Source: Alphaproteobacteria bacterium (GTDB taxonomy: Bacteria > Pseudomonadota > Alphaproteobacteria > Rhizobiales > Rhizobiaceae). Taken from it: 64,000 bases of DNA. Location: the NCBI GenBank assembly GCA_024742485.1, contig JANSYK010000002.1, positions 992,001-1,056,000 of the forward strand. The letters are read 5' to 3'. Made by a program: the position numbers and the translations under genes. The notes beneath the pieces were generated by a model. That model saw only the letters and a list, made by a program, of their open reading frames with translations, was not told the origin of the DNA and did not search any database. The stretch's first letter is position 1; every line of letters starts with the position of its first letter. Of this stretch, positions 1 through 64,000 are shown piece after piece.

Positions 1-1
1 A

Positions 2-703
2 CCGAAGATCACGCCGCGCACCAAGATGATCAACATCGTCAATCCGTGCAATCCGACGGGCCGTGTCTACAGTCGCGAGGAACTCCAGGTTGTCGCGGAT
101 CTGGCGATTGAGCATGACCTTATCGTCGTCTCGGACGAGGTCTATGAACAGATCACTTATGATGGCGCGCGTCACATCAGCATTGCTTCGCTGCCGGGCA
201 TGAAGGAACGGACCATATCAACCTTTGCCTTCACCAAGGCCTATGCGATGGATGGCTGGCGGCTCGGATACCTGGCGGCTGACGGAGCAATGATGGAAGC
301 GCTCCTGAAAATCACCGCCAACGAAGTCACCCACGTGAACACCTTCATTCAGTATGGCGCGCTGGCTGCATTGACCGGCCCGGCCGAGGTTCTTGACGAG
401 ATGGTCGACGATGATCGCATGCGACGTGATCTGGTGGTCTCGCGGCTCAATCAGATGCCGGGTGTGATCTGCAAGTCACCGGAGGGAACGATTTATGCGT
501 TCCCCGATATCCGCGCGACCGGCCTGAGCGCGCAGGAAGCTGCCGACCGCCTGCTGGACGAGGCAGATGTGGTGGTCGAAGCCGGCAGTTTCTACGGCGC
601 ATCGGGCGAGGGGCATTTACGGGTCTGCTTCGGCTCGCAAAATGCAGAACGGCTGGATGAAGCGATGGATCGGATGAGCCGGTTTTTCAACGATCTGGTC
701 TGA
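2..703 (+). CDS. Class I/II PLP-dependent aminotransferase, 5' end outside window
   Basis: Partial gene; the reading frame is already open at base 2, so the true start lies upstream. The fragment carries family hallmarks in order: NPxNPTG near its start, SDEVYE, the FTKAYAMDGWRLGY segment holding the PLP-binding lysine (codon at 236-238), and GHLRVCFG with the carboxylate-binding arginine near the C terminus. The family transfers amino groups between an amino acid and a 2-oxo acid in the cytoplasm. Substrate cannot be assigned because the N-terminal specificity region is missing. A 48-nt gap leads to an intergenic repeat and a GntR regulator; no operon link is evident. Confidence 0.93.
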   Translation, partial: PKITPRTKMINIVNPCNPTGRVYSREELQVVADLAIEHDLIVVSDEVYEQITYDGARHISIASLPGMKERTISTFAFTKAYAMDGWRLGYLAADGAMMEALLKITANEVTHVNTFIQYGALAALTGPAEVLDEMVDDDRMRRDLVVSRLNQMPGVICKSPEGTIYAFPDIRATGLSAQEAADRLLDEADVVVEAGSFYGASGEGHLRVCFGSQNAERLDEAMDRMSRFFNDLV

Positions 704-751
704 ATTCCAACTGGTTTTGCACTGCGATACGGTCTATCTAGACGCAAGAAC

Positions 752-849
752 CGGATCGTTTCACGCGTTGTCCGAAACAGGACAAGGGTGACGGCCTTTG
801 AGATAGTTTATACATTCAGTTTTTGCCAATTCCATCAGGAACTGAATTG
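752..849 (+). repeat. Two-hairpin intergenic repeat, copy A
   Basis: Most diverged of four related copies (others at 3490, 33158 and 38319, all same strand). The second stem is ATTCAGTTTTTG (813-824) against CAGGAACTGAAT (835-846); the two differences from copy B become G-U wobbles, so an RNA stem is kept. It ends just before the ribosome binding site of the following GntR gene, and a spurious TTG start at 823 lies inside it. Confidence 0.75.
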
Positions 850-876
850 CCCCAATCCGCCGAAGGGAGGCGTGCC

Positions 877-1563
877 GTGTCATCTCTCGGAGTTGAGCTG
901 GAACCTGTCATGGGCCGCGCCACCGTGGCCGATACGGTGTATCAGAATTTACGGCGTGCCTTGATCGTCGGGCGGTTCGAGCCGGGTCAGATGATGACCA
1001 TTGCAGCCCTTGCCAAGATGTTTCAGACCAGCCAAATGCCCGTGCGCGAAGCGTTGCGCCGGCTGGGTGCTGAAGGGGCGCTTGAAGCCAGGCCCAATGG
1101 ATCGTCCTATGTTCCCGAAGTCAGCCGCGCCCGCCTCGACGATATTTGCCGCGCCCGCATTGCGCTGGAATCCCTGGCGACCGAGCTGGCGGTGGAACAT
1201 ATCAGCGACGCCGAGATCGATGCACTGGTTCGGCTTGAGGCCGATCACGAGGCGACAACCGGCCGCCAGGATGTCTATCAGATGTTGCAGAAGAATCGCG
1301 ATTTTCATTTCGCGATCTACAATGCCGCGCGGTCGGATGTTCTACCGGCGCTGATCGACAGCCTGTGGCTACGCTATGGCCCCTACATGCGGGTGCTGTC
1401 CAAAGAGGTCGAGCGGGACATGAGTGAACATGAACCGTTCCTGCGCGGTCACAAGGCGATCATCGAAGCAATCATTGCCCGAGACAAGGCGCGAGCAACG
1501 GCAGAACTCGAAAAGGACATCATGCTGACACAAGCCCTGCTGCAGGGCCTGTACCCTGACTGA
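877..1563 (+). CDS. GntR family regulator, FadR/FCD subfamily
   Basis: Winged-helix DNA-binding domain (DTVYQNLRRALIVGRFEPG, then a helix-turn-helix around SQMPVREALRRL), followed by an all-helical FCD effector domain with the usual metal-ligand candidates in RDFHFAIYNAA and GHKAIIEAI. About 228 residues, normal for FadR-type regulators of organic-acid or amino-acid catabolism. I chose GTG 877 because AAGGGAGG lies at 863-870 with good spacing; the longer frame from TTG 823 starts inside repeat copy A. The regulated genes are not obvious from the neighbours, and the effector is unknown. Confidence 0.9.
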   Translation: MSSLGVELEPVMGRATVADTVYQNLRRALIVGRFEPGQMMTIAALAKMFQTSQMPVREALRRLGAEGALEARPNGSSYVPEVSRARLDDICRARIALESLATELAVEHISDAEIDALVRLEADHEATTGRQDVYQMLQKNRDFHFAIYNAARSDVLPALIDSLWLRYGPYMRVLSKEVERDMSEHEPFLRGHKAIIEAIIARDKARATAELEKDIMLTQALLQGLYPD

Positions 1564-1698
1564 TCGCCGTTGGCATCACGCAGAGGACCATCAGGACAAT
1601 AGTGGTTCAAAAACTGTCTGTATTCATGCCCCATCGGCATTGATCCGTCATGTGCAACGGGGATCCTCTCCTGCACCGATCTGCCCGGGGACTGCGTT

Positions 1699-3381
1699 TT
1701 AATCCGCGTGGGCGAGTATCTGGTGGACATATTGAATGCAGACGGATCCTTCACCAACAGCAGACGCCACCCGTTTGACCGAACCGGATCTGACGTCACC
1801 CACGGCGAAGATTCCTGGACGGGTCGTTTCGAGGTGGAAAGGCGGGCGGTCGCCTTTCCATCCGATCGTCTTCAGTGTCTCGGCATCCAGATTGTCACCG
1901 GTCAGAACAAAGCCGCGGTCATCGAGTTTCACGCTGTCCGGGAGAAAGTCGGTCGCCGGCACGGCCCCGATAAAGACAAACAGATGGGCGATATTGATCT
2001 CTTCACTGCGGCCGTCCACGCTGTTTTTCAAGGACAGTGATTTCAATTTTGTATCGCCATTGGCGCGTTGCACAGTGGTGTGCGGCACGACCTCGATATT
2101 GTCGGTTCGATTGATCCTGTCGATCAGGTAGCTCGACATGCTGCTCTCGAGCCCGCCGCCCCGGATCAGGATTTTCACGTGGCGCGCAAAGCCGGACAGA
2201 AAGATTGCCGCCTGACCGGCAGAATTTCCGCCTCCGACAACAGCCACGTCCTTTTGCCGGCAAAGCTGCGCCTCCAGATAGCTGGCGCCATAGTGAACGC
2301 CGCCGCCTGTGAAGACTTCCAGGTTTTCGATCGGCGGTTGGCGATAGACGGCACCGGACGCAAGAACGATCGCACCGGCCCTGACCGTATCGCCGCCATC
2401 GAGATGAATGATGTGTCCGTCACGGCAATCAAGCTTCCTGACCTCCCGGGCGACGGCGATTTCGGCGCCGAATTTCGTGGCCTGCAGAAAGGCGCGCCCG
2501 GCAAGACCCTGCCCGGAAATGCCGGTTGGAAAGCCGAGGTAGTTTTCGATGCGGGAGCTCGTACCCGCTTGCCCGCCTGTGACGAGCATTTCGATAACAA
2601 TGACGCTCAGGCCTTCCGATGCGCCGTAAACCGCAGCCGCCAGCCCTGCGGGCCCGCCGCCGATCACCGCCACATCATAGGATTTTCCGCTTTCGATTTC
2701 GGCCGAGATGCCCAGCGTTTCAGCGACCTGGCGTATTGTTGGATTGCACAGCGTCTCGCCACCAATCATCAGGACCGGCAGGTCCGGGTCTTCGCACTTC
2801 AAATGATTGGGCAGATCAATCGCCTTCAGCGTTTCCACCATCTGATGGGGAACGCCCTGCCGCGTTAGAAATGTACGGATTTTGGCGGTTCCCGCCTCCT
2901 CCGCGACGCCGTAGAGAACCACTTCGCCGTGATTCTCGGCAATCATGCGCATGCGCCGCACGATGAAGCTGGTCAGAACGATTTCGCCCAGTTCGGATTC
3001 CAGCGCGATGAGGTCTTTCAGCCGTGCGGTCGAAATCGCTATGGCGCGCGTCGGTCCTCGGGCGCGCCCGCCAACAAGAGCGGCACGGCCGGCCATCGTG
3101 GCGATCTCGCCGCCATAATGTCCACGGCCATGGGTGATAATGACCTGCTCGGCCTCGCCTCTCTTGTCGACGATTTCCACCTGGCCTTCAAGAACCACGT
3201 AAAGTCCCGCATCGCGTTGGCCCGCAGACCACAGCATATCGCCGTCATTGAATTCGGTTTCCTCGCCATATCCTCGAACAATGTCGATTTGTGCATCGGT
3301 CAGTTCGGGATCGAGCTCGTGCATCCTGGTTTCGACGCCGGCGACCCATGGTGGAAGGTCATTTTCACGTTCTGCGCTCAT
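1699..3381 (-). CDS. Cyclic-nucleotide-binding / glutaredoxin-like / thioredoxin-reductase-type flavoprotein
   Basis: 560 residues in three parts: a cNMP-binding-like beta barrel (about 25-150), a middle stretch resembling a glutaredoxin-like fold (about 155-225), and a thioredoxin-reductase-like FAD/NAD(P)H module (235-555) with GGGPAGLAAA at 241-250, GGGNSAGQ at 383-390 and a C-terminal GDVR. The redox CxxC expected in thioredoxin reductases is absent: at 363-371 the sequence is HYGASYLEA. It therefore cannot be a classical thioredoxin reductase; such fusions are usually annotated as FAD-dependent oxidoreductases of unknown substrate. It stands alone, with a GntR gene pointing towards it and repeat copy B upstream. 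Confidence 0.88.
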   Translation of the reverse strand: MSAERENDLPPWVAGVETRMHELDPELTDAQIDIVRGYGEETEFNDGDMLWSAGQRDAGLYVVLEGQVEIVDKRGEAEQVIITHGRGHYGGEIATMAGRAALVGGRARGPTRAIAISTARLKDLIALESELGEIVLTSFIVRRMRMIAENHGEVVLYGVAEEAGTAKIRTFLTRQGVPHQMVETLKAIDLPNHLKCEDPDLPVLMIGGETLCNPTIRQVAETLGISAEIESGKSYDVAVIGGGPAGLAAAVYGASEGLSVIVIEMLVTGGQAGTSSRIENYLGFPTGISGQGLAGRAFLQATKFGAEIAVAREVRKLDCRDGHIIHLDGGDTVRAGAIVLASGAVYRQPPIENLEVFTGGGVHYGASYLEAQLCRQKDVAVVGGGNSAGQAAIFLSGFARHVKILIRGGGLESSMSSYLIDRINRTDNIEVVPHTTVQRANGDTKLKSLSLKNSVDGRSEEINIAHLFVFIGAVPATDFLPDSVKLDDRGFVLTGDNLDAETLKTIGWKGDRPPFHLETTRPGIFAVGDVRSGSVKRVASAVGEGSVCIQYVHQILAHAD

Positions 3382-3489
3382 GGGAATCCTTGATGTATCC
3401 GCTGTGTTTCAACACCAACTAGGCAACCCACCAAAAAATTCCAGCCGACAATGCCTGAACCAGGGATCCGGGATGACGAGATCGGCTGA

Positions 3490-3587
3490 TAGACCGTTTC
3501 ACGTTATGTCAGAAACGGGACAACGGCATCGGCCTCTGATTTTCTTGATGCATTCAGTTTTTGTGGATTCCGTCAAAAACTGAATTG
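3490..3587 (+). repeat. Two-hairpin intergenic repeat, copy B
   Basis: Best-preserved copy. It begins TAGACCG. First stem CCGTTTC/GAAACGG; second stem a perfect 12-bp pair ATTCAGTTTTTG (3552-3563) and CAAAAACTGAAT (3574-3585) around a 10-nt loop. It lies between the divergent flavoprotein gene and the TfoX-N gene. Confidence 0.85.
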
Positions 3588-3617
3588 TCCAGGTGCGCTT
3601 TTGGTTAGGTTTGCTCC

Positions 3618-3962
3618 ATGGCCTATGACGAATTCACGGCGCGACGCGTGCGCAATGCCCTGCCGTCAAATCTCGATGTCAAAGAGATCAAAATGATGGG
3701 CGGGCTCGTTTTCATGGTGAACGGAAACATGTGCTGCGGTGTCGTCGGCAAGGATCTGATGGTCCGTATCGGTCCGGAGGCTTACCGCTCAGCCTTGACC
3801 GAACCGCATGTGCGCCCCATGGAAATCGGTGGCGGGCGCAAACCCCGCGCCTTCATCCGAGTGGAGCCCGACGGCCATGAAACGGAGCAACAACTGGCGG
3901 CATGGCTGACTCGGGGGATCAAGTTCGTATCAAGCCTGCCGCCCGGAAAACCGGCCGGTTGA
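3618..3962 (+). CDS. TfoX/Sxy N-terminal domain protein
   Basis: 114 residues covering a stand-alone TfoX N-terminal domain: MAYDEFTARRVRNAL, then KMMGGLVFMVNGNMCCGVVGKDLMVRIGP, and a C-terminal RAFIRVEPDG strand. In gammaproteobacteria the full-length protein is a competence regulator, but short single-domain versions are common in alphaproteobacteria and have no established role. The TfoX C-terminal helical domain is absent. Single gene, read away from repeat copy B, followed by a 381-bp gap. Confidence 0.85.
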   Translation: MAYDEFTARRVRNALPSNLDVKEIKMMGGLVFMVNGNMCCGVVGKDLMVRIGPEAYRSALTEPHVRPMEIGGGRKPRAFIRVEPDGHETEQQLAAWLTRGIKFVSSLPPGKPAG

Positions 3963-4343
3963 AGATGCACATGTCGAGCGGTGACAGTGCTCGGCGACAA
4001 TCACGGATAATGCGTCCAGTCGATGGGAGGTTGCCTCGCCAACCATTATCCGGCGCCGCCGGCTGATCGACATATCAGATCGAGGCACCAAGTGAGAGAA
4101 AACCCTGACCCATTTATATCCGGATAATTGACATTTCATAGACTACGTATGCGAACAAGGCGGTATTCTTGACTTTGATTGGACGAACGCTCGAAACCGT
4201 GTGGAACATGCCAACCTGGTGAGGTATTCGCACATTAGGCGGCTGCCGTGATGGTCCGGATCGAATGAGAAAACATTCCGGTTGCATAATTTGGCGCATT
4301 CGGTAAGAATACGTATGCGTCAGATTGTTATTGGAGTTCACGA
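3963..4343. other. 381-bp intergenic region with candidate cis elements
   Basis: No convincing gene. It contains two direct copies of TACGTATGCG (4144-4153 and 4310-4319), the second 24 bp before the next start codon, a palindrome TATCCGGATA near 4120, and an inverted pair GGATAATG/CATTATCC near 4005-4050. These may be regulator sites for the gene at 4344; the LacI-type gene at 5649 is a candidate regulator. Confidence 0.4.
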
Positions 4344-5552
4344 ATGAATTCGCAAACGGAAGTCTCAGCGAAGGCGGCGTCTTCAGCCGGATCGAAATCG
4401 TCCGCCACCTCGGCGGCCAAGACGTCACCGGCACAATTGCGGTTCGATCCGCTGGGTGACGATCATATGCCGGCCGACTTTTCCATTTCACTGGAGGCCT
4501 ATCGGCGGGGTGGGACACGGGAGTTTCTGGCCAGGGAACCGGATCATCTTGTGAGCCAGCCGATGAGGGGCTTCGAGTCGAAGTACAAGAACATCGTCGA
4601 TTACATCGTCCGCATTACGCACAGGATCTGGGAAGAAAAGGACATCGGCTATATTTATGACACTTATAGCCATGATTGCAGGGTTTGGGACGATGTCGGC
4701 CTGCAATATGGCCGTGACAAGATCGTTGCCGATACGGTGCACACCAACAATGCCATTCCTGATATCCGCCTGGTCGCCGATGAAGTGATCTGGGCAGGCA
4801 ATGAGGACGTCAGTTTTCACACGTCGCACCGCACGATGATTCTGGGGACCAACACCGGATATTCCCGTTTCGGTCCGCCGAGCAATCGGCCGCTCAGATT
4901 GCTCTGCATCGCCAATTGCGTGGCCCGCGACAACGAGATCTATGATGAACACGTTGCCTATGACACCGCAGCGCTCATTCAGCAGATGGGTCTGGATGTC
5001 GCAGAAACTGCCAGGGCATTTGCCGCAGAGCGCGTCCAGGGCCCGTTCGCACCAAATTTCGCGGCAAGCGACACCAATCGACTATCCGGCCAACACTTTC
5101 CCGCGCGCCCGGAAATCCCCGACACGCTGGATGGCAATGTTCGCGAGTTTGTGCACGCTGCCTTCGAGTGCATCTGGAACCGGCGGTCGTTCAACGCCAT
5201 GGACCGGGTCTATGCGCCTGATATCGTCTTTGAGGGATCGACCAGTCGCGTCTATCGTGGCGTCGGTCAGCTCAGATCCCATGTCATGTCGATCATTGCG
5301 ATGTTTCCCGACATCCGCATCTCCGTCGATGACATCTATTGGATGGGCAACAGCCGCGATGGTTATCTCATTTCCATTCGCTGGGGCGGAATAGGTGCCC
5401 ATCGCGGCAATGGCGCCTATGGTGCACCCACCGGAAAGGAAGCCCATATCTGGGGTATCACCCAATGGTTGGTGGAGGACAATCGGGTGGTCAAGGAATG
5501 GACCGTCTTCAATGAGTTCGGGATCCTGATGCAGATCATGGGTGATGGCTGA
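4344..5552 (+). CDS. Tandem SnoaL/NTF2-like (ester cyclase type) protein
   Basis: 402 residues with two NTF2-fold units, about 75-215 and 260-400. Both show the SnoaL pattern: an N-terminal helix with an acidic tip (IWEEKDIGYIYDTYSHDCRVWD; NRRSFNAMDRVYAPDIVFEG), then G-R/V-x-x-I or G-V-x-Q-L and the paired PDIRL / PDIRI strand. The N terminus (1-35) is Ser/Ala rich and probably disordered. SnoaL-like proteins act as polyketide cyclases or small-molecule isomerases; the substrate here is unknown. GGAG precedes the ATG. A LacI regulator follows 96 nt downstream on the same strand and may control it. Confidence 0.8.
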   Translation: MNSQTEVSAKAASSAGSKSSATSAAKTSPAQLRFDPLGDDHMPADFSISLEAYRRGGTREFLAREPDHLVSQPMRGFESKYKNIVDYIVRITHRIWEEKDIGYIYDTYSHDCRVWDDVGLQYGRDKIVADTVHTNNAIPDIRLVADEVIWAGNEDVSFHTSHRTMILGTNTGYSRFGPPSNRPLRLLCIANCVARDNEIYDEHVAYDTAALIQQMGLDVAETARAFAAERVQGPFAPNFAASDTNRLSGQHFPARPEIPDTLDGNVREFVHAAFECIWNRRSFNAMDRVYAPDIVFEGSTSRVYRGVGQLRSHVMSIIAMFPDIRISVDDIYWMGNSRDGYLISIRWGGIGAHRGNGAYGAPTGKEAHIWGITQWLVEDNRVVKEWTVFNEFGILMQIMGDG

Positions 5553-5648
5553 CTACCGCTTTGCCAAGGGGAAAACCGGATCCGGCGATGGTCGCGACAC
5601 ATTCCCTGTGCCTGATGTTGACCTGATGGCCATTGTCCGCAAGACAGG

Positions 5649-6722
5649 GTGTTGGATCAAACCAGGGACGGATCGGGATTCGTGTCAAAACGATCAAAGG
5701 TAACGTCGGTCGATGTCGCACGCCATGCCGGCGTATCGCAGTCAGCCGTCAGCCGCGCATTTTCGCGGGTCCCCACACAATCCGGCGTCTCGGCGGAGGC
5801 ACGCGAGCGCATCATGAAAGCCGCCGCTGAGCTCGGCTATCGCCCCAATGCGATTGCCCGCTCGCTGATCACCCGGCGTTCCAACATCATCGCGCTTCTG
5901 TTCAGCTATCTTGACAATCAGTTCTACGCCCTGGCGCTCGAAAAGCTCTGCATCGAGTTGCAACGGCAGGGCCTCCACGCGCTTGTCTTCATGATGCCCG
6001 ACACCAATGAGGGTGTCGAACAGACTGTTTCGGAACTCCTTGAATACCAGGTTGACGGGATCATCACCGCGTCCGTCGAGCTTTCGTCTTCCCTGTGTGA
6101 ATTCTGTATTGCGCACACGATTCCGGTGGTCATGTTCAACCGCGTTCAGGATGACGATCGATTGACCAGCGTGACAACCGACAATGTCGCCGGCGGCAGG
6201 ATGGCGGCCCGTCATCTCCTGGAAACCGGCCGGCGGCGCATTTCGCTGATCTCAGGCTGGCAGGGAGCATCCACCAGCCGCGACCGGGAATTCGGATTTC
6301 GCGCCGAATTGCAGGCTCAGGGCGTTGAGCTTGTGGCTGAACAGGTGGGGCATTTCGATCTGGAGCGGACACGCGAGGCGGCACAACAGCTCATGCAGCC
6401 GTCATCGGGACCCCGGCCGGACGCGATTTTCGCGGTCAATGACTACATGGCGATCGAGGCGATGAGCCTTATCCGTCATCAATTGCATCTGCGCATTCCG
6501 CAGGATGTGTCGGTAATCGGATTCGACGATATTCCCCTTGCCGCCATGCCGGAATTTTCATTGACGACCCTGCGCCAGCCGATCAATCAGATGGTTTCAA
6601 ATGCCGTCCGGCTGATCATGGCAGCCATCGCCGATGACGATGAGAGTGCCGAAAAACTGGCGCTGGTCCCAACACTGATTCAAAGGGAGTCCACGCAGTT
6701 TGCCGAACGCTCGGCTGGCTGA
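5649..6722 (+). CDS. LacI family transcriptional regulator
   Basis: N-terminal LacI helix-turn-helix (TSVDVARHAGVSQSAVSRAFS) and hinge (GYRPNAIARSLITRR), then a periplasmic-binding-protein-like effector domain ending VIGFDDIPLAAMPEFSLTTLRQP, about 357 residues from GTG 5649. A second in-frame GTG at 5682, giving VSKRSKVTSVDVA, is an equally plausible start. It represses or activates sugar or small-molecule catabolic genes in known cases. The SnoaL gene immediately upstream is the likeliest target. It converges with a LysE-type gene, with only about 10 nt between them. Confidence 0.9.
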   Translation: MLDQTRDGSGFVSKRSKVTSVDVARHAGVSQSAVSRAFSRVPTQSGVSAEARERIMKAAAELGYRPNAIARSLITRRSNIIALLFSYLDNQFYALALEKLCIELQRQGLHALVFMMPDTNEGVEQTVSELLEYQVDGIITASVELSSSLCEFCIAHTIPVVMFNRVQDDDRLTSVTTDNVAGGRMAARHLLETGRRRISLISGWQGASTSRDREFGFRAELQAQGVELVAEQVGHFDLERTREAAQQLMQPSSGPRPDAIFAVNDYMAIEAMSLIRHQLHLRIPQDVSVIGFDDIPLAAMPEFSLTTLRQPINQMVSNAVRLIMAAIADDDESAEKLALVPTLIQRESTQFAERSAG

Positions 6723-6732
6723 CTTCAACCGT

Positions 6733-7347
6733 TCATTGCCGGGCCATAATGGCCGAAGCCGCAGCGGCCATCATGCCTGCACTGAATCGATTGGCGATCC
6801 GAACGGCCCGGCTGCTCTTCAACAGCAATCGTGCCCGGGCCGCCAGGGCCACCCAGGCCAGATCGATTGCAATCAGCACAAACAGCATGGTGGCGACCAG
6901 CTCACCCCAACCCAGCAGCGTCACGTGGCCAAGGTCGATTATCGTCGGCAGCAGTGCCAGATAGAACACCATGATCTTGGGATTGCCGAGCGTAACCGCC
7001 AATCCGGCGGCAAACATCCTTGCGGCTGATCCAGCGGCCGGCAGATCGTCGCGGGCAATGTCAGCCGGCGCGTTCCACATTTTCCACGCCAGAAACAGAA
7101 GATAGGCGACGCCCGCCCATTTGATCGCAACAAACAACAGTTGAAAGGTTGCCGCAATCGAGGCCAGTCCCCAGACCGCAAAGGTCAGCCAGATTGCTTC
7201 ACCGATCCACATGGCAGCGAGAAACGGCACGACATCGCGGTGCCCGCGCGTGAGCACACGTGCCACAAGCGCCGCAATACTGGGTCCCGGTGAACCGGCT
7301 GCAACCAGAAGCGCCCCGGCGAAAATGACAAGTGCAGTGAGATCCAA
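6733..7347 (-). CDS. LysE/RhtB family amino-acid exporter
   Basis: Inner-membrane protein of about 204 residues with six hydrophobic segments and family motifs SPGPSIAALVARVLTRG near the N terminus and VTLGNPKIMVFYLALLP in the middle. LysE/RhtB proteins export amino acids or derivatives. I prefer TTG 7347, preceded by GGAG at a 6-nt spacing; the longer frame from TTG 7407 adds 20 polar residues that do not fit the family. The gene is divergent from the ACT-domain gene at 7585; the 237 bp between them hold nothing I recognise. Confidence 0.88.
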   Translation of the reverse strand: MDLTALVIFAGALLVAAGSPGPSIAALVARVLTRGHRDVVPFLAAMWIGEAIWLTFAVWGLASIAATFQLLFVAIKWAGVAYLLFLAWKMWNAPADIARDDLPAAGSAARMFAAGLAVTLGNPKIMVFYLALLPTIIDLGHVTLLGWGELVATMLFVLIAIDLAWVALAARARLLLKSSRAVRIANRFSAGMMAAAASAIMARQ

Positions 7348-7584
7348 CGTCGTCTCCGCGTGTGAGAGAAAGTGCTCGGTCCTGAACCGAAGCACCCATC
7401 GATCCAATCACCATAGCAATAGCATGGATTATCTTTCCGGCCCGATCAAATACCGGTTTGAAGTGTGTTTGCTGGAGGCGTGGCGGGTTGGGTCTGGCAT
7501 TTGATCGTGTGTTTGGCAGGTGTCCCACAATGACCTATGCTCGATGTCGAATTTTCCCGCAGCAATCAACCGTGGAATCGCCGA

Positions 7585-8112
7585 ATGGCCATACATCTTG
7601 TTCTCAGTTTCATTGCCGATGATCGGCCGGGTCTTGTCGATGCGCTGTCACAGGCAATCACGGATGCCGGCGGCAACTGGCACGAAAGCCGCATGGCGCA
7701 TCTGGCTGAAAAGTTTGCCGGAATTGTCCGGGTCGAACTGCCGGACCACGGCCAACTGGATACGCTGAAAGCCCGCCTCGCCGCACTCGAGGCCGATGGA
7801 TTTCATGTGACCGTGACCGAAGCGCGGGATGAACAGGAGCCTGCCGGTACCGGGTTGGTAATCAATCTTGTCGGACCCGATCAACCGGGCATCGTCCAGG
7901 AAATTACCCACTGCCTGGCGCGACATCGGGTCAGCATCGAAACGATGGACACGGAGACCGAACAGGCACCCATGGGCGGCGGCACCCTGTTTCGGGCCCG
8001 CCTGGATGTCAGAGGCCCGGTTGATATCGACCAGGATGCCCTGCACGGAAAACTGGAAGAAATCGCGCAGGCGCTGATTGTCGATCTGGAACTGAGCGAA
8101 ATCAGCGACTGA
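7585..8112 (+). CDS. ACT-domain protein, glycine cleavage system repressor (GcvR) type
   Basis: Two ACT domains (about residues 3-80 and 90-165 from ATG 7585): HLVLSFIADDRPGLVDALSQAITDAGGNW and LVINLVGPDQPGIVQEITHCLARHRVSIETM, each with the DRPGL/DQPGI loop that binds amino-acid ligands. About 175 residues, matching GcvR-like proteins, which sense glycine and act with GcvA in enterobacteria. No GcvA or gcv genes are nearby, so the partner is unknown. The upstream extension to 7537 lacks homology and is left out. Confidence 0.85.
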   Translation: MAIHLVLSFIADDRPGLVDALSQAITDAGGNWHESRMAHLAEKFAGIVRVELPDHGQLDTLKARLAALEADGFHVTVTEARDEQEPAGTGLVINLVGPDQPGIVQEITHCLARHRVSIETMDTETEQAPMGGGTLFRARLDVRGPVDIDQDALHGKLEEIAQALIVDLELSEISD

Positions 8113-8119
8113 TAACCTT

Positions 8120-8509
8120 CTATCCGCGTTTTCGAGGGACTTCTTCGGTCTGATACATCGAAATCGCGTGCCCGTCCGGATCGGCAACATCCGCAGACCA
8201 CCCACCGGGGGCGTGGCTAACCGGCGTGACAATGGTGACGCCCTTTTCCGCCAGCTCCGCCACGATATCGTCGATTCCGCCTTCTGCCAGGTCGAACACG
8301 ATGATCGGAGAATTGCCTGGCCGTGACTCCAGCTGAAAGAAAATCACTTCGATATCATTGGCGGTCTTGGCCATCAGCCAATCATTGCCCTCGCCATCAT
8401 CGCCCATGCGCTGGACGTCCAGGCCGATCACGTCTCGATAAAAACTCTCCGTCTTTGCGATGTCGGAGACGTAGTAGCAGATACTTCCGATTTTACATTG
8501 TCCAAGCAT
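8120..8509 (-). CDS. VOC (glyoxalase/bleomycin-resistance fold) protein
   Basis: 129 residues with one VOC repeat pair: IGSICYYVSDIAKTESFYRDVIGLD at the N terminus and ADVADPDGHAISMYQTEE at the C terminus. The fold binds a divalent metal in glyoxalases and dioxygenases, but the reaction cannot be told here. It lies 19 nt downstream of the ECF sigma gene on the same strand and is probably co-transcribed. It converges with the GcvR-like gene, 7 nt away. Confidence 0.85.
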   Translation of the reverse strand: MLGQCKIGSICYYVSDIAKTESFYRDVIGLDVQRMGDDGEGNDWLMAKTANDIEVIFFQLESRPGNSPIIVFDLAEGGIDDIVAELAEKGVTIVTPVSHAPGGWSADVADPDGHAISMYQTEEVPRKRG

Positions 8510-8528
8510 GGGTCACTCCTTTGGAATC

Positions 8529-9146
8529 CTATTTGTCAACATGGCTTAGTTGCCGTGACCTGCCGTTTTGTGAGTTTACGATAAACAAATGTCCATCCGG
8601 ATCGTGACTGGCCAGTATGGCATCATGTCCTCGGACCGGTTTGATGAGGGCCTGGCGGATGCGGCCAAAGGCCAATGATCCATCCAGGCCCGGCAATTCC
8701 GTTAGGTCCCCGCCGCCGAAGTTTCGCCAGCGCCGCCTCAGCTGGGTGAAGCGCTGGCGAAGGGTCGCATCGGACAGGCTCAGCAACCAGGCGATCTCCT
8801 GTCTGGTGTGTCCGGTCAGCGCCAACAGTGCCGTTGTTCGAAGACGCGGCGGAAGGGTGGCGACAAAACGCACCGGTGGAGGCTCGCTGTCGCCGCCGGA
8901 GCCCGGTTCGTTCGGGACGACGGCCGCTTCACGACGGCGGCGGCGAATAGCCGAGCGCGCGTCGAACAGCGCCCGTTTGCGCAGAGCACCAACCAGCCAC
9001 CGGCGGTTCTCGGCGAGCGTAAGGTCGGACCGGCCAGCCTCAACGGCCGACAACAGTACGCTCTGCAGCAGGTCTTCTGCTTCATCGGCGCGTCTGGTCA
9101 CTCGTCTGGCATGGCGCAGAAACTCGATATATTGCCGGTGGTGCAT
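8529..9146 (-). CDS. ECF-type RNA polymerase sigma factor
   Basis: 205 residues. Region 2-like helices at the N terminus (EFLRHARRVTRRADEAEDLLQSVLLSAVEA) and a region 4 helix-turn-helix (LPPRLRTTALLALTGHTRQEIAWLLSLSDATLRQRFTQLRRRW). A C-terminal tail of about 45 residues containing ILASHDPDGHLFIVNS is not part of the sigma domains and may be regulatory. No anti-sigma gene is visible. Its only operon partner is the VOC protein. The 152 bp upstream presumably hold its promoter. Confidence 0.8.
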   Translation of the reverse strand: MHHRQYIEFLRHARRVTRRADEAEDLLQSVLLSAVEAGRSDLTLAENRRWLVGALRKRALFDARSAIRRRRREAAVVPNEPGSGGDSEPPPVRFVATLPPRLRTTALLALTGHTRQEIAWLLSLSDATLRQRFTQLRRRWRNFGGGDLTELPGLDGSLAFGRIRQALIKPVRGHDAILASHDPDGHLFIVNSQNGRSRQLSHVDK

Positions 9147-9298
9147 TGGGTGTTCCGTGTTCCCGATGCATAGCTCATAATTGAATTATCGAAAGCGGAA
9201 CAGACCAAATGGTTGCGCTATTCACCCGGCATTGGCTGGCTGGCGTGGACATGTGCACTCTTCAGGTCGTTCCATGAAAGAGTCCTGAACGCGTTTTA

Positions 9299-10006
9299 TC
9301 AGCCGAGATAGGCCTTTTCGAGTATACCGGGATCGTGTTTCAATTCTCCGGGACTGCCGGAAAATTGCAGCTTTCCCCGCGCCATCACATAGGCGTGGTC
9401 GGAGACATCCAGCGCCAATTGCGTGAATTGTTCGATCAACAGGATGCCGATGCCCCGGCTTCGCAAACCCTGAATAACGCCAACCAGCCGATCGATGATA
9501 ACCGGCGCGAGTCCCAGGGACATCTCATCGATCAGCAGGAATTTGGGCCTGGAGATGAGCGCCTGTGCAATGGAAAGCATCTGTTGCTGTCCGCCGGACA
9601 TCGAGCCGGCGATTTGATCGATCAGCTTGCGGAGTTCCGGGAAAATCTCAAGAGCATTGGCCACCTCAACGGCCAGGTCGTCGTCGGACAGCATCGGGCC
9701 GGAGGCTCTCAGATTGTCGCGCACGCTCATGCCGGAAAGCACCTGGTGCCCTTCAGGAACGGCTGCGATCCCGGCCTCCCTGATGCCCTGAATGCCGTTG
9801 CCGCTGACGGTCTGCGATCCGATTGAAACAGTGCCTGTTGCCGCCATCGCACCCGCAATGCCCAAAATCAGCTCGCTCTTTCCCGCTCCGTTGGGGCCGA
9901 GCAGGGCGACGATCTGGCCGGCGGGAACATCGATACTGATCCCATCGACGACCCTTCGGGTCGCCGATTGGATGGACATGCCCCTGATCTTCAGTGTCTC
10001 AGTCAT
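9299..10006 (-). CDS. livF: Branched-chain-type ABC transporter ATPase (LivF-like)
   Basis: 235 residues with Walker A GPNGAGKS, signature MSGGQQQML and Walker B KFLLIDEMSLGL. LivF-like ATPases pair with LivG to power uptake through LivHM. ATG 10006 overlaps the livG stop by 8 nt; the longer frame to 10084 lies inside livG and is a shadow. Last gene of the minus-strand run starting at the nitrilase. The symbol marks family only; the substrate may not be an amino acid. Confidence 0.92.
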   Translation of the reverse strand: MTETLKIRGMSIQSATRRVVDGISIDVPAGQIVALLGPNGAGKSELILGIAGAMAATGTVSIGSQTVSGNGIQGIREAGIAAVPEGHQVLSGMSVRDNLRASGPMLSDDDLAVEVANALEIFPELRKLIDQIAGSMSGGQQQMLSIAQALISRPKFLLIDEMSLGLAPVIIDRLVGVIQGLRSRGIGILLIEQFTQLALDVSDHAYVMARGKLQFSGSPGELKHDPGILEKAYLG

Positions 10007-10721
10007 TGGCGGCTCCCATGCGACCCAGATAGGCAGCCTTGACAACTTCGTCCTCCAGGACCTCCGCCGTCGGGCCGTAGGCAATCAGCTTGCCAAAATC
10101 CAGAACGGCGGTTGATGTGCAAACATCCCGAATGAGTTCGACATCGTGGTCGACGAGCAGGATTTGGGCGCCGAACTCCGGATGTATGCCCAGGATGACT
10201 TTGCGCAATTCTTTCATCTCTGTTTCCGACAGTCCGCCGCCGGGTTCGTCGAGCAGGATCACGCGGGGCGCACCGACCAGGCATTTGGCGATTTCGGTCA
10301 AGCGCCTTTGAAAGGGATTGAGATCGACACCACGCACCCTGCGGACCGAAAGGATACCGGCGTAATCAAGCGCCCGGACAATCGCCTTGTCCCGCAGGGA
10401 CCGGTTCGCCCCCTTGGCATCCAGAACGGTTGCAAGATGATCTTCAACGGTCAGATCGGAGACGATTTGCACCTTCTGGAACGACCGGGCCAGTCCCCAA
10501 CGGCTGCGTTGGTGCGGGGCCATGTCGATCAGGTTCAGCCCGTTGACCGACGCGCTGCCCGAGGCGACGGTGACGAATCCGGAGAGCGCATTGGTAAGAG
10601 TGGTCTTGCCGGCGCCGTTTGGGCCGATCAGGCCTACAACATCATCGGTTATTTTCAGGGTCAGCTGGTTCAGCGCCACCACGCCGCCAAATCTGACGGT
10701 GAGATTTTTCACATCAATCAT
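9999..10721 (-). CDS. livG: Branched-chain-type ABC transporter ATPase (LivG-like)
   Basis: 240 residues: Walker A GPNGAGKTTL, Q-loop region ARSFQKVQI, Walker B RVILLDEPGGGLSETE and the switch histidine in ILLVDHDVELI. The ABC signature is degenerate (NPFQRRLTEIAKCL in place of LSxGQ), a departure from the canonical motif that may alter catalysis or simply reflect divergence. It overlaps livM by 8 nt and livF by 8 nt, so translation is probably coupled. Confidence 0.9.
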   Translation of the reverse strand: MIDVKNLTVRFGGVVALNQLTLKITDDVVGLIGPNGAGKTTLTNALSGFVTVASGSASVNGLNLIDMAPHQRSRWGLARSFQKVQIVSDLTVEDHLATVLDAKGANRSLRDKAIVRALDYAGILSVRRVRGVDLNPFQRRLTEIAKCLVGAPRVILLDEPGGGLSETEMKELRKVILGIHPEFGAQILLVDHDVELIRDVCTSTAVLDFGKLIAYGPTAEVLEDEVVKAAYLGRMGAAND

Positions 10722-11700
10722 GGGATGTCTCCCGGTGTTTCACCAAACCGGCAAAACCGCTCAGGATCTGTCCCGCGATTCCCCTGGGCGCCGTCATGAT
10801 GGCGTGCAGAAGGGCGGCACCGAAGATCACGAGGGTGAGATCAGCGCTGACGCCGAAATCGTTGAACAGGGCAGGCAGAAGTTTGAACAACAGGCCGGCG
10901 ATGAGGGCGCCCAGCCAGTGATAGACACCGCCTACGATGGCCAGGGCGAAGAGAAGGATGGAATCGCTGGCAACGAAAGTACGCGCATCAAGCTGCTGCA
11001 GTGCGCCCGCCAGAAGTCCGCCGGCAATTCCGGCCATGAAGCCGGACAGCGCGAAGGCCCACATCTTGAAGAATGTGACATCGATGCCGGCCGCCATGGC
11101 ATTGGCTTCCGATTGCCGGATCATGGCCCACGCCCGCCCGGGTGTTGTCAGCCGATGAACACCGGCGACAGCAATGCACAAAGCCGCCACGGTCAGTACA
11201 TAGCGAAGATAGGAAACATCGGATTGCGCGATGAGTGGCCGGCGGAACGCTCCGGCGGATTGCTGTGCCACGCCCCAAAAGCCCTCGCCGCCGTTTGGAA
11301 ATTGGAAAGCGTTGAAGATGATCTGAAACGCGCCCGCGGTCATCAGCGTGACAAGCGCCAGATAAAGACCGCGCATTCTCAGGGCCGGAAGGGCAAGAAT
11401 TGAACTGATGATTGCAGTGATGATCCCACCCGCGACCAGGCTGATCGTGAACGGAAGTCCGGTTGCGTAATTCAATCTGAGCAGCACCCAGCCGCCGATG
11501 CCGACCAGTGCGATCTGGCTCAGATTGATCAGGCCAAGCTGTGCGAAAAGAACGGAAATGCCGGCGGCCGCAAGCCCGAAAATCACAGCCGATGTCACCA
11601 CTTTGATCCACAGGGAATTGAGGACCAAGGGCAGCAGCCAGATGGCGGCGACAATCACCACCAGGATGATCAGATTGTTTCTGGAAAGCGTCTGTATCAT
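10714..11700 (-). CDS. livM: Branched-chain-type ABC transporter permease (LivM-like)
   Basis: About 328 residues from ATG 11700, eight or more membrane spans, with the family loop around GRAWAMIRQSEANAMAAGIDVTFFKMWAFALSGFMAGIAGGL that contacts the ATPase. The start eight nt after the livH stop is preferred over the longer frame to 11754, which overlaps livH. It forms the translocation pore with LivH. Confidence 0.9.
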   Translation of the reverse strand: MIQTLSRNNLIILVVIVAAIWLLPLVLNSLWIKVVTSAVIFGLAAAGISVLFAQLGLINLSQIALVGIGGWVLLRLNYATGLPFTISLVAGGIITAIISSILALPALRMRGLYLALVTLMTAGAFQIIFNAFQFPNGGEGFWGVAQQSAGAFRRPLIAQSDVSYLRYVLTVAALCIAVAGVHRLTTPGRAWAMIRQSEANAMAAGIDVTFFKMWAFALSGFMAGIAGGLLAGALQQLDARTFVASDSILLFALAIVGGVYHWLGALIAGLLFKLLPALFNDFGVSADLTLVIFGAALLHAIMTAPRGIAGQILSGFAGLVKHRETSHD

Positions 11701-11708
11701 CACGGACC

Positions 11709-12584
11709 CTAATCGCCTTGCACGAATGTGAGATGTTGTCCGCGCTGCATCCACAGGATCACGCAGCCGGCAACGATGAAAGGTGTCATGGAGCGCAGGG
11801 GCGCCAGAGGCTTGTACAGCGCCAACATCGCTTCAATGACCCCGATGGCCAATCCGCCGACAAGGGTCAGGGGCAGGGATTCCAGTCGCCCGCAAATGGC
11901 TGCGGCAGTCGCCGGAATGACCATGAATGTGATGACGGTCGGGTCAAGGCGCACCAGATCACCGAACAACAGGCCGGTATAGCCGGCCAAAGCACCGGAA
12001 AGCGTCCAGGCCATGGTTTCGACCCGGATCACGGGTATTCCCAGCAAGGCGGCATGATCGCGATTGTCCGCCAGGGCCCGCATGTTGAGGCCGATTCGCG
12101 TGCGGTTGAAGAACAGGATCACGCCGATCACGATGACGATGGAACTGGCGAAGGCGATCAGTCGGGTCACGGTCACCCTGACGCCCAGGATCCAGACGCC
12201 GATCTTGTCTGTCGGCAGTTCGAGTTTCCTGGGACTGTCATCCCAGACAAAGCCGATCAGGCCGAGCAAGATGAGCGTATAGCCCAGAGTCGCCACCGCC
12301 TTGACCGTCGGTGCGCGCCAGGCCAGGGACGGCGCGATCATTCGCCCATAAAGGACAGAAAGAGAGATGCCTGTCAGGATCGTGACAATCCAGGCAATCG
12401 GGCCGGGCATGCCCCACTGGACCACTTGCCAGCAGATCATGGCGCTGGCGGCGGCAATGGCGCCATAGGCGAAATTCAGGACGCCGGTCGAGCGCCGCAG
12501 GATCACCAGGCCTATGCCACCGAGCGCGTAGAGCGATCCGACAGCCAGACCGGAGACCAGAAACAAGCCGTAAACGTTCAACAT
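11709..12584 (-). CDS. livH: Branched-chain-type ABC transporter permease (LivH-like)
   Basis: 291 residues, about eight membrane spans, beginning LFLVSGLAVGSLYALGGIGLVILRRSTGVLNFAYGA, a strongly conserved LivH start, and containing the coupling helix region IGLNMRALADNRDHAALLGI. Separated from the binding-protein gene by 57 bp holding a strong hairpin. A 736-codon antisense frame across this region (11718-13928, plus strand) is a codon-bias shadow. Confidence 0.9.
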   Translation of the reverse strand: MLNVYGLFLVSGLAVGSLYALGGIGLVILRRSTGVLNFAYGAIAAASAMICWQVVQWGMPGPIAWIVTILTGISLSVLYGRMIAPSLAWRAPTVKAVATLGYTLILLGLIGFVWDDSPRKLELPTDKIGVWILGVRVTVTRLIAFASSIVIVIGVILFFNRTRIGLNMRALADNRDHAALLGIPVIRVETMAWTLSGALAGYTGLLFGDLVRLDPTVITFMVIPATAAAICGRLESLPLTLVGGLAIGVIEAMLALYKPLAPLRSMTPFIVAGCVILWMQRGQHLTFVQGD

Positions 12585-12604
12585 GACAGAGCGCCCGCAG
12601 GATT

Positions 12605-12629
12605 ACAGGCCGGAAAGGGGCCGGCCTGT
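12605..12629 (-). terminator. Intercistronic hairpin between livK-like and livH
   Basis: Perfect 9-bp stem ACAGGCCGG / CCGGCCTGT with a 7-nt loop, directly after the binding-protein stop codon. No long T run follows on the transcribed strand, so it is more likely a 3'-end stabiliser or partial terminator than a full stop. Confidence 0.6.
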
Positions 12630-12641
12630 TCACGTTTCAAA

Positions 12642-13910
12642 TCACTGCGACAGGCCGAGCGCCTTTTCCTGTTCCCTGATCGGGTCAAGATAGGCTGTGT
12701 CGATATCGTAACAATCGCGGACGGTTTCAAAGCCGCCATCCTTGTAGACAACCATGCGGCCGGCGTGATTGGGCATATGGCGATCGGCGTCACCGACATA
12801 ATAGGGACCACACAGAAGGTCGGATTCCACGCCGACAATGCCCTTGATTGCCTCGGTCACGGTGGCGCGGTCGATCTTGTCGGGGTCAAGCGTCAACAGC
12901 GCATCCGTAAAGAACTTGGCCGAGATGAATCCGGATTGGGAAAACGTGTCCAGCCGGTCGCCTTCCTTGCCGTATTTCGCCGTCACGGCCGCCCAGTTCC
13001 TGTTGTCCGCGCCATCGCTGTCATATTGGGCGAGTTCGATATTCACATACAGGTGCCCGCTCCAGTAATCGCCGAGAACCTCACCGACGCCGGGTTCATA
13101 GATTGGCGTTGGCGAGACCCATTTGAACAGATCGCGTCCGCCCTGCTCCTCGGCGACTTTCAACAGTCCGATCGCCGGACCGGCAGGCAACATCAGCAAA
13201 ATGGTGTCGACGCGCTCGGCGAGGGCTTGCAGATAAACCGAGTTGAGGTCCACCGCGGTCGGGTCCATCAAGATGGACGTCCCTTTCTTGCCTTTGCTTT
13301 CCATGTATCTGTTCATCCAGTCGCAGGCCCAGCCGCCATTGTTCGGGATGTTGAATCCGATGCAGGCCGCGTGTTCCGTTCCCAGCTCCTCGATGGCGAA
13401 TTTGAGTGCACCGATGCCGGAGGGAAGCGGGCCCTGATTGGTCGAAACAATGTTGGAGCTCTCATAGCACTCGGAAATCGCACAGGCCGATGCCATCGCC
13501 ATGACGCCCTCATCGGCATAGAGCTTCGCGTTCACGGCCATGGAAACCACCGATCCATTGCCGACAAGCGCGACCACTCCTTCGTCCTTCACCAGTTTGG
13601 TGCCGACCTGACCGGCCAGCTCAGGGTTCCACTGGTCGTTCTCGACAATGTACTCAATGGGGCGGCCGTTGATTCCGCCATTGGCGTTGACGCAGGCAAA
13701 ATAGGCGGCGGCCGCATCGGTGCCACCGGAGAAATCGCCGGGCGGTGCGTTTCCGTTGATGCCGCCAACCTTGATCGGCTCACCGGTCGCCGCTTTGCCG
13801 GTGTTCATGCCGCAGCTCATTTCGGAATGGCTGTCGGCGAGCGCCGGACTGAAAGCCTGGACGCCGGCGGCGAATGCCAGCGCGGGCACAATTTTCATAA
13901 GATTTTTCAT
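12642..13910 (-). CDS. ABC transporter substrate-binding protein (LivK/Peripla_BP_6 type)
   Basis: 422 residues with a cleavable signal peptide (MKNLMKIVPALAFAAGVQAFSPALA). The mature part is a two-lobe type I periplasmic-binding fold typical of LivJ/LivK relatives but longer (about 395 residues) and rich in cysteines, including ACAISECYES, ACIGFNIP and GWACDW, which may form disulfides. It captures the substrate for LivHMGF. GGGAGA precedes the ATG. It lies 163 bp downstream of the FMN-protein gene and in the same direction as the nitrilase, so the ligand could be a nitrile or the acid derived from it (inference). Confidence 0.9.
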   Translation of the reverse strand: MKNLMKIVPALAFAAGVQAFSPALADSHSEMSCGMNTGKAATGEPIKVGGINGNAPPGDFSGGTDAAAAYFACVNANGGINGRPIEYIVENDQWNPELAGQVGTKLVKDEGVVALVGNGSVVSMAVNAKLYADEGVMAMASACAISECYESSNIVSTNQGPLPSGIGALKFAIEELGTEHAACIGFNIPNNGGWACDWMNRYMESKGKKGTSILMDPTAVDLNSVYLQALAERVDTILLMLPAGPAIGLLKVAEEQGGRDLFKWVSPTPIYEPGVGEVLGDYWSGHLYVNIELAQYDSDGADNRNWAAVTAKYGKEGDRLDTFSQSGFISAKFFTDALLTLDPDKIDRATVTEAIKGIVGVESDLLCGPYYVGDADRHMPNHAGRMVVYKDGGFETVRDCYDIDTAYLDPIREQEKALGLSQ

Positions 13911-14073
13911 TGTTCGTCTCCCAATTGATGGTCGTTCGGAACTCGTCGGTTGAGCGTTTTTCGCCGCGTCTTTTTGATTGGAAACCGGAGTCCGTATCTG
14001 TGATGTGGCTGCCCCGATGAGGACAGGTCACAGTGATCGTGTGTTGATGGTTCGGGGTCGCAGGGCCGCCGCG

Positions 14074-14766
14074 TCAGGACGTGCCATCCATGACCTTCTG
14101 GTTGTATTGATCTTCTGTGATCGTGCCGCCGGCTGCATTGGCCTTGCCGATGTCGTCGGGATGCAGATGGTCCTGCAGCATGTCGATCCGCTTCCAGGCC
14201 GGAAACGGTGCGTCGCCCTTGTCGTCGGGAACATATTTGCTTGTTTCCTCGACCCGTTCGTGTTTGTGGATGTAGCGGGCGCAATTGAAGAAGGCCCGCG
14301 TGACATCGACCTCCACGACGAACTCGGCGCCGGGAAAGAGCTTCATATACGCTTCGTTCTGGCTGAGTTTCGCCTGGCCCTGAACACGCACCCGTAGCGG
14401 CGTGCACATGTCGATGAACAGCATGCCGACCTTGCCAGCTTCCGAGATATTGCCCATGGAAAAATACATTCCATTGCCGTTGAAACTCGGAAACACGATC
14501 TTCTTCGGATTGACCACATGGGCAACCCCGGTTTTCCCACCCTTGTAGGAGACCGTCGGCATGCCTTCCGCATCCACCGATGACAGGAAAAAATAGTCCC
14601 GGCTGGACACAAAGCCGATCATCTCCGGCAAAAGTTCATCGCGGACGATGGCCTGCACCACGGCATTGGCCAGCCTGTCGGTCTGAAGTTCCTTCTGCAG
14701 CCGGCGTTGGGCGGCTGAGTAGAAGTCATCGGGATCCGGTGTCACCGGCTCGGTTTCGGTGTTCAT
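14074..14766 (-). CDS. Pyridoxamine-5'-phosphate-oxidase-like FMN-binding protein
   Basis: 230 residues with a split-barrel flavin fold: LPEMIGFVSSRDYFFLSSVDAEGMPTVSYKGG, then KIVFPSFNGNGMYFSMGNISEAGKVGMLFID and LRVRVQGQAKLS, the pattern of general-stress or PNPOx-like FMN proteins. ATG 14766 is preceded by GGAGGAT; the longer frame to 14961 overlaps the nitrilase gene and is rejected. It lies between the nitrilase and the ABC transporter. Its reaction is unknown; a reductase or oxidase for a nitrile- or oxime-type compound is conceivable but unproven. Confidence 0.85.
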   Translation of the reverse strand: MNTETEPVTPDPDDFYSAAQRRLQKELQTDRLANAVVQAIVRDELLPEMIGFVSSRDYFFLSSVDAEGMPTVSYKGGKTGVAHVVNPKKIVFPSFNGNGMYFSMGNISEAGKVGMLFIDMCTPLRVRVQGQAKLSQNEAYMKLFPGAEFVVEVDVTRAFFNCARYIHKHERVEETSKYVPDDKGDAPFPAWKRIDMLQDHLHPDDIGKANAAGGTITEDQYNQKVMDGTS

Positions 14767-14836
14767 ATCATCCTCCAGTCGGTTATCAGCCCTGATTGGC
14801 GGAACCGCGTTGCGGGATCTGTGTCTGGTAATGGCA

Positions 14837-14857
14837 CCGGAGGATTCGATCCTCCGG
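14837..14857 (-). terminator. Intercistronic hairpin between nitrilase and FMN-protein genes
   Basis: Perfect 9-bp stem CCGGAGGAT / ATCCTCCGG with a 3-nt loop, 31 nt after the nitrilase stop. It has no T tract. It probably stabilises or attenuates the nitrilase transcript relative to the downstream genes. Its shape recalls a tRNA T-arm but no tRNA surrounds it. Confidence 0.55.
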
Positions 14858-14887
14858 CTTGGACTGTTTCGGTAGGCAGCCGATTTC

Positions 14888-15907
14888 CTATTCGGCCGCT
14901 TCCACGACCTCATCGGCATCGCTGACATCCGCTTCGGTCGCAATGCCGGCCGTTTCGTCAAAGGCCATGACCGGTCGCTGAGGTTTGGAATTGAGCATCA
15001 GGCGCGTGACGTCGGGGCGGGAATAGTGGCCGGCCGGATCAGCGGCGGCCTTGGCCACGGCGATCATCGCCAGATCGACCTCGGCCGTGACCAGTCCTTC
15101 TTCCGTGTGTGCCAGCTCTGTTCCGATTGACTGGCCATCCGGTGCGTAGATCTTTGTGTAACCACCACCAACGGGACAGAGCTGCTCGCGAAGCGGATCG
15201 CCCTCGCAAAGGACGGCCTGCTGTTCTGGGGAGACCAGGGCACAGGCGGCAATCACATAGCAGCCACCCTCCACCGCATAGACACGGCTGGCCGCATTGT
15301 TGACCTGGTGACCCAGCGCGTAGGCCCCGCCTTCATAAAGCGCAAGATTTGGCCAGGCGGCGCAGTGAATTTGTTCGTCTTGGCTGTACATGGCGTATTT
15401 CGAAAGCGGTTGCAGATGCTCCCAACAGGACAACTGACCCACGCGGCCAATGGCGGTTTCATTGACGACGAGATCGCTGCCATCGCCCTCGCCAAAGACC
15501 GTGCGCTCCACATGGGTCGGCTTCAGTTTTCGGCGCCGCTTGATGATGTCGCCGCTTTCATCATAGTGCCACTGGGCGATGTAGAGGCTTCCGCCGGCCC
15601 GCTCGGACAAACCCATCGAGACCTGAATCCTGTTGTCTCGGGCCGCCTTGGCCAGTGTTTCGTCTTCCGTGGATCCGGCCTCGACCGAATTTTGAAAATA
15701 GGGTGCGACAAACTGGATGGACCATGCGACAGGTCCCAGCCAGATGTGGTTCGGATAGCCCGGCAACCATGTTTCCGGGAACACAACGAGCTTGCAGCCT
15801 TCATTGGCCGCCTGCTCGATGTACTTGACGGCTCTATCGATTCCGTCCTGCAGATTGAGAAAGGACGGTGCCGCCTGAACAGCGGCCACCTTGAACGGTT
15901 CTGACAT
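14888..15907 (-). CDS. Nitrilase (carbon-nitrogen hydrolase family)
   Basis: 339 residues, the usual nitrilase length, with the complete catalytic set: E45 in VVFPETWLPGYP, K129 in RRRKLKPTHVERTVFGEGDG and C161 in GQLSCWEHLQPL. The CWEH context is typical of true nitrilases, which convert nitriles to carboxylic acid and ammonia in the cytoplasm, rather than of amidases. ATG 15907 follows GGAGGAG. First gene of a probable operon with an FMN protein and a LivKHMGF transporter; an AraC-type regulator diverges 129 bp away, matching the nitrilase-regulator arrangement known from NitR systems. Exact substrate is unknown. Confidence 0.93.
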   Translation of the reverse strand: MSEPFKVAAVQAAPSFLNLQDGIDRAVKYIEQAANEGCKLVVFPETWLPGYPNHIWLGPVAWSIQFVAPYFQNSVEAGSTEDETLAKAARDNRIQVSMGLSERAGGSLYIAQWHYDESGDIIKRRRKLKPTHVERTVFGEGDGSDLVVNETAIGRVGQLSCWEHLQPLSKYAMYSQDEQIHCAAWPNLALYEGGAYALGHQVNNAASRVYAVEGGCYVIAACALVSPEQQAVLCEGDPLREQLCPVGGGYTKIYAPDGQSIGTELAHTEEGLVTAEVDLAMIAVAKAAADPAGHYSRPDVTRLMLNSKPQRPVMAFDETAGIATEADVSDADEVVEAAE

Positions 15908-16036
15908 GGAACTCCTCCGTGAGTTGATGGAGTGAGTCTGGCCAATTCGTCATCGCACCGCTTTTGGATTTGGGCCGGAAAACTTGTGTTTTTGGTACAA
16001 ATGCAACATATTCGCCATCGTCAGGGTCAGCATTCC

Positions 16037-16996
16037 ATGGACGTTCAAACACGCTACGACACGGCCGACGTGCCACTCAAAGACCGGTTTTCCTACTGGC
16101 AGGAAGCGGTATGCGACAGCTATGTCCGATTGGGCTGTGACGCAAAAGAGCGAAGCAATTTCAGTGGCTTGATTGAAATCTCCCGCCACTCGGCCCTGTC
16201 CATTTCGTGGGTCGGCGGAAAGGCCCACCTGGTGCGGCGGCGCAAGCGGGATATCCGCATGGCAACGGAACCCTATTTCCTTTTGAGCCTGCAAACCGCA
16301 CGCGGCTCGCGCATCACCCAATTTGGCCAGACCGCCGCACTCGGCGTCGGCGACATGGCGCTCTACAGCAGTTCCGATCCTTACCAGTTGGAACTGACCG
16401 ATGACTTCAGCCAGATGGTTGTTCAACTGCCCAAGGAGAAACTCCTGGCCAGATTGCCCAATGCGGAAATGATGACCGCCCGCAAGATTGATGGACAGTC
16501 GGGCATCGGGGCGCTGGTCCGGCAGAACATTCTGGCATTTTCCGATCATGCGAGCACGTCCAATGCGACCCTTCAGGCCTTGGTGCAGGAAACGCTGATT
16601 GACCTGATCGCAACGGGACTGGCAGCGCAGGACGGCAGCACATTCGAGCTTTCTTCGCCCGAGCAGCATGTAATGCTCCGGGCGAAATCCTTTATCAGAA
16701 ACAGGATGGGCGATCCGGCTTTGGATCGTAATCTTGTGGCAGATGAAATGGGCATGTCGGTTCGCAGGCTTAACGCGATCTTTTCCAAGGAAGGAACGTC
16801 GCTCAGCAGCTTTATCCGCGAATCCCGTCTGGATGCTGTTGCCAACGAATTGCGCGATGCCCGCTTTGCGGCACTGTCGATCAGTGAGATCGCGCTGAAA
16901 TACGGATTTGAGAATTTCCAGAATTTCTCGACAATCTTCCGCGCGCATTTCGATGTTTCACCGAGGGACTATCGGTCGGCAAACCGATCCGGTTGA
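16037..16996 (+). CDS. AraC family transcriptional regulator
   Basis: 319 residues from ATG 16037: an N-terminal AraC_binding_2-like sensing domain (about 1-190) and a C-terminal double helix-turn-helix (MGDPALDRNLVADEMGMSVRRLNAIFS and SISEIALKYGFENFQNFSTIFRAHFDVSPRDYR). The longer frame from 15932 has a start unlike the family. Divergent from the nitrilase gene; NitR, the characterised nitrilase regulator, is also AraC/XylS-type, so it probably activates the nitrilase operon (inference). An AbrB-family membrane gene follows. Confidence 0.9.
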   Translation: MDVQTRYDTADVPLKDRFSYWQEAVCDSYVRLGCDAKERSNFSGLIEISRHSALSISWVGGKAHLVRRRKRDIRMATEPYFLLSLQTARGSRITQFGQTAALGVGDMALYSSSDPYQLELTDDFSQMVVQLPKEKLLARLPNAEMMTARKIDGQSGIGALVRQNILAFSDHASTSNATLQALVQETLIDLIATGLAAQDGSTFELSSPEQHVMLRAKSFIRNRMGDPALDRNLVADEMGMSVRRLNAIFSKEGTSLSSFIRESRLDAVANELRDARFAALSISEIALKYGFENFQNFSTIFRAHFDVSPRDYRSANRSG

Positions 16997-17050
16997 GTGC
17001 GACTTGAGCTTCTATTGTCACGGCGAGGACGCACCGCCGACCGGGCCGCA

Positions 17051-18082
17051 ATGAACCTGACAACCAACGCCTATTTGAACGCCGCCCTGACACTTGGCAT
17101 CGGCATAGCCGGCGCCGCCCTGGCCTGGCTGGTGCAATTTCCGGCGCCGGCGCTGACCGGCCCGGCGCTTTCGGTCAGCCTGCTGGCCGTCGCCGGTCTC
17201 ACCCTGTCTGTCCCATTGCTATTGCGCCATGCCTGTTTCGTGGTCATCGGGCTGTCGATGGGCACCGGGGTGACGCCGGAGGTCATCGAGACGGCGCGCC
17301 AGTGGCCGTTGAGTTTTCTGTTTCTCGGTGCCAGCGTCGTGACGATCTTCTTCAGTTGCCGCCTGCTGCTGCAGCGTGGTTGGAAGCAGGACCGGAACAC
17401 TGCCATCCTGTCATCGACGCCCGGCCATCTCAGTTACATTCTGGGCCTGTCGACGACCATCAAGGGGGATCTCGCGAGCATCAGCGTGATCCAGAGCACC
17501 CGTGTCCTGGCGCTGACGCTTCTGGTTCCCTTCGCCGTCAGTCTGATGGGCTACGACACATCGAAAATGGCCCTGCCCGGTGCACAGATGACGCTTGGCC
17601 CGCTTCTCGTCAGTGTCGGTGTGGCGCTGGTTCTGGGGCTCTTTCTCAATCGCCTGCGGGTGCCGGCTGCCCTGTTGCTCGGTGGAATGGTATTTTCAAC
17701 GGCGACCCATATGAGCGGCATGGTGGTCGGCCATGTCCCGCTCTATGCCTCCATTCCGGCCTTCATCGTGATGGGCAGCCTGATCGGAACGCGGTTTTCC
17801 GGTGTGAACATGGCGACGCTTCGGCGGGCACTTGGTGCGGGGTTGGGGGTGACCTTGGTCGCTTTCCTCGTGACCATCATCTTTGCGGTGCTGCTGGTGC
17901 AGTTCGTGGACCTGCCGCTTCCGCAGGTGCTGATCGCCTTTGCTCCAGGCGGTGTGGAATCGATGGCCGCGATGGCGGTCATCATGAATGCCGATCCGAC
18001 CTTCGTGGCCGCGCACCATGTCTGGCGTCTGGTCATCCTGACCTTCCTGGCGCCGATGATTTTGGGCCGTGCGCCGGATTGA
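17051..18082 (+). CDS. AbrB family integral membrane protein (PF05145 type)
   Basis: 343 residues from ATG 17051, nine or ten hydrophobic segments arranged as two related halves, with the halves' conserved patterns LTGPALSVSL / VPAALLLGGMVFS and TPGHLSYILGLSTTI / APGGVESMAAMAVIM. The family is often mislabelled ammonia monooxygenase and its role is unknown, probably regulatory or transport. It follows the AraC gene by 54 bp and converges with the sulfatase gene. Confidence 0.85.
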   Translation: MNLTTNAYLNAALTLGIGIAGAALAWLVQFPAPALTGPALSVSLLAVAGLTLSVPLLLRHACFVVIGLSMGTGVTPEVIETARQWPLSFLFLGASVVTIFFSCRLLLQRGWKQDRNTAILSSTPGHLSYILGLSTTIKGDLASISVIQSTRVLALTLLVPFAVSLMGYDTSKMALPGAQMTLGPLLVSVGVALVLGLFLNRLRVPAALLLGGMVFSTATHMSGMVVGHVPLYASIPAFIVMGSLIGTRFSGVNMATLRRALGAGLGVTLVAFLVTIIFAVLLVQFVDLPLPQVLIAFAPGGVESMAAMAVIMNADPTFVAAHHVWRLVILTFLAPMILGRAPD

Positions 18083-18124
18083 GTCGGGCTGCCCGTTGGT
18101 GCGGCTTGGACGCCGGCACTCCGG

Positions 18125-19627
18125 TCAGACGCTGCCGTCCCAATCCTCCGGCGCTTCGGGGAAGAAATTCATGTCACCTTTCGGATTGACCGGCGGTACC
18201 GGCCACTGATGCCCCCGGGTCAGTGACAGTCCGCGGTTCGGACCCGGATGGAAGGTACGGGCCGGCGAACCGACAAAGGCGTCATCCTTGATCCATTCCT
18301 CGTCGGATCCATAGAGTTCGGCCAGCAATTGCACCTTCATCCGTTCGAGGGTCTGTGCATTGGCCGGGTCGTCGGCAAGGTTCACCATTTCATCGGGATC
18401 TTTTTCGAGATCGAACAGGTGGAAAATGTTGCCCACCGGATAATAGATCAGCTTGTGGGTCCGATCGCGCAGCATGCGTGAACAGTGCCCGACCTCGCCA
18501 AACTCTCCATACAGCGTTTCACGGCGGTCATCCGACACCATGGACCGGCCCACCACGCTGTCCGGAATGTCGATGCCGGCAAGATCCAGCAGTGTCGGCA
18601 TGACATCCTGCAGTGCCACGAGCCGGTCATCGGTACGATTGAAACCGGTCCTCCGGCAGTTTTCGGTACCGACCAGGATCATCGGAATGCCGGCGGACCA
18701 TTCATAGAAGGTCTGTTTGGCCCACATATTGTGGTTGCCCAGCATGTCGCCATGGTCGGAGGTGAACAAAATGATGGTGTTGTCGAGAATTCCTTCCTCG
18801 CGGATCGTTCCGATCAAGGCGCCGATCTGCTGGTCGATATGGGTGCACAGTGCATAGAAGGCGCGTCTTGCAGCCCGCGATTCCCTCTCGGAATAGCCGC
18901 CCCGCGCGGCAATGGCTTGCAGGTGATAGGGCAGCATGGCGGGGTCGCGGGCCCACTCTCCAATGAAAGGCTCATCCAGATCCACGCCCTGATAGTGATC
19001 GAGAAACCGTTGCGGCGGCACGAGCGGCGGGTGCGGGTGCCGGTAGCCCAGATACCACAGACCCGGCCGTTTCGGATCACGGCGGCGGATTTGCCGGGCC
19101 AGCGTGTCGGTCGCCCAATTGGTTGCATGAGCCTCCTCGGGCAGGTGCCATGGCGTCGTCTGATAGGCGTTGTTGCTCATCCCGTGGCCGAATTGCTGGC
19201 CCAGATAGCCCTTGTCACCAAGATAGATTTCGTAATCATCGGTGACGCCGTAAAGCGTCCGCCCTTCATCATCCAGATGCACATCGTCGAAGCCAAGGCG
19301 ATCCCGCTGCGGATAGGTATGGGTCTTGCCCACAGCCTGCGCCTGGTATCCGGCATCGCGAAACGTCTGTGCCAATGTGGGCAGGTCGGGCATTTCGAGG
19401 CGCGGCTGAAACCGCCGGTCGCCGTGGACCCTGGCCGGTGTTCCGGTCATCAGTGATCGCCGGGCCGGGATGCAGACCGGATGTTCCGAATAGCAATTGG
19501 TGAAGCGGACACCGTTCCTGCACAATTGATTGAGGGTCGGCGTGTGAATGGCCGTATGCCCGGCAGCGCCCAGAAGCCCGGCCGACCAATGGTCCGTCAC
19601 GATCATCAAGATATTCGGTTTTTCCAT
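18125..19627 (-). CDS. Sulfatase, Cys-type, without signal peptide
   Basis: 500 residues of the alkaline-phosphatase superfamily. The formylglycine signature is present as VCIPARRSLMTG with C52, the residue converted to formylglycine. Metal and substrate ligands are visible: D12, K101-T-H103, R-H-P-H-P around 196-200, D291-H292 in FTSDHGDMLGNHNMWAKQ, and K304. The start MEKPNILMIVTD lacks any export signal, so it should act in the cytoplasm on imported substrate. AGGAGGGT precedes ATG 19627. Last gene of a tctCBA operon (12-nt gap after tctA). Related phosphonate-monoester hydrolases cannot be excluded. Confidence 0.92.
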   Translation of the reverse strand: MEKPNILMIVTDHWSAGLLGAAGHTAIHTPTLNQLCRNGVRFTNCYSEHPVCIPARRSLMTGTPARVHGDRRFQPRLEMPDLPTLAQTFRDAGYQAQAVGKTHTYPQRDRLGFDDVHLDDEGRTLYGVTDDYEIYLGDKGYLGQQFGHGMSNNAYQTTPWHLPEEAHATNWATDTLARQIRRRDPKRPGLWYLGYRHPHPPLVPPQRFLDHYQGVDLDEPFIGEWARDPAMLPYHLQAIAARGGYSERESRAARRAFYALCTHIDQQIGALIGTIREEGILDNTIILFTSDHGDMLGNHNMWAKQTFYEWSAGIPMILVGTENCRRTGFNRTDDRLVALQDVMPTLLDLAGIDIPDSVVGRSMVSDDRRETLYGEFGEVGHCSRMLRDRTHKLIYYPVGNIFHLFDLEKDPDEMVNLADDPANAQTLERMKVQLLAELYGSDEEWIKDDAFVGSPARTFHPGPNRGLSLTRGHQWPVPPVNPKGDMNFFPEAPEDWDGSV

Positions 19628-19639
19628 CGAAGGACCCTC

Positions 19640-21118
19640 CTAGGACGCCTTTGAGCGACGCTTGCTGATGACCGGCACGGTGACGACGGCAATCGTCACG
19701 GCCAGGATGAACAGTGCGATGGGGTCGAAGATGAATTCGACGAAATTGCCCTGGGCGCTGATCATGCCCTGGCGCAGCTTGCCTTCAAACGTCGTGCCGA
19801 GCGCCATGCCGATGACGATGGGTGCGATCGGATAACCGGCAAAGCGCAGGATCAATCCGGCAATACCGGCAATCACGGCAACCAGAACATCCACCGGATT
19901 GCCGCGCACCACGAATGCTCCGACCAGGGAAAAGATCAGGATCATCCCCATCAGCAGCGGTTCGGGCGCCGATAGGATGCGGGCGAAGATGCGTGCGCCG
20001 ATGACGCCGATGCCGAACATGATCAGATTGGCGATCAGGATGATCAGGAAGGAGCCGGTCAGAAGCTGCGGGTTGTTGTTGATCAGGTCGAAACCGGGCA
20101 CCACGCCCTGGATCGTCAGGACCCCGAGCAGCACGACTGTGCCGCCATCGCCCGGAATGCCGAGCGCCAATGTCGGGATCAAGGCGCCGCCGGTTACCGC
20201 ATTGTTCGAGGCCTCGGAGGCGATCAGACCGTCGGGTTCGCCCTTGCCGAAATTCTCCTTGCGCGGCGATGTCCGCCGCAATTGCGAATAGCTGATAAAG
20301 GTGGCGGCCGTTGCGCCCGTGCCCGGCAAGATGCCGATAAAGGTACCGATGACACTGCTTTGCAGGAACTGCCAGACCCTCTGGCGCATTTCGGAAAAGG
20401 GCGGAAGCCGGAAGCCGACATTGGTCACATCCGGCGGCTTGGCCGCGAAGTAGTAGGCGGCACGCTGGAACACTTCGGACAGGGCGAACAGCCCGATCAG
20501 AACCGGAATGAGCGACAAACCGCCCGCCAGTGCTTCCAGGCCGAAATCGAACCGTGTATAGCCGGTCAGGTCATCCGGACCGATGGTTGTCAGCCACAGG
20601 CCGATCATGCCGCCCATCAGGCCCTTGATCGCGCTGCCGGTTGATACCCAGGCAATGCAGGTCAGGGCAAACAGGATCAGGGCGAAGATGGCTGCCGGTC
20701 CAAAGGCGACGGAAACCCGTGCCAGCGCCGGGGCTGCGATGATCAGCACGATCAGGGAGAAAATGCCCCCGATCAGCGATGATATGGTGGCCCAGCCGAT
20801 CGCCAGGTCGGCCTTGCCGGCTTTTGCCATCGGATAGCCGTCCAACACCGTCGCGGCCGATTGCGGCGTGCCGGGCGTATTGATCAGGATGGCGGAAATC
20901 GAGCCGCCATAGACGGAGGTGACATAGATACCCAAAAAGAGCGCCAGCGAGGCTTCGGTCGTCATCGAGAAGGTAAAGGGCAGGGCGACAATCAGCGCGG
21001 CCACTGTGCCCATGCCGGGCAGGGCGCCGGCCAGCGTGCCCCAGACGCAGCCAATGGCGATGGCCACCAGGACTTCCAGGCCGGCGAATTGGGCGATGGC
21101 GGTGGCAAGGTTTTCCAT
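19640..21118 (-). CDS. tctA: Tripartite tricarboxylate transporter, large membrane subunit (TctA)
   Basis: 492 residues, about 11 membrane spans, with family signatures GTLAGALPGMGTVAALIVALPFTF, YGGSISAILINTPGTPQSAATVLDGYPMAKAG and PTLALGIPGDGGTVVLLGVL. It forms the sodium- or proton-driven channel of the TTT system with TctB. Order tctC-tctB-tctA-sulfatase on the minus strand, with 12-15 nt gaps. Confidence 0.94.
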   Translation of the reverse strand: MENLATAIAQFAGLEVLVAIAIGCVWGTLAGALPGMGTVAALIVALPFTFSMTTEASLALFLGIYVTSVYGGSISAILINTPGTPQSAATVLDGYPMAKAGKADLAIGWATISSLIGGIFSLIVLIIAAPALARVSVAFGPAAIFALILFALTCIAWVSTGSAIKGLMGGMIGLWLTTIGPDDLTGYTRFDFGLEALAGGLSLIPVLIGLFALSEVFQRAAYYFAAKPPDVTNVGFRLPPFSEMRQRVWQFLQSSVIGTFIGILPGTGATAATFISYSQLRRTSPRKENFGKGEPDGLIASEASNNAVTGGALIPTLALGIPGDGGTVVLLGVLTIQGVVPGFDLINNNPQLLTGSFLIILIANLIMFGIGVIGARIFARILSAPEPLLMGMILIFSLVGAFVVRGNPVDVLVAVIAGIAGLILRFAGYPIAPIVIGMALGTTFEGKLRQGMISAQGNFVEFIFDPIALFILAVTIAVVTVPVISKRRSKAS

Positions 21119-21133
21119 ATCGACCGACAGATC

Positions 21134-21595
21134 CTAAAGGATGTGAAACCAGGGGGAGCGGGGCAGCAGCAGTTCAAAGCCGAAGGTGAACAGCGCCCAT
21201 ACGGCGACCGGACCAACAATGCTGATCACAGCGAGTTGCAGCACCTCGCGATATCCGAACGCCCAGCAGAACAGGAAAAATCCCGGCACCATGGCGAACA
21301 GGAAGCCGATATTGATCATTGCGACACCCGTGCCGGCGGCGATCAGCACCACGACGAACAGTTGCCCGAAACGCACCGGCTCGCCTGGCTCTCCGGCTTT
21401 GCGGCGGACTGCCAGAAAGGTCGCGACCGCGGCCAGGCCCATCCAGACCAGCAGGAAACCGCGCGGCGCAAAGGCCGGGCCGACATCGCCACCGAAGGTC
21501 GGGACATCGAACTGATCGGTAAAGGTTAGTGCAAAAAGCCCGATGGCCGCCATCAGCAGGACGCCTGAAACACAGATATCAAGAACGCGGTTCAT
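21134..21595 (-). CDS. tctB: Tripartite tricarboxylate transporter, small membrane subunit (TctB)
   Basis: 153 residues with four hydrophobic segments and the TctB layout: an N-terminal span, a short loop FGGDVGPAFAPRGFLLVWM, and a C-terminal pair ending LLLPRSPWFHIL. Low sequence conservation is normal for this subunit. GGAGG precedes the ATG. It is separated from tctC by 93 bp containing hairpins. Confidence 0.88.
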   Translation of the reverse strand: MNRVLDICVSGVLLMAAIGLFALTFTDQFDVPTFGGDVGPAFAPRGFLLVWMGLAAVATFLAVRRKAGEPGEPVRFGQLFVVVLIAAGTGVAMINIGFLFAMVPGFFLFCWAFGYREVLQLAVISIVGPVAVWALFTFGFELLLPRSPWFHIL

Positions 21596-21625
21596 GGTCG
21601 TAAACCTCCATCGGCGGAACAGCGC

Positions 21626-21681
21626 GGCCCCTGAGGATCAGGGCCACGCCGGAAACAGATACTATAGTCAGTTATCTGACT
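21626..21681 (-). terminator. Hairpins between tctC and tctB
   Basis: Two inverted repeats in the 93-bp gap: AGTCAG/CTGACT around TTAT (21666-21681) and a bulged GGCCCCTGA/TCAGGGCC stem (21626-21645). Their position directly after the binding-protein gene matches the liv and TRAP operons in this window. Confidence 0.45.
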
Positions 21682-21688
21682 CCTGCAT

Positions 21689-22627
21689 CTATTTCTTGAT
21701 CAAACCGGCTTCTTCCAGCAATTGCCCATTCAGCTCGAATGCTTCCCTGAAGAAGGGACCGAATTCATCGGTCGGCATGTAGCGGACCAGGCGATTGGCG
21801 CCAGCCATATTGTCGGCGAAGGTTTTGGTCGCCACGGCTTTTGCGCAGGCGTCCGACAATGTACCGATCACCTCATCCGGCGTGCCGGCTGGCGCGAAAA
21901 AGCCAAACCACACAGAAACCTGCGTGTCGTAGCCCAGTTCGGCCAGTGTCGGCACGTCGGGATGCTGTTCGGAACGCTGGCTGTCCATGACCGCCAGAGC
22001 CCGCCAGCCGAATTTGGTGTTGAAGTCGGAGAACCAGGCGGTTGCGTCCGCCCGACCGCCATCGATCTCCGTTGCAATGTCGCCGCCGCCCTTGGTCGGT
22101 ATGTACTGGGTATTGATCCCGAGCTTGTTGTTGAGCGTCAGTTGCGCCACATGGGCCATGGAGCCCGGACCCGCTCCGGCAAATTTCAACCCGTCCGCCT
22201 TGGTCTTGGCAATCAGATCGTCGACCGTCTTGATCGGACTGTCCTCCTTGACCACCAGGTAGAACGGACCCTGGCTGACCATGCAGATCGGCGTCCAGCT
22301 GTCGGCATTGTATTTGGTGCGCTTGAGATGCGGCTGTGTGGTGGTGGTTCCGACCGGCATGAAGCCGAGATTGTATCCGTCCGCATCGGCCCGCGAGAGC
22401 TGTGTCGCCCCGACCGTACCGCCAGCCCCTTCCACGTTGGAAACGATGATGTTCTGGCCGAGGATCTTTTCCATCTCGGCGGCGAAAAACCGGGCCGGCA
22501 CATCGGTGCCGCCGCCGGCGCCGAAGGGTACCATGACCGAAATGGCCCGTTCCGGATAGTCGGCGAGCGCCGCACCGCCCGTAAGTCCGAGCGCCAGGGC
22601 CGTCAGAATTGCCAGTGAATGTCGCAT
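21689..22627 (-). CDS. tctC: Tripartite tricarboxylate transporter binding protein (TctC)
   Basis: 312 residues from ATG 22627, which follows GGGAGGA. Signal peptide MRHSLAILTALALGLTGGAALA, then a TctC/Bug-type binding fold starting YPERAISVMVPFGAGGGTDVPARFFAAEM and the ligand-contacting loop VEGAGGTVGATQLSRADADGYNL. It delivers an anionic ligand to TctAB. The longer frame to 22669 runs over the promoter region. The linked sulfatase suggests a sulfated organic ligand (inference). Confidence 0.92.
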   Translation of the reverse strand: MRHSLAILTALALGLTGGAALADYPERAISVMVPFGAGGGTDVPARFFAAEMEKILGQNIIVSNVEGAGGTVGATQLSRADADGYNLGFMPVGTTTTQPHLKRTKYNADSWTPICMVSQGPFYLVVKEDSPIKTVDDLIAKTKADGLKFAGAGPGSMAHVAQLTLNNKLGINTQYIPTKGGGDIATEIDGGRADATAWFSDFNTKFGWRALAVMDSQRSEQHPDVPTLAELGYDTQVSVWFGFFAPAGTPDEVIGTLSDACAKAVATKTFADNMAGANRLVRYMPTDEFGPFFREAFELNGQLLEEAGLIKK

Positions 22628-22689
22628 GAATTCCTCCCAAGAACCGTTGATTGCAGGAAGGCTATCCAAACGGTTCGGGATTATCTATT

Positions 22690-22710
22690 GTTAGATTGTC
22701 AGACGCTAAC
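22690..22710. promoter_or_regulatory. Candidate operator between tctC and lacI-type gene
   Basis: Inverted repeat GTTAG-N11-CTAAC, weakly extended on both sides, in the 99-bp divergent intergenic region. A plausible binding site for the adjacent LacI-type regulator; the arms are short, so confidence is limited. Confidence 0.35.
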
Positions 22711-22726
22711 TATTAGGTCAGTCATC

Positions 22727-23731
22727 ATGACATATCGCCGTCGGCGCCGGACGCTCAAGGATGTGGCGCAAATCGCCAATGTCTCGGAAATGACCGTGTC
22801 GCGAGTCCTGCGTGGCACTGGTGTCGTCGCGGCCGGAACGCGCCGGCACGTCATGGGCGTGGTCGAAGAACTCGGATATGTGCAGAACCATCTGGCCGGC
22901 TCGCTGGCCACTTCGCGCTCCAATCAGGTGGCCGTCATCATCCCGTCACTGATCAACAATGTCTTTCCGCAGGTTCTGGCCGGGATCACCGGTGAACTCG
23001 AAAAGGCCGGCTACAATGCGGTGATCGGCATATCCGACTATGACCTGGAAAAGGAAGAAAGCCTGGTGACCTCGATGATCTCCTGGCGTCCGGCCGGGTT
23101 CATCACCACCAACCTCGTCCATTCGAAACGCACCCGCAACATATTGGCAAATGCCAGCGTGCCGGTGGTCGAGATGATGGATATCTCGGGTACACCGATT
23201 GATATCTGCGTCGGGCTGGACCACAGAAAGGTCGGCCGCGTGATGGTCGACTATCTGTTGCGGAAAGGCTACCGCCGCTTCGGTTATCTGGGATGGAGCA
23301 ACAATGACTTCGCCGCGGCCACGCGCTACGCCGCGATCCGCGACCGGCTGGCCGAGGAGGGCCTGGGCCTCGTTGCCCCGGATCTCTACGATCGCCCACC
23401 TGACCACCGGGACGGCAAGGAGGGGCTCGCAACGCTCTTGAGCGACCACCCGGACCTCGACGCCGTGATGTTTTCGAACGACACCGCCGCTTCGGGTGGT
23501 GTGATCCACTGCTTGGAAAACAATATTGCCATGCCCGAGGAAATCGCCCTTGCCGGTTTCAGCGGTCTTCAATTGGGCCAGATCATGCCGCGCAAACTGA
23601 CGACCATTCGGACGAAACGGTTTGATACGGGACGGCTGGCGGCAAGAAGTGTACTCAATCAGCTTGTGGGGCAGGAGGTGGAGAAGAAGGTCGATCTGGG
23701 GTTCGAGTTGATTGAGGGCGAGACCGCTTGA
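22727..23731 (+). CDS. LacI/GntR-type (gluconate repressor-like) regulator
   Basis: 334 residues from ATG 22727: LacI helix-turn-helix RTLKDVAQIANVSEMTVSRVLRGTGVV, hinge YVQNHLAGSLATSRSNQV, and a sugar-binding-type effector domain ending ALAGFSGLQLGQIMPRKLTTIRTKRFDTGRLAARS. Divergent from tctC, so it probably controls the tctCBA-sulfatase operon. The upstream 36 codons of the longer frame overlap the promoter region and are unlikely. Its C terminus matches the remnant at 30200-30400. Confidence 0.9.
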   Translation: MTYRRRRRTLKDVAQIANVSEMTVSRVLRGTGVVAAGTRRHVMGVVEELGYVQNHLAGSLATSRSNQVAVIIPSLINNVFPQVLAGITGELEKAGYNAVIGISDYDLEKEESLVTSMISWRPAGFITTNLVHSKRTRNILANASVPVVEMMDISGTPIDICVGLDHRKVGRVMVDYLLRKGYRRFGYLGWSNNDFAAATRYAAIRDRLAEEGLGLVAPDLYDRPPDHRDGKEGLATLLSDHPDLDAVMFSNDTAASGGVIHCLENNIAMPEEIALAGFSGLQLGQIMPRKLTTIRTKRFDTGRLAARSVLNQLVGQEVEKKVDLGFELIEGETA

Positions 23732-23886
23732 GACACTGGAGTGGATGGTGAGGCATTTTCAAATGGTGGTTTTTGGCTGACCGGTAGCCCTTGTGGATTT
23801 CCCGTCTGGTGGATTAATGAGTCCTGATCCTGGTCTCCGCGAGAAAAGATACCGCGGAAATTCAGCATAGCCTGCCTGAAAACGGT

Positions 23887-24501
23887 TCATCGACGCAGGA
23901 CCGCAGCCATGATGAAATCCTTTAGTCCATCGACGATGTTGTGCATTGGTGCCTCGCCGAGAACGGTGCGATAGGCACTGGCATCAACAAGCTCGATGAT
24001 CAGTTGTGCAGCTTCTTGCGGATCGAGATTCTCACGGAACGCGCCGTCGTCGATGCCGCGCTTGACGACCGATCCCAACGCTGTGGCAAGGACCTCATGG
24101 TTTGACAAAAACAAGGCACCAATGTCCGGCTTGCGGATGGCTTCGCTGGCGATTTCAATCGTCAGGATGACGTTGTCCGGTTGGGACAGGTAGCGCGCAT
24201 AGGCGGTGATGAACCTGTCCAGTACCAGGGGTGCAGCGTCGGAATGGGCCAGAAGTTCAATGAATGGTTCCAGCTCTGCGCGCTCCAGCACCGCGATTTC
24301 AGCCAACACGTCGTGCTTGCCGGGGAAGTGATTGTAGAGATTGCCCAGACTGATGCCGGCACGCTTGGCAATGTCGCGCACGCCAGTCTGGTGATAACCG
24401 CTTTCAAGAAAGCATATCATCGCCGCTTCGAGAATGACCTGCCGGCGCTTGGCGGCAGTCCTGCTGCGCTTGGATGGGGTCTTGGATGAGCCGTCGGACA
24501 T
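23887..24501 (-). CDS. TetR family regulator of the RND efflux operon
   Basis: 204 residues from ATG 24501. N-terminal TetR domain RRQVILEAAMICFLESGYHQTGVRDIAKRAGISLGNLYNHFPGKHDVL, then a helical ligand domain. An alternative ATG at 24537 lies inside the operator palindrome, so the shorter start is preferred. Divergent from the membrane-fusion-protein gene; a classic autoregulated efflux repressor arrangement, induced by transported compounds in known cases. Confidence 0.92.
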   Translation of the reverse strand: MSDGSSKTPSKRSRTAAKRRQVILEAAMICFLESGYHQTGVRDIAKRAGISLGNLYNHFPGKHDVLAEIAVLERAELEPFIELLAHSDAAPLVLDRFITAYARYLSQPDNVILTIEIASEAIRKPDIGALFLSNHEVLATALGSVVKRGIDDGAFRENLDPQEAAQLIIELVDASAYRTVLGEAPMHNIVDGLKDFIMAAVLRR

Positions 24502-24523
24502 TTTCTCGCTTTCAATATTGAAC

Positions 24524-24535
24524 GAACGATCGTTC
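24524..24535. promoter_or_regulatory. TetR-type operator palindrome
   Basis: Perfect 12-bp palindrome GAACGATCGTTC, with an adjoining half-site GAAC at 24520, lying 22 bp before the tetR start and about 73 bp before the mfp start. Palindromes of this kind are typical of AcrR/TetR efflux operators. Confidence 0.65.
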
Positions 24536-24608
24536 ATAAATATATAGTGACACCGAACAGTGCAATCCTGTGTTCTGAAATGGTTTGCAGGTCGAAGAGC
24601 GAGTTGGC

Positions 24609-25757
24609 ATGGCAAACGCATCTACCAAAACTCCTTTCGTACCTCAACGGCGATGGCTGTGGATCGGGTTGTCCCTGACCGCGCTGGCGGCGATCGTTTT
24701 GCTTGTATGGGAAGCCGAAGACATCGCCAATGTGACAGTGGCCGACGCCCCTTTGCCCGCGCCGGTCGTCACGATTGTGGACGTGACCCCGGGCGATGCA
24801 GTCGCCACGATCACCGTCTTTGCCGAATTGCGGCCGCGTTGGGATGCCGAGATTCGCGCTGCGGTGTCCGGTCGAATCACGCGGGTTCACGATGCAGCGC
24901 TGACCGGTGAAAGGGTCTCCGCCGGCACGCCTTTATTTGCCATCGAAAGAAACCAGTATGAAACCGCTGTGGCCGCAAACGAGTTGAGTGTCGCAGAAGC
25001 AGAGCTGTCGCTTTGGCGCGCGAAAAATGCCGTGGTGCTGGCGCGCCGGGAATTTGAACGCACGGGCACCGAACCGCCCAACGAGCTGGCACTGCGCCTG
25101 CCGCAGCTGCATATCGCAAAGCGCTCCCTGGCGGCTGTCGAGGCACAATTGGCGGCAGCACGACACAAATTGGCCGACACGGAAGTGGTGGCGCCGTTTT
25201 CCGGTTTTGTCACCCGCAGGATGGCGAGCCCCGGCCAAACCGTCTCCACCGGTGAACCGCTGTTGCATCTGTCCGACGATCGTCGATACGAGTTGACGGT
25301 CGAATTGAGCCAGGCCGACTGGGCGCTGCTCGATCATCCGGTCGCCGGCAAAAAGGCCAGGCTCACACACCGTGACGGGACGCCGCTTGGCGAGGCCAAT
25401 ATCCGCCGGGGAGGCGGTTTCCTGGACCCGCAGACCCGGCAGCGGCGCCTGTTTCTCGATGCAATCGATCCTGCCGACACTGTTCTCGCAGGTGACTTTG
25501 TGCAAGTGGTGCTCGACGGTCGCACGATTGCAAACACCTTGACCATTCCGGAATCTGCTCTGACGCGGGCAGGCCATGTCTGGATGGTCGATGCCGACAA
25601 CCTGCTCGTCCGGTTGCAGCCGGACATCCTTTTCCGTGTCGGTGACGCAGTGACGATCGCGGCTCCGGACGGAGCAGATGCCAGCCAGATTGTGATTGCA
25701 CCGTTGGCGTCGTTCCTTCCAGGTCAGCGCGTTTCACCGCAAGGCGCGGAAGGGTAG
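24609..25757 (+). CDS. RND efflux periplasmic adaptor (membrane fusion protein)
   Basis: 382 residues from ATG 24609. One N-terminal membrane anchor (RWLWIGLSLTALAAIVLLVW), then HlyD-family layout: lipoyl half-motif AAVSGRITRVHDAALTGERVSAGTPLFAIE, coiled-coil hairpin (about 115-190), second lipoyl half TEVVAPFSGFVTRRMASPGQTVSTGEPLLHLS, and beta-barrel. It links the inner-membrane RND pump to an outer-membrane channel; no TolC-type gene is present in the window. Three nt precede the RND start. Confidence 0.92.
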   Translation: MANASTKTPFVPQRRWLWIGLSLTALAAIVLLVWEAEDIANVTVADAPLPAPVVTIVDVTPGDAVATITVFAELRPRWDAEIRAAVSGRITRVHDAALTGERVSAGTPLFAIERNQYETAVAANELSVAEAELSLWRAKNAVVLARREFERTGTEPPNELALRLPQLHIAKRSLAAVEAQLAAARHKLADTEVVAPFSGFVTRRMASPGQTVSTGEPLLHLSDDRRYELTVELSQADWALLDHPVAGKKARLTHRDGTPLGEANIRRGGGFLDPQTRQRRLFLDAIDPADTVLAGDFVQVVLDGRTIANTLTIPESALTRAGHVWMVDADNLLVRLQPDILFRVGDAVTIAAPDGADASQIVIAPLASFLPGQRVSPQGAEG

Positions 25758-25760
25758 ACC

Positions 25761-28700
25761 ATGCACGCGCTCACCGGTTGGTTCATCCGCAATCCCGTCG
25801 CCGCCAATCTTCTGATGGCGCTGATCCTGTTTCTAGGCATCCAGACGGCGCTTTCGATCCGGGTCGAGGGCTTTCCGCGCATTCCGGCCGAAACGGTCGA
25901 GATTGCCGTCGAATACCCGAACGCCACGGCCGAGCAGGTCGACCAATTGGTCACGCAGAAGATCGAGCAGGCGCTTGAGGGGCTGGAAGGTGTGCGCTCG
26001 ATCACATCCGTATCGTCCAACGGGTTGGCCAGTATCTCGGTGCGCCGGGCCGGCGGCGAAGCGCTTCAGGCGGTGCTTGATCGCGTGCGCCTGCGTATCG
26101 ACGGTCTGACTGACTTGCCCAAACAGGCGCGCCGCCCGGTGATCCAGACGTCAGCCTTCAACTTTCCGGCCCTGTATGTGAATCTTCACGGTCCAACCGA
26201 CCCGGCGACCCTTCAGACTCTTGCGCAACGCCTGAAGGAAGAACTTTTGGCCGAGCCGGAGCTGTCGCGTTTGCAGATCTGGGGGCTCATCCCGCGCGAT
26301 CTGCGCATCGAGATCGATCCCGACCAGTTGCGCCAGTTCGACATGACGATTGCCGACGTGACCGCTGCCATCCAGGCGAACTCGCTCGACTTCCAGTCCG
26401 GCCGATTGCGCACCCAAGGCGGAACGATTTTCCTGCGCGCCGATGATCGGGCGCTCTATGCGCCGGACTACGCCGTGCTGCCGATTGTCGAGCGGCCCGG
26501 CGGATCAAAGGTGCCGCTGGGCGATCTGGCAACGATCGAGGACGGATTTGCCGAAGGCGATTTCCTGTTCCGCCTCAATGGTGAACCAACTGTTGGCATG
26601 GAGGTCCTTGTCGGACAGAAAGAAAATCTCCTCGACATAAGCCGTGTTGTGCGAACTGTCGTCGAGGACTTCGAGGCGCAGCTGCCGCCATCGGTCAGCA
26701 TTTCGGTCTGGGGCGACAGTGCCGGCTATATTTCCGACCGACTGGCGCTTCTGCGTTCCAATGGCGTGCAGGGCCTGTTGCTCGTCACGCTGATGCTGTC
26801 GATCTTCCTGAATGTCCGGCTGGCCTTCTGGGTGGCGATGGGCATTCCGGTTTCGGTTGCCGGCGCCATTGCCGTGTCGGGTTCGAAATGGGTCGATTAT
26901 TCGCTCAACGATGTGACCACGTTCGGCCTGATCATCGCGCTGGGCATTCTGGTCGACGACGCTGTGGTGGTCGGCGAGAGTGTGTTCGAGGAACGGCGCA
27001 AGGTCGCCGATCCCGTCAAAGGCACCGAAATCGGGGTCGAACGCGTGTCCGTTGCCACGGTGTTCGGTGTCCTGACCACTATTGCCGCCTTCTATCCGAT
27101 GTTGCTGATCGACAATCCTCTGGGCAAGGTTCTGGCCGGCTTTTCCGGTATCGTCGTCCTGGCCCTGATCTTCTCGCTGATCGAGAGCAAACTCATCCTG
27201 CCGGCGCATCTGGCTCGCGTGCGGCTCGATATCGACCGACCGCATCTGCCGGCGCGGCTTTGGGGCGTGGTTCAGGATGCTGCGCGATCCGGTCTGACAT
27301 GGTTTCGTGATACCATCTACCAGCCCGTGCTCGTCCGCTCGGTTCACCACCGATTTGCCGTGCTGATCCTGTTTGCGGCCGCCGCCTTTGGTGGGCTGGG
27401 ACTGATGTTCAAGGGCAAGGTTCAGACGGTGTTCTTTCCCGAGGTGCCGGGTCAGATCATCACGGTCAACCTGGAGATGGATGCGCGTGCTCCATTTGCA
27501 CTGACCCGGGCCAATATCGACCGGATCGAACAGGTCGGACGTGACCTGAACGAAGAGCTGCAACGGAGCGCCGGCATGGAGATGCCGCCGATCGAGACCT
27601 TCTTTACCATCATTGAGGGTGCGGACGGCGCGCAGATGTTTGCCGAAATGCTGCCCGTCGCAGAGCGGCCGGGCGTGCCGATCCTTGATGTCGTGCGTCA
27701 ATGGCGCGAACGCGTTGGCCAGGTTGAAGGCGCGACGGAGCTTGAATTCACGGGTTCGGAATCGCTGGCTGGCGGATTTCAGATCAGGCTCGTTTCAAGA
27801 GACACGGATCGCCTGCGCCGGGCGAGCGGTGAAATGCGTGGCTTCCTCGCGACGCTCCGGGGCGTTTCGAATATCCGCGATAGCCTTCAGGGCGGTCAGC
27901 CTGAATTGCGGCTGCGTCTGCGACCGGAGGCCCGCAATCTCGGTTTCACCGCCGAAACTCTGGCAAGCCAGATCGGCTTCGGCTTCGGTGGCTCGGAGGT
28001 CACGCGCGTGCGCCGCGACGGTGCGGAAGTGCGCGTGGTCGTTCAAAATGCCCGCGCCGCCCGCGATACGATCGACGATCTGATGCGAAGCCGGCTGCGC
28101 AGCACGACCGGTTCCTGGGTTCCGCTGGCAACTGTTGCGGAAATCGAAGGCGCCTATGCCTCGGGAGCGGTGACGCGCCGAGACGGCAAGCGCATGAACC
28201 TGGTCTCGGCCACCATTGATCGCAGCCGTGTCGCACCTGAAGAGGTGGGACAGGCCGTGTTCGAACAGCTTGTACCGGAACTGAAAGCCAGACACCCCGG
28301 TGTCGACGTGATCGCCGCCGGCGAACTGGAGGAAATGGGTGAGATCAGGGGCGGTCTGATCAACGCGTTGATCCTGGCGGCTGTGCTGATCTATGTGCTG
28401 ATGGCCGTCCCGCTGAAAAGCTATTGGCAGCCTTTCGTGATCCTCGCCATTGTGCCGTTCGGCTTCATCGCCGCCGCCGTCGGCCATGTCATCATGGGCG
28501 TCTCGCTTTCGCTCCTGTCCTTTTTCGGCATGCTCGCGCTCACCGGCGTCATCGTCAATGACAGCCTGGTCATGATCACCCGGTACAATCAGGCGCGCGA
28601 CGATGGCGAGGCTGTTGCCGAGGCGTTGCGCACCGCCGGCACCGGCCGCTTCCGCGCCATCTTCCTGACCACGGCCACCACTGTCATCGGTCTGATGCCG

Positions 28701-28889
28701 CTGCTCACCGAAACCTCTGAACAGGCGCAGTATCTCATTCCGGCCGCGGTCTCGCTGGCCTTTGGCGAGCTGTTCGGCACGGCGCTCATGTTGATCCTGG
28801 TGCCGGTTCTGGTCGCCATTGCCGAAGACGTCATCGCATTGTTCCGCCCCACCATTCAGATCAAAAAAGGACAGATCGCAGCGCCATGA
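25761..28889 (+). CDS. RND multidrug efflux pump (AcrB/MmpL-type HAE family)
   Basis: 1042 residues, the usual length, with 12 membrane spans and two large periplasmic loops. The N terminus TGWFIRNPVAANLLMALILFLGI is typical, the proton-relay aspartates are in GILVDDAVVVGESVFEERR, and the second half has VPLKSYWQPFVILAIVPFG and the GVIVNDSLVMI segment. It exports hydrophobic or amphiphilic compounds using the proton gradient. Four-nt overlap with the DUF2141 gene. Long antisense frames here are shadows. Confidence 0.95.
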   Translation: MHALTGWFIRNPVAANLLMALILFLGIQTALSIRVEGFPRIPAETVEIAVEYPNATAEQVDQLVTQKIEQALEGLEGVRSITSVSSNGLASISVRRAGGEALQAVLDRVRLRIDGLTDLPKQARRPVIQTSAFNFPALYVNLHGPTDPATLQTLAQRLKEELLAEPELSRLQIWGLIPRDLRIEIDPDQLRQFDMTIADVTAAIQANSLDFQSGRLRTQGGTIFLRADDRALYAPDYAVLPIVERPGGSKVPLGDLATIEDGFAEGDFLFRLNGEPTVGMEVLVGQKENLLDISRVVRTVVEDFEAQLPPSVSISVWGDSAGYISDRLALLRSNGVQGLLLVTLMLSIFLNVRLAFWVAMGIPVSVAGAIAVSGSKWVDYSLNDVTTFGLIIALGILVDDAVVVGESVFEERRKVADPVKGTEIGVERVSVATVFGVLTTIAAFYPMLLIDNPLGKVLAGFSGIVVLALIFSLIESKLILPAHLARVRLDIDRPHLPARLWGVVQDAARSGLTWFRDTIYQPVLVRSVHHRFAVLILFAAAAFGGLGLMFKGKVQTVFFPEVPGQIITVNLEMDARAPFALTRANIDRIEQVGRDLNEELQRSAGMEMPPIETFFTIIEGADGAQMFAEMLPVAERPGVPILDVVRQWRERVGQVEGATELEFTGSESLAGGFQIRLVSRDTDRLRRASGEMRGFLATLRGVSNIRDSLQGGQPELRLRLRPEARNLGFTAETLASQIGFGFGGSEVTRVRRDGAEVRVVVQNARAARDTIDDLMRSRLRSTTGSWVPLATVAEIEGAYASGAVTRRDGKRMNLVSATIDRSRVAPEEVGQAVFEQLVPELKARHPGVDVIAAGELEEMGEIRGGLINALILAAVLIYVLMAVPLKSYWQPFVILAIVPFGFIAAAVGHVIMGVSLSLLSFFGMLALTGVIVNDSLVMITRYNQARDDGEAVAEALRTAGTGRFRAIFLTTATTVIGLMPLLTETSEQAQYLIPAAVSLAFGELFGTALMLILVPVLVAIAEDVIALFRPTIQIKKGQIAAP

Positions 28890-29311
28890 ATCCATATCTT
28901 GCAGCCGCATTGGCCACCTTTGCGGCCATCATCACGGCATCCCCGGCCGTCGCCGAAGGACTGAACCTGACCATTGACGGCGTTCGCAATGCCAATGGTT
29001 CGGTTCTCGTGCTGGTTTTCGACGATGCGACCGCGTTTGAACAACTCGATTGGGCGAATGCCGTCCTGGTCGCCGCCCTGCCGGCGCGCGCCGGCCGTGT
29101 CTCACGCCGCTTCGCCGAACTGACCGGCGACCCCTATGCGGTAGTTGTCCTCCATGACGAAAATGACGATCAGGACCTGAACTACGAAGGGCAGAACCTG
29201 TTGGAGGGCATTGGCGCTACCGGCGCCACAACATCCGCACCCTATCCGAGCTTCAGCCAGGCTGCGGTCAGGCCCGGCAAGGTGACGGTGCGCGTCCATT
29301 ACGATCAGTAG
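28886..29311 (+). CDS. DUF2141 secreted protein
   Basis: 141 residues with a signal peptide (MNPYLAAALATFAAIITASPAVA) and a small beta-sandwich domain matching DUF2141: LNLTIDGVRNANGSVLVLVFDD, YAVVVLHDENDDQDLNYEG and the C-terminal KVTVRVHYDQ. Function unknown; periplasmic. Translationally coupled to the RND gene by an ATGA overlap, so it is probably an accessory of the efflux system. Confidence 0.85.
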   Translation: MNPYLAAALATFAAIITASPAVAEGLNLTIDGVRNANGSVLVLVFDDATAFEQLDWANAVLVAALPARAGRVSRRFAELTGDPYAVVVLHDENDDQDLNYEGQNLLEGIGATGATTSAPYPSFSQAAVRPGKVTVRVHYDQ

Positions 29312-29317
29312 GCATCC

Positions 29318-30193
29318 ATGCTGACCAACAAAGATCTGACCATTGGGACGCTTCTGCACGTCTTTCGCCTGCGAATCCTGCTGCCCTGGGCTATGGTCCT
29401 CGCCGAAACGAGCCTGATGGCGCTCATCCCGTTGTTTATCGGGTTTGCCATTGATGGCTTGCTGGCAGGGACCAGCCGGGAGCTATGGACACTTGCCGCA
29501 ATCATGTTGGCGCTGGTCGTCGTCGCTGTCATACGCCGGGTTTATGACACCCGGGTCTACGCCGCGATTCGGGTCGAATTGGGCAAGGAACAGGCAGCGC
29601 GATCCGCCGACCTGCCGGTCTCAGCGCTGAACGCGCGTCTCGGCATGGGGCGCGAGCTCGTCGATTTTTTGGAACAGACCCTGCCTGAGGCCATGGCGGC
29701 GGCGGTTCAACTGACCATCGCCCTCATTGTGCTCTACGCCTTTGCGCCCGTGCTGGCCTTGGCCGGTGGTGTCGCGGCGTTGGTCATGTTGGCCATCTAC
29801 GCCCTGTTTCACCGACGTTTCTTTCACTTGAACGGCGCTCTCAACCAACAGACCGAAAAGCAGGTACATGTGCTTGAACAACGCAAGGCGCGGCCGGTGC
29901 GGGCACATCTGATGCGGCTGCGTCATCATGAAGTTCGACTGTCCGATACAGAAGCCGTGCTTTATGGCGCGATCTTCATCGTTCTGCTTGGCCTGATCTT
30001 GTTCAATCTCTGGTTTGCCGCGACCGAACTCAAGATCACATTCGGTACGATCTTCTCGATCATCAGCTACTCATGGGAATTTGTTGAAAGCGCCTTGGCG
30101 CTGCCGTTTACGCTGCAGAGCTGGTCGCGTCTTTCGGAAATCATGCGGCGGTTGAACACGAAAAACCCGATTGCCGAGGCGCCGCCGCGATAG
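29318..30193 (+). CDS. ABC-transporter six-helix membrane domain protein lacking an ATPase domain
   Basis: 291 residues with about six hydrophobic segments in the pattern of an ABC exporter transmembrane domain (MVLAETSLMALIPLFIGFAIDGLLAG; VVAVIRRVYDTRVYAAIRVELG). No Walker A, signature or Walker B motif follows and the frame ends shortly after the sixth segment, so there is no nucleotide-binding domain. Stand-alone proteins of this kind are known but uncharacterised. Seven nt after the DUF2141 gene; last gene of the efflux operon. Confidence 0.85.
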   Translation: MLTNKDLTIGTLLHVFRLRILLPWAMVLAETSLMALIPLFIGFAIDGLLAGTSRELWTLAAIMLALVVVAVIRRVYDTRVYAAIRVELGKEQAARSADLPVSALNARLGMGRELVDFLEQTLPEAMAAAVQLTIALIVLYAFAPVLALAGGVAALVMLAIYALFHRRFFHLNGALNQQTEKQVHVLEQRKARPVRAHLMRLRHHEVRLSDTEAVLYGAIFIVLLGLILFNLWFAATELKITFGTIFSIISYSWEFVESALALPFTLQSWSRLSEIMRRLNTKNPIAEAPPR

Positions 30194-30199
30194 GGTGCT

Positions 30200-30400
30200 T
30201 TGCCGGGCAATATCGCGCTCCAAGCGCTGCGCGCTCTCCAATGGGGCCAGATCAAGCTGCGAAAGCTGACGACCATCCATGTGAAACTGTTCGATAGGGG
30301 GCAGTCTGCAACGAGGAGCCTGCTCTTTCAGCTTGCGGGGCATGCGGCTGGTCCCTGCGAACGCTCCCTTCAAGAGACGCGAGTTGGCACGTGCTCTTGA
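30200..30400 (+). pseudogene. Remnant of a LacI-type regulator C terminus
   Basis: An open stretch of 66 codons that aligns with the last ~60 residues of the LacI-type protein at 22727: both share IAL, then LQxGQI, KLTTI, a Phe-Asp pair, and a Q-L-x-G ending. Nothing upstream encodes the DNA-binding or main effector domain, and it begins right after the ABC-domain gene. I read it as a decayed fragment. A chance resemblance is possible but the order of matches is good. Confidence 0.6.
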
Positions 30401-30471
30401 AGGATATCCTTGGTTCCGGGTGTCCCGGGCAAGCCGGTAGCCGTCTCCCAATGGGCGATCGGCCCGTGCCC

Positions 30472-30750
30472 TCAGCGCATGTCAATCGATTCCAGGTATG
30501 TCATCGTTTCGGGCGATGCGGTGAAAAGTGTCGCGAGATCGCTCCAGATCGCCTGGATCTGTTCCGTGGCAGCGGTTGCGGCGGTTTGAGATTCGTAAAC
30601 CGCGAATGTGACACCCGAGCCATCTGCATTCCAGACGACGTGGCACGAGACAATACCAGGCACGGCCATGATTTGCTCGCGTTTGGCTTCCACGTTCGAT
30701 CGTACGGCCGTTGTGTCGTTCGCCTTCCAGGCGGTCATGCGGGTAAACAC
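30472..30750 (-). CDS. Small dimeric alpha/beta-barrel (ABM-like) protein
   Basis: 92 residues. The pattern of a ferredoxin-like strand-helix-strand unit (MFTRMTAWKANDTTAV... IVSCHVVWNADGSGVTFAVYES... AATEQIQAIWSDLATLF) resembles antibiotic-biosynthesis-monooxygenase-like or stress-responsive barrel proteins. No catalytic residues can be assigned. Single gene between two pseudogene regions. Confidence 0.65.
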   Translation of the reverse strand: MFTRMTAWKANDTTAVRSNVEAKREQIMAVPGIVSCHVVWNADGSGVTFAVYESQTAATAATEQIQAIWSDLATLFTASPETMTYLESIDMR

Positions 30751-30863
30751 TGTCTGTCTCCTTCTGTTTCAATGAGCATCAGGATCCTGAACACGCGTGC
30801 GGTGTCTGGACGTCGTCCAACCCGCCTTGCGTCAAATCCATGGTGCAAAGACAGGTATGGCGG

Positions 30864-32149
30864 CTACGAGCGCCGCCCGCATGGGCAAATTTGCCTATTC
30901 CGGGTTCTTTTTTGGGGCAGCCGGTTGGTCGTCCCGGCCCTGACCTCGTCGCCCTCGAACAAGGTGCCGACGGTGCGAAACACCAAGAGCGCGTCCAACA
31001 GGCTGGTATTCGAGGCGACACCGGTCTTGTCGTAGATTGTCTGAATCTGGTTGCGGATGGTCTTGGGCGAACGCCCGAACGCCTCGGCGATTTGAGGCAC
31101 CTTCCGGCCCTTTAAGAGCTCCTTGCAGACTTCGGCCTCACGGGCTGTCAGGTCGAACACATCCTCCAGCAATGCTGTCGAAATGGCATCATTCGATGTC
31201 TGTCCAACCACAATGGCGTACAGACGCTCTTCCGCCAGCAGGTGGCGATCGATGGCGCTGGCTTCGCGCAGGGCCGGGCGAAAGGGAGCGATGACAAGCG
31301 ACAGCGGATCCGCTTCCCCCTCCAGCCGCATACCCCCCGGTGCCTGATGTGCCGCAAGCTGCTTCGGCTTGTTGTGGAGCGCCCTGGTGTCGAGCGGATC
31401 CGACAGGTTCAGGATGCCGGCTGCACTGACCTTGAACGGTGCGTTTCGGTCGATCATTCGTCTCCCGGCAGCATTGCCAAGCAGGTATTTTCCGGCCGCA
31501 TCGGTGACGATCAGGGGCAGGACAATCCCGTCAATGAACCCGGCAAAAACCTCATTGGCCCGTTTCGACAGGGCAATTGCCCGCGCCAGTTTGGTTGCCC
31601 GCAGCACGTGGGGTGACAGAAGCTTCAGCAGATTGAAGAGCGGGTCATGGATCTGTTCCTCCTGCTACGGGTCGGCCGGCAGGGCAAAACCGATCATTAC
31701 GCCCTTGTCGCCCAAATGCTCGATCTTCATCTGCAAAGCGTGTTTGAAACCGGCGGGTTCCAGCAGCTCCTTGTAAATCGGCGTCTGGACCCAGATTGAT
31801 TCTTCGAAAAAGTTCTTGGTGCGCGCGACAAACCCGTTCTGCATATGTCGCATGCCTTCGGCTACGGCCATCGAGACGGGCGTGGCAAGATTGAGATAAT
31901 CCGGAACATTCAGGCCCTGCTCCATAAGATCAACCGGTGTCTGATCGCGATAGAACTCGTGCCCCCCGAATGGGTGTATTCCGGCAAGAGGCCATTTTCA
32001 TCATAGGCATAAACATTCGCGCCAACGCCCGGAAACAGTGTGGTCAGGCGATCCTGCAGAGATTGCCAGGGTCGCGGTTCAAAAGCGGAATCATAGACCA
32101 AGCCAATGAGTTCGCTCAGCTCTTCCGGGGACAGGTTCACTTCACTCAT
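30864..32149 (-). pseudogene. LuxR-type regulator broken by a frameshift and an in-frame stop
   Basis: Three consecutive pieces read as one protein of about 425 residues: an N-terminal part from ATG 32149, a middle part to 31665, and a C-terminal part to 30864 ending in a LuxR helix-turn-helix (LTAREAEVCKELLKGRKVPQIAEAFGRSPKTIRNQIQTIYDKTG). Adding one base to the six-base C run at 31962-31967 joins the first two in frame; the second and third are in the same frame, separated only by a TAG at 31665-31667. Two independent lesions argue for a real pseudogene; a sequencing error could explain the homopolymer one. Confidence 0.85.
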
Positions 32150-32431
32150 ATGGACATTAGATATCCAGTACGCAGTTGGCCGCAAGGACTAAACACGCGC
32201 CGGCCCGAGGGTCGATCAATGAGTCCTGATCCTAGCAGCGCAAAGGGCGCAAAGTCAGCGGATTGTCGGATTGGATGATGCACAGGTGACGGTCGCGTTC
32301 GGACAATCCTTCCACTGCCGTCAATCGGATCACCACATGAACAAGCAACGCAGGAAAAAAGTTTGCGCTGCCAAGGATTATCGTCTGAATTACGTCTTAT
32401 CTGGTATCGGTCCCGGAAAACGGAGTTTATT

Positions 32432-33160
32432 ATGGTGTGGAGAATCCTGATCCTCGTTGTCTTGCTCGTGATGGTTCCGTTCGGTGCCATCGCAGCAGAA
32501 ATCAAAGGGTCCGCCCTGTATCGCGAGCGAATTGCGATGCCGCCAGAGGCACTATTTTTGGCCCGCGTGTTCGATGTTTCAGACAACGACCTGACGGAGT
32601 TGGGCCGTCATGAAGGCGTCGGAGACGCCGGACCGCCTTACGAATTCTCCATCGCACTGGATGACGCTCGGATTTCGCAGAACGCCCGTTTGACCATACG
32701 CGCGGAGGTCATTCTCAAGGATCGTCCCCAATTTGTCGCTGAACGCGCACTGGACAGTCCGAATCAAGATGGACTCATGCTCATCATGAAACGACCCGCT
32801 GATAAAGCGGCGGCGTTGCGCAACACCTTCTGGCGACTGGATCAGATCGGGCAGGCACCGGTTCCCGGCGGTGTCACGCAAACCGAACCTCATCTGATCC
32901 TGGAGGCCGGTGCTGAGGGCGCTTTCAGTGCGACAGTGGGGTGCAATCAGATGCGTGGTCAAGTGGCAATTGATGGCGCAGCCCTGACTTTTTCGCCGGG
33001 CGCGACGACAATGATGGCCTGCCCGGAACCCCTGGGGACATTGGAACAGGCCTTCTCGCAGTCGCTTGCGGAGGTTGCAAGCTTCAGGATCGAAGGAGAA
33101 ACACTGTTCCTGCTCGACGAGAAGGGCCGAGTTCAGGCCAAATTCACCGCCGTCCATTAG
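32432..33160 (+). CDS. YbaY-like plus META domain envelope protein
   Basis: 242 residues from ATG 32432 (CGGAG upstream). Signal peptide MVWRILILVVLLVMVPFGAIA without a lipobox cysteine, a YbaY-type beta domain (about 22-125: GSALYRERIAMPPEALFLARVFDVS) and a META/HslJ-like domain (about 135-240: NTFWRLDQIGQ, CNQMRGQVAIDG, TTMMACPEPLGTLEQAF). Proteins with these domains are envelope-located and linked to stress or antibiotic tolerance. Its stop codon TAG overlaps the start of repeat copy C. Confidence 0.82.
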   Translation: MVWRILILVVLLVMVPFGAIAAEIKGSALYRERIAMPPEALFLARVFDVSDNDLTELGRHEGVGDAGPPYEFSIALDDARISQNARLTIRAEVILKDRPQFVAERALDSPNQDGLMLIMKRPADKAAALRNTFWRLDQIGQAPVPGGVTQTEPHLILEAGAEGAFSATVGCNQMRGQVAIDGAALTFSPGATTMMACPEPLGTLEQAFSQSLAEVASFRIEGETLFLLDEKGRVQAKFTAVH

Positions 33161-33255
33161 ACCGTTTTACGTTTTGTCAGAAACGGGACAGCGGTGTCGG
33201 CCCTTGATTGTGTTGGTGCATTCAGGTTTTGCCGATTCCGTCAAATCCTGAATTG
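33158..33255 (+). repeat. Two-hairpin intergenic repeat, copy C
   Basis: 98 bp beginning TAGACCG, where the TAG is the stop codon of the preceding gene. Second stem ATTCAGGTTTTG / CAAATCCTGAAT has one mismatch, and the seventh pair is G-C where copies A and B have T-A. It lies between convergent genes. Confidence 0.85.
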
Positions 33256-33263
33256 CCTTGGCG

Positions 33264-34436
33264 TCATTCGAGCTTTGCCAGGTAAGCCGTTACCAGATCG
33301 CAGTCGGGATTGTTGGTCACGGTCCGGGAAACCTCCGACCAGCCGAGCGGCGTATTGGCATGTTCCTCATCCAGCAGGCTGACATCGGCTCCGGCGCCAA
33401 CCAGGATCCGGACCATGGCAAGGTTCCCGTTCCAGGCCGCCGAATGCAGGGCCGTTTCACGTGATCCGGAAGATGACCGGGCATTCGGATTGGCGCCATT
33501 CGACAACATCCATGTGACGAGTTCGGTGTGTTTGAAATCCACTGCTGCCTTGAAAACCGGATCCGCAAACACCTGGCTTGGAGACGACTGCGCGCGGCGT
33601 TCCAGCGCTTCGTGATTGCCCATCCTCGCCAGTTCCTCCGGCTTGATCTGCTTTCCGTGGCGGACCATCGCCTCAAGAAGCGGTTGCCCTCTTGTCCCAA
33701 GACGGCTCAGCGCCTCCATGGCGTCGGCGCCCCAGCGATCCTTCCCGTCGGGCGAGACGCCAAGTGCAAGCAGGCGTTCGATTGCCATTTCTGTGCGCGC
33801 GAGCGCAAGCAGCGAACCCGAAGGCCTGGCAATCATCGGAGGAAGACGCTCGTCAGCGAGCAGGGTTTCCACCTTTTCGTCATCTGCCATCAGCAGCGCC
33901 TCGCACAGTCCGATGGTCGCACCTTTGGCCACCAGCCGGTCGATCATTGCCGATCGTCGCCTTGAGGAGGCCAGCATCAAAGGCGACCAGTTGTCGTAGT
34001 CACGGTTGCTGCCATCGGGATCGGCGCCGGCCTCCAAAAGGAATTCGAAGACGTCATGCCTGTTTGTCTCCACGGCAACGTGCAGTGGCTGCGGTCGTCC
34101 GCCCCAGAAGGGATGGGCGGTGACCACATTGACAAGGCCCGGCGTTTTCCGCACGGCCTGCCTGATGTCGTCCAGGTCTCCCCGTCCGACCAATTGCAGA
34201 AAGTGGACATTCGGATCCACGGCATCGTCGGGATGGCTCTGCGATGATTGAGACGCACCGGCTTCGATGGTTTGCCGCATGCTTCGCCAACTTGGAAAAC
34301 CATATTCGCGGGCCAGGAAAAATTGGGCGTCTGCGAGTTTCGCCTCACGGCCTTCTTCCCGCCATTGGCGCAGCAACTGTTTTGCCGATTTCTTCAACCA
34401 GCCGAGATTGGCATTGTCAGGTAGGGAATGTGTCAT
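33264..34436 (-). CDS. Ankyrin-repeat protein
   Basis: 390 residues from ATG 34436. At least four ankyrin-like units are visible, e.g. PLHVAVETNRHDVFEFLLEAGADPDG, SPLMLASSRRRSAMIDRLVAKGA, and ETALHSAAWNGNLAMVRILVGAGADVSLLD. The N-terminal ~70 residues (LKKSAKQLLRQWREEG) are charged and helical. Ankyrin repeats mediate protein contacts; the partner is unknown. Soluble and probably cytoplasmic. Confidence 0.88.
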   Translation of the reverse strand: MTHSLPDNANLGWLKKSAKQLLRQWREEGREAKLADAQFFLAREYGFPSWRSMRQTIEAGASQSSQSHPDDAVDPNVHFLQLVGRGDLDDIRQAVRKTPGLVNVVTAHPFWGGRPQPLHVAVETNRHDVFEFLLEAGADPDGSNRDYDNWSPLMLASSRRRSAMIDRLVAKGATIGLCEALLMADDEKVETLLADERLPPMIARPSGSLLALARTEMAIERLLALGVSPDGKDRWGADAMEALSRLGTRGQPLLEAMVRHGKQIKPEELARMGNHEALERRAQSSPSQVFADPVFKAAVDFKHTELVTWMLSNGANPNARSSSGSRETALHSAAWNGNLAMVRILVGAGADVSLLDEEHANTPLGWSEVSRTVTNNPDCDLVTAYLAKLE

Positions 34437-34710
34437 CAGGATTCTTCTTTCCATCAGGCCCGGTGTCCGCATGACAGGCAGGAAAAAAGCATCTGTGGTC
34501 AGTTGCTGAAGGTGGGTTCAACCCTTTTCGCGGACCGAGTGTCGCCCTGACGACATTTGGAGAATAGGAAATTCATTGCGAAGCGGTCAATACACCCATT
34601 GTGTTTGTGCCGCTGAGCGGGCAACCGCCTCGAATTGCCATGCAGAGATTGCATCGATATCGACCCTGGGGATTGCCGCTGTAGGGGGTTTGAGCGGGCG
34701 CGGCACTCCT

Positions 34711-35604
34711 TCAATTCTGAACCCGGATACGATCGAAGTAAGAGATCACGGTCTTGATGGCACCGTATCCCAGGGAACTCTTTCTCACATGAACACCCGC
34801 GTCGCGAGGGTGCATCCGATGCAGAACCGGCCGAATGACCAATCCCTCCTTTTCGACGACATCGGCAAGTTGCAGCGGAGCGGACATGACGAAGTGTCCG
34901 GTTTTGACCAGTCGGACACCGGTAGCCAGCGATGTCGTTCGAATATCGATAAGCGTTTGCTTCGAACCCTTGGGAAGCGTGTACTGCTCGATTCGCTGTT
35001 CTGTTACCGGATCGATGGTGAAGCTCACCCAACGGTATCCCGCAAGATCGGCCGGATTGATCGTGTCGGTTTGTGATACGGGGTCGTCTTTTCGAAGGAC
35101 GATCCCGTGTTCAACCCGCGTGACGTGCCTTGTGGAGATCGACGAGTCGATCTCGTCTTTGGCGAGTATGCCGAGATACACATCAATTTCCCCGAACCGC
35201 AGCAGTTTTCCCATGCTCTCGCGGTGTTCCGTCTTCAGGTCGAGTTTTAGGTCCGGATATTGCTGGAGCAGATCGACAAACAAACCGGCAACCCAGTTGA
35301 GGTGAAAAACGGGACCCGCGCCTATCTTCAATTTCGACAAGCCGGCTGAGGAGATAACAGCGATTTCTTCCAGCCCGTCATGATATTCTCGTTCGATGCG
35401 CTTCGCCCGCAAAAAAAACTTCTCGCCCGCCTCGGTCAGCGACATGCCTCGGCGGTCGCGGTGGAAAAGCGCAGTCCCCAAGTCGGCTTCCAGGGTGGCA
35501 ATGCGTTTGGTGACCGAGGACTGAGCGAGATGGATGGTGGAGGCCGCCGCAGTGATCGATCCTCCCCGGGCCACCGCCAGAAACGCTTTCAGGCCCTTGT
35601 CCAT
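34711..35604 (-). CDS. LysR family transcriptional regulator
   Basis: 297 residues: N-terminal helix-turn-helix MDKGLKAFLAVARGGSITAAASTIHLAQSSVTKRIATLEADLG and a substrate-binding effector domain starting LKIGAGPVFHLNWVAGLF. Divergent from the second sulfatase gene, 98 bp away, so it probably regulates the sulfatase-tctCBA operon. The 274 bp downstream, to the ankyrin gene, hold nothing I recognise. Confidence 0.92.
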   Translation of the reverse strand: MDKGLKAFLAVARGGSITAAASTIHLAQSSVTKRIATLEADLGTALFHRDRRGMSLTEAGEKFFLRAKRIEREYHDGLEEIAVISSAGLSKLKIGAGPVFHLNWVAGLFVDLLQQYPDLKLDLKTEHRESMGKLLRFGEIDVYLGILAKDEIDSSISTRHVTRVEHGIVLRKDDPVSQTDTINPADLAGYRWVSFTIDPVTEQRIEQYTLPKGSKQTLIDIRTTSLATGVRLVKTGHFVMSAPLQLADVVEKEGLVIRPVLHRMHPRDAGVHVRKSSLGYGAIKTVISYFDRIRVQN

Positions 35605-35646
35605 GGTATTCCTTTTTCGAAATCATACCGCACTTAATCTCACTTT

Positions 35647-35659
35647 ACAGAATTTCTGT
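35647..35659. promoter_or_regulatory. Candidate LysR operator
   Basis: Perfect inverted repeat ACAGAA-T-TTCTGT in the divergent lysR/sulfatase interval, 43 bp before the sulfatase start. It fits the small palindromes bound by LysR proteins but is not verified. Confidence 0.4.
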
Positions 35660-35702
35660 TCCCGTGCCACCGTAAGGGCAACCAACGGGGGCACAAAAGC
35701 GC

Positions 35703-37283
35703 ATGAAAACGGTCTTTGTTTTGTTCGATTCCCTGAACCGCCTGGCGCTTGGCGCCTATGGCGGCGCGTCGATCGCAACGCCCCACTTTGACCGGTTCGC
35801 AAGGAAAGCCGTGACCTTCGACAAGCACTATGTCGGCTCGCTGCCATGCATGCCCGCTCGCCGCGACATGCATACGGGCCGGCTCAATTTTACACACCGA
35901 AACTGGGGCCCGCTGGAGCCTTTTGATGAGAGCTTTGCCCGGATATTGAGCAAGAACAGCATCTATACACACCTGATCTCCGACCATCTGCACTATTTCG
36001 AAAACGGCGGCTGGGGCTATGCCAATGCCTTTGACAGCTGGGATTTCGTGCGCGGTCAGGAATATGACGCGCTCAAGGTCATGGTGCGTCCGCCAGTGGA
36101 GCGTTATCGCGAGCGTTTCGATGACAGGCAGTATCCACTGCATGCGCTTCCCGAAAAGGGTGCGATCACACGGGGAAATTCCGACAAGACGGCTTTCAAG
36201 AGGCTGCGGGGGGCGATGACCCAGGAAGCCCTGACCACGGAGGACAATTTTCCGACCGCCAGGTGCTTTGGCAAGGCCTTCGATTTCCTCGACACCAATC
36301 GGGACGAGGATGACTGGTTCCTGCAGCTTGAGTGCTTTGATCCACACGAGCCCTTCGTCACACCAGAGCGGTTCAAGGCGGCTTACGATACGGGCTACAA
36401 TGGCAAGATTCTCGATTGGCCGGTTTACGAGAAGAATGCCAATTCGCCTGAAGAGGTCGCGGCCATTCGCGGCAACTATGCTGCGCTTGTCGCCATGTGC
36501 GACGAATATTTTGGACGGCTTCTGGACTATTTCGACGAGCACGATCTATGGACGGATACCGCGTTGGTCCTGACCACCGATCACGGTTTCCTGCTTTCCG
36601 AACACGATTGGTGGGCAAAGAACCGGATGCCCTATTATGAGGAGATCAGCCACATCCCGATGATGGTCTGGCATCCCGGCCATGGTGATCAGTCTGGCGA
36701 ACGTCGCCGCTCCTTGACCCAGACCACGGATCTGATGCCGACTTTTCTGGATATGCATGGCTGTGCGATCCCGAAGACGGTGACCGGACGTTCCATCCTG
36801 CCGATGCTCAAGGATGAAACACCCAATCGCCGCAGTCAGATCTTCGGCATGTTCGGTGGCCCGGTCGGAGTGACCGATGGGACCTACACATATTACCGCT
36901 ACCCCGAGGACCTGTCTGGCGAGAACCTGCACCTCTACACGCTGATGCCCGCCCACATGATTGATCTCTTCGATATCGGAGAATTGCAATCGAGCGAGCT
37001 GTCCCCGCCGTTCAATTTCACCAAGGGTGCGCCGACGCTTCGGATGAAGCTTGATCCGAAGAACACACAGGTGGGCCAGGACGGCGACACTTTGGAGGAT
37101 TGTGTAACAGCTCTCTACGACATCGCGGCTGACCCCCGCCAGGAGAAACCGCTGAGCGATCCGGCCGTTGAAAAACGTCTGGAGGCAGAGATTGCGCATC
37201 ACTTCGCGCTACACGATGCCCCGCCCGAACTGTTCACGCATTTCGATCTGGCACAGCCGGATGTTGCGCTGGCCGGGGAATAG
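35703..37283 (+). CDS. Sulfatase, Cys-type, without signal peptide (second module)
   Basis: 526 residues. Formylglycine motif LPCMPARRDMHTG with C49; other active-site candidates D9 (FDSLNR), D213-x-H215, D293-H294 in TTDHGFLLSEHDWWAKN, H301 and K306. The N terminus MKTVFVLFDSLNR carries no export signal, so it should be cytoplasmic. It differs clearly from the sulfatase at 18125 and belongs to a different subgroup with DS instead of the usual DD. First gene of an operon with tctCBA (36-nt gap). Confidence 0.9.
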   Translation: MKTVFVLFDSLNRLALGAYGGASIATPHFDRFARKAVTFDKHYVGSLPCMPARRDMHTGRLNFTHRNWGPLEPFDESFARILSKNSIYTHLISDHLHYFENGGWGYANAFDSWDFVRGQEYDALKVMVRPPVERYRERFDDRQYPLHALPEKGAITRGNSDKTAFKRLRGAMTQEALTTEDNFPTARCFGKAFDFLDTNRDEDDWFLQLECFDPHEPFVTPERFKAAYDTGYNGKILDWPVYEKNANSPEEVAAIRGNYAALVAMCDEYFGRLLDYFDEHDLWTDTALVLTTDHGFLLSEHDWWAKNRMPYYEEISHIPMMVWHPGHGDQSGERRRSLTQTTDLMPTFLDMHGCAIPKTVTGRSILPMLKDETPNRRSQIFGMFGGPVGVTDGTYTYYRYPEDLSGENLHLYTLMPAHMIDLFDIGELQSSELSPPFNFTKGAPTLRMKLDPKNTQVGQDGDTLEDCVTALYDIAADPRQEKPLSDPAVEKRLEAEIAHHFALHDAPPELFTHFDLAQPDVALAGE

Positions 37284-37319
37284 AACCCAACTCGAACCGA
37301 AATCATATGGGAGGATAAC

Positions 37320-38321
37320 ATGGAACTGAGAAAATTACTGAAGGGCAGCCTTTTGGCTGGGGCGTTCGTGGCGGCTTCGGCCACCACGGCGTTGGCCGAA
37401 TTTCCCGAGCGCAACATTGAAGTCATCCATCCGTGGGGTCCCGGAAACGCCATGGCCATGAGCCAGGTCGTGGCCAAGGCCATGGGTGAGGAACTGGGCA
37501 CGGACATGCCGGTTATCTCGCTGCCGGGAGCCGCCGGAACCAAGGCGCAGACAACGGCCATGGGAAAACCGGCCGATGGCTATACGGTCTTTGACGGTTA
37601 TGTGGCTCCGCTCGTTCTGCAACCGATCCTTGGCAATGCGGACTGGAATTTCAAGGATTTCAAGCCGCTCAGCGCGGCTGTGGCGAACGCGTTTGCAATC
37701 GCGGGCCAGGTAGGCGAGACAAGGTGGTCCAATTTCGAAGAGATGATGGCCTATTGCAAGGATAATCGTGGCGAGTTGCGTTATTCGTCCGGTTCGCGCA
37801 ACAACCTGCCTCACATGGTCATCGCCAAGGCGCTGCAATCCTACGACTGTGTTGCGCAGAATGTGCCCTACACTCAGGACGGAAATGTCTTCAAGGACCT
37901 CGGCTCGAAGGTTCTGGACTTTGCCTTTGTCAATGTGGGCAACTTCCGGTCGAACCCCGACAAGGTGAAGATACTGCTGGTCCTTTCCGAACTGCCAAGC
38001 TCGAAAAAGGCCTTTCATGGTGCGCCGACCATTGGCGAACTTGGCGTCGATCTGGGCCTCTCGAATCTCGGCCCGATGGGGTGGACCTGGTGGATCGTCA
38101 ATCCGGACACGCCCGATGATGTGACCGAGAAATTGCGGGGCGCCATGGAGCGCGCAATGGCCCGCCAGGACGTGAAAGATGCCGTCGAAGCGATCGGGTT
38201 TGTCCCGCTCGAGTGGGATCATACGAAATACGAAGAAATCGTCGGCGGTGTGGATTCACAGCTCAATTCGATGGGTAACGCCTTGGCTTGGGAAGAAGAA
38301 GAGCTGAAAAAGCTCAACTAG
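37320..38321 (+). CDS. tctC: Tripartite tricarboxylate transporter binding protein (TctC, second module)
   Basis: 333 residues with a signal peptide (MELRKLLKGSLLAGAFVAASATTALA), then FPERNIEVIHPWGPGNAMAMSQVVAKAMGEEL and LPGAAGTKAQTTAMGKPADGYTV, the TctC/Bug ligand loops. The first loop has HPWGPGN in place of the more usual PxxxGGxxD, hinting at a different ligand. GGGAGGA precedes the ATG. Its TAG stop is the first three bases of repeat copy D. Confidence 0.9.
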   Translation: MELRKLLKGSLLAGAFVAASATTALAEFPERNIEVIHPWGPGNAMAMSQVVAKAMGEELGTDMPVISLPGAAGTKAQTTAMGKPADGYTVFDGYVAPLVLQPILGNADWNFKDFKPLSAAVANAFAIAGQVGETRWSNFEEMMAYCKDNRGELRYSSGSRNNLPHMVIAKALQSYDCVAQNVPYTQDGNVFKDLGSKVLDFAFVNVGNFRSNPDKVKILLVLSELPSSKKAFHGAPTIGELGVDLGLSNLGPMGWTWWIVNPDTPDDVTEKLRGAMERAMARQDVKDAVEAIGFVPLEWDHTKYEEIVGGVDSQLNSMGNALAWEEEELKKLN

Positions 38322-38413
38322 ACCGTTTCACGCTTTGTCAAAACGGGACAATGGTGTCCGCATTGAATTTGTTCACACATTCAGGTCTTGCTGCTTCAGT
38401 CAAAGCCTGAATG
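38319..38413 (+). repeat. Two-hairpin intergenic repeat, copy D, inside the tctC-tctB gap
   Basis: 95 bp starting at the tctC stop codon and ending about 20 bp before the tctB start. Second stem ATTCAGGTCTTG / CAAAGCCTGAAT with one mismatch and one wobble. It supplies hairpins at the place where other transporter operons here have short unrelated ones. Confidence 0.8.
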
Positions 38414-38431
38414 CCCGAGGGAGACCGCGCG

Positions 38432-38923
38432 ATGATTTCGTCAAGAACGTTGAACCTTGCCACGCTTGGATTTCTTTTCGCTGTCGTCGTTATTGTCTTT
38501 TGGCAAATCGGGACGGACTTCCAGGAACAGGGGATCGCCAGTGGCGGTCCCTATGACAACGCAGCCTCCTATCCGCGCGCCATCGCGATTTTCATCGGGG
38601 TGCTTGTTGGTCTCCAGCTGGTGGTCGAATTGCTGAAGGGCAAGCCCGCCGCACAGGCGGTCCATTTCGAGCGATCGGATCTTGCCCGCGCCGGAATGAT
38701 GCTTGTGGTCTTTGCCGTCTATCTGATGGTCCTGACAACCATCGGCTACCATCTTGCAACCGCCCCGATGATCTGCGCCATCATGTGGATCTGCGGGATG
38801 CGCAATGTCCTGAAACTGGTGCTTGCTTCCGTCGCCATCGCCACGGGCTTTGCCTTTGTCTTTGAGGTTTTCCTGAATGTCGTGCTGCCGCTCGGCATCT
38901 GGAACATCTTTATCCCGTGGTAG
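38432..38923 (+). CDS. tctB: Tripartite tricarboxylate transporter small subunit (TctB, second module)
   Basis: 163 residues, four hydrophobic segments, TctB layout with GGPYDNAASYPRAIAIFIGVLV. ATG 38432 is preceded by GAGGGAGA; the ATG at 38411 lies at the tail of the repeat and is unlikely. Seven nt precede tctA. Confidence 0.87.
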   Translation: MISSRTLNLATLGFLFAVVVIVFWQIGTDFQEQGIASGGPYDNAASYPRAIAIFIGVLVGLQLVVELLKGKPAAQAVHFERSDLARAGMMLVVFAVYLMVLTTIGYHLATAPMICAIMWICGMRNVLKLVLASVAIATGFAFVFEVFLNVVLPLGIWNIFIPW

Positions 38924-38930
38924 GTGCGCC

Positions 38931-40457
38931 GTGATTTTCGACTTTCTGTCTGCCGGGCTTGATGTTTTTTTGTCACCGATTGCTCTGGGCCTGACTTTTG
39001 CCGGGATCGTCGTGGGCCTGGTTGTCGGTGCCATGCCCGGTCTTGGACCGCTGATGGGAATTATTCTTCTCCTGCCCGTGGCCATCGGATTGCCCCCGGT
39101 CGCTGCCATGGGCTTCCTCATTGCCATTTTCGTGGGCGGCTCATGCGGCGGGTCGATTTCGGCGATATTGCTGCGCATCCCGGGCACGCCATTGGCCGCG
39201 GCGACGCTCTATGATGGCTACCCGATGGCGCAAAAGGGCCGCGCATCCGATGCCATCGGCATCGCCATTACCAGCTCGGCCATAGGAGGCCTGATTGGCG
39301 GGGTCGTTCTGGTCTTCTGCGCCCCGATTCTGGCCAGCTTTGCCGCTAACTTCGCACCGCCCGAATATGCGATGCTGGCAATCATGGGGTTGTTCGCCAT
39401 CGTGGTGATTTCGGGTGGCTCGATCATCAAGGGCCTTCTGGCCGGAAGTTTCGGATTGCTCATCTCCACGGTCGGAACGGACTCGTTTTCGACCGGCCTT
39501 CGTTTCACCTTCGGGTCGCATAACCTGTTGAACGGATTTCACATCGTCGCTGTCGTCGTCGGTCTGTTCGCGATTTCCGAAATGGCCGCCCAGATGATGA
39601 AACGGGATCTGTTGAAGATACCGGACGTCAAGGTGGCGAGGCCCGGCCTGCACACCATAACCTTGACGCTGAAGCACTGGGTCAACCTGATCCGTTCGTC
39701 CGCGATAGGTACGTTCTTCGGCGCCATCCCCGGCGCCGGCGGGGTGATCAGTTCCTTTACCAGCTATGCAGTTGCCAAGGCGGCGGCAAAACCGGGCGAA
39801 GTATATGGTGAGGGTGCGGAAGGTGGCGTCGTCGCGACCGAGTCCGCGAACAATTCCACTGTCGGCGGGACGTTGGTGCCGACCCTGTCTCTCGGCATTC
39901 CCGGAGATGCATCCTCGGCCATGCTTCTGGGCGCTCTCCTCATATTGGGTTTTATCCCTGGACCGGCCATGTTCGAAAACAACCCGGACGTCGTTGGCGG
40001 CATCTTCATGGTCTATCTGGCGTCCAACATCTTCCTTTTGGTTGCCGGGATCCTGGCCACACCTCTCTTCGTCTACGTTTTGCGCATTCCGAAGGTCTAT
40101 CTGATCCCGAGCATCCTGCTCTTGTGCTCGATCGGCACCTTTGCGCTTCAGGCTTCGGTCTTCGATCTTCAGATCATGCTGGTTTTCGGGTTGATCGGGA
40201 TCCTCTTCCGGTCGGCCGATTATCCACTGGCTCCGGTCGTGATCGGCATGATCCTAGGCCCGATCCTGGAGGCGAACCTGCGCCGTTCCCTGCTGATTTC
40301 ACGCGAAGGATACTGGATATTTCTCGACCGTCCTGTCTCGGCGGTACTTGTTTCGATCAATGTGCTGCTTTTGTTGGCGATGGTTTATCTGACGGTCCAA
40401 AGGATGCGCGGCGCAAAGGAAACTGCGTTGGCAAAAGCCATGTCTGCGGAGGATTAA
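38931..40457 (+). CDS. tctA: Tripartite tricarboxylate transporter large subunit (TctA, second module)
   Basis: 508 residues from GTG 38931, which directly follows the tctB stop. Family motifs VVGAMPGLGPLMGIILLLPV, GGSCGGSISAILLRIPGTPLAAATLYDGYPMAQKG and PTLSLGIPGDASSAMLLGALLI are intact. The gene is an independent paralogue of the TctA at 19640. Confidence 0.93.
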   Translation: MIFDFLSAGLDVFLSPIALGLTFAGIVVGLVVGAMPGLGPLMGIILLLPVAIGLPPVAAMGFLIAIFVGGSCGGSISAILLRIPGTPLAAATLYDGYPMAQKGRASDAIGIAITSSAIGGLIGGVVLVFCAPILASFAANFAPPEYAMLAIMGLFAIVVISGGSIIKGLLAGSFGLLISTVGTDSFSTGLRFTFGSHNLLNGFHIVAVVVGLFAISEMAAQMMKRDLLKIPDVKVARPGLHTITLTLKHWVNLIRSSAIGTFFGAIPGAGGVISSFTSYAVAKAAAKPGEVYGEGAEGGVVATESANNSTVGGTLVPTLSLGIPGDASSAMLLGALLILGFIPGPAMFENNPDVVGGIFMVYLASNIFLLVAGILATPLFVYVLRIPKVYLIPSILLLCSIGTFALQASVFDLQIMLVFGLIGILFRSADYPLAPVVIGMILGPILEANLRRSLLISREGYWIFLDRPVSAVLVSINVLLLLAMVYLTVQRMRGAKETALAKAMSAED

Positions 40458-40499
40458 ACCCTCTGCCAATTCCAGAAGCGTCGGCTCGACGTCCGGCGG

Positions 40500-40928
40500 T
40501 CAGGCGTTCAGACCAGAAGCGCAGGCGCGAAAGGCGCGTACGGCAGGTGCTGCGTCGTCCAGTGGCACGGTGACGGCCTGGTCTCCAAGGAGGGCCGTGG
40601 CAGTCTGGTTGAACTCGAGACCGTTCAGCACATTGCCGAAGCCGCTGTCGGTGACCGTAACGGTTCCGCCATCCGGCGAAATGACCTGCCGGTTGGTCGA
40701 GATCGTATTTCCCCGCGGCCCATCGAAACGCATGGCAAATATCGGGTCATTCGGCCACGAGCGTTGCGATGTGATGGCTATGGAATATTCCGGGATCGCC
40801 GGATCGAAGGTGACCCGCACCGAGGCATTCACACCGTCATAGGTCAGTTCGCAAATACGCCCCAATTTGGCCTCCCAGGCCAGCCCAGGCACAGTGGTCA
40901 GCAAAAGGATCGCCAGAACACGCATCAT
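40500..40928 (-). CDS. Small secreted protein of unknown function
   Basis: 142 residues from ATG 40928 (or 40925), with a signal peptide MMRVLAILLLTTVPGLAWEA and a beta-rich mature part containing two cysteines (GRICELTY; FRACASGL). I do not recognise a family. The longer frame to 41090 overlaps the next gene and is rejected. Convergent with the tctA gene. Confidence 0.65.
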   Translation of the reverse strand: MMRVLAILLLTTVPGLAWEAKLGRICELTYDGVNASVRVTFDPAIPEYSIAITSQRSWPNDPIFAMRFDGPRGNTISTNRQVISPDGGTVTVTDSGFGNVLNGLEFNQTATALLGDQAVTVPLDDAAPAVRAFRACASGLNA

Positions 40929-41068
40929 GCGATTCAGTATATCAGATCGCGAGGCATTGTGTGTCGCAATTCGCCGAAGTGATCCGTTTCTGAAACGTGT
41001 GACCGCAATCCTGTGGGTCCAGACAGTCTCCTTGACGGGTCTGCAGCCCATGGATCCATGCCGGCGGT

Positions 41069-41701
41069 TCAACGAAGAATAGCCGCGCAATTTTCATGAT
41101 CTTTGACCGCGGTCCGGTAGCCGTGCTGGTCCAACAGGGTGAGAACCGCACCAAACTGTGTGCCGATATGGAACGTGCCATCGCTGTGCATGTGTTCGAA
41201 CAGGATCCTGTGCGGCTTGATTACGTCAAAGGGAAATTCGAGCAACAATGTCGCGTCCATCCCTTCGGTATCCGTGAACAGCAGCCCGATCTCCTGAACG
41301 TCGTATCGCGCCAGAAGCGTCGGGAAACTGATTCCCTCGCAGGTGATTTCCTCAATATGCGATTCCAGCTCCTTGCTGTGATCCACCGCATGTTGCGGCT
41401 TGATGGAACCCAACTGATCGCCGTAGTACAAGACTTCCCGTGCCGATGGTTTGGGAGCATAAAAAGAAACCGATTCAGCGTCTTTCTCCGTCACGCATTT
41501 GTTGACGAAGATGACATTATCCAAGCCGGCATGGCGCTGCGACAATGCCTCGAAGAGCCAGGGTACGGGCTCAACCAGGATGACCTTTCCCAATTCGGAC
41601 GCGATTTTGACAAGGTCTTCGGTCTTCCGCCCATCATGCGCGCCAACAAGGATCAACGAGTAATCCGTTGAGCCCTTATCCAACATGTCCTGCAGTTTCA
41701 T
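41069..41701 (-). CDS. FkbM-type methyltransferase-like protein
   Basis: 210 residues. SAM-binding motif I as YSLILVGAHDGRKTEDLVKIA, an acidic residue at VILVEPVP, and a later LLFTDTEGMDATLLLEF that matches the FkbM IDVEGxE segment. FkbM enzymes methylate hydroxyl groups on sugars or polyketides. No glycan or polyketide genes are near, so substrate is unknown. Confidence 0.75.
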   Translation of the reverse strand: MKLQDMLDKGSTDYSLILVGAHDGRKTEDLVKIASELGKVILVEPVPWLFEALSQRHAGLDNVIFVNKCVTEKDAESVSFYAPKPSAREVLYYGDQLGSIKPQHAVDHSKELESHIEEITCEGISFPTLLARYDVQEIGLLFTDTEGMDATLLLEFPFDVIKPHRILFEHMHSDGTFHIGTQFGAVLTLLDQHGYRTAVKDHENCAAILR

Positions 41702-42012
41702 AGGGGCTTTGTCGGTCGGGCTTTACGCCGACCGCCCCATCTCGACACCTTCGCGATTGGCAATCCTCTATGTGTGTTTGAATGACGGTGACACATGATC
41801 AAACCCCAATAGTCCGGAGTGGAGAAAAATCGGCTCGACGCAGGCTATCTGCCATCGATCAATAGGCGCCTGGCAGCGATTATCGCCCAAACATACGGGA
41901 TCAATCCAATAGCCATATGATTCCACCGCGGAATTGGCCAGTTGATGTATCCTGTGCAACAAAACCACGCAATGCAGTAAATCAGCTCCACGCCCCTGCC
42001 AGGAGACAAAAC
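41702..42012. other. 311-bp intergenic region with a hairpin
   Basis: No convincing gene. A 7-bp hairpin CGGTCGG/CCGACCG sits at 41713-41734, just upstream of the FkbM gene. A hydrophobic minus-strand frame (about 41845-42000) could encode a membrane peptide of about 48 residues but has no clear start. The AGGAGA at 42001-42006 is the ribosome binding site of the next gene. Confidence 0.4.
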
Positions 42013-42278
42013 ATGTGCCGCAACATCAAGACCCTCTTCAATTTCGAACCGCCCGCCACGGCGGACGAAGTACATGATGCCGCCTTGCAGTTCGTCCGTA
42101 AGCTGAGCGGCACGCGGCGCCCGTCAAAGCGCAATGAGGCGGCGTTCGACAGAGCGGTTGGTGAGATTTCCGCCACGGTTCACGAATTGCTGCAGTCGCT
42201 TGAAACGGCGCAGCCGCCGCGCAATCGGGAGGTGGAAGCGGCCAAGGCCAAAGCGCGTTCCCAGCCCGCTTCGCCTGA
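42013..42278 (+). pseudogene. DUF2277 gene with a 3' single-base deletion
   Basis: Starts MCRNIKTLFNFEPPATADEVHDAALQFVRKLSG, the characteristic DUF2277 opening, preceded by AGGAGA. Near 42261 the sequence CGTTCCCAGCCC lacks one G compared with CGTTCCGCAGCCC in the second copy at 44131, so the normal ending SAARFA and the stop TGA at 42276 are lost from frame; as written the frame runs on to 42966 over an opposing gene. The core may still fold. Function of DUF2277 is unknown. Confidence 0.8.
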
Positions 42279-42462
42279 ACGAAGCGAATGGCTGCCTCGC
42301 ACTCGGAAACCCCGGCTCGCCGTGAGGTCAGATCGGACATCCCGAGAACCGTGCGCCGGAAGGTGCACTGCGCTACCGGGTCAGTGTCGCGCACGGTCGG
42401 AGTTTCTATTCTGGCCTCAGGATGTCCTTTCGCCGGTTGCGCATGCTGCAATGCTGCGGTCC

Positions 42463-42927
42463 TTATTGTGCGACTTCGAAGTGATCTTCGCGCAGCAGAG
42501 CGGTGCCATCGGGCTGCAGGACCCAATGTTCATTGGTAATGATGCCGTGGGCATTGTTCATTTTCCATTCCGCCGAAACCTTCGCCGCCGTCAGGGTCTG
42601 ATCCACGATGGTCGTGGAAGTATTGTAGTAAACAACATCGTCAAAGCCGCCCTTGATGAGGTTTTCCCAAAACGCTTGGATGGCGTCGCGGCCCTCAAAG
42701 GTGCCAAAGGGCTTTGCCACCATGATCGCGTCTTCTTCATAGAGCGCCGCAGCCGCCGCCGCGTCACCCGCATTGAAGGCATCGCGCCAGGCGCGGCTGG
42801 CGGTGGCGACTGCTGTGCTGAGTGCATATTCGTTGGCGGCGCGGGTTTCAGCCTCTTTTGCCAAAACCGGTGCGGCCGTGCTCGCCGTCAGTGCAATGAC
42901 CAGGGGAAGGGTATGGGTGAGTTTCAT
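42463..42927 (-). CDS. Secreted NTF2/SnoaL-like (DUF4440 type) protein
   Basis: 154 residues with a signal peptide (MKLTHTLPLVIALTASTAAPVLA) and one NTF2 fold: RAWRDAFNAGDAAAAAALYEEDAIMVAKPFGTFEGRDAIQAFWENL, typical of the ketosteroid-isomerase-like superfamily. Periplasmic; catalytic role unknown. Divergent from the LysR gene at 43037 (109 bp), which may regulate it. It lies between the two DUF2277 copies. Confidence 0.8.
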   Translation of the reverse strand: MKLTHTLPLVIALTASTAAPVLAKEAETRAANEYALSTAVATASRAWRDAFNAGDAAAAAALYEEDAIMVAKPFGTFEGRDAIQAFWENLIKGGFDDVVYYNTSTTIVDQTLTAAKVSAEWKMNNAHGIITNEHWVLQPDGTALLREDHFEVAQ

Positions 42928-43036
42928 TGGAATGCTCCGTCTGAGTGGTTAACGGGATCAAGGTGACGCCTTTCTATTGTTTAAAAAAGAGGGTAAGATC
43001 GAAATGTAAATTCACAAATAGAGAACAATCTGGATC

Positions 43037-43945
43037 TTGCTCTCACTCTTGCCGCAGACCTTCGTCACCATTGTCGAAAGCGGGTCCATCACCGGAGCCG
43101 CAGACGCGCTGAACCTTGCGAAGTCGGCGGTCAGCCAAAATCTGAAGCGGCTCGAAGAGCAATTGGGCGTCAAGTTGGCCGTACGCACAACCCGCAGATT
43201 TTCGCTGACGCCAGCAGGGGAGAGGTACTACCGGAAGTGCAAGGATATCATCGCGCTTTCAGAAAGCGCCAAGACGGAAATGGAGGCCTATGGCGCCACC
43301 CCGTCCGGCCCGCTGTCCATTACTGCCCCGCATGCGCTGGTCACGCCGGTCGTCGCTCCGGCGGTTGCCGAGGTCGCACAGGCCTTTCCGTTGCTCCGTC
43401 CTCGTATTATCGCGGACGATGCACGCCTTGACCTGGTTGCCGAGGGCATCGACCTGTCCCTGTTTGTCGGAGACCTGCCTGACAGCAGTCTGAAGGCGCT
43501 TCGCGTCGGCGAACTGCGGGACATTCTTTGTGTGTCGCCTGATCTCGCAAACACGGCGCCGTCCTCGGATGACCCCGCGTTTGCTTCATGGGCCCAATCC
43601 CTGCCATATGTGGCGCATGTCCGGGAACCCGCTGTGGTGACCCACAGGGTTCCCAAAACTGACAGCGCAAGACCGATCACCCTGACATTCGAGCCACACA
43701 TGCGAGGCAATACCATTGAGGCAATCGCCGCACTTGCCCGAACAGGTCTTGGAGTTGCTTTGCTGCCCGATATCGCCGTTGCTGCCGACCTGAAGGCCGG
43801 ACGTCTGGTCAATCTATGCGGATCGCTGGCACCAAACCCGACCCCGATCTATGCGGTCCATGCCTACGATGTTTTGGTCCCAAAATCGGTTCGGTTGACG
43901 ATCAAGGCGATTCGCAATGCGCTGTCCCGCGCCGCCGCCCAATAA
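43037..43945 (+). CDS. LysR family transcriptional regulator
   Basis: 302 residues from TTG 43037. Helix-turn-helix TFVTIVESGSITGAADALNLAKSAVSQNLKRLEEQLG and a C-terminal effector domain starting GPLSITAPHALVTPVVAPAV. The start codon is weakly supported; no ATG is available in frame upstream. Likely controls the divergent NTF2-like gene. Confidence 0.88.
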   Translation: MLSLLPQTFVTIVESGSITGAADALNLAKSAVSQNLKRLEEQLGVKLAVRTTRRFSLTPAGERYYRKCKDIIALSESAKTEMEAYGATPSGPLSITAPHALVTPVVAPAVAEVAQAFPLLRPRIIADDARLDLVAEGIDLSLFVGDLPDSSLKALRVGELRDILCVSPDLANTAPSSDDPAFASWAQSLPYVAHVREPAVVTHRVPKTDSARPITLTFEPHMRGNTIEAIAALARTGLGVALLPDIAVAADLKAGRLVNLCGSLAPNPTPIYAVHAYDVLVPKSVRLTIKAIRNALSRAAAQ

Positions 43946-43985
43946 GCGGAAACCCTGTCATCGGGTTAGCCGACATCCAATCGCA

Positions 43986-44153
43986 TCGCGGCGCCCGTCA
44001 AAGCGCAATCAGGCGGCGTTCGACCGGGCGGTGAACCAGGTTGCTGCTTCGATTCACCAATTGCCGGGATTGCCTGAAACGGCGCAGCCGCCGCATAATC
44101 GGGTAGTGGAGGCGGCCAAGGCCAAGGCGCGTTCCGCAGCCCGCTTCGCCTGA
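43986..44153 (+). pseudogene. 5'-truncated second copy of the DUF2277 gene
   Basis: The last ~55 codons of a DUF2277 gene, from RRPSKRNQAAFDRAV to the stop TGA at 44151, closely similar at DNA level to 42111-42278. The first third of the gene is missing; the homology begins about 40 bp after the LysR stop. No start codon or ribosome binding site fits. It is a remnant of duplication or of recombination around the NTF2-LysR block. Confidence 0.8.
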
Positions 44154-44155
44154 TG

Positions 44156-44749
44156 TCAATTGGCCACCGCGCTGATCGTGATCCAGGGTTCGACATCGCC
44201 GGCCAGCCCGCGCGATTCGCCCGTATCCGTCGTGTCAGCGGCAAATCCGGCATCGGCCAGATGATCCAGCAATGCCTCCCTTGAATAGAAGCTGTAATAG
44301 CGCCCGAGACTGTCCCGCCGGCTGCCCTCTCCGAGCTTCATCCCGATATGCAACAGGCCCTTGGGCAAAAGCGCCCGGTGAATGGCGCCCAGATGGCGCG
44401 GCAAATCCTCCGCAGCGGCGTGCAGCAAGCTGAAATTGGCCCATACGCCCTGATAGCGGTTCACCGCATCCAACGCGTCGAAGGTCAGGTGCCTTGCGCC
44501 GATCCCATGGGTGTCATTGGCCCAGCGCACCATCTCCTCCGATCCATCGACCGGGTCGACCCGCAGGCCGTGGTCGCGCATGATGACGGATGAATCGGCC
44601 GGTCCGCATCCAAGATCCAGAACCAGGCCGCCTGGCTCTATGCGCCCAATAAAGGCCATCAGCGTCGGATCGGGCGATTTGCGGCCGGTGTGTCCGGCAT
44701 ATTCCGCGACCCGTGCATCATAAACGCCGATTGTTTCCCTGTCCGCCAT
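44156..44749 (-). CDS. Class I SAM-dependent methyltransferase
   Basis: 197 residues from ATG 44749. Motif I LVLDLGCGPADSSVIMRDHG, acidic motif II VDPVDGSEEMV, and motif III-like FDALDAVNRYQGVWANFSLLHA. Substrate unknown. The start ATG overlaps the dehydratase stop as TGATG, so it is translationally coupled. Confidence 0.87.
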   Translation of the reverse strand: MADRETIGVYDARVAEYAGHTGRKSPDPTLMAFIGRIEPGGLVLDLGCGPADSSVIMRDHGLRVDPVDGSEEMVRWANDTHGIGARHLTFDALDAVNRYQGVWANFSLLHAAAEDLPRHLGAIHRALLPKGLLHIGMKLGEGSRRDSLGRYYSFYSREALLDHLADAGFAADTTDTGESRGLAGDVEPWITISAVAN

Positions 44750-45693
44750 CACACACCCTCCGATTTCGGAATGAACCAATCCGGCTGCGCATTGGCGCCG
44801 CAGACCAGAACAGCCACCCGCTCTTCCGGCGCCGGTGTGTAGGCGCCGGAGGTCAGCGCCGCCAGGGCCGTCGCTGCTCCCGGTTCACCGACAATCCGCA
44901 CATCATCCCAAAGGCGCTGTTGAGCCTGCGTGATGTCCGCATCGGACACCAGGACCGAATGCGCCGGCGCTTCGCCAAGGATCCGGAACGCCCATTCGCC
45001 GAGCGTTGCCGCACCCAGCGCACTGGCAGCAATGCCGGTGCCGGAAATCTCGATCTCGCGACCCTTCGAGAACGCTGTTGCCAGTGTCGCAGTGCCTTCC
45101 GATTCGACCGCAACAATCCTGACCCGCCCGGCAAACCAGCTTGCAATGCCGCCAATCAGGCCGCCGCCGCCGACCGACACCACCAGCGTGTCGAGCCCGG
45201 GAAGCTGGTCCTCGATCTCCAGCCCCAATGTGCCCTGGCCGGTCAGAACCAGCGGATCATCATAGGGATGCACCAGCCGCGCGCCGATTTCTTCCGCATG
45301 GGCAACGCACCGGTTCCAGATGGCCGTCATGTCGGTGCCGGCGACAATCACCTCCGCCCCGAAACGGCGCATCCGTTCGATTTTGACTGGTCCGGCGAAA
45401 TCCGGTGCAAAAATGGTCGAGCGCACACCCAGCTTGGTTGCCGCATAGGCGAGCGCCGCGCCATGATTGCCGCCGGAAAAGGCCACCACGCCACCGGATT
45501 GAAGATCGCTGGACAGGAGCGTGTTGAAGGCGCCGCGCACCTTGAAGGAGCCGGTGTGCTGAAACTGTTCGAGTTTGAGCGACACCGGACCGGTGGCGCT
45601 GAGGGTGCCGGCCTCGATATCCAGCACCGGTGTGCGACGGATGTGGGGTTGAATGCGGTCATGGGCGGTCTTGATGTCGGCTTGTGAAATCAC
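44749..45693 (-). CDS. PLP-dependent threonine/serine dehydratase-type enzyme
   Basis: 314 residues of the beta (fold type II) PLP family: PLP lysine K51 in TGSFKVRGA, asparagine loop SGGNHG, and phosphate-binding SVGGGGLIGGIA. Typical reaction is deamination of threonine or serine to 2-oxo acid; the lack of an ACT domain points to a catabolic or racemase-type member. First gene of a two-gene operon with the methyltransferase. Confidence 0.87.
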   Translation of the reverse strand: MISQADIKTAHDRIQPHIRRTPVLDIEAGTLSATGPVSLKLEQFQHTGSFKVRGAFNTLLSSDLQSGGVVAFSGGNHGAALAYAATKLGVRSTIFAPDFAGPVKIERMRRFGAEVIVAGTDMTAIWNRCVAHAEEIGARLVHPYDDPLVLTGQGTLGLEIEDQLPGLDTLVVSVGGGGLIGGIASWFAGRVRIVAVESEGTATLATAFSKGREIEISGTGIAASALGAATLGEWAFRILGEAPAHSVLVSDADITQAQQRLWDDVRIVGEPGAATALAALTSGAYTPAPEERVAVLVCGANAQPDWFIPKSEGV

Positions 45694-45944
45694 GCTGGAT
45701 TCTCCGTCTTCTTCGGCCGGAGCCTCGTCTTCCGGGCGTCGGATGTCAAACGGTTTGAGATGAAAAAGTCCGCTTTGGCATGGAAGGCCCGTCCTGTATC
45801 AATCGGTACGGATTGCGCTATGGTCGGCCTCCGAAACCAAGGGCAGCAGCATGGCCGAAACCCGGCTTGTTCCGGTCAACGGCCATAGGGTGTCCATGGC
45901 CCAGCAACAACAGTGCACGTATCCGCACTGAGGAAAGGTATTCG

Positions 45945-46730
45945 ATGAAAACCGGTCCGGTCTGCATCATCACCGGTGCCAGCGGCGGCATCGCCTCCGG
46001 CATTGCCCGCGAATTGAGCGCCCGGGACTATCGTCTGATTCTGCTGTCCCGCAGCGGTTGCGGTGATCTGGCTGAAGAGCTGGATCAGACCGGCATTGCG
46101 GGATCCGTTCTGGTCGAAGCCGATATGGAGGCGGCGGCTGCGCTGGCAATCGAAAGACACGGACGCCTCGATTGTGCGGTCTTTAGCGGCGGACGGCAGG
46201 CCGATATTCTGAAAGCCTATGATATTGCGCCCGCGCCGCCGGCCAGCGGAGAAAGTTTCTCCTTTGATCCAGCCTATCTGCGCGAACCCTTCGACATTCC
46301 GTTCGAGGCCTGGCACGCCAATTACGACATGAATGTTCTGGGGCCGATGCGATTGCTGAAGGCCGTTCTGCCGCCCATGCGAGCCCAGGGCGCCGGTGCA
46401 TTCGTTGCCCTATCAGGGATCGAGGCGCTGCAGCCGCGCATGCCCTATCCGCTGGGCCCCAACCGTCTGGCCCTGCACGGTTTCGCCAAATTGCTATCGG
46501 ACCGTTTTGCCGGTGACGGCATCCGCATCAATTGCGTCGCGCCCGGTTTGATGGAAAATGCCGCTGATGAATTTCCCGATGGCTGGAAGGAAATGGTGCC
46601 GGCGGGCCGCTATGGCGCGGTTAGCGAGATTGCCGCCACGGTTGCGTTTCTTCTGTCACCGGAAGCTGGATACATCACCGGTCAGACCCTCGTGGCGGAT
46701 GGCGGCGTCAACCGGAATGCCGGTCTGTGA
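45945..46730 (+). CDS. Short-chain dehydrogenase/reductase with altered catalytic motif
   Basis: 261 residues from ATG 45945, preceded by GAGGAAAGG. Rossmann motif TGASGGIASGIA at 10-21 and the C-terminal INCVAPG and YITGQTLVADGG segments are clear. The YxxxK catalytic motif is not intact: the expected region reads PYPLGPNRLALHGF, with the lysine replaced. It may be inactive as a classical oxidoreductase or use another base. The longer frame from 45780 is unsupported; the 251 bp upstream show nothing else. Confidence 0.85.
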   Translation: MKTGPVCIITGASGGIASGIARELSARDYRLILLSRSGCGDLAEELDQTGIAGSVLVEADMEAAAALAIERHGRLDCAVFSGGRQADILKAYDIAPAPPASGESFSFDPAYLREPFDIPFEAWHANYDMNVLGPMRLLKAVLPPMRAQGAGAFVALSGIEALQPRMPYPLGPNRLALHGFAKLLSDRFAGDGIRINCVAPGLMENAADEFPDGWKEMVPAGRYGAVSEIAATVAFLLSPEAGYITGQTLVADGGVNRNAGL

Positions 46731-46820
46731 AGGGCGGTGAGGGCGGCCGCATTGGGTGTTTTCCCCGGACGGATTCTGTCATACACCGGCCCTTCGCATT
46801 CAGATTGGAACACCCCGCCC

Positions 46821-47384
46821 ATGACCACCGATACAGCCCGCAAGCAACGCTTCACCCGGATCATTCTGGCCTATCCGTTCGCGCTCATTCTGGTTGGCCT
46901 CGCCATCAATGCCGCGCTGTTCGGAGTATCCCCCGCCGAAATCTCCCTGCCGTCGAAAGACATAGTCGTTGCTTTGGTCGTTGCGGCGGTTTTGCTGGTG
47001 GCCAACCATACCTGGCTGATTACCAGCACCGAACTGACCCGTCTCAGATACGGCCTGCATGCAACGCCCGAAGAATGGAAAGCCAGCGGAACCAGCCCCG
47101 ATGAGGCGTCAGCCCAGGGCGTCCGGGAACTGGAAAGGCGGCACAATGCGCACAGAAACGCGACCGAAAACACGGTCTATTTTGCCTTCGCGATTCTGCT
47201 GATGAGCGTGGTGACACCAACGGTTATTGCACTGCAGGTATGGATTGCGGTGTTCGCGATCGGGCGATTGGGTCACACCTATAGCTACCTTCACGGCAAG
47301 GACGGCACCCGGGGCCTTTTCATGAGCATGAGTTTGCTGGCGCTGTACGGCTCCGTCAGCTATCTGGTTATCAGTCTATTCTAG
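46821..47384 (+). CDS. MAPEG family membrane protein
   Basis: 187 residues, four hydrophobic segments. RLRYGLHATPEEWKASG, ELERRHNAHRNATENTVYFAFAILL and FAIGRLGHTYSYLHG match the MAPEG core (the ER-x-x-N-x-x-E-N-like motif is RRHNAHRNATEN). Members conjugate glutathione or make eicosanoids in eukaryotes; bacterial roles are unclear. A glutathione S-transferase gene converges with it. Confidence 0.82.
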   Translation: MTTDTARKQRFTRIILAYPFALILVGLAINAALFGVSPAEISLPSKDIVVALVVAAVLLVANHTWLITSTELTRLRYGLHATPEEWKASGTSPDEASAQGVRELERRHNAHRNATENTVYFAFAILLMSVVTPTVIALQVWIAVFAIGRLGHTYSYLHGKDGTRGLFMSMSLLALYGSVSYLVISLF

Positions 47385-47412
47385 GGCAATTCGAGGCGCG
47401 CCGGGCACGACT

Positions 47413-48222
47413 CTATGCCGTGTGAGCGGCCAGAAACGCATTCCATTTGCTCTCGACCTCCGGCCAGATGTTCAGGCCTTCCTCGCGCATTTTTTCAGCG
47501 CCTCCGGCATCGATATAGTCGCTGATGGCGCTGTAGCTCGGTCGTGCCTTTGACGCGTCGAACCAACGCCCGACCAACGGCGTGCGGTCGGTCCACAGAC
47601 CCGCAAAGCCGAGACGGTCCAGCCGGTCCACATAGGACAGGATCGCCGTGTCGGCGATGCTGTAATCGTCGCCCAGCAACCATTCGGACCCTGCCAGCGC
47701 CGTCTGCATGTCGTCGAACATGCGCCACAGGGTGAAAAAGGCAGCATCAACATGGACCGAGGCGAGGCCATGTTTCATCACGTCACGCCGTTTTGAGGCC
47801 GTGGCGGGATTGGCCATTTTGGCAATCGAAGCCTCGATCTGTTCTGGCGTTTTCGTTGCCAATGTGCGCTGCCGATTGACCGTTGAAAATGTCATAGTGT
47901 TGATCGCCGCATGAATGTCGATGCAACGGGTCAGCCAGATGCGCGCGATCGTTTTGGCCGCCGTTTCGGTCGGCATGAGCGGGTTTTCGGGGCGCAGCTC
48001 ATCGACATATTCAAGAATGACGCTGGATTCGACGACCACCAGATCGCCATCGACCAGGGTCGGCACGACACCGTTCGGATTGAGCTTCAGATAGGCCGGA
48101 TCATTTTGCTCGCCTTTCGGCAGATTGATGGGGCGGCTTTCCCATTCAATCCCTTTTTCTGCGAGCCCGATGCGAACCTTGGAGGAACACACACTCGAAT
48201 CGCCATGGTACAGTGTCAGCAT
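47413..48222 (-). CDS. Glutathione S-transferase family protein
   Basis: 269 residues. Thioredoxin-like N-terminal domain with LYHGDSSVCSSKVRIGLAEKGIEW, the cis-proline/glutathione-binding NGVVPTLVDGDLVVVESSVILEYVDE, and a longer than usual helical C-terminal domain with YSIADTAILSYVDRL. Cytoplasmic conjugation or isomerisation of electrophiles is the family role. Confidence 0.9.
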   Translation of the reverse strand: MLTLYHGDSSVCSSKVRIGLAEKGIEWESRPINLPKGEQNDPAYLKLNPNGVVPTLVDGDLVVVESSVILEYVDELRPENPLMPTETAAKTIARIWLTRCIDIHAAINTMTFSTVNRQRTLATKTPEQIEASIAKMANPATASKRRDVMKHGLASVHVDAAFFTLWRMFDDMQTALAGSEWLLGDDYSIADTAILSYVDRLDRLGFAGLWTDRTPLVGRWFDASKARPSYSAISDYIDAGGAEKMREEGLNIWPEVESKWNAFLAAHTA

Positions 48223-48344
48223 CGTGTCAGTCTTTCGATTGAAGCAGAGTTAGTTTTGTTTTTGGAAGCGCGGTGCGGCCACGCAGGTTGAGGTAAAGTG
48301 TTAGCGCAGGATCGGTTTGCGGTCCATTGGGCACCCCGAGGCAG

Positions 48345-49400
48345 TTAGACAGGTGCGAGATCGGTGACCCGGCGATCATCGGTGGCGTTGCCGGTGTTGA
48401 CGGTTGAGACCGGCTCGAACAGCATGACCTCACAAACGCCCTCGACGGCAACGGGGCAATGTTCGACGCCGTGCGGGACGATGATGAACTCGCCCTCATT
48501 GACGGTCTCGTCCCGGTCGCGAAACTTCATCAGCAGCTTCCCCTTGTGCACGAAGAAAAGCTCGTCTTCGTCCGTGTGATAGTGCCAGGTGAAGGTCCCC
48601 TCGAGCTTGACCAGCTTGACATGCATGTCGTTCACCCGGCCGGCGATGCGCGGGCTCCATGTGTCGTGAAAGGTTGCAAAGGAACGGTCGAGGTTCTTTG
48701 GCCCATGGGGCGAGATATGATTGTTCACCCCCGCCACATCCCGCTGGATGGCGCGCAACTGCGTTTCCAGTTCCGGGCTGTCGGCGGGGTAGTCGCCATC
48801 AAGCGCGGCGGTGCCGATGGTGAACCCGGCGGCCCCTGTCTTGCGCACTTTTTCGATGCGCTCCTTACTCCCGATGGAACCGGCCATGATGACCGGTTTG
48901 TCGACCGCGGCGCAGACGGCAGCCATGAGACCGGTGACATTTTCGGAGGATCGAAACGCCAGCAGGTCGAGGCCGTGCACACCCTCATGCGCGGCCAGTT
49001 GCTCCGCGCTCGCGACAATTTCGTCAATCGATCCGGCGAGAACACTCGGATGCCCCTCGATGCGGCCGGGGAAGGGATAATAGTGAATGCCCGATCCATC
49101 GAGGATTGGCAGGACAGCATCGACATTCGTGCCGCCGAGAAGAATATCGATGCCGATCTCGACCGCCGCCTTTGCCGAGGTGATTTCGCTGCCCCGGTCG
49201 AGTGAAACCACTTCAAGGTAACTTGTCGCTCCGCCGGCCTTGATGGCCGCGTTGAGCTTTTTCAGACGCTCGAAGGGCAGCCCGACATCCTTGAACCCGA
49301 TGTGATGCACACCGGCCGACAGGGCGGTTTCCAGATGCTGTTCAGCATCCTCGACCGTCATGTCGTTTCGAGTGAGCATGAAGATAAAGCGTAGGCCCAT
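48345..49400 (-). CDS. TIM-barrel plus cupin fusion protein
   Basis: 351 residues. About 1-235 form an alternating beta/alpha pattern of a TIM barrel (LRFIFMLTRND, HHIGFKDVGLP, YLEVVSLDRG, IDILLGGTNVD, PVIMAGSIGSKERI, AAGFTIGTAALDG), like HisA/HisF or lyase-type barrels. About 255-345 form a cupin with metal ligands in TWHYHTDEDELFFVHKGKL and GEFIIVPHGVEHCPVA. The N-terminal glycine loops suggest a phosphate ligand. I know no characterised example of this architecture. Single gene. Confidence 0.75.
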   Translation of the reverse strand: MGLRFIFMLTRNDMTVEDAEQHLETALSAGVHHIGFKDVGLPFERLKKLNAAIKAGGATSYLEVVSLDRGSEITSAKAAVEIGIDILLGGTNVDAVLPILDGSGIHYYPFPGRIEGHPSVLAGSIDEIVASAEQLAAHEGVHGLDLLAFRSSENVTGLMAAVCAAVDKPVIMAGSIGSKERIEKVRKTGAAGFTIGTAALDGDYPADSPELETQLRAIQRDVAGVNNHISPHGPKNLDRSFATFHDTWSPRIAGRVNDMHVKLVKLEGTFTWHYHTDEDELFFVHKGKLLMKFRDRDETVNEGEFIIVPHGVEHCPVAVEGVCEVMLFEPVSTVNTGNATDDRRVTDLAPV

Positions 49401-49489
49401 GCCGTTGCACCCCTGTTAACCGCCACCGATTGTTTGGCGCACCATTATGTCAAGACAATATCACTATGCCGCGTCTTTGGCGGCAAGTG

Positions 49490-49918
49490 TCAACCGGTCT
49501 GACTGTATGTCCTGTTCTGCGATGTCAAATACTGGTGGAAGCCATAGACATCGAGAAGAAGACTGATGATCATCGTCGTCACCACATACCAAAGCCAGAT
49601 CGAAAACACCGAGAGCATTTCCTGATCAAGCGCTTGCCGGAACAACCATGGGATCGTCAGCAGCCACCACACCTGACAGATGCCGATGAGGCGACTGAGT
49701 GGGGCATGACGGTGGATGTATCCGGCTGAAAGCAACATGGCGATCAGGCCGGCAAACACGACAAATCCAGCAGGCCTGTTGATGAAAACGAGCCCACCAA
49801 TCGCCTGCGGAAGGATCAGGGCAGGTCCCCATAGTCTCAGGCCACCTCGTGCCTGCGTTCGGATGCCCTTGATCATGTCCAGCGGGTCGGTAAACACTTC
49901 CAGCAAACGATTGCTCAT
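49490..49918 (-). CDS. Small integral membrane protein, unknown
   Basis: 142 residues with four hydrophobic segments (e.g. LILPQAIGGLVFI, GFVVFAGLIAMLLSAGYI, ICQVWWLLTIPWLF, WLWYVVTTMIISLLLDVYGF). No family recognised. Starts MSNRLLEVFTDPLDMIKGIR, 45 nt downstream of a VOC gene on the same strand. Confidence 0.7.
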   Translation of the reverse strand: MSNRLLEVFTDPLDMIKGIRTQARGGLRLWGPALILPQAIGGLVFINRPAGFVVFAGLIAMLLSAGYIHRHAPLSRLIGICQVWWLLTIPWLFRQALDQEMLSVFSIWLWYVVTTMIISLLLDVYGFHQYLTSQNRTYSQTG

Positions 49919-49963
49919 GGGTCTGATCTTCCTGCTTCCTTGCGCGCCCTTCCTCCCGGTATC

Positions 49964-50356
49964 TCAATCAGGTGGCGCAATTGCCTCATCCGCCGCACCC
50001 AGATTAAGCAGGTTGCCATCCGGATCAACGATATGCGCTTCGATCATGCCCCAGGGTTTCAGGCTCGCCGGAACATAGCGCGGGATGCCCACGGCCGGAA
50101 GAGACAGGTTTTGCCATTCGCGGGTCAGCGCGCTGATATTGAGGATGCGCACATAGGCGCTGTGCCACGGGTCTTCAGGTTTTTGGTCTGGGCGCGGCAC
50201 GAAATGGAGTTCCAGGCCATCGCGGCGAATGATCAGATAGCCCTGATCATATCGGTCGACTTCATGGAACCCGAACTGATGATAGAACGCTGCGGTCCGG
50301 TCGAAATCATTCGAAATCAAGATCGGAACGCCCGACAGGAACTGGCCGATCATCAT
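49964..50356 (-). CDS. VOC (glyoxalase/bleomycin-resistance-like) protein
   Basis: 130 residues: SGVPILISNDFDRTAAFYHQFGFHEV at the N terminus, LELHFVPRPDQKPEDPWHSAYVRI in the middle and EAHIVDPDGNLLNLG at the C terminus, the pattern of bleomycin-binding-type VOC proteins. Probably sequesters or converts a small molecule. Divergent from the DUF1428 gene. Confidence 0.85.
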   Translation of the reverse strand: MMIGQFLSGVPILISNDFDRTAAFYHQFGFHEVDRYDQGYLIIRRDGLELHFVPRPDQKPEDPWHSAYVRILNISALTREWQNLSLPAVGIPRYVPASLKPWGMIEAHIVDPDGNLLNLGAADEAIAPPD

Positions 50357-50451
50357 TGAACTCCTGTAATGTCTGGTCTCATCGCGGTTATAAACACCTG
50401 CCGGGGATATGTGGAGAGACGTATTGGGCGCAACGCCAAAGGAGCAAGGAT

Positions 50452-50808
50452 ATGTATGTCGCAGGATTTGTCATTCCCGTGCCGGAGGACAAACGGGAAA
50501 CCTATCGCCAGTGGGCGGTTAAATCCGCAAAGCTCTTTCGGGAGCTTGGGTGCATCGAAATCGTCGAATCCTGGGAAGACGACGTGCCGGATGGCAAGTT
50601 GACCGACTTCCGGCGTGCCGTTGCTGCAAAAGCCGGTGAGAAAATTGTCCTGTCCTGGCAGATCTGGCCCGATCGCGCGACGGTCGATGCCGCCGAGGCA
50701 ACCATGCGCGATGATGATCGCTTTGCTGTTCCCGATGATATCCCTTTTGACGGCAAACGGCTGATTATGGGCGGCTTCGAGCCGATCCTGGCGATGGGCC
50801 GGGATTAG
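50452..50808 (+). CDS. DUF1428 family protein
   Basis: 118 residues from ATG 50452, preceded by AAAGGAGCAAGGA. Sequence MYVAGFVIPVPEDKRETYRQWAVKSAKLFRELGCIEIVESWEDDVPDGKLTDF and DPDI-like DDIPFDGKRLIMGGFEPIL matches DUF1428, a ferredoxin-like alpha/beta barrel family of unknown function, often found near VOC genes as here. Confidence 0.87.
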   Translation: MYVAGFVIPVPEDKRETYRQWAVKSAKLFRELGCIEIVESWEDDVPDGKLTDFRRAVAAKAGEKIVLSWQIWPDRATVDAAEATMRDDDRFAVPDDIPFDGKRLIMGGFEPILAMGRD

Positions 50809-50951
50809 CCGCGTGTCGTCAGCGATACCCTTTGCACAGCCAAGGCGGATCGCATTCAAACCAGTGGTTTTGTGTGCTGAATAATTGCAGTAGGGTTTCA
50901 TTGCTTCGCGTCAGATTCGTTGACGCTCAGGATATCGGGAAACGGTGAGAA

Positions 50952-51407
50952 TTGATGATGAATATGCCCCGGATTGCCACGCTTGCCTGTGGCCTAATTG
51001 TTCTGCCGGCGCTGGGCGAACCCTCCGCCGTTCGCGCCAGTGAACTCATGACCGCCTGTTCAGCGGATATCGCATCCCAATGCAAGGGCGTGTCCGAAGG
51101 TCGGGGCCGGATTTCCGCGTGCCTGTACGGGCATGATGACAAGTTGTCACCGGCCTGCAAACCGGAAGTGGCCAAGGTGACGACCGGTTCGATGTTCAAG
51201 CGCATGATCCCGGCCGGCATCCGCAATTTGAACAACACGCCATATGAGGCCGAACTGAGAAATGCCTGCAATTCTGACATCAAGTCCCTGTGTTCAACGG
51301 TCGCGGCGGGCGATGATCGTCTCCTGGCTTGTCTCTATGCGTTTGGTCACAAGGTCAGTCAGACCTGCCGGTCGGAAGCCAAGACCGTACTTGAACACCT
51401 GAAATAA
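50952..51407 (+). CDS. Secreted cysteine-rich (GLG1/Cys_rich_FGFR-like) repeat protein
   Basis: 151 residues with a signal peptide (ATLACGLIVLPALG) and two repeats each with four cysteines: ACSADIASQCKGVSEGRGRISACLYGHDDKLSPAC and ACNSDIKSLCSTVAAGDDRLLACLYAFGHKVSQTC. This matches Cys_rich_FGFR repeats first described in Golgi protein 1; bacterial members are periplasmic and uncharacterised. Single gene, convergent with dctM. Confidence 0.82.
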   Translation: MMMNMPRIATLACGLIVLPALGEPSAVRASELMTACSADIASQCKGVSEGRGRISACLYGHDDKLSPACKPEVAKVTTGSMFKRMIPAGIRNLNNTPYEAELRNACNSDIKSLCSTVAAGDDRLLACLYAFGHKVSQTCRSEAKTVLEHLK

Positions 51408-51429
51408 GTTGGGTCGGAGCAGGCACTGC

Positions 51430-52737
51430 TTATTGGGATGGAAGCCACAGTGCCAGTTGCGGAAACGCGATCAACAGGGCGACGAGCAGCAGTGAACAGC
51501 CGATGAACGGGAAGGCCGACGTATAGATTTCGCGCATGGTCGTGCCCGGTGGCGACACCCCTTTCATGACGAATAATAAAAGCCCGAAGGGTGGTGTCGT
51601 GAAGCTGATCTCCAGCGCCAGAAGCATGATGAGCCCGAACCAGATCGGATCGAATCCGAGCGTCAGCGCCAGCGGAAAGAAAATCGGCACCGTCAGCAGC
51701 ATCATGGAAATCTGTTCCATGAACATGCCGAGCAACAACAGGACGGCAAACATCACCAACAGCATGGCAAGCGGCGCGAGGTCATAGGATGTGGCCCAGG
51801 TAACAAGGCCCCGCGAGGCGCCGGAAAAGGCCAGAAGCTGGCTGAAGGTCGCGGAGCCGAAGACGATCAGATAGGCCATCAGCGTGACCCGCAACGCGCC
51901 CGTCACCGATTTGCGCATCGCCATCCAGCTCAGGCAGCGAAAGACCGCCGCAAGGATCAGCACACCCAGCGCGCCGAACGCGGCGGCCTCGGACGGCGTC
52001 ACGAAACCGTTGATCATCAGGGCGATGATCACCACCATCACCCCGACCATCGGTACCACATCGCGCAAGAGCAGCAGCAGTTTTTGCGCGAGCGACAGCG
52101 GTTCCACATCATAGGCCGGCGCGGCATCGGGATCGATCCTGGTCTGCAGCCAGATCGTGCCGATATAGAACGCCGCCAGGATCAGCCCGGGAATGACGCC
52201 GGCAATCAGCAGGGCGCCCACATCGATCTGCGCCAGCGTCGCCAGCAGCACGGCAAGCGCCGATGGTGGAATGATGATCGCCAATCCGCCGGTGCCCAAA
52301 ATCGGCCCGATGCTCATATGGGACTTGTAGCCGCGGCGGCTCATCTCCGGCACCATCAGTGAGCCGAGCAGGGCGGTGGATCCCATCGAAGAGCCCGACA
52401 GGGTGGAAAATCCCGTGCCGCCGAGCACCGTGACATAGCTCAGCCGTCCGGGAAGCCGGCCCAGCAGCTTGTCGATCGCATTGAACATCCGGGCCCCGAG
52501 CCCGGTATGGAAGAAGATTTCACCCATCAGCAGAAACAGCGGGATGGGCACCAATGCGTATTTGGTCAGCGCGCCCAGGCCGTTGTTCAGAAGTTGGCCG
52601 ACACCGCGGTCGCCACCCATGAAGACCCATGCGCCAATGATATTGGCGGCCAGAAAGGCCAGGGCCACCGGCATGCCCACCGCCATCAGGACAACGATCG
52701 TGCCCACCAGAAGGGCGAGTGCCTCATACCATTCCAT
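51430..52737 (-). CDS. dctM: TRAP transporter large membrane subunit (DctM)
   Basis: 435 residues from ATG 52737, which overlaps the dctQ stop (TAATG). About 12 membrane spans, with GMPVALAFLAANIIGAW, GRLPGRLSYVTVLGGTGFSTLSGSSMGSTALLG and ITPSE-like GFVTPSEAAAFGAL signatures. It drives sodium-dependent uptake of an organic acid with DctQ and DctP. The longer frame to 53052 lies inside dctQ. Confidence 0.93.
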   Translation of the reverse strand: MEWYEALALLVGTIVVLMAVGMPVALAFLAANIIGAWVFMGGDRGVGQLLNNGLGALTKYALVPIPLFLLMGEIFFHTGLGARMFNAIDKLLGRLPGRLSYVTVLGGTGFSTLSGSSMGSTALLGSLMVPEMSRRGYKSHMSIGPILGTGGLAIIIPPSALAVLLATLAQIDVGALLIAGVIPGLILAAFYIGTIWLQTRIDPDAAPAYDVEPLSLAQKLLLLLRDVVPMVGVMVVIIALMINGFVTPSEAAAFGALGVLILAAVFRCLSWMAMRKSVTGALRVTLMAYLIVFGSATFSQLLAFSGASRGLVTWATSYDLAPLAMLLVMFAVLLLLGMFMEQISMMLLTVPIFFPLALTLGFDPIWFGLIMLLALEISFTTPPFGLLLFVMKGVSPPGTTMREIYTSAFPFIGCSLLLVALLIAFPQLALWLPSQ

Positions 52738-53243
52738 TATTCGTGAATTCCCGCTTCGCCGGTGTGCATCAGCTCCGAGCCGGTGACAAATCGCAAGAAC
52801 TCGATCGCCATCAGGCCAAAGCTGAGCGGGAAGGCAAATGTCAGCAGCCACCGCGGATAGTAATAGGCCCGCGTATCGACATCGCCGCGCTCGATATTGG
52901 TCAAAAACAGTTCGGCGCCCTTCCAGGCAAGGATGACGCAAACGGCAACACAGGCCAGTGCGACCGTCCGGCTCAAAATCCGGCGCGGATATTCCGGCAG
53001 GGCGGACGTCACCAGCTCGATGTGAACATGGCCTTTCTCCCGCACGAGCCATGGCGCGCCGAGCATGGTCATGTAAAGCAATCCGTATTCAGCGGATGTG
53101 AACAGCCAGGCAAAGGGCTGCAAACCGAAATTGCGCATCATCACCGATGTGATGACGGACACCATGAGCCACACCAACGTCGCGCCGGCGGCAAACGCCA
53201 TGGCGTAGAGCAGGGCCGTATAGGCTTTTTCGATTGCCTTCAT
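52737..53243 (-). CDS. dctQ: TRAP transporter small membrane subunit (DctQ)
   Basis: 168 residues from ATG 53243, four hydrophobic segments and the conserved DctQ region FTSAEYGLLYMTMLGAPWLVREKGHVHIELV. The frame continues upstream to 53297 across the hairpin, but the start at 53243 fits the family better. Confidence 0.88.
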   Translation of the reverse strand: MKAIEKAYTALLYAMAFAAGATLVWLMVSVITSVMMRNFGLQPFAWLFTSAEYGLLYMTMLGAPWLVREKGHVHIELVTSALPEYPRRILSRTVALACVAVCVILAWKGAELFLTNIERGDVDTRAYYYPRWLLTFAFPLSFGLMAIEFLRFVTGSELMHTGEAGIHE

Positions 53244-53263
53244 CTGTTCCGCCGTAAAAGCTT

Positions 53264-53289
53264 CGGGCCCGCCTCGATTGGCGGGCCCG
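53264..53289 (-). terminator. Strong hairpin between dctP and dctQ
   Basis: Perfect 10-bp GC-rich stem CGGGCCCGCC / GGCGGGCCCG with a 6-nt loop, 8 nt after the dctP stop. On the transcribed strand it is followed shortly by CTTTT. It may partially terminate or protect the dctP part of the transcript. Confidence 0.65.
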
Positions 53290-53297
53290 CTTGGCAA

Positions 53298-54308
53298 TCA
53301 GTTTGCGTCGAGATCGTAGAAATGCTCGATCAGCGTGTCGTAATTGGCGGTTCCGCCCGGCTGTTCAGCCATCAGGCCCTTCATCCGTTCCCAGGTCTTT
53401 TCCCGGGCTGCGGCAAGGTAGTTGGCCTTGGCTTCGCCTTCCAGCGACACGACCTTCATGCCGGCGGCATCAAGGGCTGCAAAGTCTTCGTCGCGCTTGG
53501 CCCGCAAGGCTGCAACGCTGTCCTTTTCATGCTGAATGGCGACATCCTGCAGGATCTTCTTGGATTCGTCGCTCAGGCTGTTCCATTTTTCCAGATTGAC
53601 GATGACGCCCAGATCGGTCGAGAAGAAGCACGGCTCGATGCGGTAGTTCAGGAACTCGTTCCATTTGAGGTCGATCAGGCCGATCTGTGTCCAGCCGGTG
53701 GCATCGACGACGCCACGCTGCAACGCGGAGTAGACCTCACCGGTCGGCAGGTCGATCACCTGAGCACCCAGATAGTTGGTAAAGAAGGCGTTGTAGACAT
53801 TGTTGCCGCGCAGCTTCAGACCCTCGACTTCCAGATTGCCGTCTGAATCGAAGGTCGGCGCTTCACGGGTCCACAGGTTGTAGCAGACACCGCTGTCGAA
53901 CCAGCCGAGATATTTCAGGCCCATTTTCTCCTGGTGAATCTTGTCGATCAGTTCGATGCCACCATTTTCGCGGGTTTCGACGGCCGTCAGGTTCGATGCC
54001 ACCATGGCATCCTTTTCCGGCAGGGCGCCGCCATAGAATGATCCGGGCGTGTAGACCATGTCGACAATTCCGTCGCGCACCGCGTCAGGTTGTTGGAACA
54101 TGCCGATGGCTTCCGGTCCGCCGCGCACGTCGATTTGCACCACGCCCTTGCCCGCTTCGTTCACCTTGTCCACGAAGGATAGGAAACTCTTGGTGTAGAT
54201 CAGGGTTTCCGGAAAGGCGTGTACCGCCGAAATCCTGTCTTCTGCCAGCGCGACGCCGGCGATGAGGGTTGATCCGGCGACGATGCCGCCCAGAACGATG
54301 TTTCTCAT
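53298..54308 (-). CDS. dctP: TRAP transporter substrate-binding protein (DctP)
   Basis: 336 residues with a signal peptide (MRNIVLGGIVAGSTLIAGVALA) and a DctP fold: AVHAFPETLIYTKSFLSFVDKVNEAGKG, MVYTPGSFYGGALPEKDAMVAS, and LRGNNVYNAFFTNYLGAQVIDLPTGEVYSALQRGVVDATGWTQ with the ligand-binding region. The usual carboxylate-binding arginine (K/L-L-R-x) is present at LKLRGNN. It binds a carboxylate in the periplasm; the adjacent catabolic genes suggest their substrate is its ligand. Confidence 0.92.
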   Translation of the reverse strand: MRNIVLGGIVAGSTLIAGVALAEDRISAVHAFPETLIYTKSFLSFVDKVNEAGKGVVQIDVRGGPEAIGMFQQPDAVRDGIVDMVYTPGSFYGGALPEKDAMVASNLTAVETRENGGIELIDKIHQEKMGLKYLGWFDSGVCYNLWTREAPTFDSDGNLEVEGLKLRGNNVYNAFFTNYLGAQVIDLPTGEVYSALQRGVVDATGWTQIGLIDLKWNEFLNYRIEPCFFSTDLGVIVNLEKWNSLSDESKKILQDVAIQHEKDSVAALRAKRDEDFAALDAAGMKVVSLEGEAKANYLAAAREKTWERMKGLMAEQPGGTANYDTLIEHFYDLDAN

Positions 54309-54380
54309 TGTCTTCCTCCATTGCTGGGAATGCGTTGACCGTCATTCCCCGGTTTAAAGGCTCTTTTCAGATGCCCAACT

Positions 54381-54398
54381 GCGCCGGCTTGCCGGCGC
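54381..54398 (-). terminator. Hairpin between leuD-like and dctP genes
   Basis: Perfect 8-bp stem GCGCCGGC / GCCGGCGC with a 2-nt loop, starting 3 nt after the leuD-type stop. Transcription from leuD can probably continue into dctP; no T tract is seen. Confidence 0.5.
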
Positions 54399-54401
54399 CT
54401 C

Positions 54402-55016
54402 TCAATCCGCCGCTGCGGGCCATGCCCACGACGCGGTTTGACTTCGATTGTTCCGAAACCTGTCGATGGCCGCAGCGTGCTGCAGCGTCAGGTCTATGTC
54501 GTCCCATCCATTGATCAGCTTGGTGCGCCAGCTCTCATCGAGTTCGAAGGGCAGCACCGTTTCCCCATGGGCAATCTGCCGGCGTTCAAGATCGATATGT
54601 GTGTCGGCCGCACCATCACCCAGCAATTCGGCAAGAAGCGCCGCGTGTTCCGGATCGATACGAGCCGGCAGAAGGCCATTATTAACCGCATTGCCGGCAA
54701 AGATGTCCCCGAAGCTCGGGGCGACAACCGCCCGGATTCCGGCATCGACAAGCGCGTAAACCGCCGCTTCCCGTGACGAACCGGTGCCGAAATGGTGTCC
54801 GGCGACCAATATGCTGATCCCGTCTTCCCGGTTGAGCGGAAAGGCCGGATGAAGGTCGCCCGTTTCGTCACGGCGAAGGTCGTGAAGCAGGTAGTCCCCA
54901 TAGCCTTCACTGCGCGGGACCGACATGAATCGGGCAGGGATCAACTGGTCGGTGTCCACGTGATCGAGCGGCAGGACGACAGTTCTCCCCTTGTGGCGTG
55001 TCCAGCCGGCCATCAT
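54402..55016 (-). CDS. Aconitase-family dehydratase small subunit (LeuD-like)
   Basis: 204 residues, the length of LeuD. The swivelling domain has TDQLIPARFM near 22-31, VAGHHFGTGSSREAAVYALVDAG (about 71-93) and APSFGDIFAGNAVNNGLLP. In biosynthetic LeuD the recognition loop after GSSRE normally reads HAPWAL; here it is AAVYAL, so the substrate is probably not isopropylmalate. Four-nt overlap with the large subunit gene. Citraconate, dimethylmaleate or a related unsaturated diacid are candidates (inference). Confidence 0.88.
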   Translation of the reverse strand: MMAGWTRHKGRTVVLPLDHVDTDQLIPARFMSVPRSEGYGDYLLHDLRRDETGDLHPAFPLNREDGISILVAGHHFGTGSSREAAVYALVDAGIRAVVAPSFGDIFAGNAVNNGLLPARIDPEHAALLAELLGDGAADTHIDLERRQIAHGETVLPFELDESWRTKLINGWDDIDLTLQHAAAIDRFRNNRSQTASWAWPAAAD

Positions 55017-56419
55017 GCAGCCCTCCTGTCGAGCAGTTGCCGGACATCCGAAATCTGGCCGGTGACGGCGGCCGCGGCAACCATGGCAGGCGACATCAGA
55101 TGGGTGCGGGCGCCGCGACCCTGCCGGCCACGGAAATTACGGTTTGTCGACGAGGCGCAGCGCTCTCCCGGTGCAACCACATCGCCATTCATGCCGACGC
55201 ATAGTGAACAACCGGACTCGGCCCATTCGAGACCGGCCTCGGTGAAAATCCGGTCAAGACCTTCCTGTTCCGCCTGTGCCTTGACGCGCGCCGAACCGGG
55301 CGAAACCAGTCCGGGCACCTTGGCGCGGCGTCCGGCGAGTACCGCACTTGCGGCACGAAGGTCCTCGATCCGGCCATTGGTGCAGGATCCGATGAACACT
55401 TGATCGACAGGCGTTCCGGCAATCGGCTGTCCGGCCGAGAGCCCCATATAGTCGAGCGCCGTCTTCGCGGCTTCGGCCCTTTGATCCGGCAGGTGTGCGG
55501 GATCGGGAATGCTGGCATTGACGGGCACGGCCTGTTCCGGGCTGGTGCCCCATGTCACGGTCGGCGCTATGTCGGCCGCATCGAAATGCGCGGTGCGCGC
55601 AAATTCCGCCTGATCGTCGGATTTGAGCGTGGCCCATGCCTCCACGGCCTTTTCCCAGGCATCGCCACGTGGCGCGAAGGGCCGGCCTTTGACATAGGCC
55701 ATTGTCGTTTCATCCGGCGCGATCATGCCAAATCGCGCACCGCCCTCGATGGACAGGTTGCAAAGGGTCATGCGCCCTTCCATCGACAGGCCGGTGATCG
55801 CGCTGCCGGCATATTCCACCGCATGTCCCTGTGCGCCGCCGGTACCGAGGGTGGCGATCCAGTTCAGGGCGATGTCTTTTGCAGTCACGCCCGGGCCAAG
55901 GGTGCCCTCGACCATGATCCGCATGGCCAACGGTTTCCGCTGCCAGATGGTCTGGGTCGCCAGAACGTGGGCCACCTGGGTGGCGCCGATCCCGAATGCC
56001 AGCGCACCGAAGGCGCCATGGGTTGATGTGTGGCTGTCGCCACAATTGATCAGGAGACCCGGCAGGGTCAGGCCCTGTTCCGGCCCGATCACATGGACAA
56101 TGCCTTGCCGCGGATCGTCCAGATCGAAGAGCTGCAGCCCGTGCTGTTTCGTGTTGGTTCTCAGTGTTTCGATCATCCGGCTGATCTGGGGAGGCATGCC
56201 CCGATCGCGGTTCCGGGTCGGCGCGTAGTGATCGACGACGCCGAAAGTCAACGACGGCGCGCTAACGGAGGCACCGCGCGCCGCCAAATTGGCAAAGGCG
56301 TGATGGGATCCCTCATGCACCAGGTGGCGGTCGACCCACAGCAATGACGTGCCGTCGTCGCGCTGCAGGATCTCATGGGCCGACCAGAGTCTGTCGAGAA
56401 GGGTGGCGGGCATTGTCAT
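55013..56419 (-). CDS. Aconitase-family dehydratase large subunit (LeuC-like)
   Basis: 468 residues with all three [4Fe-4S] cysteines: C346 in FIGSCTNGRIEDLR and C404/C407 in SGCSLCVGMNGD, plus GDSHTSTHGAFGALAFGIG. It catalyses a reversible hydration-dehydration of a hydroxy-diacid with LeuD. Its ATG overlaps the stop of the upstream GntR gene (ATGA) and its own stop overlaps leuD, so regulator and enzyme are co-translated. Context points to catabolism, not leucine synthesis; a duplicate biosynthetic pair is expected elsewhere. Confidence 0.9.
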   Translation of the reverse strand: MTMPATLLDRLWSAHEILQRDDGTSLLWVDRHLVHEGSHHAFANLAARGASVSAPSLTFGVVDHYAPTRNRDRGMPPQISRMIETLRTNTKQHGLQLFDLDDPRQGIVHVIGPEQGLTLPGLLINCGDSHTSTHGAFGALAFGIGATQVAHVLATQTIWQRKPLAMRIMVEGTLGPGVTAKDIALNWIATLGTGGAQGHAVEYAGSAITGLSMEGRMTLCNLSIEGGARFGMIAPDETTMAYVKGRPFAPRGDAWEKAVEAWATLKSDDQAEFARTAHFDAADIAPTVTWGTSPEQAVPVNASIPDPAHLPDQRAEAAKTALDYMGLSAGQPIAGTPVDQVFIGSCTNGRIEDLRAASAVLAGRRAKVPGLVSPGSARVKAQAEQEGLDRIFTEAGLEWAESGCSLCVGMNGDVVAPGERCASSTNRNFRGRQGRGARTHLMSPAMVAAAAVTGQISDVRQLLDRRAA

Positions 56420-57198
56420 GCGCCACCGTCATCATGCTGGCCGATGGCCGGTTCCCAATGGCGGGTGTTGCCGCTGCCAACCCGCGACAGCGACATGTCC
56501 AGCCGGAACATGTCGGGGCGGTAGAGTGCCGACAGATATTCCACGCCATTGTTGTCCACATCCCTGACGACCCGTTTGAGCGACAAGAGGGCGGAGCCGA
56601 CGGCGACACCCAATGCCTCCGCGACGTCCGGGCCTGCTAGGGTGGCCGACACGGATTGATGGGCTTCCTTGATCTGCACGCCGCTGCGCTCAAGCAGTTT
56701 GAACAATGGCGTCGTGGCCAGATCGTCCTCTGAATAATTCTGGGCAATCGACGCCGGGACATAGGTCGTCAGATGCGAAAAGGGAGCGTTTTCGGCGATC
56801 CGGACCCGGGTGGCGATCTGAACCTTTTCCTGTTTCGAAAGGTCCATGGCCCGCGTCACGAATTCCGGCGCTGGCCCGTAGGAGAAAGACAGCAGGCGCG
56901 CAGTGGTGCTCTGTCCCATCTCCGCAAGCTGCGGCATCAGGGTGGTGAAATCCATCGCCACCGGTTTTTCCTGCTGGTCGGTTCTGCGGACGGTCGAGCC
57001 ACTGCCGGCGCGCCGGACGATCAGACCGCTATCCGCCAGGACATCGAGCGCCCTGCGAACCGTGACGCGCGAGACACCGAAACTCTCCGCAAGGCGCTGC
57101 TCTCCGGGCAGGCTTTCCCCAACACCAAGCTGCCCGTCGGCGATCTGATCGCGCAGGGACAGATAGACGCGTCGCGCCTTGGCACCCTCAGGAAGCAT
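56416..57198 (-). CDS. GntR family regulator, HutC/UTRA subfamily
   Basis: 260 residues from ATG 57198. Winged helix (ARRVYLSLRDQIADGQLGVGESLPGEQRLAESFGVSRVTVRRALDVLADSGLIVRRAGSGSTV) and a UTRA effector domain ending SALLSLKRVVRDVDNNGVEYLSALYRPDMFRLDMSL. It is the first gene of the leftward operon and faces the rightward operon, with a perfect palindrome in between. Probably a repressor released by the pathway substrate or an intermediate. Confidence 0.9.
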   Translation of the reverse strand: MLPEGAKARRVYLSLRDQIADGQLGVGESLPGEQRLAESFGVSRVTVRRALDVLADSGLIVRRAGSGSTVRRTDQQEKPVAMDFTTLMPQLAEMGQSTTARLLSFSYGPAPEFVTRAMDLSKQEKVQIATRVRIAENAPFSHLTTYVPASIAQNYSEDDLATTPLFKLLERSGVQIKEAHQSVSATLAGPDVAEALGVAVGSALLSLKRVVRDVDNNGVEYLSALYRPDMFRLDMSLSRVGSGNTRHWEPAIGQHDDGGA

Positions 57199-57327
57199 GG
57201 CAGTCCCACGTCTTTCCACGTCTCGAAATCCTCCCAAAAATCGCCCATATGGTAGCTCGGCTTTTGAAAAAATCAAGCTAATGTATTTTTTGGTCGTAAT
57301 TTTTTGTCTTAACAAATGACCATAACA

Positions 57328-57345
57328 TGTATTATAGATAATACA
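57328..57345. promoter_or_regulatory. Candidate HutC-type operator
   Basis: Perfect palindrome TGTATTAT-AG-ATAATACA in the 168-bp divergent region, 21 bp upstream of the rightward start codon. Its TGTA...TACA ends match the style of HutC-family operators. The surrounding region is AT-rich, as expected for promoters. Confidence 0.6.
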
Positions 57346-57366
57346 GGTTGATCATGGGAGGATGAG

Positions 57367-57936
57367 ATGCCAATTGTCGAATTGCATCTCCTGGAAGGCT
57401 ATGGATCGGATGTAAAGCGCCGCCTCGGCGAGGCGTTGACCGATGCGGTGCGCTTTGTTTTGCCGGCCGATCCTGACGCTGTCACCATCATGATCCACGA
57501 AATGCAGCCCGATGCCTATTACCGCGGCCGCAGGCCGCGCAACCCTGCATCGGCGCATCCTGAACCGGCGACCGCGGTCAAAACGTTCCTGCAGGCCATG
57601 GAGCAGCGGGACCTGGACAGGGCCGAAGCCATGCTGGATGACAATTTCACGATGCAGTTTCCCGGAACCGGTCCCATGACCCGGCTTGTTGAATTGCTTG
57701 ATTGGGCCGGACCGCGCTACCGTTTTGTGACCAAGACCTATGAGGGATTTGATGCGCTGCAGACAGCCGGTCCCGCCTCCGTTGTCTATTGCCGGGGAAC
57801 TCTCTCCGGTGAATGGCCGGATGGGACGGGTTTCGATGGCATCCGCTTCATTGACCGGTTCGAGTTGGTTGGCGGGAAAATCACCAGACAGGACGTCTGG
57901 AACGATATTGCTGAAACCAGAACGAGTGGTGGTTAG
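57367..57936 (+). CDS. Tautomerase-like plus NTF2/SnoaL-like fusion protein
   Basis: 189 residues. Residues 1-58 look like a 4-oxalocrotonate-tautomerase-type unit: Pro2 directly after Met, the strand PIVELHLLEGYGSDVKRRLGEALTDAV and the second strand AVTIMIHEMQPDAYYRGG-like ending. Residues 66-185 form an NTF2/SnoaL fold (TFLQAMEQRDLDRAEAMLDDNFTMQFPGTGPM, GIRFIDRFELVGGKITRQDVWND). Both parts suggest isomerisation of an unsaturated acid. ATG 57367 follows GGGAGG with 5-nt spacing. First gene of the rightward operon. Confidence 0.75.
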   Translation: MPIVELHLLEGYGSDVKRRLGEALTDAVRFVLPADPDAVTIMIHEMQPDAYYRGRRPRNPASAHPEPATAVKTFLQAMEQRDLDRAEAMLDDNFTMQFPGTGPMTRLVELLDWAGPRYRFVTKTYEGFDALQTAGPASVVYCRGTLSGEWPDGTGFDGIRFIDRFELVGGKITRQDVWNDIAETRTSGG

Positions 57937-57942
57937 TTCGAC

Positions 57943-59637
57943 ATGAGTGACATTGATCCCATCACCCTATCGGTTCTGGCCGGGCGCATGGAGCAGATTG
58001 CCGACGAAATGGATGCAACGCTGTTCCGGGCCGCGTTCAACCCCATCATTGCCGAAGCTCATGATGCGAGCCATGGTTTGTACCACGCTGAAACCGGCGA
58101 CACGCTGGTGCAGGGCAAATCCGGCCTGCCGATCTTTGTCGGAGTCATGTCCTTTGCCGTTCAGGCGGTCATCGAAAAGGCTGCCATTGATGGCGACCTA
58201 GCGGATGGTGACATCTATATTTTCAACGACGCCCATATTGGCGGGACTCATCTCAGCGACATGCGGCTTGTCAGACCCTATTTCCGCGATGGCCGGCTGT
58301 TTTGCTATCTGGCGTCGGTGGGGCACTGGCACGACGTCGGCGGCGCCGTTCCGGGCAATTACAATCCCGCCGCCACCGAAGTGTTTCAGGAGGCTTTCGT
58401 TCTGCCGCCGGTCAAGCTGGCCCGGGGCGGCGAAGTCAATCAGGACATCATCGACATCCTGCTTCGCAACACCCGCCTGCCGCAATCGGCCATGGGTGAC
58501 CTGAACGGGCAGATGGGGGCTCTTGATCTCGGCGTCAGGCGAATGGACGAATTGCTGGATGAATACGGTGCGGACACCATCCGGTCCGCGCTGGATGCGC
58601 TGGGACACCGGGCCGAAGCATTGATGCGGTCCGAACTGGAGGCTCTGCCAAACGGGCGCTGGGAAGCCGAAGATTTCCTCGACAATGACGGCATTACCGA
58701 TGACCCGCTGACGATCCGAGTCGGACTGGAAATAAAGGATGACACCATGCGCCTCGATTTCACCGGCACAGCGGCGCAGTGCGCAGGCCCGGTGAACATT
58801 GCGCTGCCCACCACGGTGGCGACCGCCTATGTGGCGATCAAGCATATCTTTCCCGCATTGCCTGCCAATGCCGGTGTGATGCGGCCGATTGAGGTCGAAG
58901 TGCCGGGAGGTTCGTTGCTGTCGGCGCAATTTCCTGCCCCGACCGGTGGCTATACAGAAACCATCTTGCGGATGATCGACGTGATTTTCTCGGCCTTTGC
59001 AAAGGCGGCGCCCGAACGGGTGGTGGCCAATGCCTACGGCACGATCAACGCGCTGTCGATCGCCGGCAAGCGCAGCAATGGTCAGCCCTGGGTCATGTTC
59101 AGTTTTTACGGCGGCGGACATGGCGGTTCGCCCGAAACGGACGGGCTGAACCACGGAAATGCTCCCATTTCAACCGCAACCATTCCGCCAATGGAAATTC
59201 TGGAGGCGGCCTATCCGGTGATGTTCCGGCAGTGGGCCCTACGTGCCGACAGTGCCGGCATTGGCACCCATCGCGGCGGCATGGGTGCGATTTACGAGAT
59301 CGAGGTGCTGGAGGAAAATGGCGCGGAGGCGTTTCTTTTCGGCGAGCGCGGACGCTTTTCGCCCAAGGGCATAGCCGATGGAGGAGACGCCGCGCTCAAT
59401 GTCTTTTCCTATGAACAGGATGATGGCTGGAAACAGCCTCCGCTTGCTTCCAAGATTCGCGGCATACAGTTGAAGCAGGGCCAGGCGGTTCGGCTCGAAA
59501 CGCCGGGCGGCGGCGGTTACGGTGCAGCCGAGCAGCGCCAGGCGGCCGACGTGGCACTGGATGTTGCCCGTGGTCTCGTCAGCGCCGAAGAAGCCGACCG
59601 CGCCTATGGACCAGACTGGCGGGAGATCTCGTCATGA
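57943..59637 (+). CDS. hyuB: Hydantoinase B/oxoprolinase subunit
   Basis: 564 residues. Family features: ITLSVLAGRMEQIADEMDATLFRAAFNPIIAEAHDASHGLYH, FNDAHIGGTHLSDM, SVGHWHDVGGAVPGNYNPAATEVFQE and GGGGYG near the C terminus. With HyuA it forms ATP-dependent amidohydrolases (N-methylhydantoinase, 5-oxoprolinase) or acetone-carboxylase-like enzymes. Six nt after the fusion gene and ATGA overlap with hyuA. The substrate is not known. Confidence 0.9.
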   Translation: MSDIDPITLSVLAGRMEQIADEMDATLFRAAFNPIIAEAHDASHGLYHAETGDTLVQGKSGLPIFVGVMSFAVQAVIEKAAIDGDLADGDIYIFNDAHIGGTHLSDMRLVRPYFRDGRLFCYLASVGHWHDVGGAVPGNYNPAATEVFQEAFVLPPVKLARGGEVNQDIIDILLRNTRLPQSAMGDLNGQMGALDLGVRRMDELLDEYGADTIRSALDALGHRAEALMRSELEALPNGRWEAEDFLDNDGITDDPLTIRVGLEIKDDTMRLDFTGTAAQCAGPVNIALPTTVATAYVAIKHIFPALPANAGVMRPIEVEVPGGSLLSAQFPAPTGGYTETILRMIDVIFSAFAKAAPERVVANAYGTINALSIAGKRSNGQPWVMFSFYGGGHGGSPETDGLNHGNAPISTATIPPMEILEAAYPVMFRQWALRADSAGIGTHRGGMGAIYEIEVLEENGAEAFLFGERGRFSPKGIADGGDAALNVFSYEQDDGWKQPPLASKIRGIQLKQGQAVRLETPGGGGYGAAEQRQAADVALDVARGLVSAEEADRAYGPDWREISS

Positions 59638-61697
59638 GCGGGCGTATGATTGGTGTTGATGTCGGTGGCACATTTACCGATGTTTTTGTGCTCAACGAGG
59701 CCGATGGCACAGCATCGGTTGCCAAGGTTCCCACCACGCGGCCGGATCAGTCAGGCGGATTTCTCGACGGGATCGGGCGCGAAGTGTCCGATCTGTCGCA
59801 GATTGCCGTCGTGGTCCATGGCACGACTGCCGGCACCAATGCGTTGCTGGAGCGCAAGGGTGCCAGGACCGGGGTCATCTGTACCGCGGGCCTGCGCGAC
59901 GTTCTGGAAATGCGTCGCCGCGATCGGCCCCGCACCTGGGGCCTGCGCGGTGATTTCGAACCGGTTGTCGACCGCCGCAACCGGCTGGAGGTTCCGGAAC
60001 GCACCCTGGCGGACGGCACCATCCGAACGCCCGTTGATCTTGATGCCGTTCGGGCTGCCGCTACGCAACTGTTGAGCCAGGATTGCGCCGCGGTTTCCAT
60101 CCTGTTTGCCAACGCCTATGCCAATCCGGAAAACGAGGCCGCCGCCGTGGCGGCGGTTCGCGACATGTGGCCCAATCCGCATGTCTCGGCGTCCTCGGAG
60201 ATTCTGCCTGAAATTCGCGAGTTCGAACGGTTTTCCACCACGGCGCTCAACGCCTATCTGCAACCCGAGGTATCTGGCTATCTCGGCCGCCTCGAAGCTG
60301 CACTTAAATCCGGGGGCTTTGACGGCGAATTCATGATCGTCCAGTCCAATGGCGGGGTCATGGCCGTGGACACGGCATGCCGCCTGCCGGTGCGCACGGC
60401 GTTGTCGGGGCCGGCAGCCGGTGTCATTGCCGCCGGTTACATTGCATCATCGGCCGGTTTCGACAATGTGATTACCGGCGATATGGGCGGCACCAGTTTC
60501 GATGTCTCTCTGATTGCCGAGGGGCAGTCGATGCTCTCGCCGCAAACCTCCATTGATTTTGGCATGGTTGTCCGTGCACCGATGATCGAAATCACCACCA
60601 TCGGTGCCGGTGGCGGTTCCATCGCCTGGGTCGACAAGGGCGGCTTGCTCAATATCGGGCCTGAAAGTGCCGGCTCCGATCCCGGCCCGGTCGCCTATGG
60701 GCTGGGCAATGATCGGCCAACGGTTACCGACGCGAATGTCGTTCTGGGCCGGATCGATCCGGACAATCCCATTGGCGGTCAGCTGGAACGCCTTGATGTC
60801 GAGGCGGCAGCAAGGGCCATCGACACCCATGTCGGTAGGCCGCTTGACCTGGACACGCTGTCGGCGGCGGAAGCGATATTGCGCGTGGCGAATTCACGCA
60901 TGGCCGGGGCCATCCGGCTTGTTAGCATCGAACGCGGGTACGATCCCAAGCGCTTTGCCTTCATGCCATTCGGCGGCGGCGGTGCGCTGCATGCCGGCGC
61001 GATGCTCGCCGAGGTCGGGATTGCCCGCGCCATCGTACCGCGATATCCGGGTGTGACCTCGGCCATGGGATGCGTGATCGCCGACATGCGTCAGGACTTT
61101 GTGCAGACGATCAACACGCTTGTCAGCGGTCTGGACGAAGAGGTGCTCGGTCAACATATGCAGACCCACACGGACCAGGGCATGGCGCTGCTGGATGCGG
61201 CACGGACCAGTTTCGAGACGCGGAAAGTCAGTTTCGAACTCGACATGGCCTATATTGGACAGACGCACACCGTCTCCGTTCCGCTATCGGTCCAGATGGA
61301 GGGGAACACGGTGTCCGTGCCGTCGAAATCCGAGATCGAGGTCGCCTTCGACCGGGCCTACGAGGCAACCTTCGGGCGGCTCCTCAAAAATGGCGTCCGG
61401 CGGATCATCAACTTGCGCAGCGCGGTGACCGGATTGCGTCCGAAATTCGACCTTCGGACCCTTGCACCGGCAACAAGTGGCCCGGTTGCACCAAAATCAA
61501 CACGTTCGGTGCATTTTGACGACCGTTGGCATGAAACGGCGATCCATGACCGCCTTGCTCTTCCGGTCGGGACGCAAATAGATGGTCCGGCCATACTGGA
61601 GCAACCCGACACGACGGTTCTCATCGAGCCTGGGCTGACCGGACGCGTCGACCGTTTCGGCAACACGATAATCGAACCCTCGGAGGACGTCCGATGA
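59634..61697 (+). CDS. hyuA: Hydantoinase A/oxoprolinase subunit
   Basis: 687 residues, ASKHA-type ATPase: MIGVDVGGTFTDVFVLNE, VVHGTTAGTNALLERKGARTGVICTAGLRDVLEMRRRDRPRTWGL, TGDMGGTSFDVSLIAEG and PFGGGGALHAGAMLAEVGI. It activates the substrate by ATP-dependent phosphorylation for the HyuB part. Start and stop codons overlap both neighbours by 4 nt, supporting equal expression. Confidence 0.9.
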   Translation: MSGRMIGVDVGGTFTDVFVLNEADGTASVAKVPTTRPDQSGGFLDGIGREVSDLSQIAVVVHGTTAGTNALLERKGARTGVICTAGLRDVLEMRRRDRPRTWGLRGDFEPVVDRRNRLEVPERTLADGTIRTPVDLDAVRAAATQLLSQDCAAVSILFANAYANPENEAAAVAAVRDMWPNPHVSASSEILPEIREFERFSTTALNAYLQPEVSGYLGRLEAALKSGGFDGEFMIVQSNGGVMAVDTACRLPVRTALSGPAAGVIAAGYIASSAGFDNVITGDMGGTSFDVSLIAEGQSMLSPQTSIDFGMVVRAPMIEITTIGAGGGSIAWVDKGGLLNIGPESAGSDPGPVAYGLGNDRPTVTDANVVLGRIDPDNPIGGQLERLDVEAAARAIDTHVGRPLDLDTLSAAEAILRVANSRMAGAIRLVSIERGYDPKRFAFMPFGGGGALHAGAMLAEVGIARAIVPRYPGVTSAMGCVIADMRQDFVQTINTLVSGLDEEVLGQHMQTHTDQGMALLDAARTSFETRKVSFELDMAYIGQTHTVSVPLSVQMEGNTVSVPSKSEIEVAFDRAYEATFGRLLKNGVRRIINLRSAVTGLRPKFDLRTLAPATSGPVAPKSTRSVHFDDRWHETAIHDRLALPVGTQIDGPAILEQPDTTVLIEPGLTGRVDRFGNTIIEPSEDVR

Positions 61698-62314
61698 GCG
61701 ATCCGAAAGACTGGGATCTCACACGCACCGCCTTGCTGACGATTGATCTGCAGAATGATTTTATCCATCCGGAAGGCGCCTATGGGAGGGCCGGTCAGAC
61801 AGCCGAGAACATAGCGGCATTGCCGACCCGGGTAGCGCCGATCGCCGCTGCATTACGGGCAAGGGGTGGAACATATGTTTCGGCCCAATTCACGCTTGTT
61901 CCGGGTCCCGATGGCGAACCGTTGATTGCGCCGCATCTCAAGCAGCTTCGACCGTTCCTTGGCCGCGGCGATTTTGCTCCCGGCAGTTTCGGACATGCAC
62001 TTGTCGATTCGCTTCAACCGGCTGATTTCGTGATCGAAAAGGTCGCCTATTCGGCCTTCTACCAAACCCGGCTGGAGTACATCATGCGGGCCGTCGACAT
62101 TGACCGGCTGATCGTCGGTGGGATTGTCACCAATGGCGGTGTGGCCTCGACGCTGCGGGATGCGCATCTGCGGAACATCGAAACCGTCATGCTCACCGAC
62201 GGATGCGCTGCCTTCCGGCAGGATGTGCATGATGCGACCCTCCTTTCGCTGGGGACGGTGACCCGTCAAATGCAATGCAACGACGCATTGACATGGTTGG
62301 AGGATTCGGCATGA
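61694..62314 (+). CDS. Isochorismatase-fold hydrolase lacking the catalytic cysteine
   Basis: 206 residues. Family residues D18 (LTIDLQNDF) and K116 (VIEKVAYSAF) are present, but at the nucleophile position the sequence is IVTNGGVASTLRDA, giving Gly149 instead of Cys. In true isochorismatases (PhzD type) this position is also non-Cys and the enzyme cleaves a vinyl ether; Cys members are amidases. So this is probably not a Cys amidase. ATGA overlaps on both sides. Confidence 0.87.
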   Translation: MSDPKDWDLTRTALLTIDLQNDFIHPEGAYGRAGQTAENIAALPTRVAPIAAALRARGGTYVSAQFTLVPGPDGEPLIAPHLKQLRPFLGRGDFAPGSFGHALVDSLQPADFVIEKVAYSAFYQTRLEYIMRAVDIDRLIVGGIVTNGGVASTLRDAHLRNIETVMLTDGCAAFRQDVHDATLLSLGTVTRQMQCNDALTWLEDSA

Positions 62315-63174
62315 GCATTCGCGAGCGCATTGCCAAAAGAGATATTCTGATTGCCCCCGGCGTCTATGACGGTCTGACAGCCTCGCTGGCCGAAGCGGCA
62401 GGATTCGAGTCGCTCTATCTGAGCGGGGCGGCGGTCGCCTATACCCGGTTGGGACGGCCGGATATCGGGCTGACATCGGTTACCGAAATGGCAGAAACGA
62501 TGACGCTGATCGCCGACCGGACAGCGCTGCCGGTGATCATCGATGCGGATACGGGATTTGGCAATGCGTTGAACGCCCAGCGCACAATGCGCCTTTACGA
62601 GCGTGCCGGTGCCTCCGCCCTGCAGGTCGAGGATCAGACCTATCCGAAGCGCTGCGGTCACCTTGCCGACAAGTCGCTGATTTCGACAGGCGAAATGACC
62701 GGCAAGGTCCGGGCGATGGCAGATGCCCGTCACTCTGAGGACACGCTGATCATCGCTCGCACCGATGCCGTGGCCGTTGAAGGTTTTCAGGCGGCGATCG
62801 ATCGGGCGGAATCCTATCTGGAAGCCGGTGCCGATGTCCTGTTCATCGAGGCACCGCAATCGCGCGAGCAGATGAACGCCATCAGCATGCAATTCGATGG
62901 TCGTGCGCCGCTGCTCGCCAATATGGTGGAAGGTGGTGCGACACCGATCAGCAGCGCTGCGGATTTGCAGGATCAGGGGTTTTCCATCGTCATTTTCCCT
63001 GGCGGTATTGTCCGGGCCCTGGCCCATACTGCACAGGCCTATTATCAAAGCCTGCATGCGCATGGCAGCAATCGGCCCTTCGCTGACCGGATGTTCGACT
63101 TTCCCGGACTGAACGAAGTGATCGGAACGAAGGAAATGCTCGCCAAGGGCGCTGAATATGACGCAAAGGAATAG
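62311..63174 (+). CDS. Isocitrate lyase/PEP mutase family lyase
   Basis: 287 residues from ATG 62311. Metal-binding DADTG (78-82) and active-site KRCGH (113-117) after LQVEDQTYP are intact, together with APGVYDGLTASLAEAAGFE at the N terminus. The family cleaves C-C bonds of 2-hydroxy diacids (methylisocitrate lyase, 2,3-dimethylmalate lyase, oxaloacetate decarboxylase) or C-P bonds. KRCGH with its cysteine points to the lyase group. With the LeuCD-like hydratase it would cleave the hydrated product to pyruvate and another acid (inference). The longer frame from 62275 lies inside the previous gene. Confidence 0.9.
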   Translation: MSIRERIAKRDILIAPGVYDGLTASLAEAAGFESLYLSGAAVAYTRLGRPDIGLTSVTEMAETMTLIADRTALPVIIDADTGFGNALNAQRTMRLYERAGASALQVEDQTYPKRCGHLADKSLISTGEMTGKVRAMADARHSEDTLIIARTDAVAVEGFQAAIDRAESYLEAGADVLFIEAPQSREQMNAISMQFDGRAPLLANMVEGGATPISSAADLQDQGFSIVIFPGGIVRALAHTAQAYYQSLHAHGSNRPFADRMFDFPGLNEVIGTKEMLAKGAEYDAKE

Positions 63175-64000
63175 CCCGGTCGCGCCTCCGCCCGAGTGTT
63201 TCGATCTCGACAGTGAAACGCTCATCATCGGCGCTGGCGCTTGCGGATTGATTGCCGCGCTTTCTGCAAGGGAAAGCGGACAGGAAGTGCTGGTCATCGA
63301 AGCCGATCCGGTTCCCAGCGGCTCGACGGCACTATCGGCCGGCCTGATTCCGGCTGCGGGCACGAAAATCCAGAAGTCGGCCGGCATCACGGACGATGCC
63401 CGGCTGTTTGCACAGGATATCCAGGCCAAGGCCCACAACGAAAACGAACAGGCTCTGGTCGACACCCTGACCGAAAATGCAGCGCCGCTCATAGACTGGT
63501 TGATGGACCATCACGGACTGCCCTTCTCTCTGGTCAGTGATTTCGACTATCCCGGCCACAGCCGGCGGCGCATGCATGGTCTGCCGAGCCGATCGGGCGC
63601 CGAACTGATTGACGCGCTGCGTGCGGCCTGTGAAGAGGAGCAGATAGACATCATCTGCGAGCGCCGCGCCGGGTTGCTCTTTCATGAGAACGGCGTCGTT
63701 CGCGGTGTTGGCGTCCTGCGCCCGGACGGTGTCCGCGAAACCATCGGCTGCAGGAAACTGATCCTGGCGTGCAATGGTTTTGGTGGCAACCGTGAACTCG
63801 TCAGTGAGCACATGCCCGACATCAAAGGCGGGCTCTGGTTCGGACATGACGGCAATCGTGGAGAGGCTGTGCATTGGGGACAGGCCCTTGGTGCCGAATT
63901 GCGTCATCTCGGCGCCTATCAGGGCCATGGTAATGTGGCCCATCCACACGGCATCTTGATCAGTTGGGCGGTGATCACCGAGGGCGGGATTCAGGTCAAC
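63158..64000 (+). CDS. FAD-binding oxidoreductase (FrdA/ketosteroid-dehydrogenase type), 3' end outside window
   Basis: Frame open from ATG 63158 to the window edge, 281 codons. Dinucleotide motif ETLIIGAGACGLIAALSARESGQEVLVIE with GAGACG at 25-30, STALSAGLIPAAGT, and later KLILACNGFGGN and GHDGNRGEAVHWGQALGAEL, typical of FAD_binding_2 flavoproteins that introduce or reduce a C=C bond next to a carbonyl. It overlaps the lyase gene by 17 nt. Its C-terminal part is missing, so the subfamily is open. Likely the next enzyme of the pathway. Confidence 0.87.
   Translation, partial: MTQRNSPVAPPPECFDLDSETLIIGAGACGLIAALSARESGQEVLVIEADPVPSGSTALSAGLIPAAGTKIQKSAGITDDARLFAQDIQAKAHNENEQALVDTLTENAAPLIDWLMDHHGLPFSLVSDFDYPGHSRRRMHGLPSRSGAELIDALRAACEEEQIDIICERRAGLLFHENGVVRGVGVLRPDGVRETIGCRKLILACNGFGGNRELVSEHMPDIKGGLWFGHDGNRGEAVHWGQALGAELRHLGAYQGHGNVAHPHGILISWAVITEGGIQVN

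Follow-up and report, generated by a model that had tools for sequence, protein, structure and literature searches.

A divergent gene cluster at the end of the window (the whole 64,000-nucleotide stretch of DNA analysed here) looks like an undescribed pathway for taking up, opening and cutting a small nitrogen ring compound. We tentatively read it as a catabolic regulon, induced by its substrate, that acts on a five-membered imide or lactam ring with a carboxyethyl chain, most likely hematinic acid and/or its dihydro form, an assignment that we hold at a little below even confidence. The gene content of the cluster is conserved among relatives, slots in it are refilled by other genes, some lineages carry a linked gene for glutaryl-CoA dehydrogenase (GCDH), and its isochorismatase-fold protein has lost the catalytic cysteine. 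No description matching this gene set was found among the open-access papers listed.

Organisation of the locus

The cluster comprises 12 genes in the window. The reverse strand encodes a TRAP transporter, made up of the large permease DctM (51430..52737; PF06808, E 2e-74; TIGR00786 over cut-off), the small permease DctQ (52737..53297; PF04290, E 9e-24) and the solute-binding protein DctP (53298..54308; PF03480, E 4e-25), followed by the LeuD-like small subunit (54402..55016; NF002458 and TIGR00171 over cut-off) and LeuC-like large subunit (55013..56419; PF00330, E 1.6e-155) of an aconitase-family hydratase and a GntR/HutC-type (UTRA) regulator (56416..57198; PF00392 and PF07702). The forward strand encodes a 4-OT-type tautomerase fused to a SnoaL/NTF2 domain (57367..57936; PF01361, E 3e-8; PF12680, E 2e-7), the hydantoinase B/oxoprolinase subunit HyuB (57943..59637; PF02538, E 9e-167), the hydantoinase A subunit HyuA (59634..61697; PF01968, E 1e-89), an isochorismatase-fold hydrolase without a catalytic Cys (61694..62314; TNGGVAST; PF00857, E 7e-31), an ICL/PEP-mutase-family C-C lyase with a KRCGH motif (62311..63174) and a fumarate-reductase/tricarballylate-dehydrogenase-like FAD-dependent dehydrogenase (63158..64000, continuing to C102:1056543; PF00890, E 3e-55).

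The preliminary description of this DNA as a divergent regulon held up, with every named gene in its place, Pfam matches above cut-off and small corrections. The 540-aa DctM ORF (listed to 53052) was over-long; its PF06808 match covers residues 117-533, DctM would start near 52737, and a separate dctQ lies between dctM and dctP. The gntR and lyase starts likewise lie later than listed and were chosen by eye: the longest ORF of the regulator begins with TTG at 57315 and has an in-frame ATG at 57198, while the longest lyase ORF begins at 62275 and the gene probably starts at 62311. The FAD gene extends beyond the window (full extent, L005 15158-16543). With these starts, worked out by hand, the overlaps of 1-4 nt noted earlier occur at 6 of the 11 gene junctions (DctM/DctQ, LeuD/LeuC, LeuC/GntR, HyuB/HyuA, HyuA/isochorismatase-fold and isochorismatase-fold/lyase); the others measure +6, -17, 0 (or +54 if DctQ starts later) and +93 nt, in addition to the divergent gap.

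That gap, about 168 bp from the regulator ATG, does contain the palindrome described before, AACATGTATTATAGATAATACAGGTT (57324..57349, without strand), a candidate operator. Its core, TGTATTA-N4-TAATACA, is kept with up to three mismatches in 21 of 33 intergenic regions, the window's included, versus 7 of 660 shuffled sequences. A perfect copy of the core is found once in the whole genome, at this locus, and matches with up to two mismatches number 8 versus 10 for a reversed-pattern control; a wider regulon was therefore rejected.

Conservation and slot replacement

The cluster is kept across 116 distinct loci mapped around the isochorismatase-fold gene. The lyase is present in 106 of these and the FAD gene in 95, lyase and hydratase were seen together in 91, and the tautomerase-NTF2 protein, a fusion also present in other genomes, was matched in 48. 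No FAD gene was seen in 21 of the 116 loci and no hydratase in 22, some of them cut by contig ends. The hydratase slot is occupied by type-1 LeuCD, type-2 LeuCD or MmgE/PrpD, depending on the locus, and the transporter slot by TRAP or ABC systems (among the 80 loci of named relatives, dctQ was called in 20). At two loci a CoA-transferase and an HMG-CoA-lyase-family gene stand in place of the missing lyase. At L191, where the lyase is missing, CaiB and an HMG-CoA-lyase-family gene lie beside LeuCD; L121 is similar, although HyuAB is missing from its stretch. Since the hydratase, transporter and lyase slots are refilled by unrelated genes, the sequence of import, ring opening, hydration and C-C cleavage proposed earlier is strengthened, and the gene set itself supports it. 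Paralogous clusters may nevertheless differ in substrate.

Proposed ring opening and the Cys-less hydrolase

Both Hyu subunits match the CapAB/OplAB/HyuAB family over nearly their full length. HyuA, presumably the ATP-binding subunit from what is known of the family, has caprolactamase alpha as its best NCBIfam model (503 bits) and HyuB has caprolactamase beta (310 bits), each below the cut-off of 1000. Unlike CapAB, the window pair thus scores about half the caprolactamase cut-off or less and sits in a hydratase-lyase pathway, and it probably acts on a five-membered imide or lactam ring. We can point to no HyuAB with a maleimide substrate.

The isochorismatase-fold protein gave a predicted model with a pLDDT of 94, whose nearest structures are RutB, TrtA and BiuH (TM about 0.7-0.8). 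It shares its fold and the triad Asp and Lys with RutB, the triuret and biuret hydrolases and maleamate amidase, but in contrast to these cysteine amidohydrolases the cluster proteins carry Gly for the nucleophile Cys. D18, K116 and G149 occur in all 114 readable cluster proteins, and alignment with TrtA places its Cys at the position of G149; among the 80 named loci, which were picked by alignment similarity with patterns that include D18 and K116, only G149 is unbiased. True isochorismatases likewise carry Gly at this position. The ordinary amidase role of the earlier reading was accordingly rejected, and ammonia release by this protein is a conjecture.

A classic hydantoin, ureide or lactam pathway, in which HyuAB yields an N-carbamoyl or amide acid for the isochorismatase-fold protein to hydrolyse, with hydratase and lyase acting on a non-maleimide acid, is unlikely. 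It would suit the fold neighbours (ureidoacrylate, triuret and biuret hydrolases), the Asp/Glu/hydantoin-racemase-family genes (PF01177) of some cluster variants, and the HyuAB family itself, which in an excerpt of its literature takes in hydantoinases and lactamases (PMC8453981). Against it stand the replacement of Cys by Gly in 114 of 114 proteins and the presence of a hydratase and KxCGH lyase, for which an amino acid derived from a hydantoin would have no use.

Hydratase, lyase and dehydrogenase

The window LeuC and LeuD score 631.6 bits to TIGR00170 (cut-off 560) and 150 bits to TIGR00171 (cut-off 116). Residues C346, C404 and C407 of LeuC, which we take to be the Fe-S ligands, are kept in 48 type-1 relatives, one gapped row excepted. 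As had been asked of the genome, separate copies exist (leuC at C44:383384, leuD at C102:173021), and the window LeuCD was rejected as its leucine enzyme; the two LeuC proteins are 55.6% identical, and the LeuD loop reads PARFMS in the window versus PKDYLK in the other copy. With the neighbourhood conserved and leuCD not the sole copy, neither of the two findings that were to overturn the earlier reading was made.

The type-2 hydratases of relatives resemble homoaconitase and archaeal-type LeuCD in subfamily, namely homoaconitase (hacA_fam) and LeuD/DmdB for the one LeuC and one LeuD tested, both scoring below the homoaconitase equivalog cut-offs. Counted by hand, 25 of 37 readable type-2 LeuD loops have Lys or Arg at the homoaconitase Arg position, and 12 do not; the signature is inapplicable to the window's LeuD, which unlike these is of type 1. 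The same position holds Arg in the solved homoaconitase subunit and Val in the isopropylmalate/citramalate one; the role of the homoaconitase Arg there is our assumption. The type-1 LeuD loops offered no comparable substrate hint.

The lyase shares family and KRCGH motif with PrpB and 2,3-dimethylmalate lyase but, unlike PrpB, falls under the prpB equivalog cut-off (TIGR02317, 299 versus 354 bits). Its catalytic cysteine C127, in the KxCGH motif, is kept in 103 of 103 relatives. Among solved structures the lyase matches 2-methylisocitrate lyases best, followed closely by the 2,3-dimethylmalate lyase 3fa3; the genome carries four further members of the family. The FAD protein reaches 240 bits to TIGR01813 (cut-off 285) and stays below the TcuA equivalog cut-offs (144 versus 369 and 94 versus 373 bits); its solved relatives are flavocytochrome c3 and urocanate reductase.

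In Eubacterium barkeri, nicotinate fermentation ends with dimethylmaleate hydratase and 2,3-dimethylmalate lyase, and the window regulon likewise pairs a LeuCD-like hydratase with a KxCGH lyase, which would act on a substituted maleate and malate. Unlike that branch, it adds HyuAB, the Cys-less isochorismatase fold and the FAD dehydrogenase, and genes linked to it in relatives point to glutarate. No B12 methyleneglutarate mutase, methylitaconate isomerase or nicotinate gene is among the window's 12 genes, and none was noticed among the recurrent neighbours viewed by eye. The same chemistry on another cyclic imide or lactam, such as dimethyl- or ethylmethylmaleimide, giving pyruvate with propionate or butyrate (or 2-oxobutyrate with propionate), is somewhat unlikely: the enzyme families shared with nicotinate fermentation and the closeness of the lyase to methylisocitrate lyase and 3fa3 speak for it, whereas the linked gene is a GCDH relative, which offers no propionyl-CoA route, and no propionate gene turned up when 11 of the 14 recurrent neighbour groups were viewed by eye. 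The earlier dimethylmaleate analogy was dropped for the actual substrate, as the product would be propionate.

Linkage to glutaryl-CoA dehydrogenase

Of the 105 loci whose downstream sequence extends for 1.2 kb or more, 8 have a GCDH gene directly downstream of the core genes, and 97, including the window's, have no linked copy. All eight are adjacent and on the same strand (aligned gaps 23-250 bp), and in six a glutarate CoA-transferase-like gene comes next. The linked proteins score 587 and 549 bits to solved GCDHs, with the unspecified acyl-CoA dehydrogenase 4w9u as best solved match; in NCBIfam, FadE-type models score best, the GCDH model reaches 210-229 bits against a cut-off of 470, and every model stays below its cut-off. 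The best family of the two CoA-transferases tested is succinate-glutarate CoA-transferase (533 and 529 bits; below the cut-off of 750). At a ninth locus, L192 (seen in L196), GCDH lies upstream of the cluster; the retrieved stretches extend about 10 kb either way, and linkage farther out, as for L192, falls beyond them. In the window genome, gcdH and a glutarate CoA-transferase gene are both on a different contig from the cluster, C154, apart from each other.

The reading that this linkage is incidental, in a cluster for some acid that present data do not reveal, is decidedly unlikely. The small share of linked loci favours it, as does the scatter of the trait on the HyuA tree (FastTree, including 7 of the 8 linked loci, with L127 and L191 flagged as long branches), where six changes are counted and shuffled labels average 6.9, with 61 of 500 shuffles as low as observed. 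It is opposed by the adjacency and shared strand of all eight genes, by at least five forced independent placements, and by the lack of any other GCDH of at least 70% identity in the 145 stretches examined, each at most about 20 kb long; none was found either in 24 tautomerase-NTF2 stretches without this isochorismatase-fold gene, several of which carry other cluster genes. GCDH also serves lysine and tryptophan breakdown, and the linked gcdH is the only match in 6 of 8 linked genomes searched, so linkage is no proof of lyase-derived glutarate. An aerobic nicotinate route in rhizobia ends in glutarate, and a route of this type, with HyuAB opening the lactam 6-oxo-tetrahydronicotinate, would fit the linkage. 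It is very improbable: hydratase and lyase would be left without a step, and the window's 12 genes include no oxidoreductase for nicotinate or 6-hydroxynicotinate, nor was one noticed among the recurrent neighbours viewed by eye.

Proposed pathway

We infer each reaction of the hematinic acid pathway, and above all its substrate. If glutarate is the lyase product, the intermediate would be of the 2-(2-carboxyethyl)malate type, which together with ring opening by HyuAB points to hematinic acid or its dihydro form rather than dimethylmaleimide. The substrate, imported by TRAP (or ABC), would release the GntR/HutC repressor from the palindrome. The FAD enzyme could desaturate the dihydro form, either before or after its ring is opened, to the maleic level; HyuAB would open the ring with ATP; and the Cys-less enzyme might free ammonia, for which a neighbouring carboxylate of the substrate itself may be the nucleophile. 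LeuCD (or type-2 LeuCD/PrpD) would hydrate 2-methyl-3-(2-carboxyethyl)maleate to the malate, which the lyase would cleave to pyruvate and glutarate. Glutarate would then pass through a CoA-transferase to GCDH; their genes adjoin the cluster in some relatives and lie away from it in the window genome.

The earlier guess of a tetrapyrrole fragment has become more specific, namely of hematinic acid type, through the linked GCDH and CoA-transferase-like genes; this support is partial. In the flanks of the cluster, judged by recurrence and by eye, no gene for tetrapyrrole cleavage was noticed. DctP was set aside as a substrate clue, its nearest solved relative, 4mnc (E 1e-49), being too distant for ligand transfer.

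Biological significance

Hematinic acid is 3-methyl-4-(2-carboxyethyl)maleimide and, like its dihydro form, a fragment of heme, bilins and chlorophyll. Monopyrrolic end products of chlorophyll occur in leaves and sediments. Excerpts of published work describe hematinic acid in leaves and fossil leaves and its production from heme by ChuS, and one puts chlorophyll turnover on a scale of about 10^12 kg per year (PMC7318184). No paper on bacterial hematinic acid consumption was found in the open-access literature, the name not being searched alone. It is possible, if doubtful, that a widespread alphaproteobacterial pathway mineralises hematinic and dihydrohematinic acid, pyrrole units that carry the propionate chain, to ammonia, pyruvate and glutarate through acids of the 2-methyl-homoaconitate and 2-methyl-homoisocitrate type, with a new lyase specificity and a Cys-less amidase that borrows a substrate carboxylate. 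If the assignment is true, the cluster would supply a gene marker and the enzymes with which the recycling of pigments and heme is completed in soil and sea. Should the exact substrate be wrong, it is still a conserved pathway with an unusual Cys-less enzyme.

Gene organisation and genomic setting

The cluster at 51430-64000 of the window (C102:992001-1056000 within a 6.87 Mb genome) comprises two operons that diverge from one intergenic palindrome, and the divergent arrangement recorded in the preliminary description is real. The leftward operon (- strand) encodes, in order, a GntR/UTRA regulator, LeuC, LeuD, DctP, DctQ and DctM. The rightward operon (+ strand) encodes a tautomerase-NTF2 fusion, HyuB, HyuA, an isochorismatase-fold protein (ISC; 61694..62314), a C-C lyase of the ICL/PEP-mutase family (PEPM lyase) and an FAD dehydrogenase, whose gene ends beyond the window at C102:1056543. 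The palindrome core has a single exact match in the whole genome, and this core recurs with three or fewer mismatches in 21/33 related intergenic regions, compared with 7/660 shuffles. Given this uniqueness and retention, the regulator most likely acts locally. The genome also carries a second leuC, 55.6% identical to the cluster LeuC, and a separate leuD; the cluster LeuCD is thus not its sole copy. In L005, the longer stretch that carries this cluster, the gene after the FAD gene (16526-19882, - strand) is convergent and encodes 1118 aa with Trans_reg_C DNA-binding and AAA ATPase domains; it lies outside the cluster.

Conservation of the neighbourhood

Across the class, 29 of the 385 genomes contain a match to the tautomerase-NTF2 protein; within the family to which the window belongs, 37 of 394 contain a match to ISC (window genome counted in both). 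Stretches for comparison were taken from 27 of the 28 other tautomerase-NTF2 genomes (28 stretches, each up to 20 kb) and from the own-family ISC matches (36 neighbourhoods). An ISC alignment search of genome contigs added 80 named loci, the best 80 of at least 283 confirmed, which include Sulfitobacter, Roseobacter, Shimia, Marivita, Phaeobacter, Bradyrhizobium, Bosea, Methylobacterium and Azospirillum; nearly all of these 80 are Alphaproteobacteria by title, with one unverified bin titled Flavobacteriia. Cultured carriers include the type strains of Marivita lacus, Sulfitobacter sediminilitoris and Roseivivax marinus. Pooled loci with ISC of at least 50% identity numbered 121, and removal of 5 duplicates left 116 distinct loci. 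The neighbourhood is conserved in these relatives, with the lyase in 106, the FAD gene in 95, a tautomerase-NTF2 match in 48, and lyase and hydratase together in 91.

Proteins of the window's cluster share 66-91% identity with their counterparts in Sulfitobacter sediminilitoris (L069), yet the window genome is congeneric with Nitratireductor sp. XY-223, so horizontal transfer of the cluster between families is probable. The stretches relevant to this reading are window 51430-64000, L069-L078, L095 and L174; L172, from the same-genus genome G609, duplicates L095.

Exchangeable functions within the cluster

The hydratase is type-1 LeuC alone (the window's kind) in 46 of the 116 loci, type-2 LeuC alone in 35, PrpD alone in 7 and a mixture in 6; none was seen in 22, several of which are interrupted by contig ends. 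Type-2 LeuC is approximately 35-39% identical to the window LeuC, type-2 LeuCD being assigned to the homoaconitase and LeuD/DmdB subfamilies, and the PrpD reading is based on MmgE/PrpD domains in L059 (E 3e-36 and 6e-34). Transporters are ABC in 46 loci, TRAP in 37 and both in 1, with none seen in 32. In L059, L060, L109, L116, L130 and L192, MmgE/PrpD and/or Asp/Glu/hydantoin-racemase-family (PF01177) genes, often paired, lie beside the core.

No PEPM lyase was seen in 10/116 loci, and the following replacement was observed only in L191 and L121. In L191 (14421-18712), which comes from a genome congeneric with the window's, a CaiB-type CoA-transferase gene and an HMG-CoA-lyase-family gene adjoin LeuCD in a cluster with HyuAB and ISC. 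The same LeuCD-CaiB-HMGL group stands next to ISC in L121 (11396-15533), with no HyuAB within the stretch. Because one kind of bond can be broken here in two unrelated ways and the hydratase is of three kinds, the most economical reading, drawn from family chemistry, is a hydration and then a retro-Claisen cleavage. In L057, L058 and L063, a tandem NTF2-domain protein adjoins a PEPM lyase (54-57% identical) with no HyuAB seen within the stretch; the lyase-NTF2 pair thus exists independently of the ring-opening module.

ISC retains Asp18 and Lys116, and its cysteine position, located by alignment with TrtA, is Gly149 in 114/114 readable sequences from the 116 loci. The nearest folds to its predicted model (pLDDT 94) are RutB, a putative isochorismatase, and triuret and biuret hydrolases; maleamate amidases and isochorismatases rank lower. 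The neighbouring carboxylate of a dialkylmaleamate readily expels the amine, and it is therefore suggested that ISC acting on such a substrate could dispense with the catalytic cysteine.

Linkage to a glutaryl-CoA dehydrogenase-like gene

A glutaryl-CoA dehydrogenase (GCDH)-like gene follows the core genes, directly adjacent and on the same strand, in L083, L085, L087, L090, L107, L115, L181 and L193 (8/105 loci having at least 1.2 kb downstream; 11 further loci are cut). The L107 enzyme scores 587 and 549 bits against solved glutaryl-CoA dehydrogenases, and the eight linked proteins are 77-100% identical to it. The best NCBIfam models are FadE-type, the glutaryl-CoA dehydrogenase model giving 210-229/470 bits, and no cut-off was passed. 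A CaiB gene comes next in 6 of the 8 loci; it matches the succinate-glutarate CoA-transferase (SUGCT) family best (533 and 529 bits in L107 and L083, below the cut-off of 750). No GCDH of at least 70% identity was found elsewhere in the 145 stretches. A ninth case occurs in the genome of L192, where SUGCT, GCDH and FAD genes lie just upstream and LeuCD farther out.

Among eight genomes with a linked gcdH, searched at E 1e-60, the linked copy is the sole match in six (G752, G632, G778-G781) and one of two matches in each of G423 and G782. The window genome has a single gcdH, unlinked, on contig C154. On a HyuA tree of 107 rows, including 7 of the 8 linked loci, the linkage requires 6 changes, of which well-supported branches force at least 5, compared with 6.9 on average for shuffled labels. 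The linkage is thus scattered rather than inherited once.

Candidate substrate

Lyases of the ICL/PEPM family split a 2-hydroxy-3-carboxy acid into R-CO-COOH and a carboxylic acid. If the acid released here were glutarate, the malate cleaved would bear a 2-carboxyethyl group, and the preceding maleate would be homoaconitate-like. Hematinic acid is the corresponding imide when the other carbon of that maleate bears a methyl group. Chlorins, whose ring D is reduced, are the expected source of its dihydro form, and dihydrohematinic acid would require a fumarate-reductase/TcuA-type FAD dehydrogenase; a dehydrogenase of this kind is present in the cluster, with TcuA scores below cut-offs.

Type-2 LeuD loops carry Lys or Arg in 25/37 readable cases by hand count, and 12/37 are without. 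At that position Arg, a carboxylate-binding residue, is found in the solved small subunit of homoaconitase (2pkp), and Val in that of isopropylmalate/citramalate isomerase (3vba). The type-2 loops with Lys or Arg agree with a homoaconitate-like substrate; the 12 loops without either residue count against it, as does the window's type-1 LeuD, which is not comparable.

One paper reports hematinic acid in leaves and cites its occurrence in senescent leaves and lake sediments (PMC7318184); another reports it from leaves 45 million years old (PMC12860425). A review states that ChuS of E. coli frees it from heme (PMC11442138), and HyuAB relatives are described as opening lactams with ATP (PMC8453981, PMC11033972). 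No description of the gene set or of bacterial use of hematinic acid was found in the titles and abstract openings of the open-access papers retrieved.

The logic of the pathway has good support. An unsaturated or cyclic carboxylate had been proposed as the substrate, with a methylated maleimide or similar tetrapyrrole fragment as a speculative case, and the glutarate-linked genes narrow that class further. The reading as a whole, in which the pathway would degrade a substrate of the hematinic or dihydrohematinic acid type, is offered tentatively, as a real possibility that stops somewhat short of probable.
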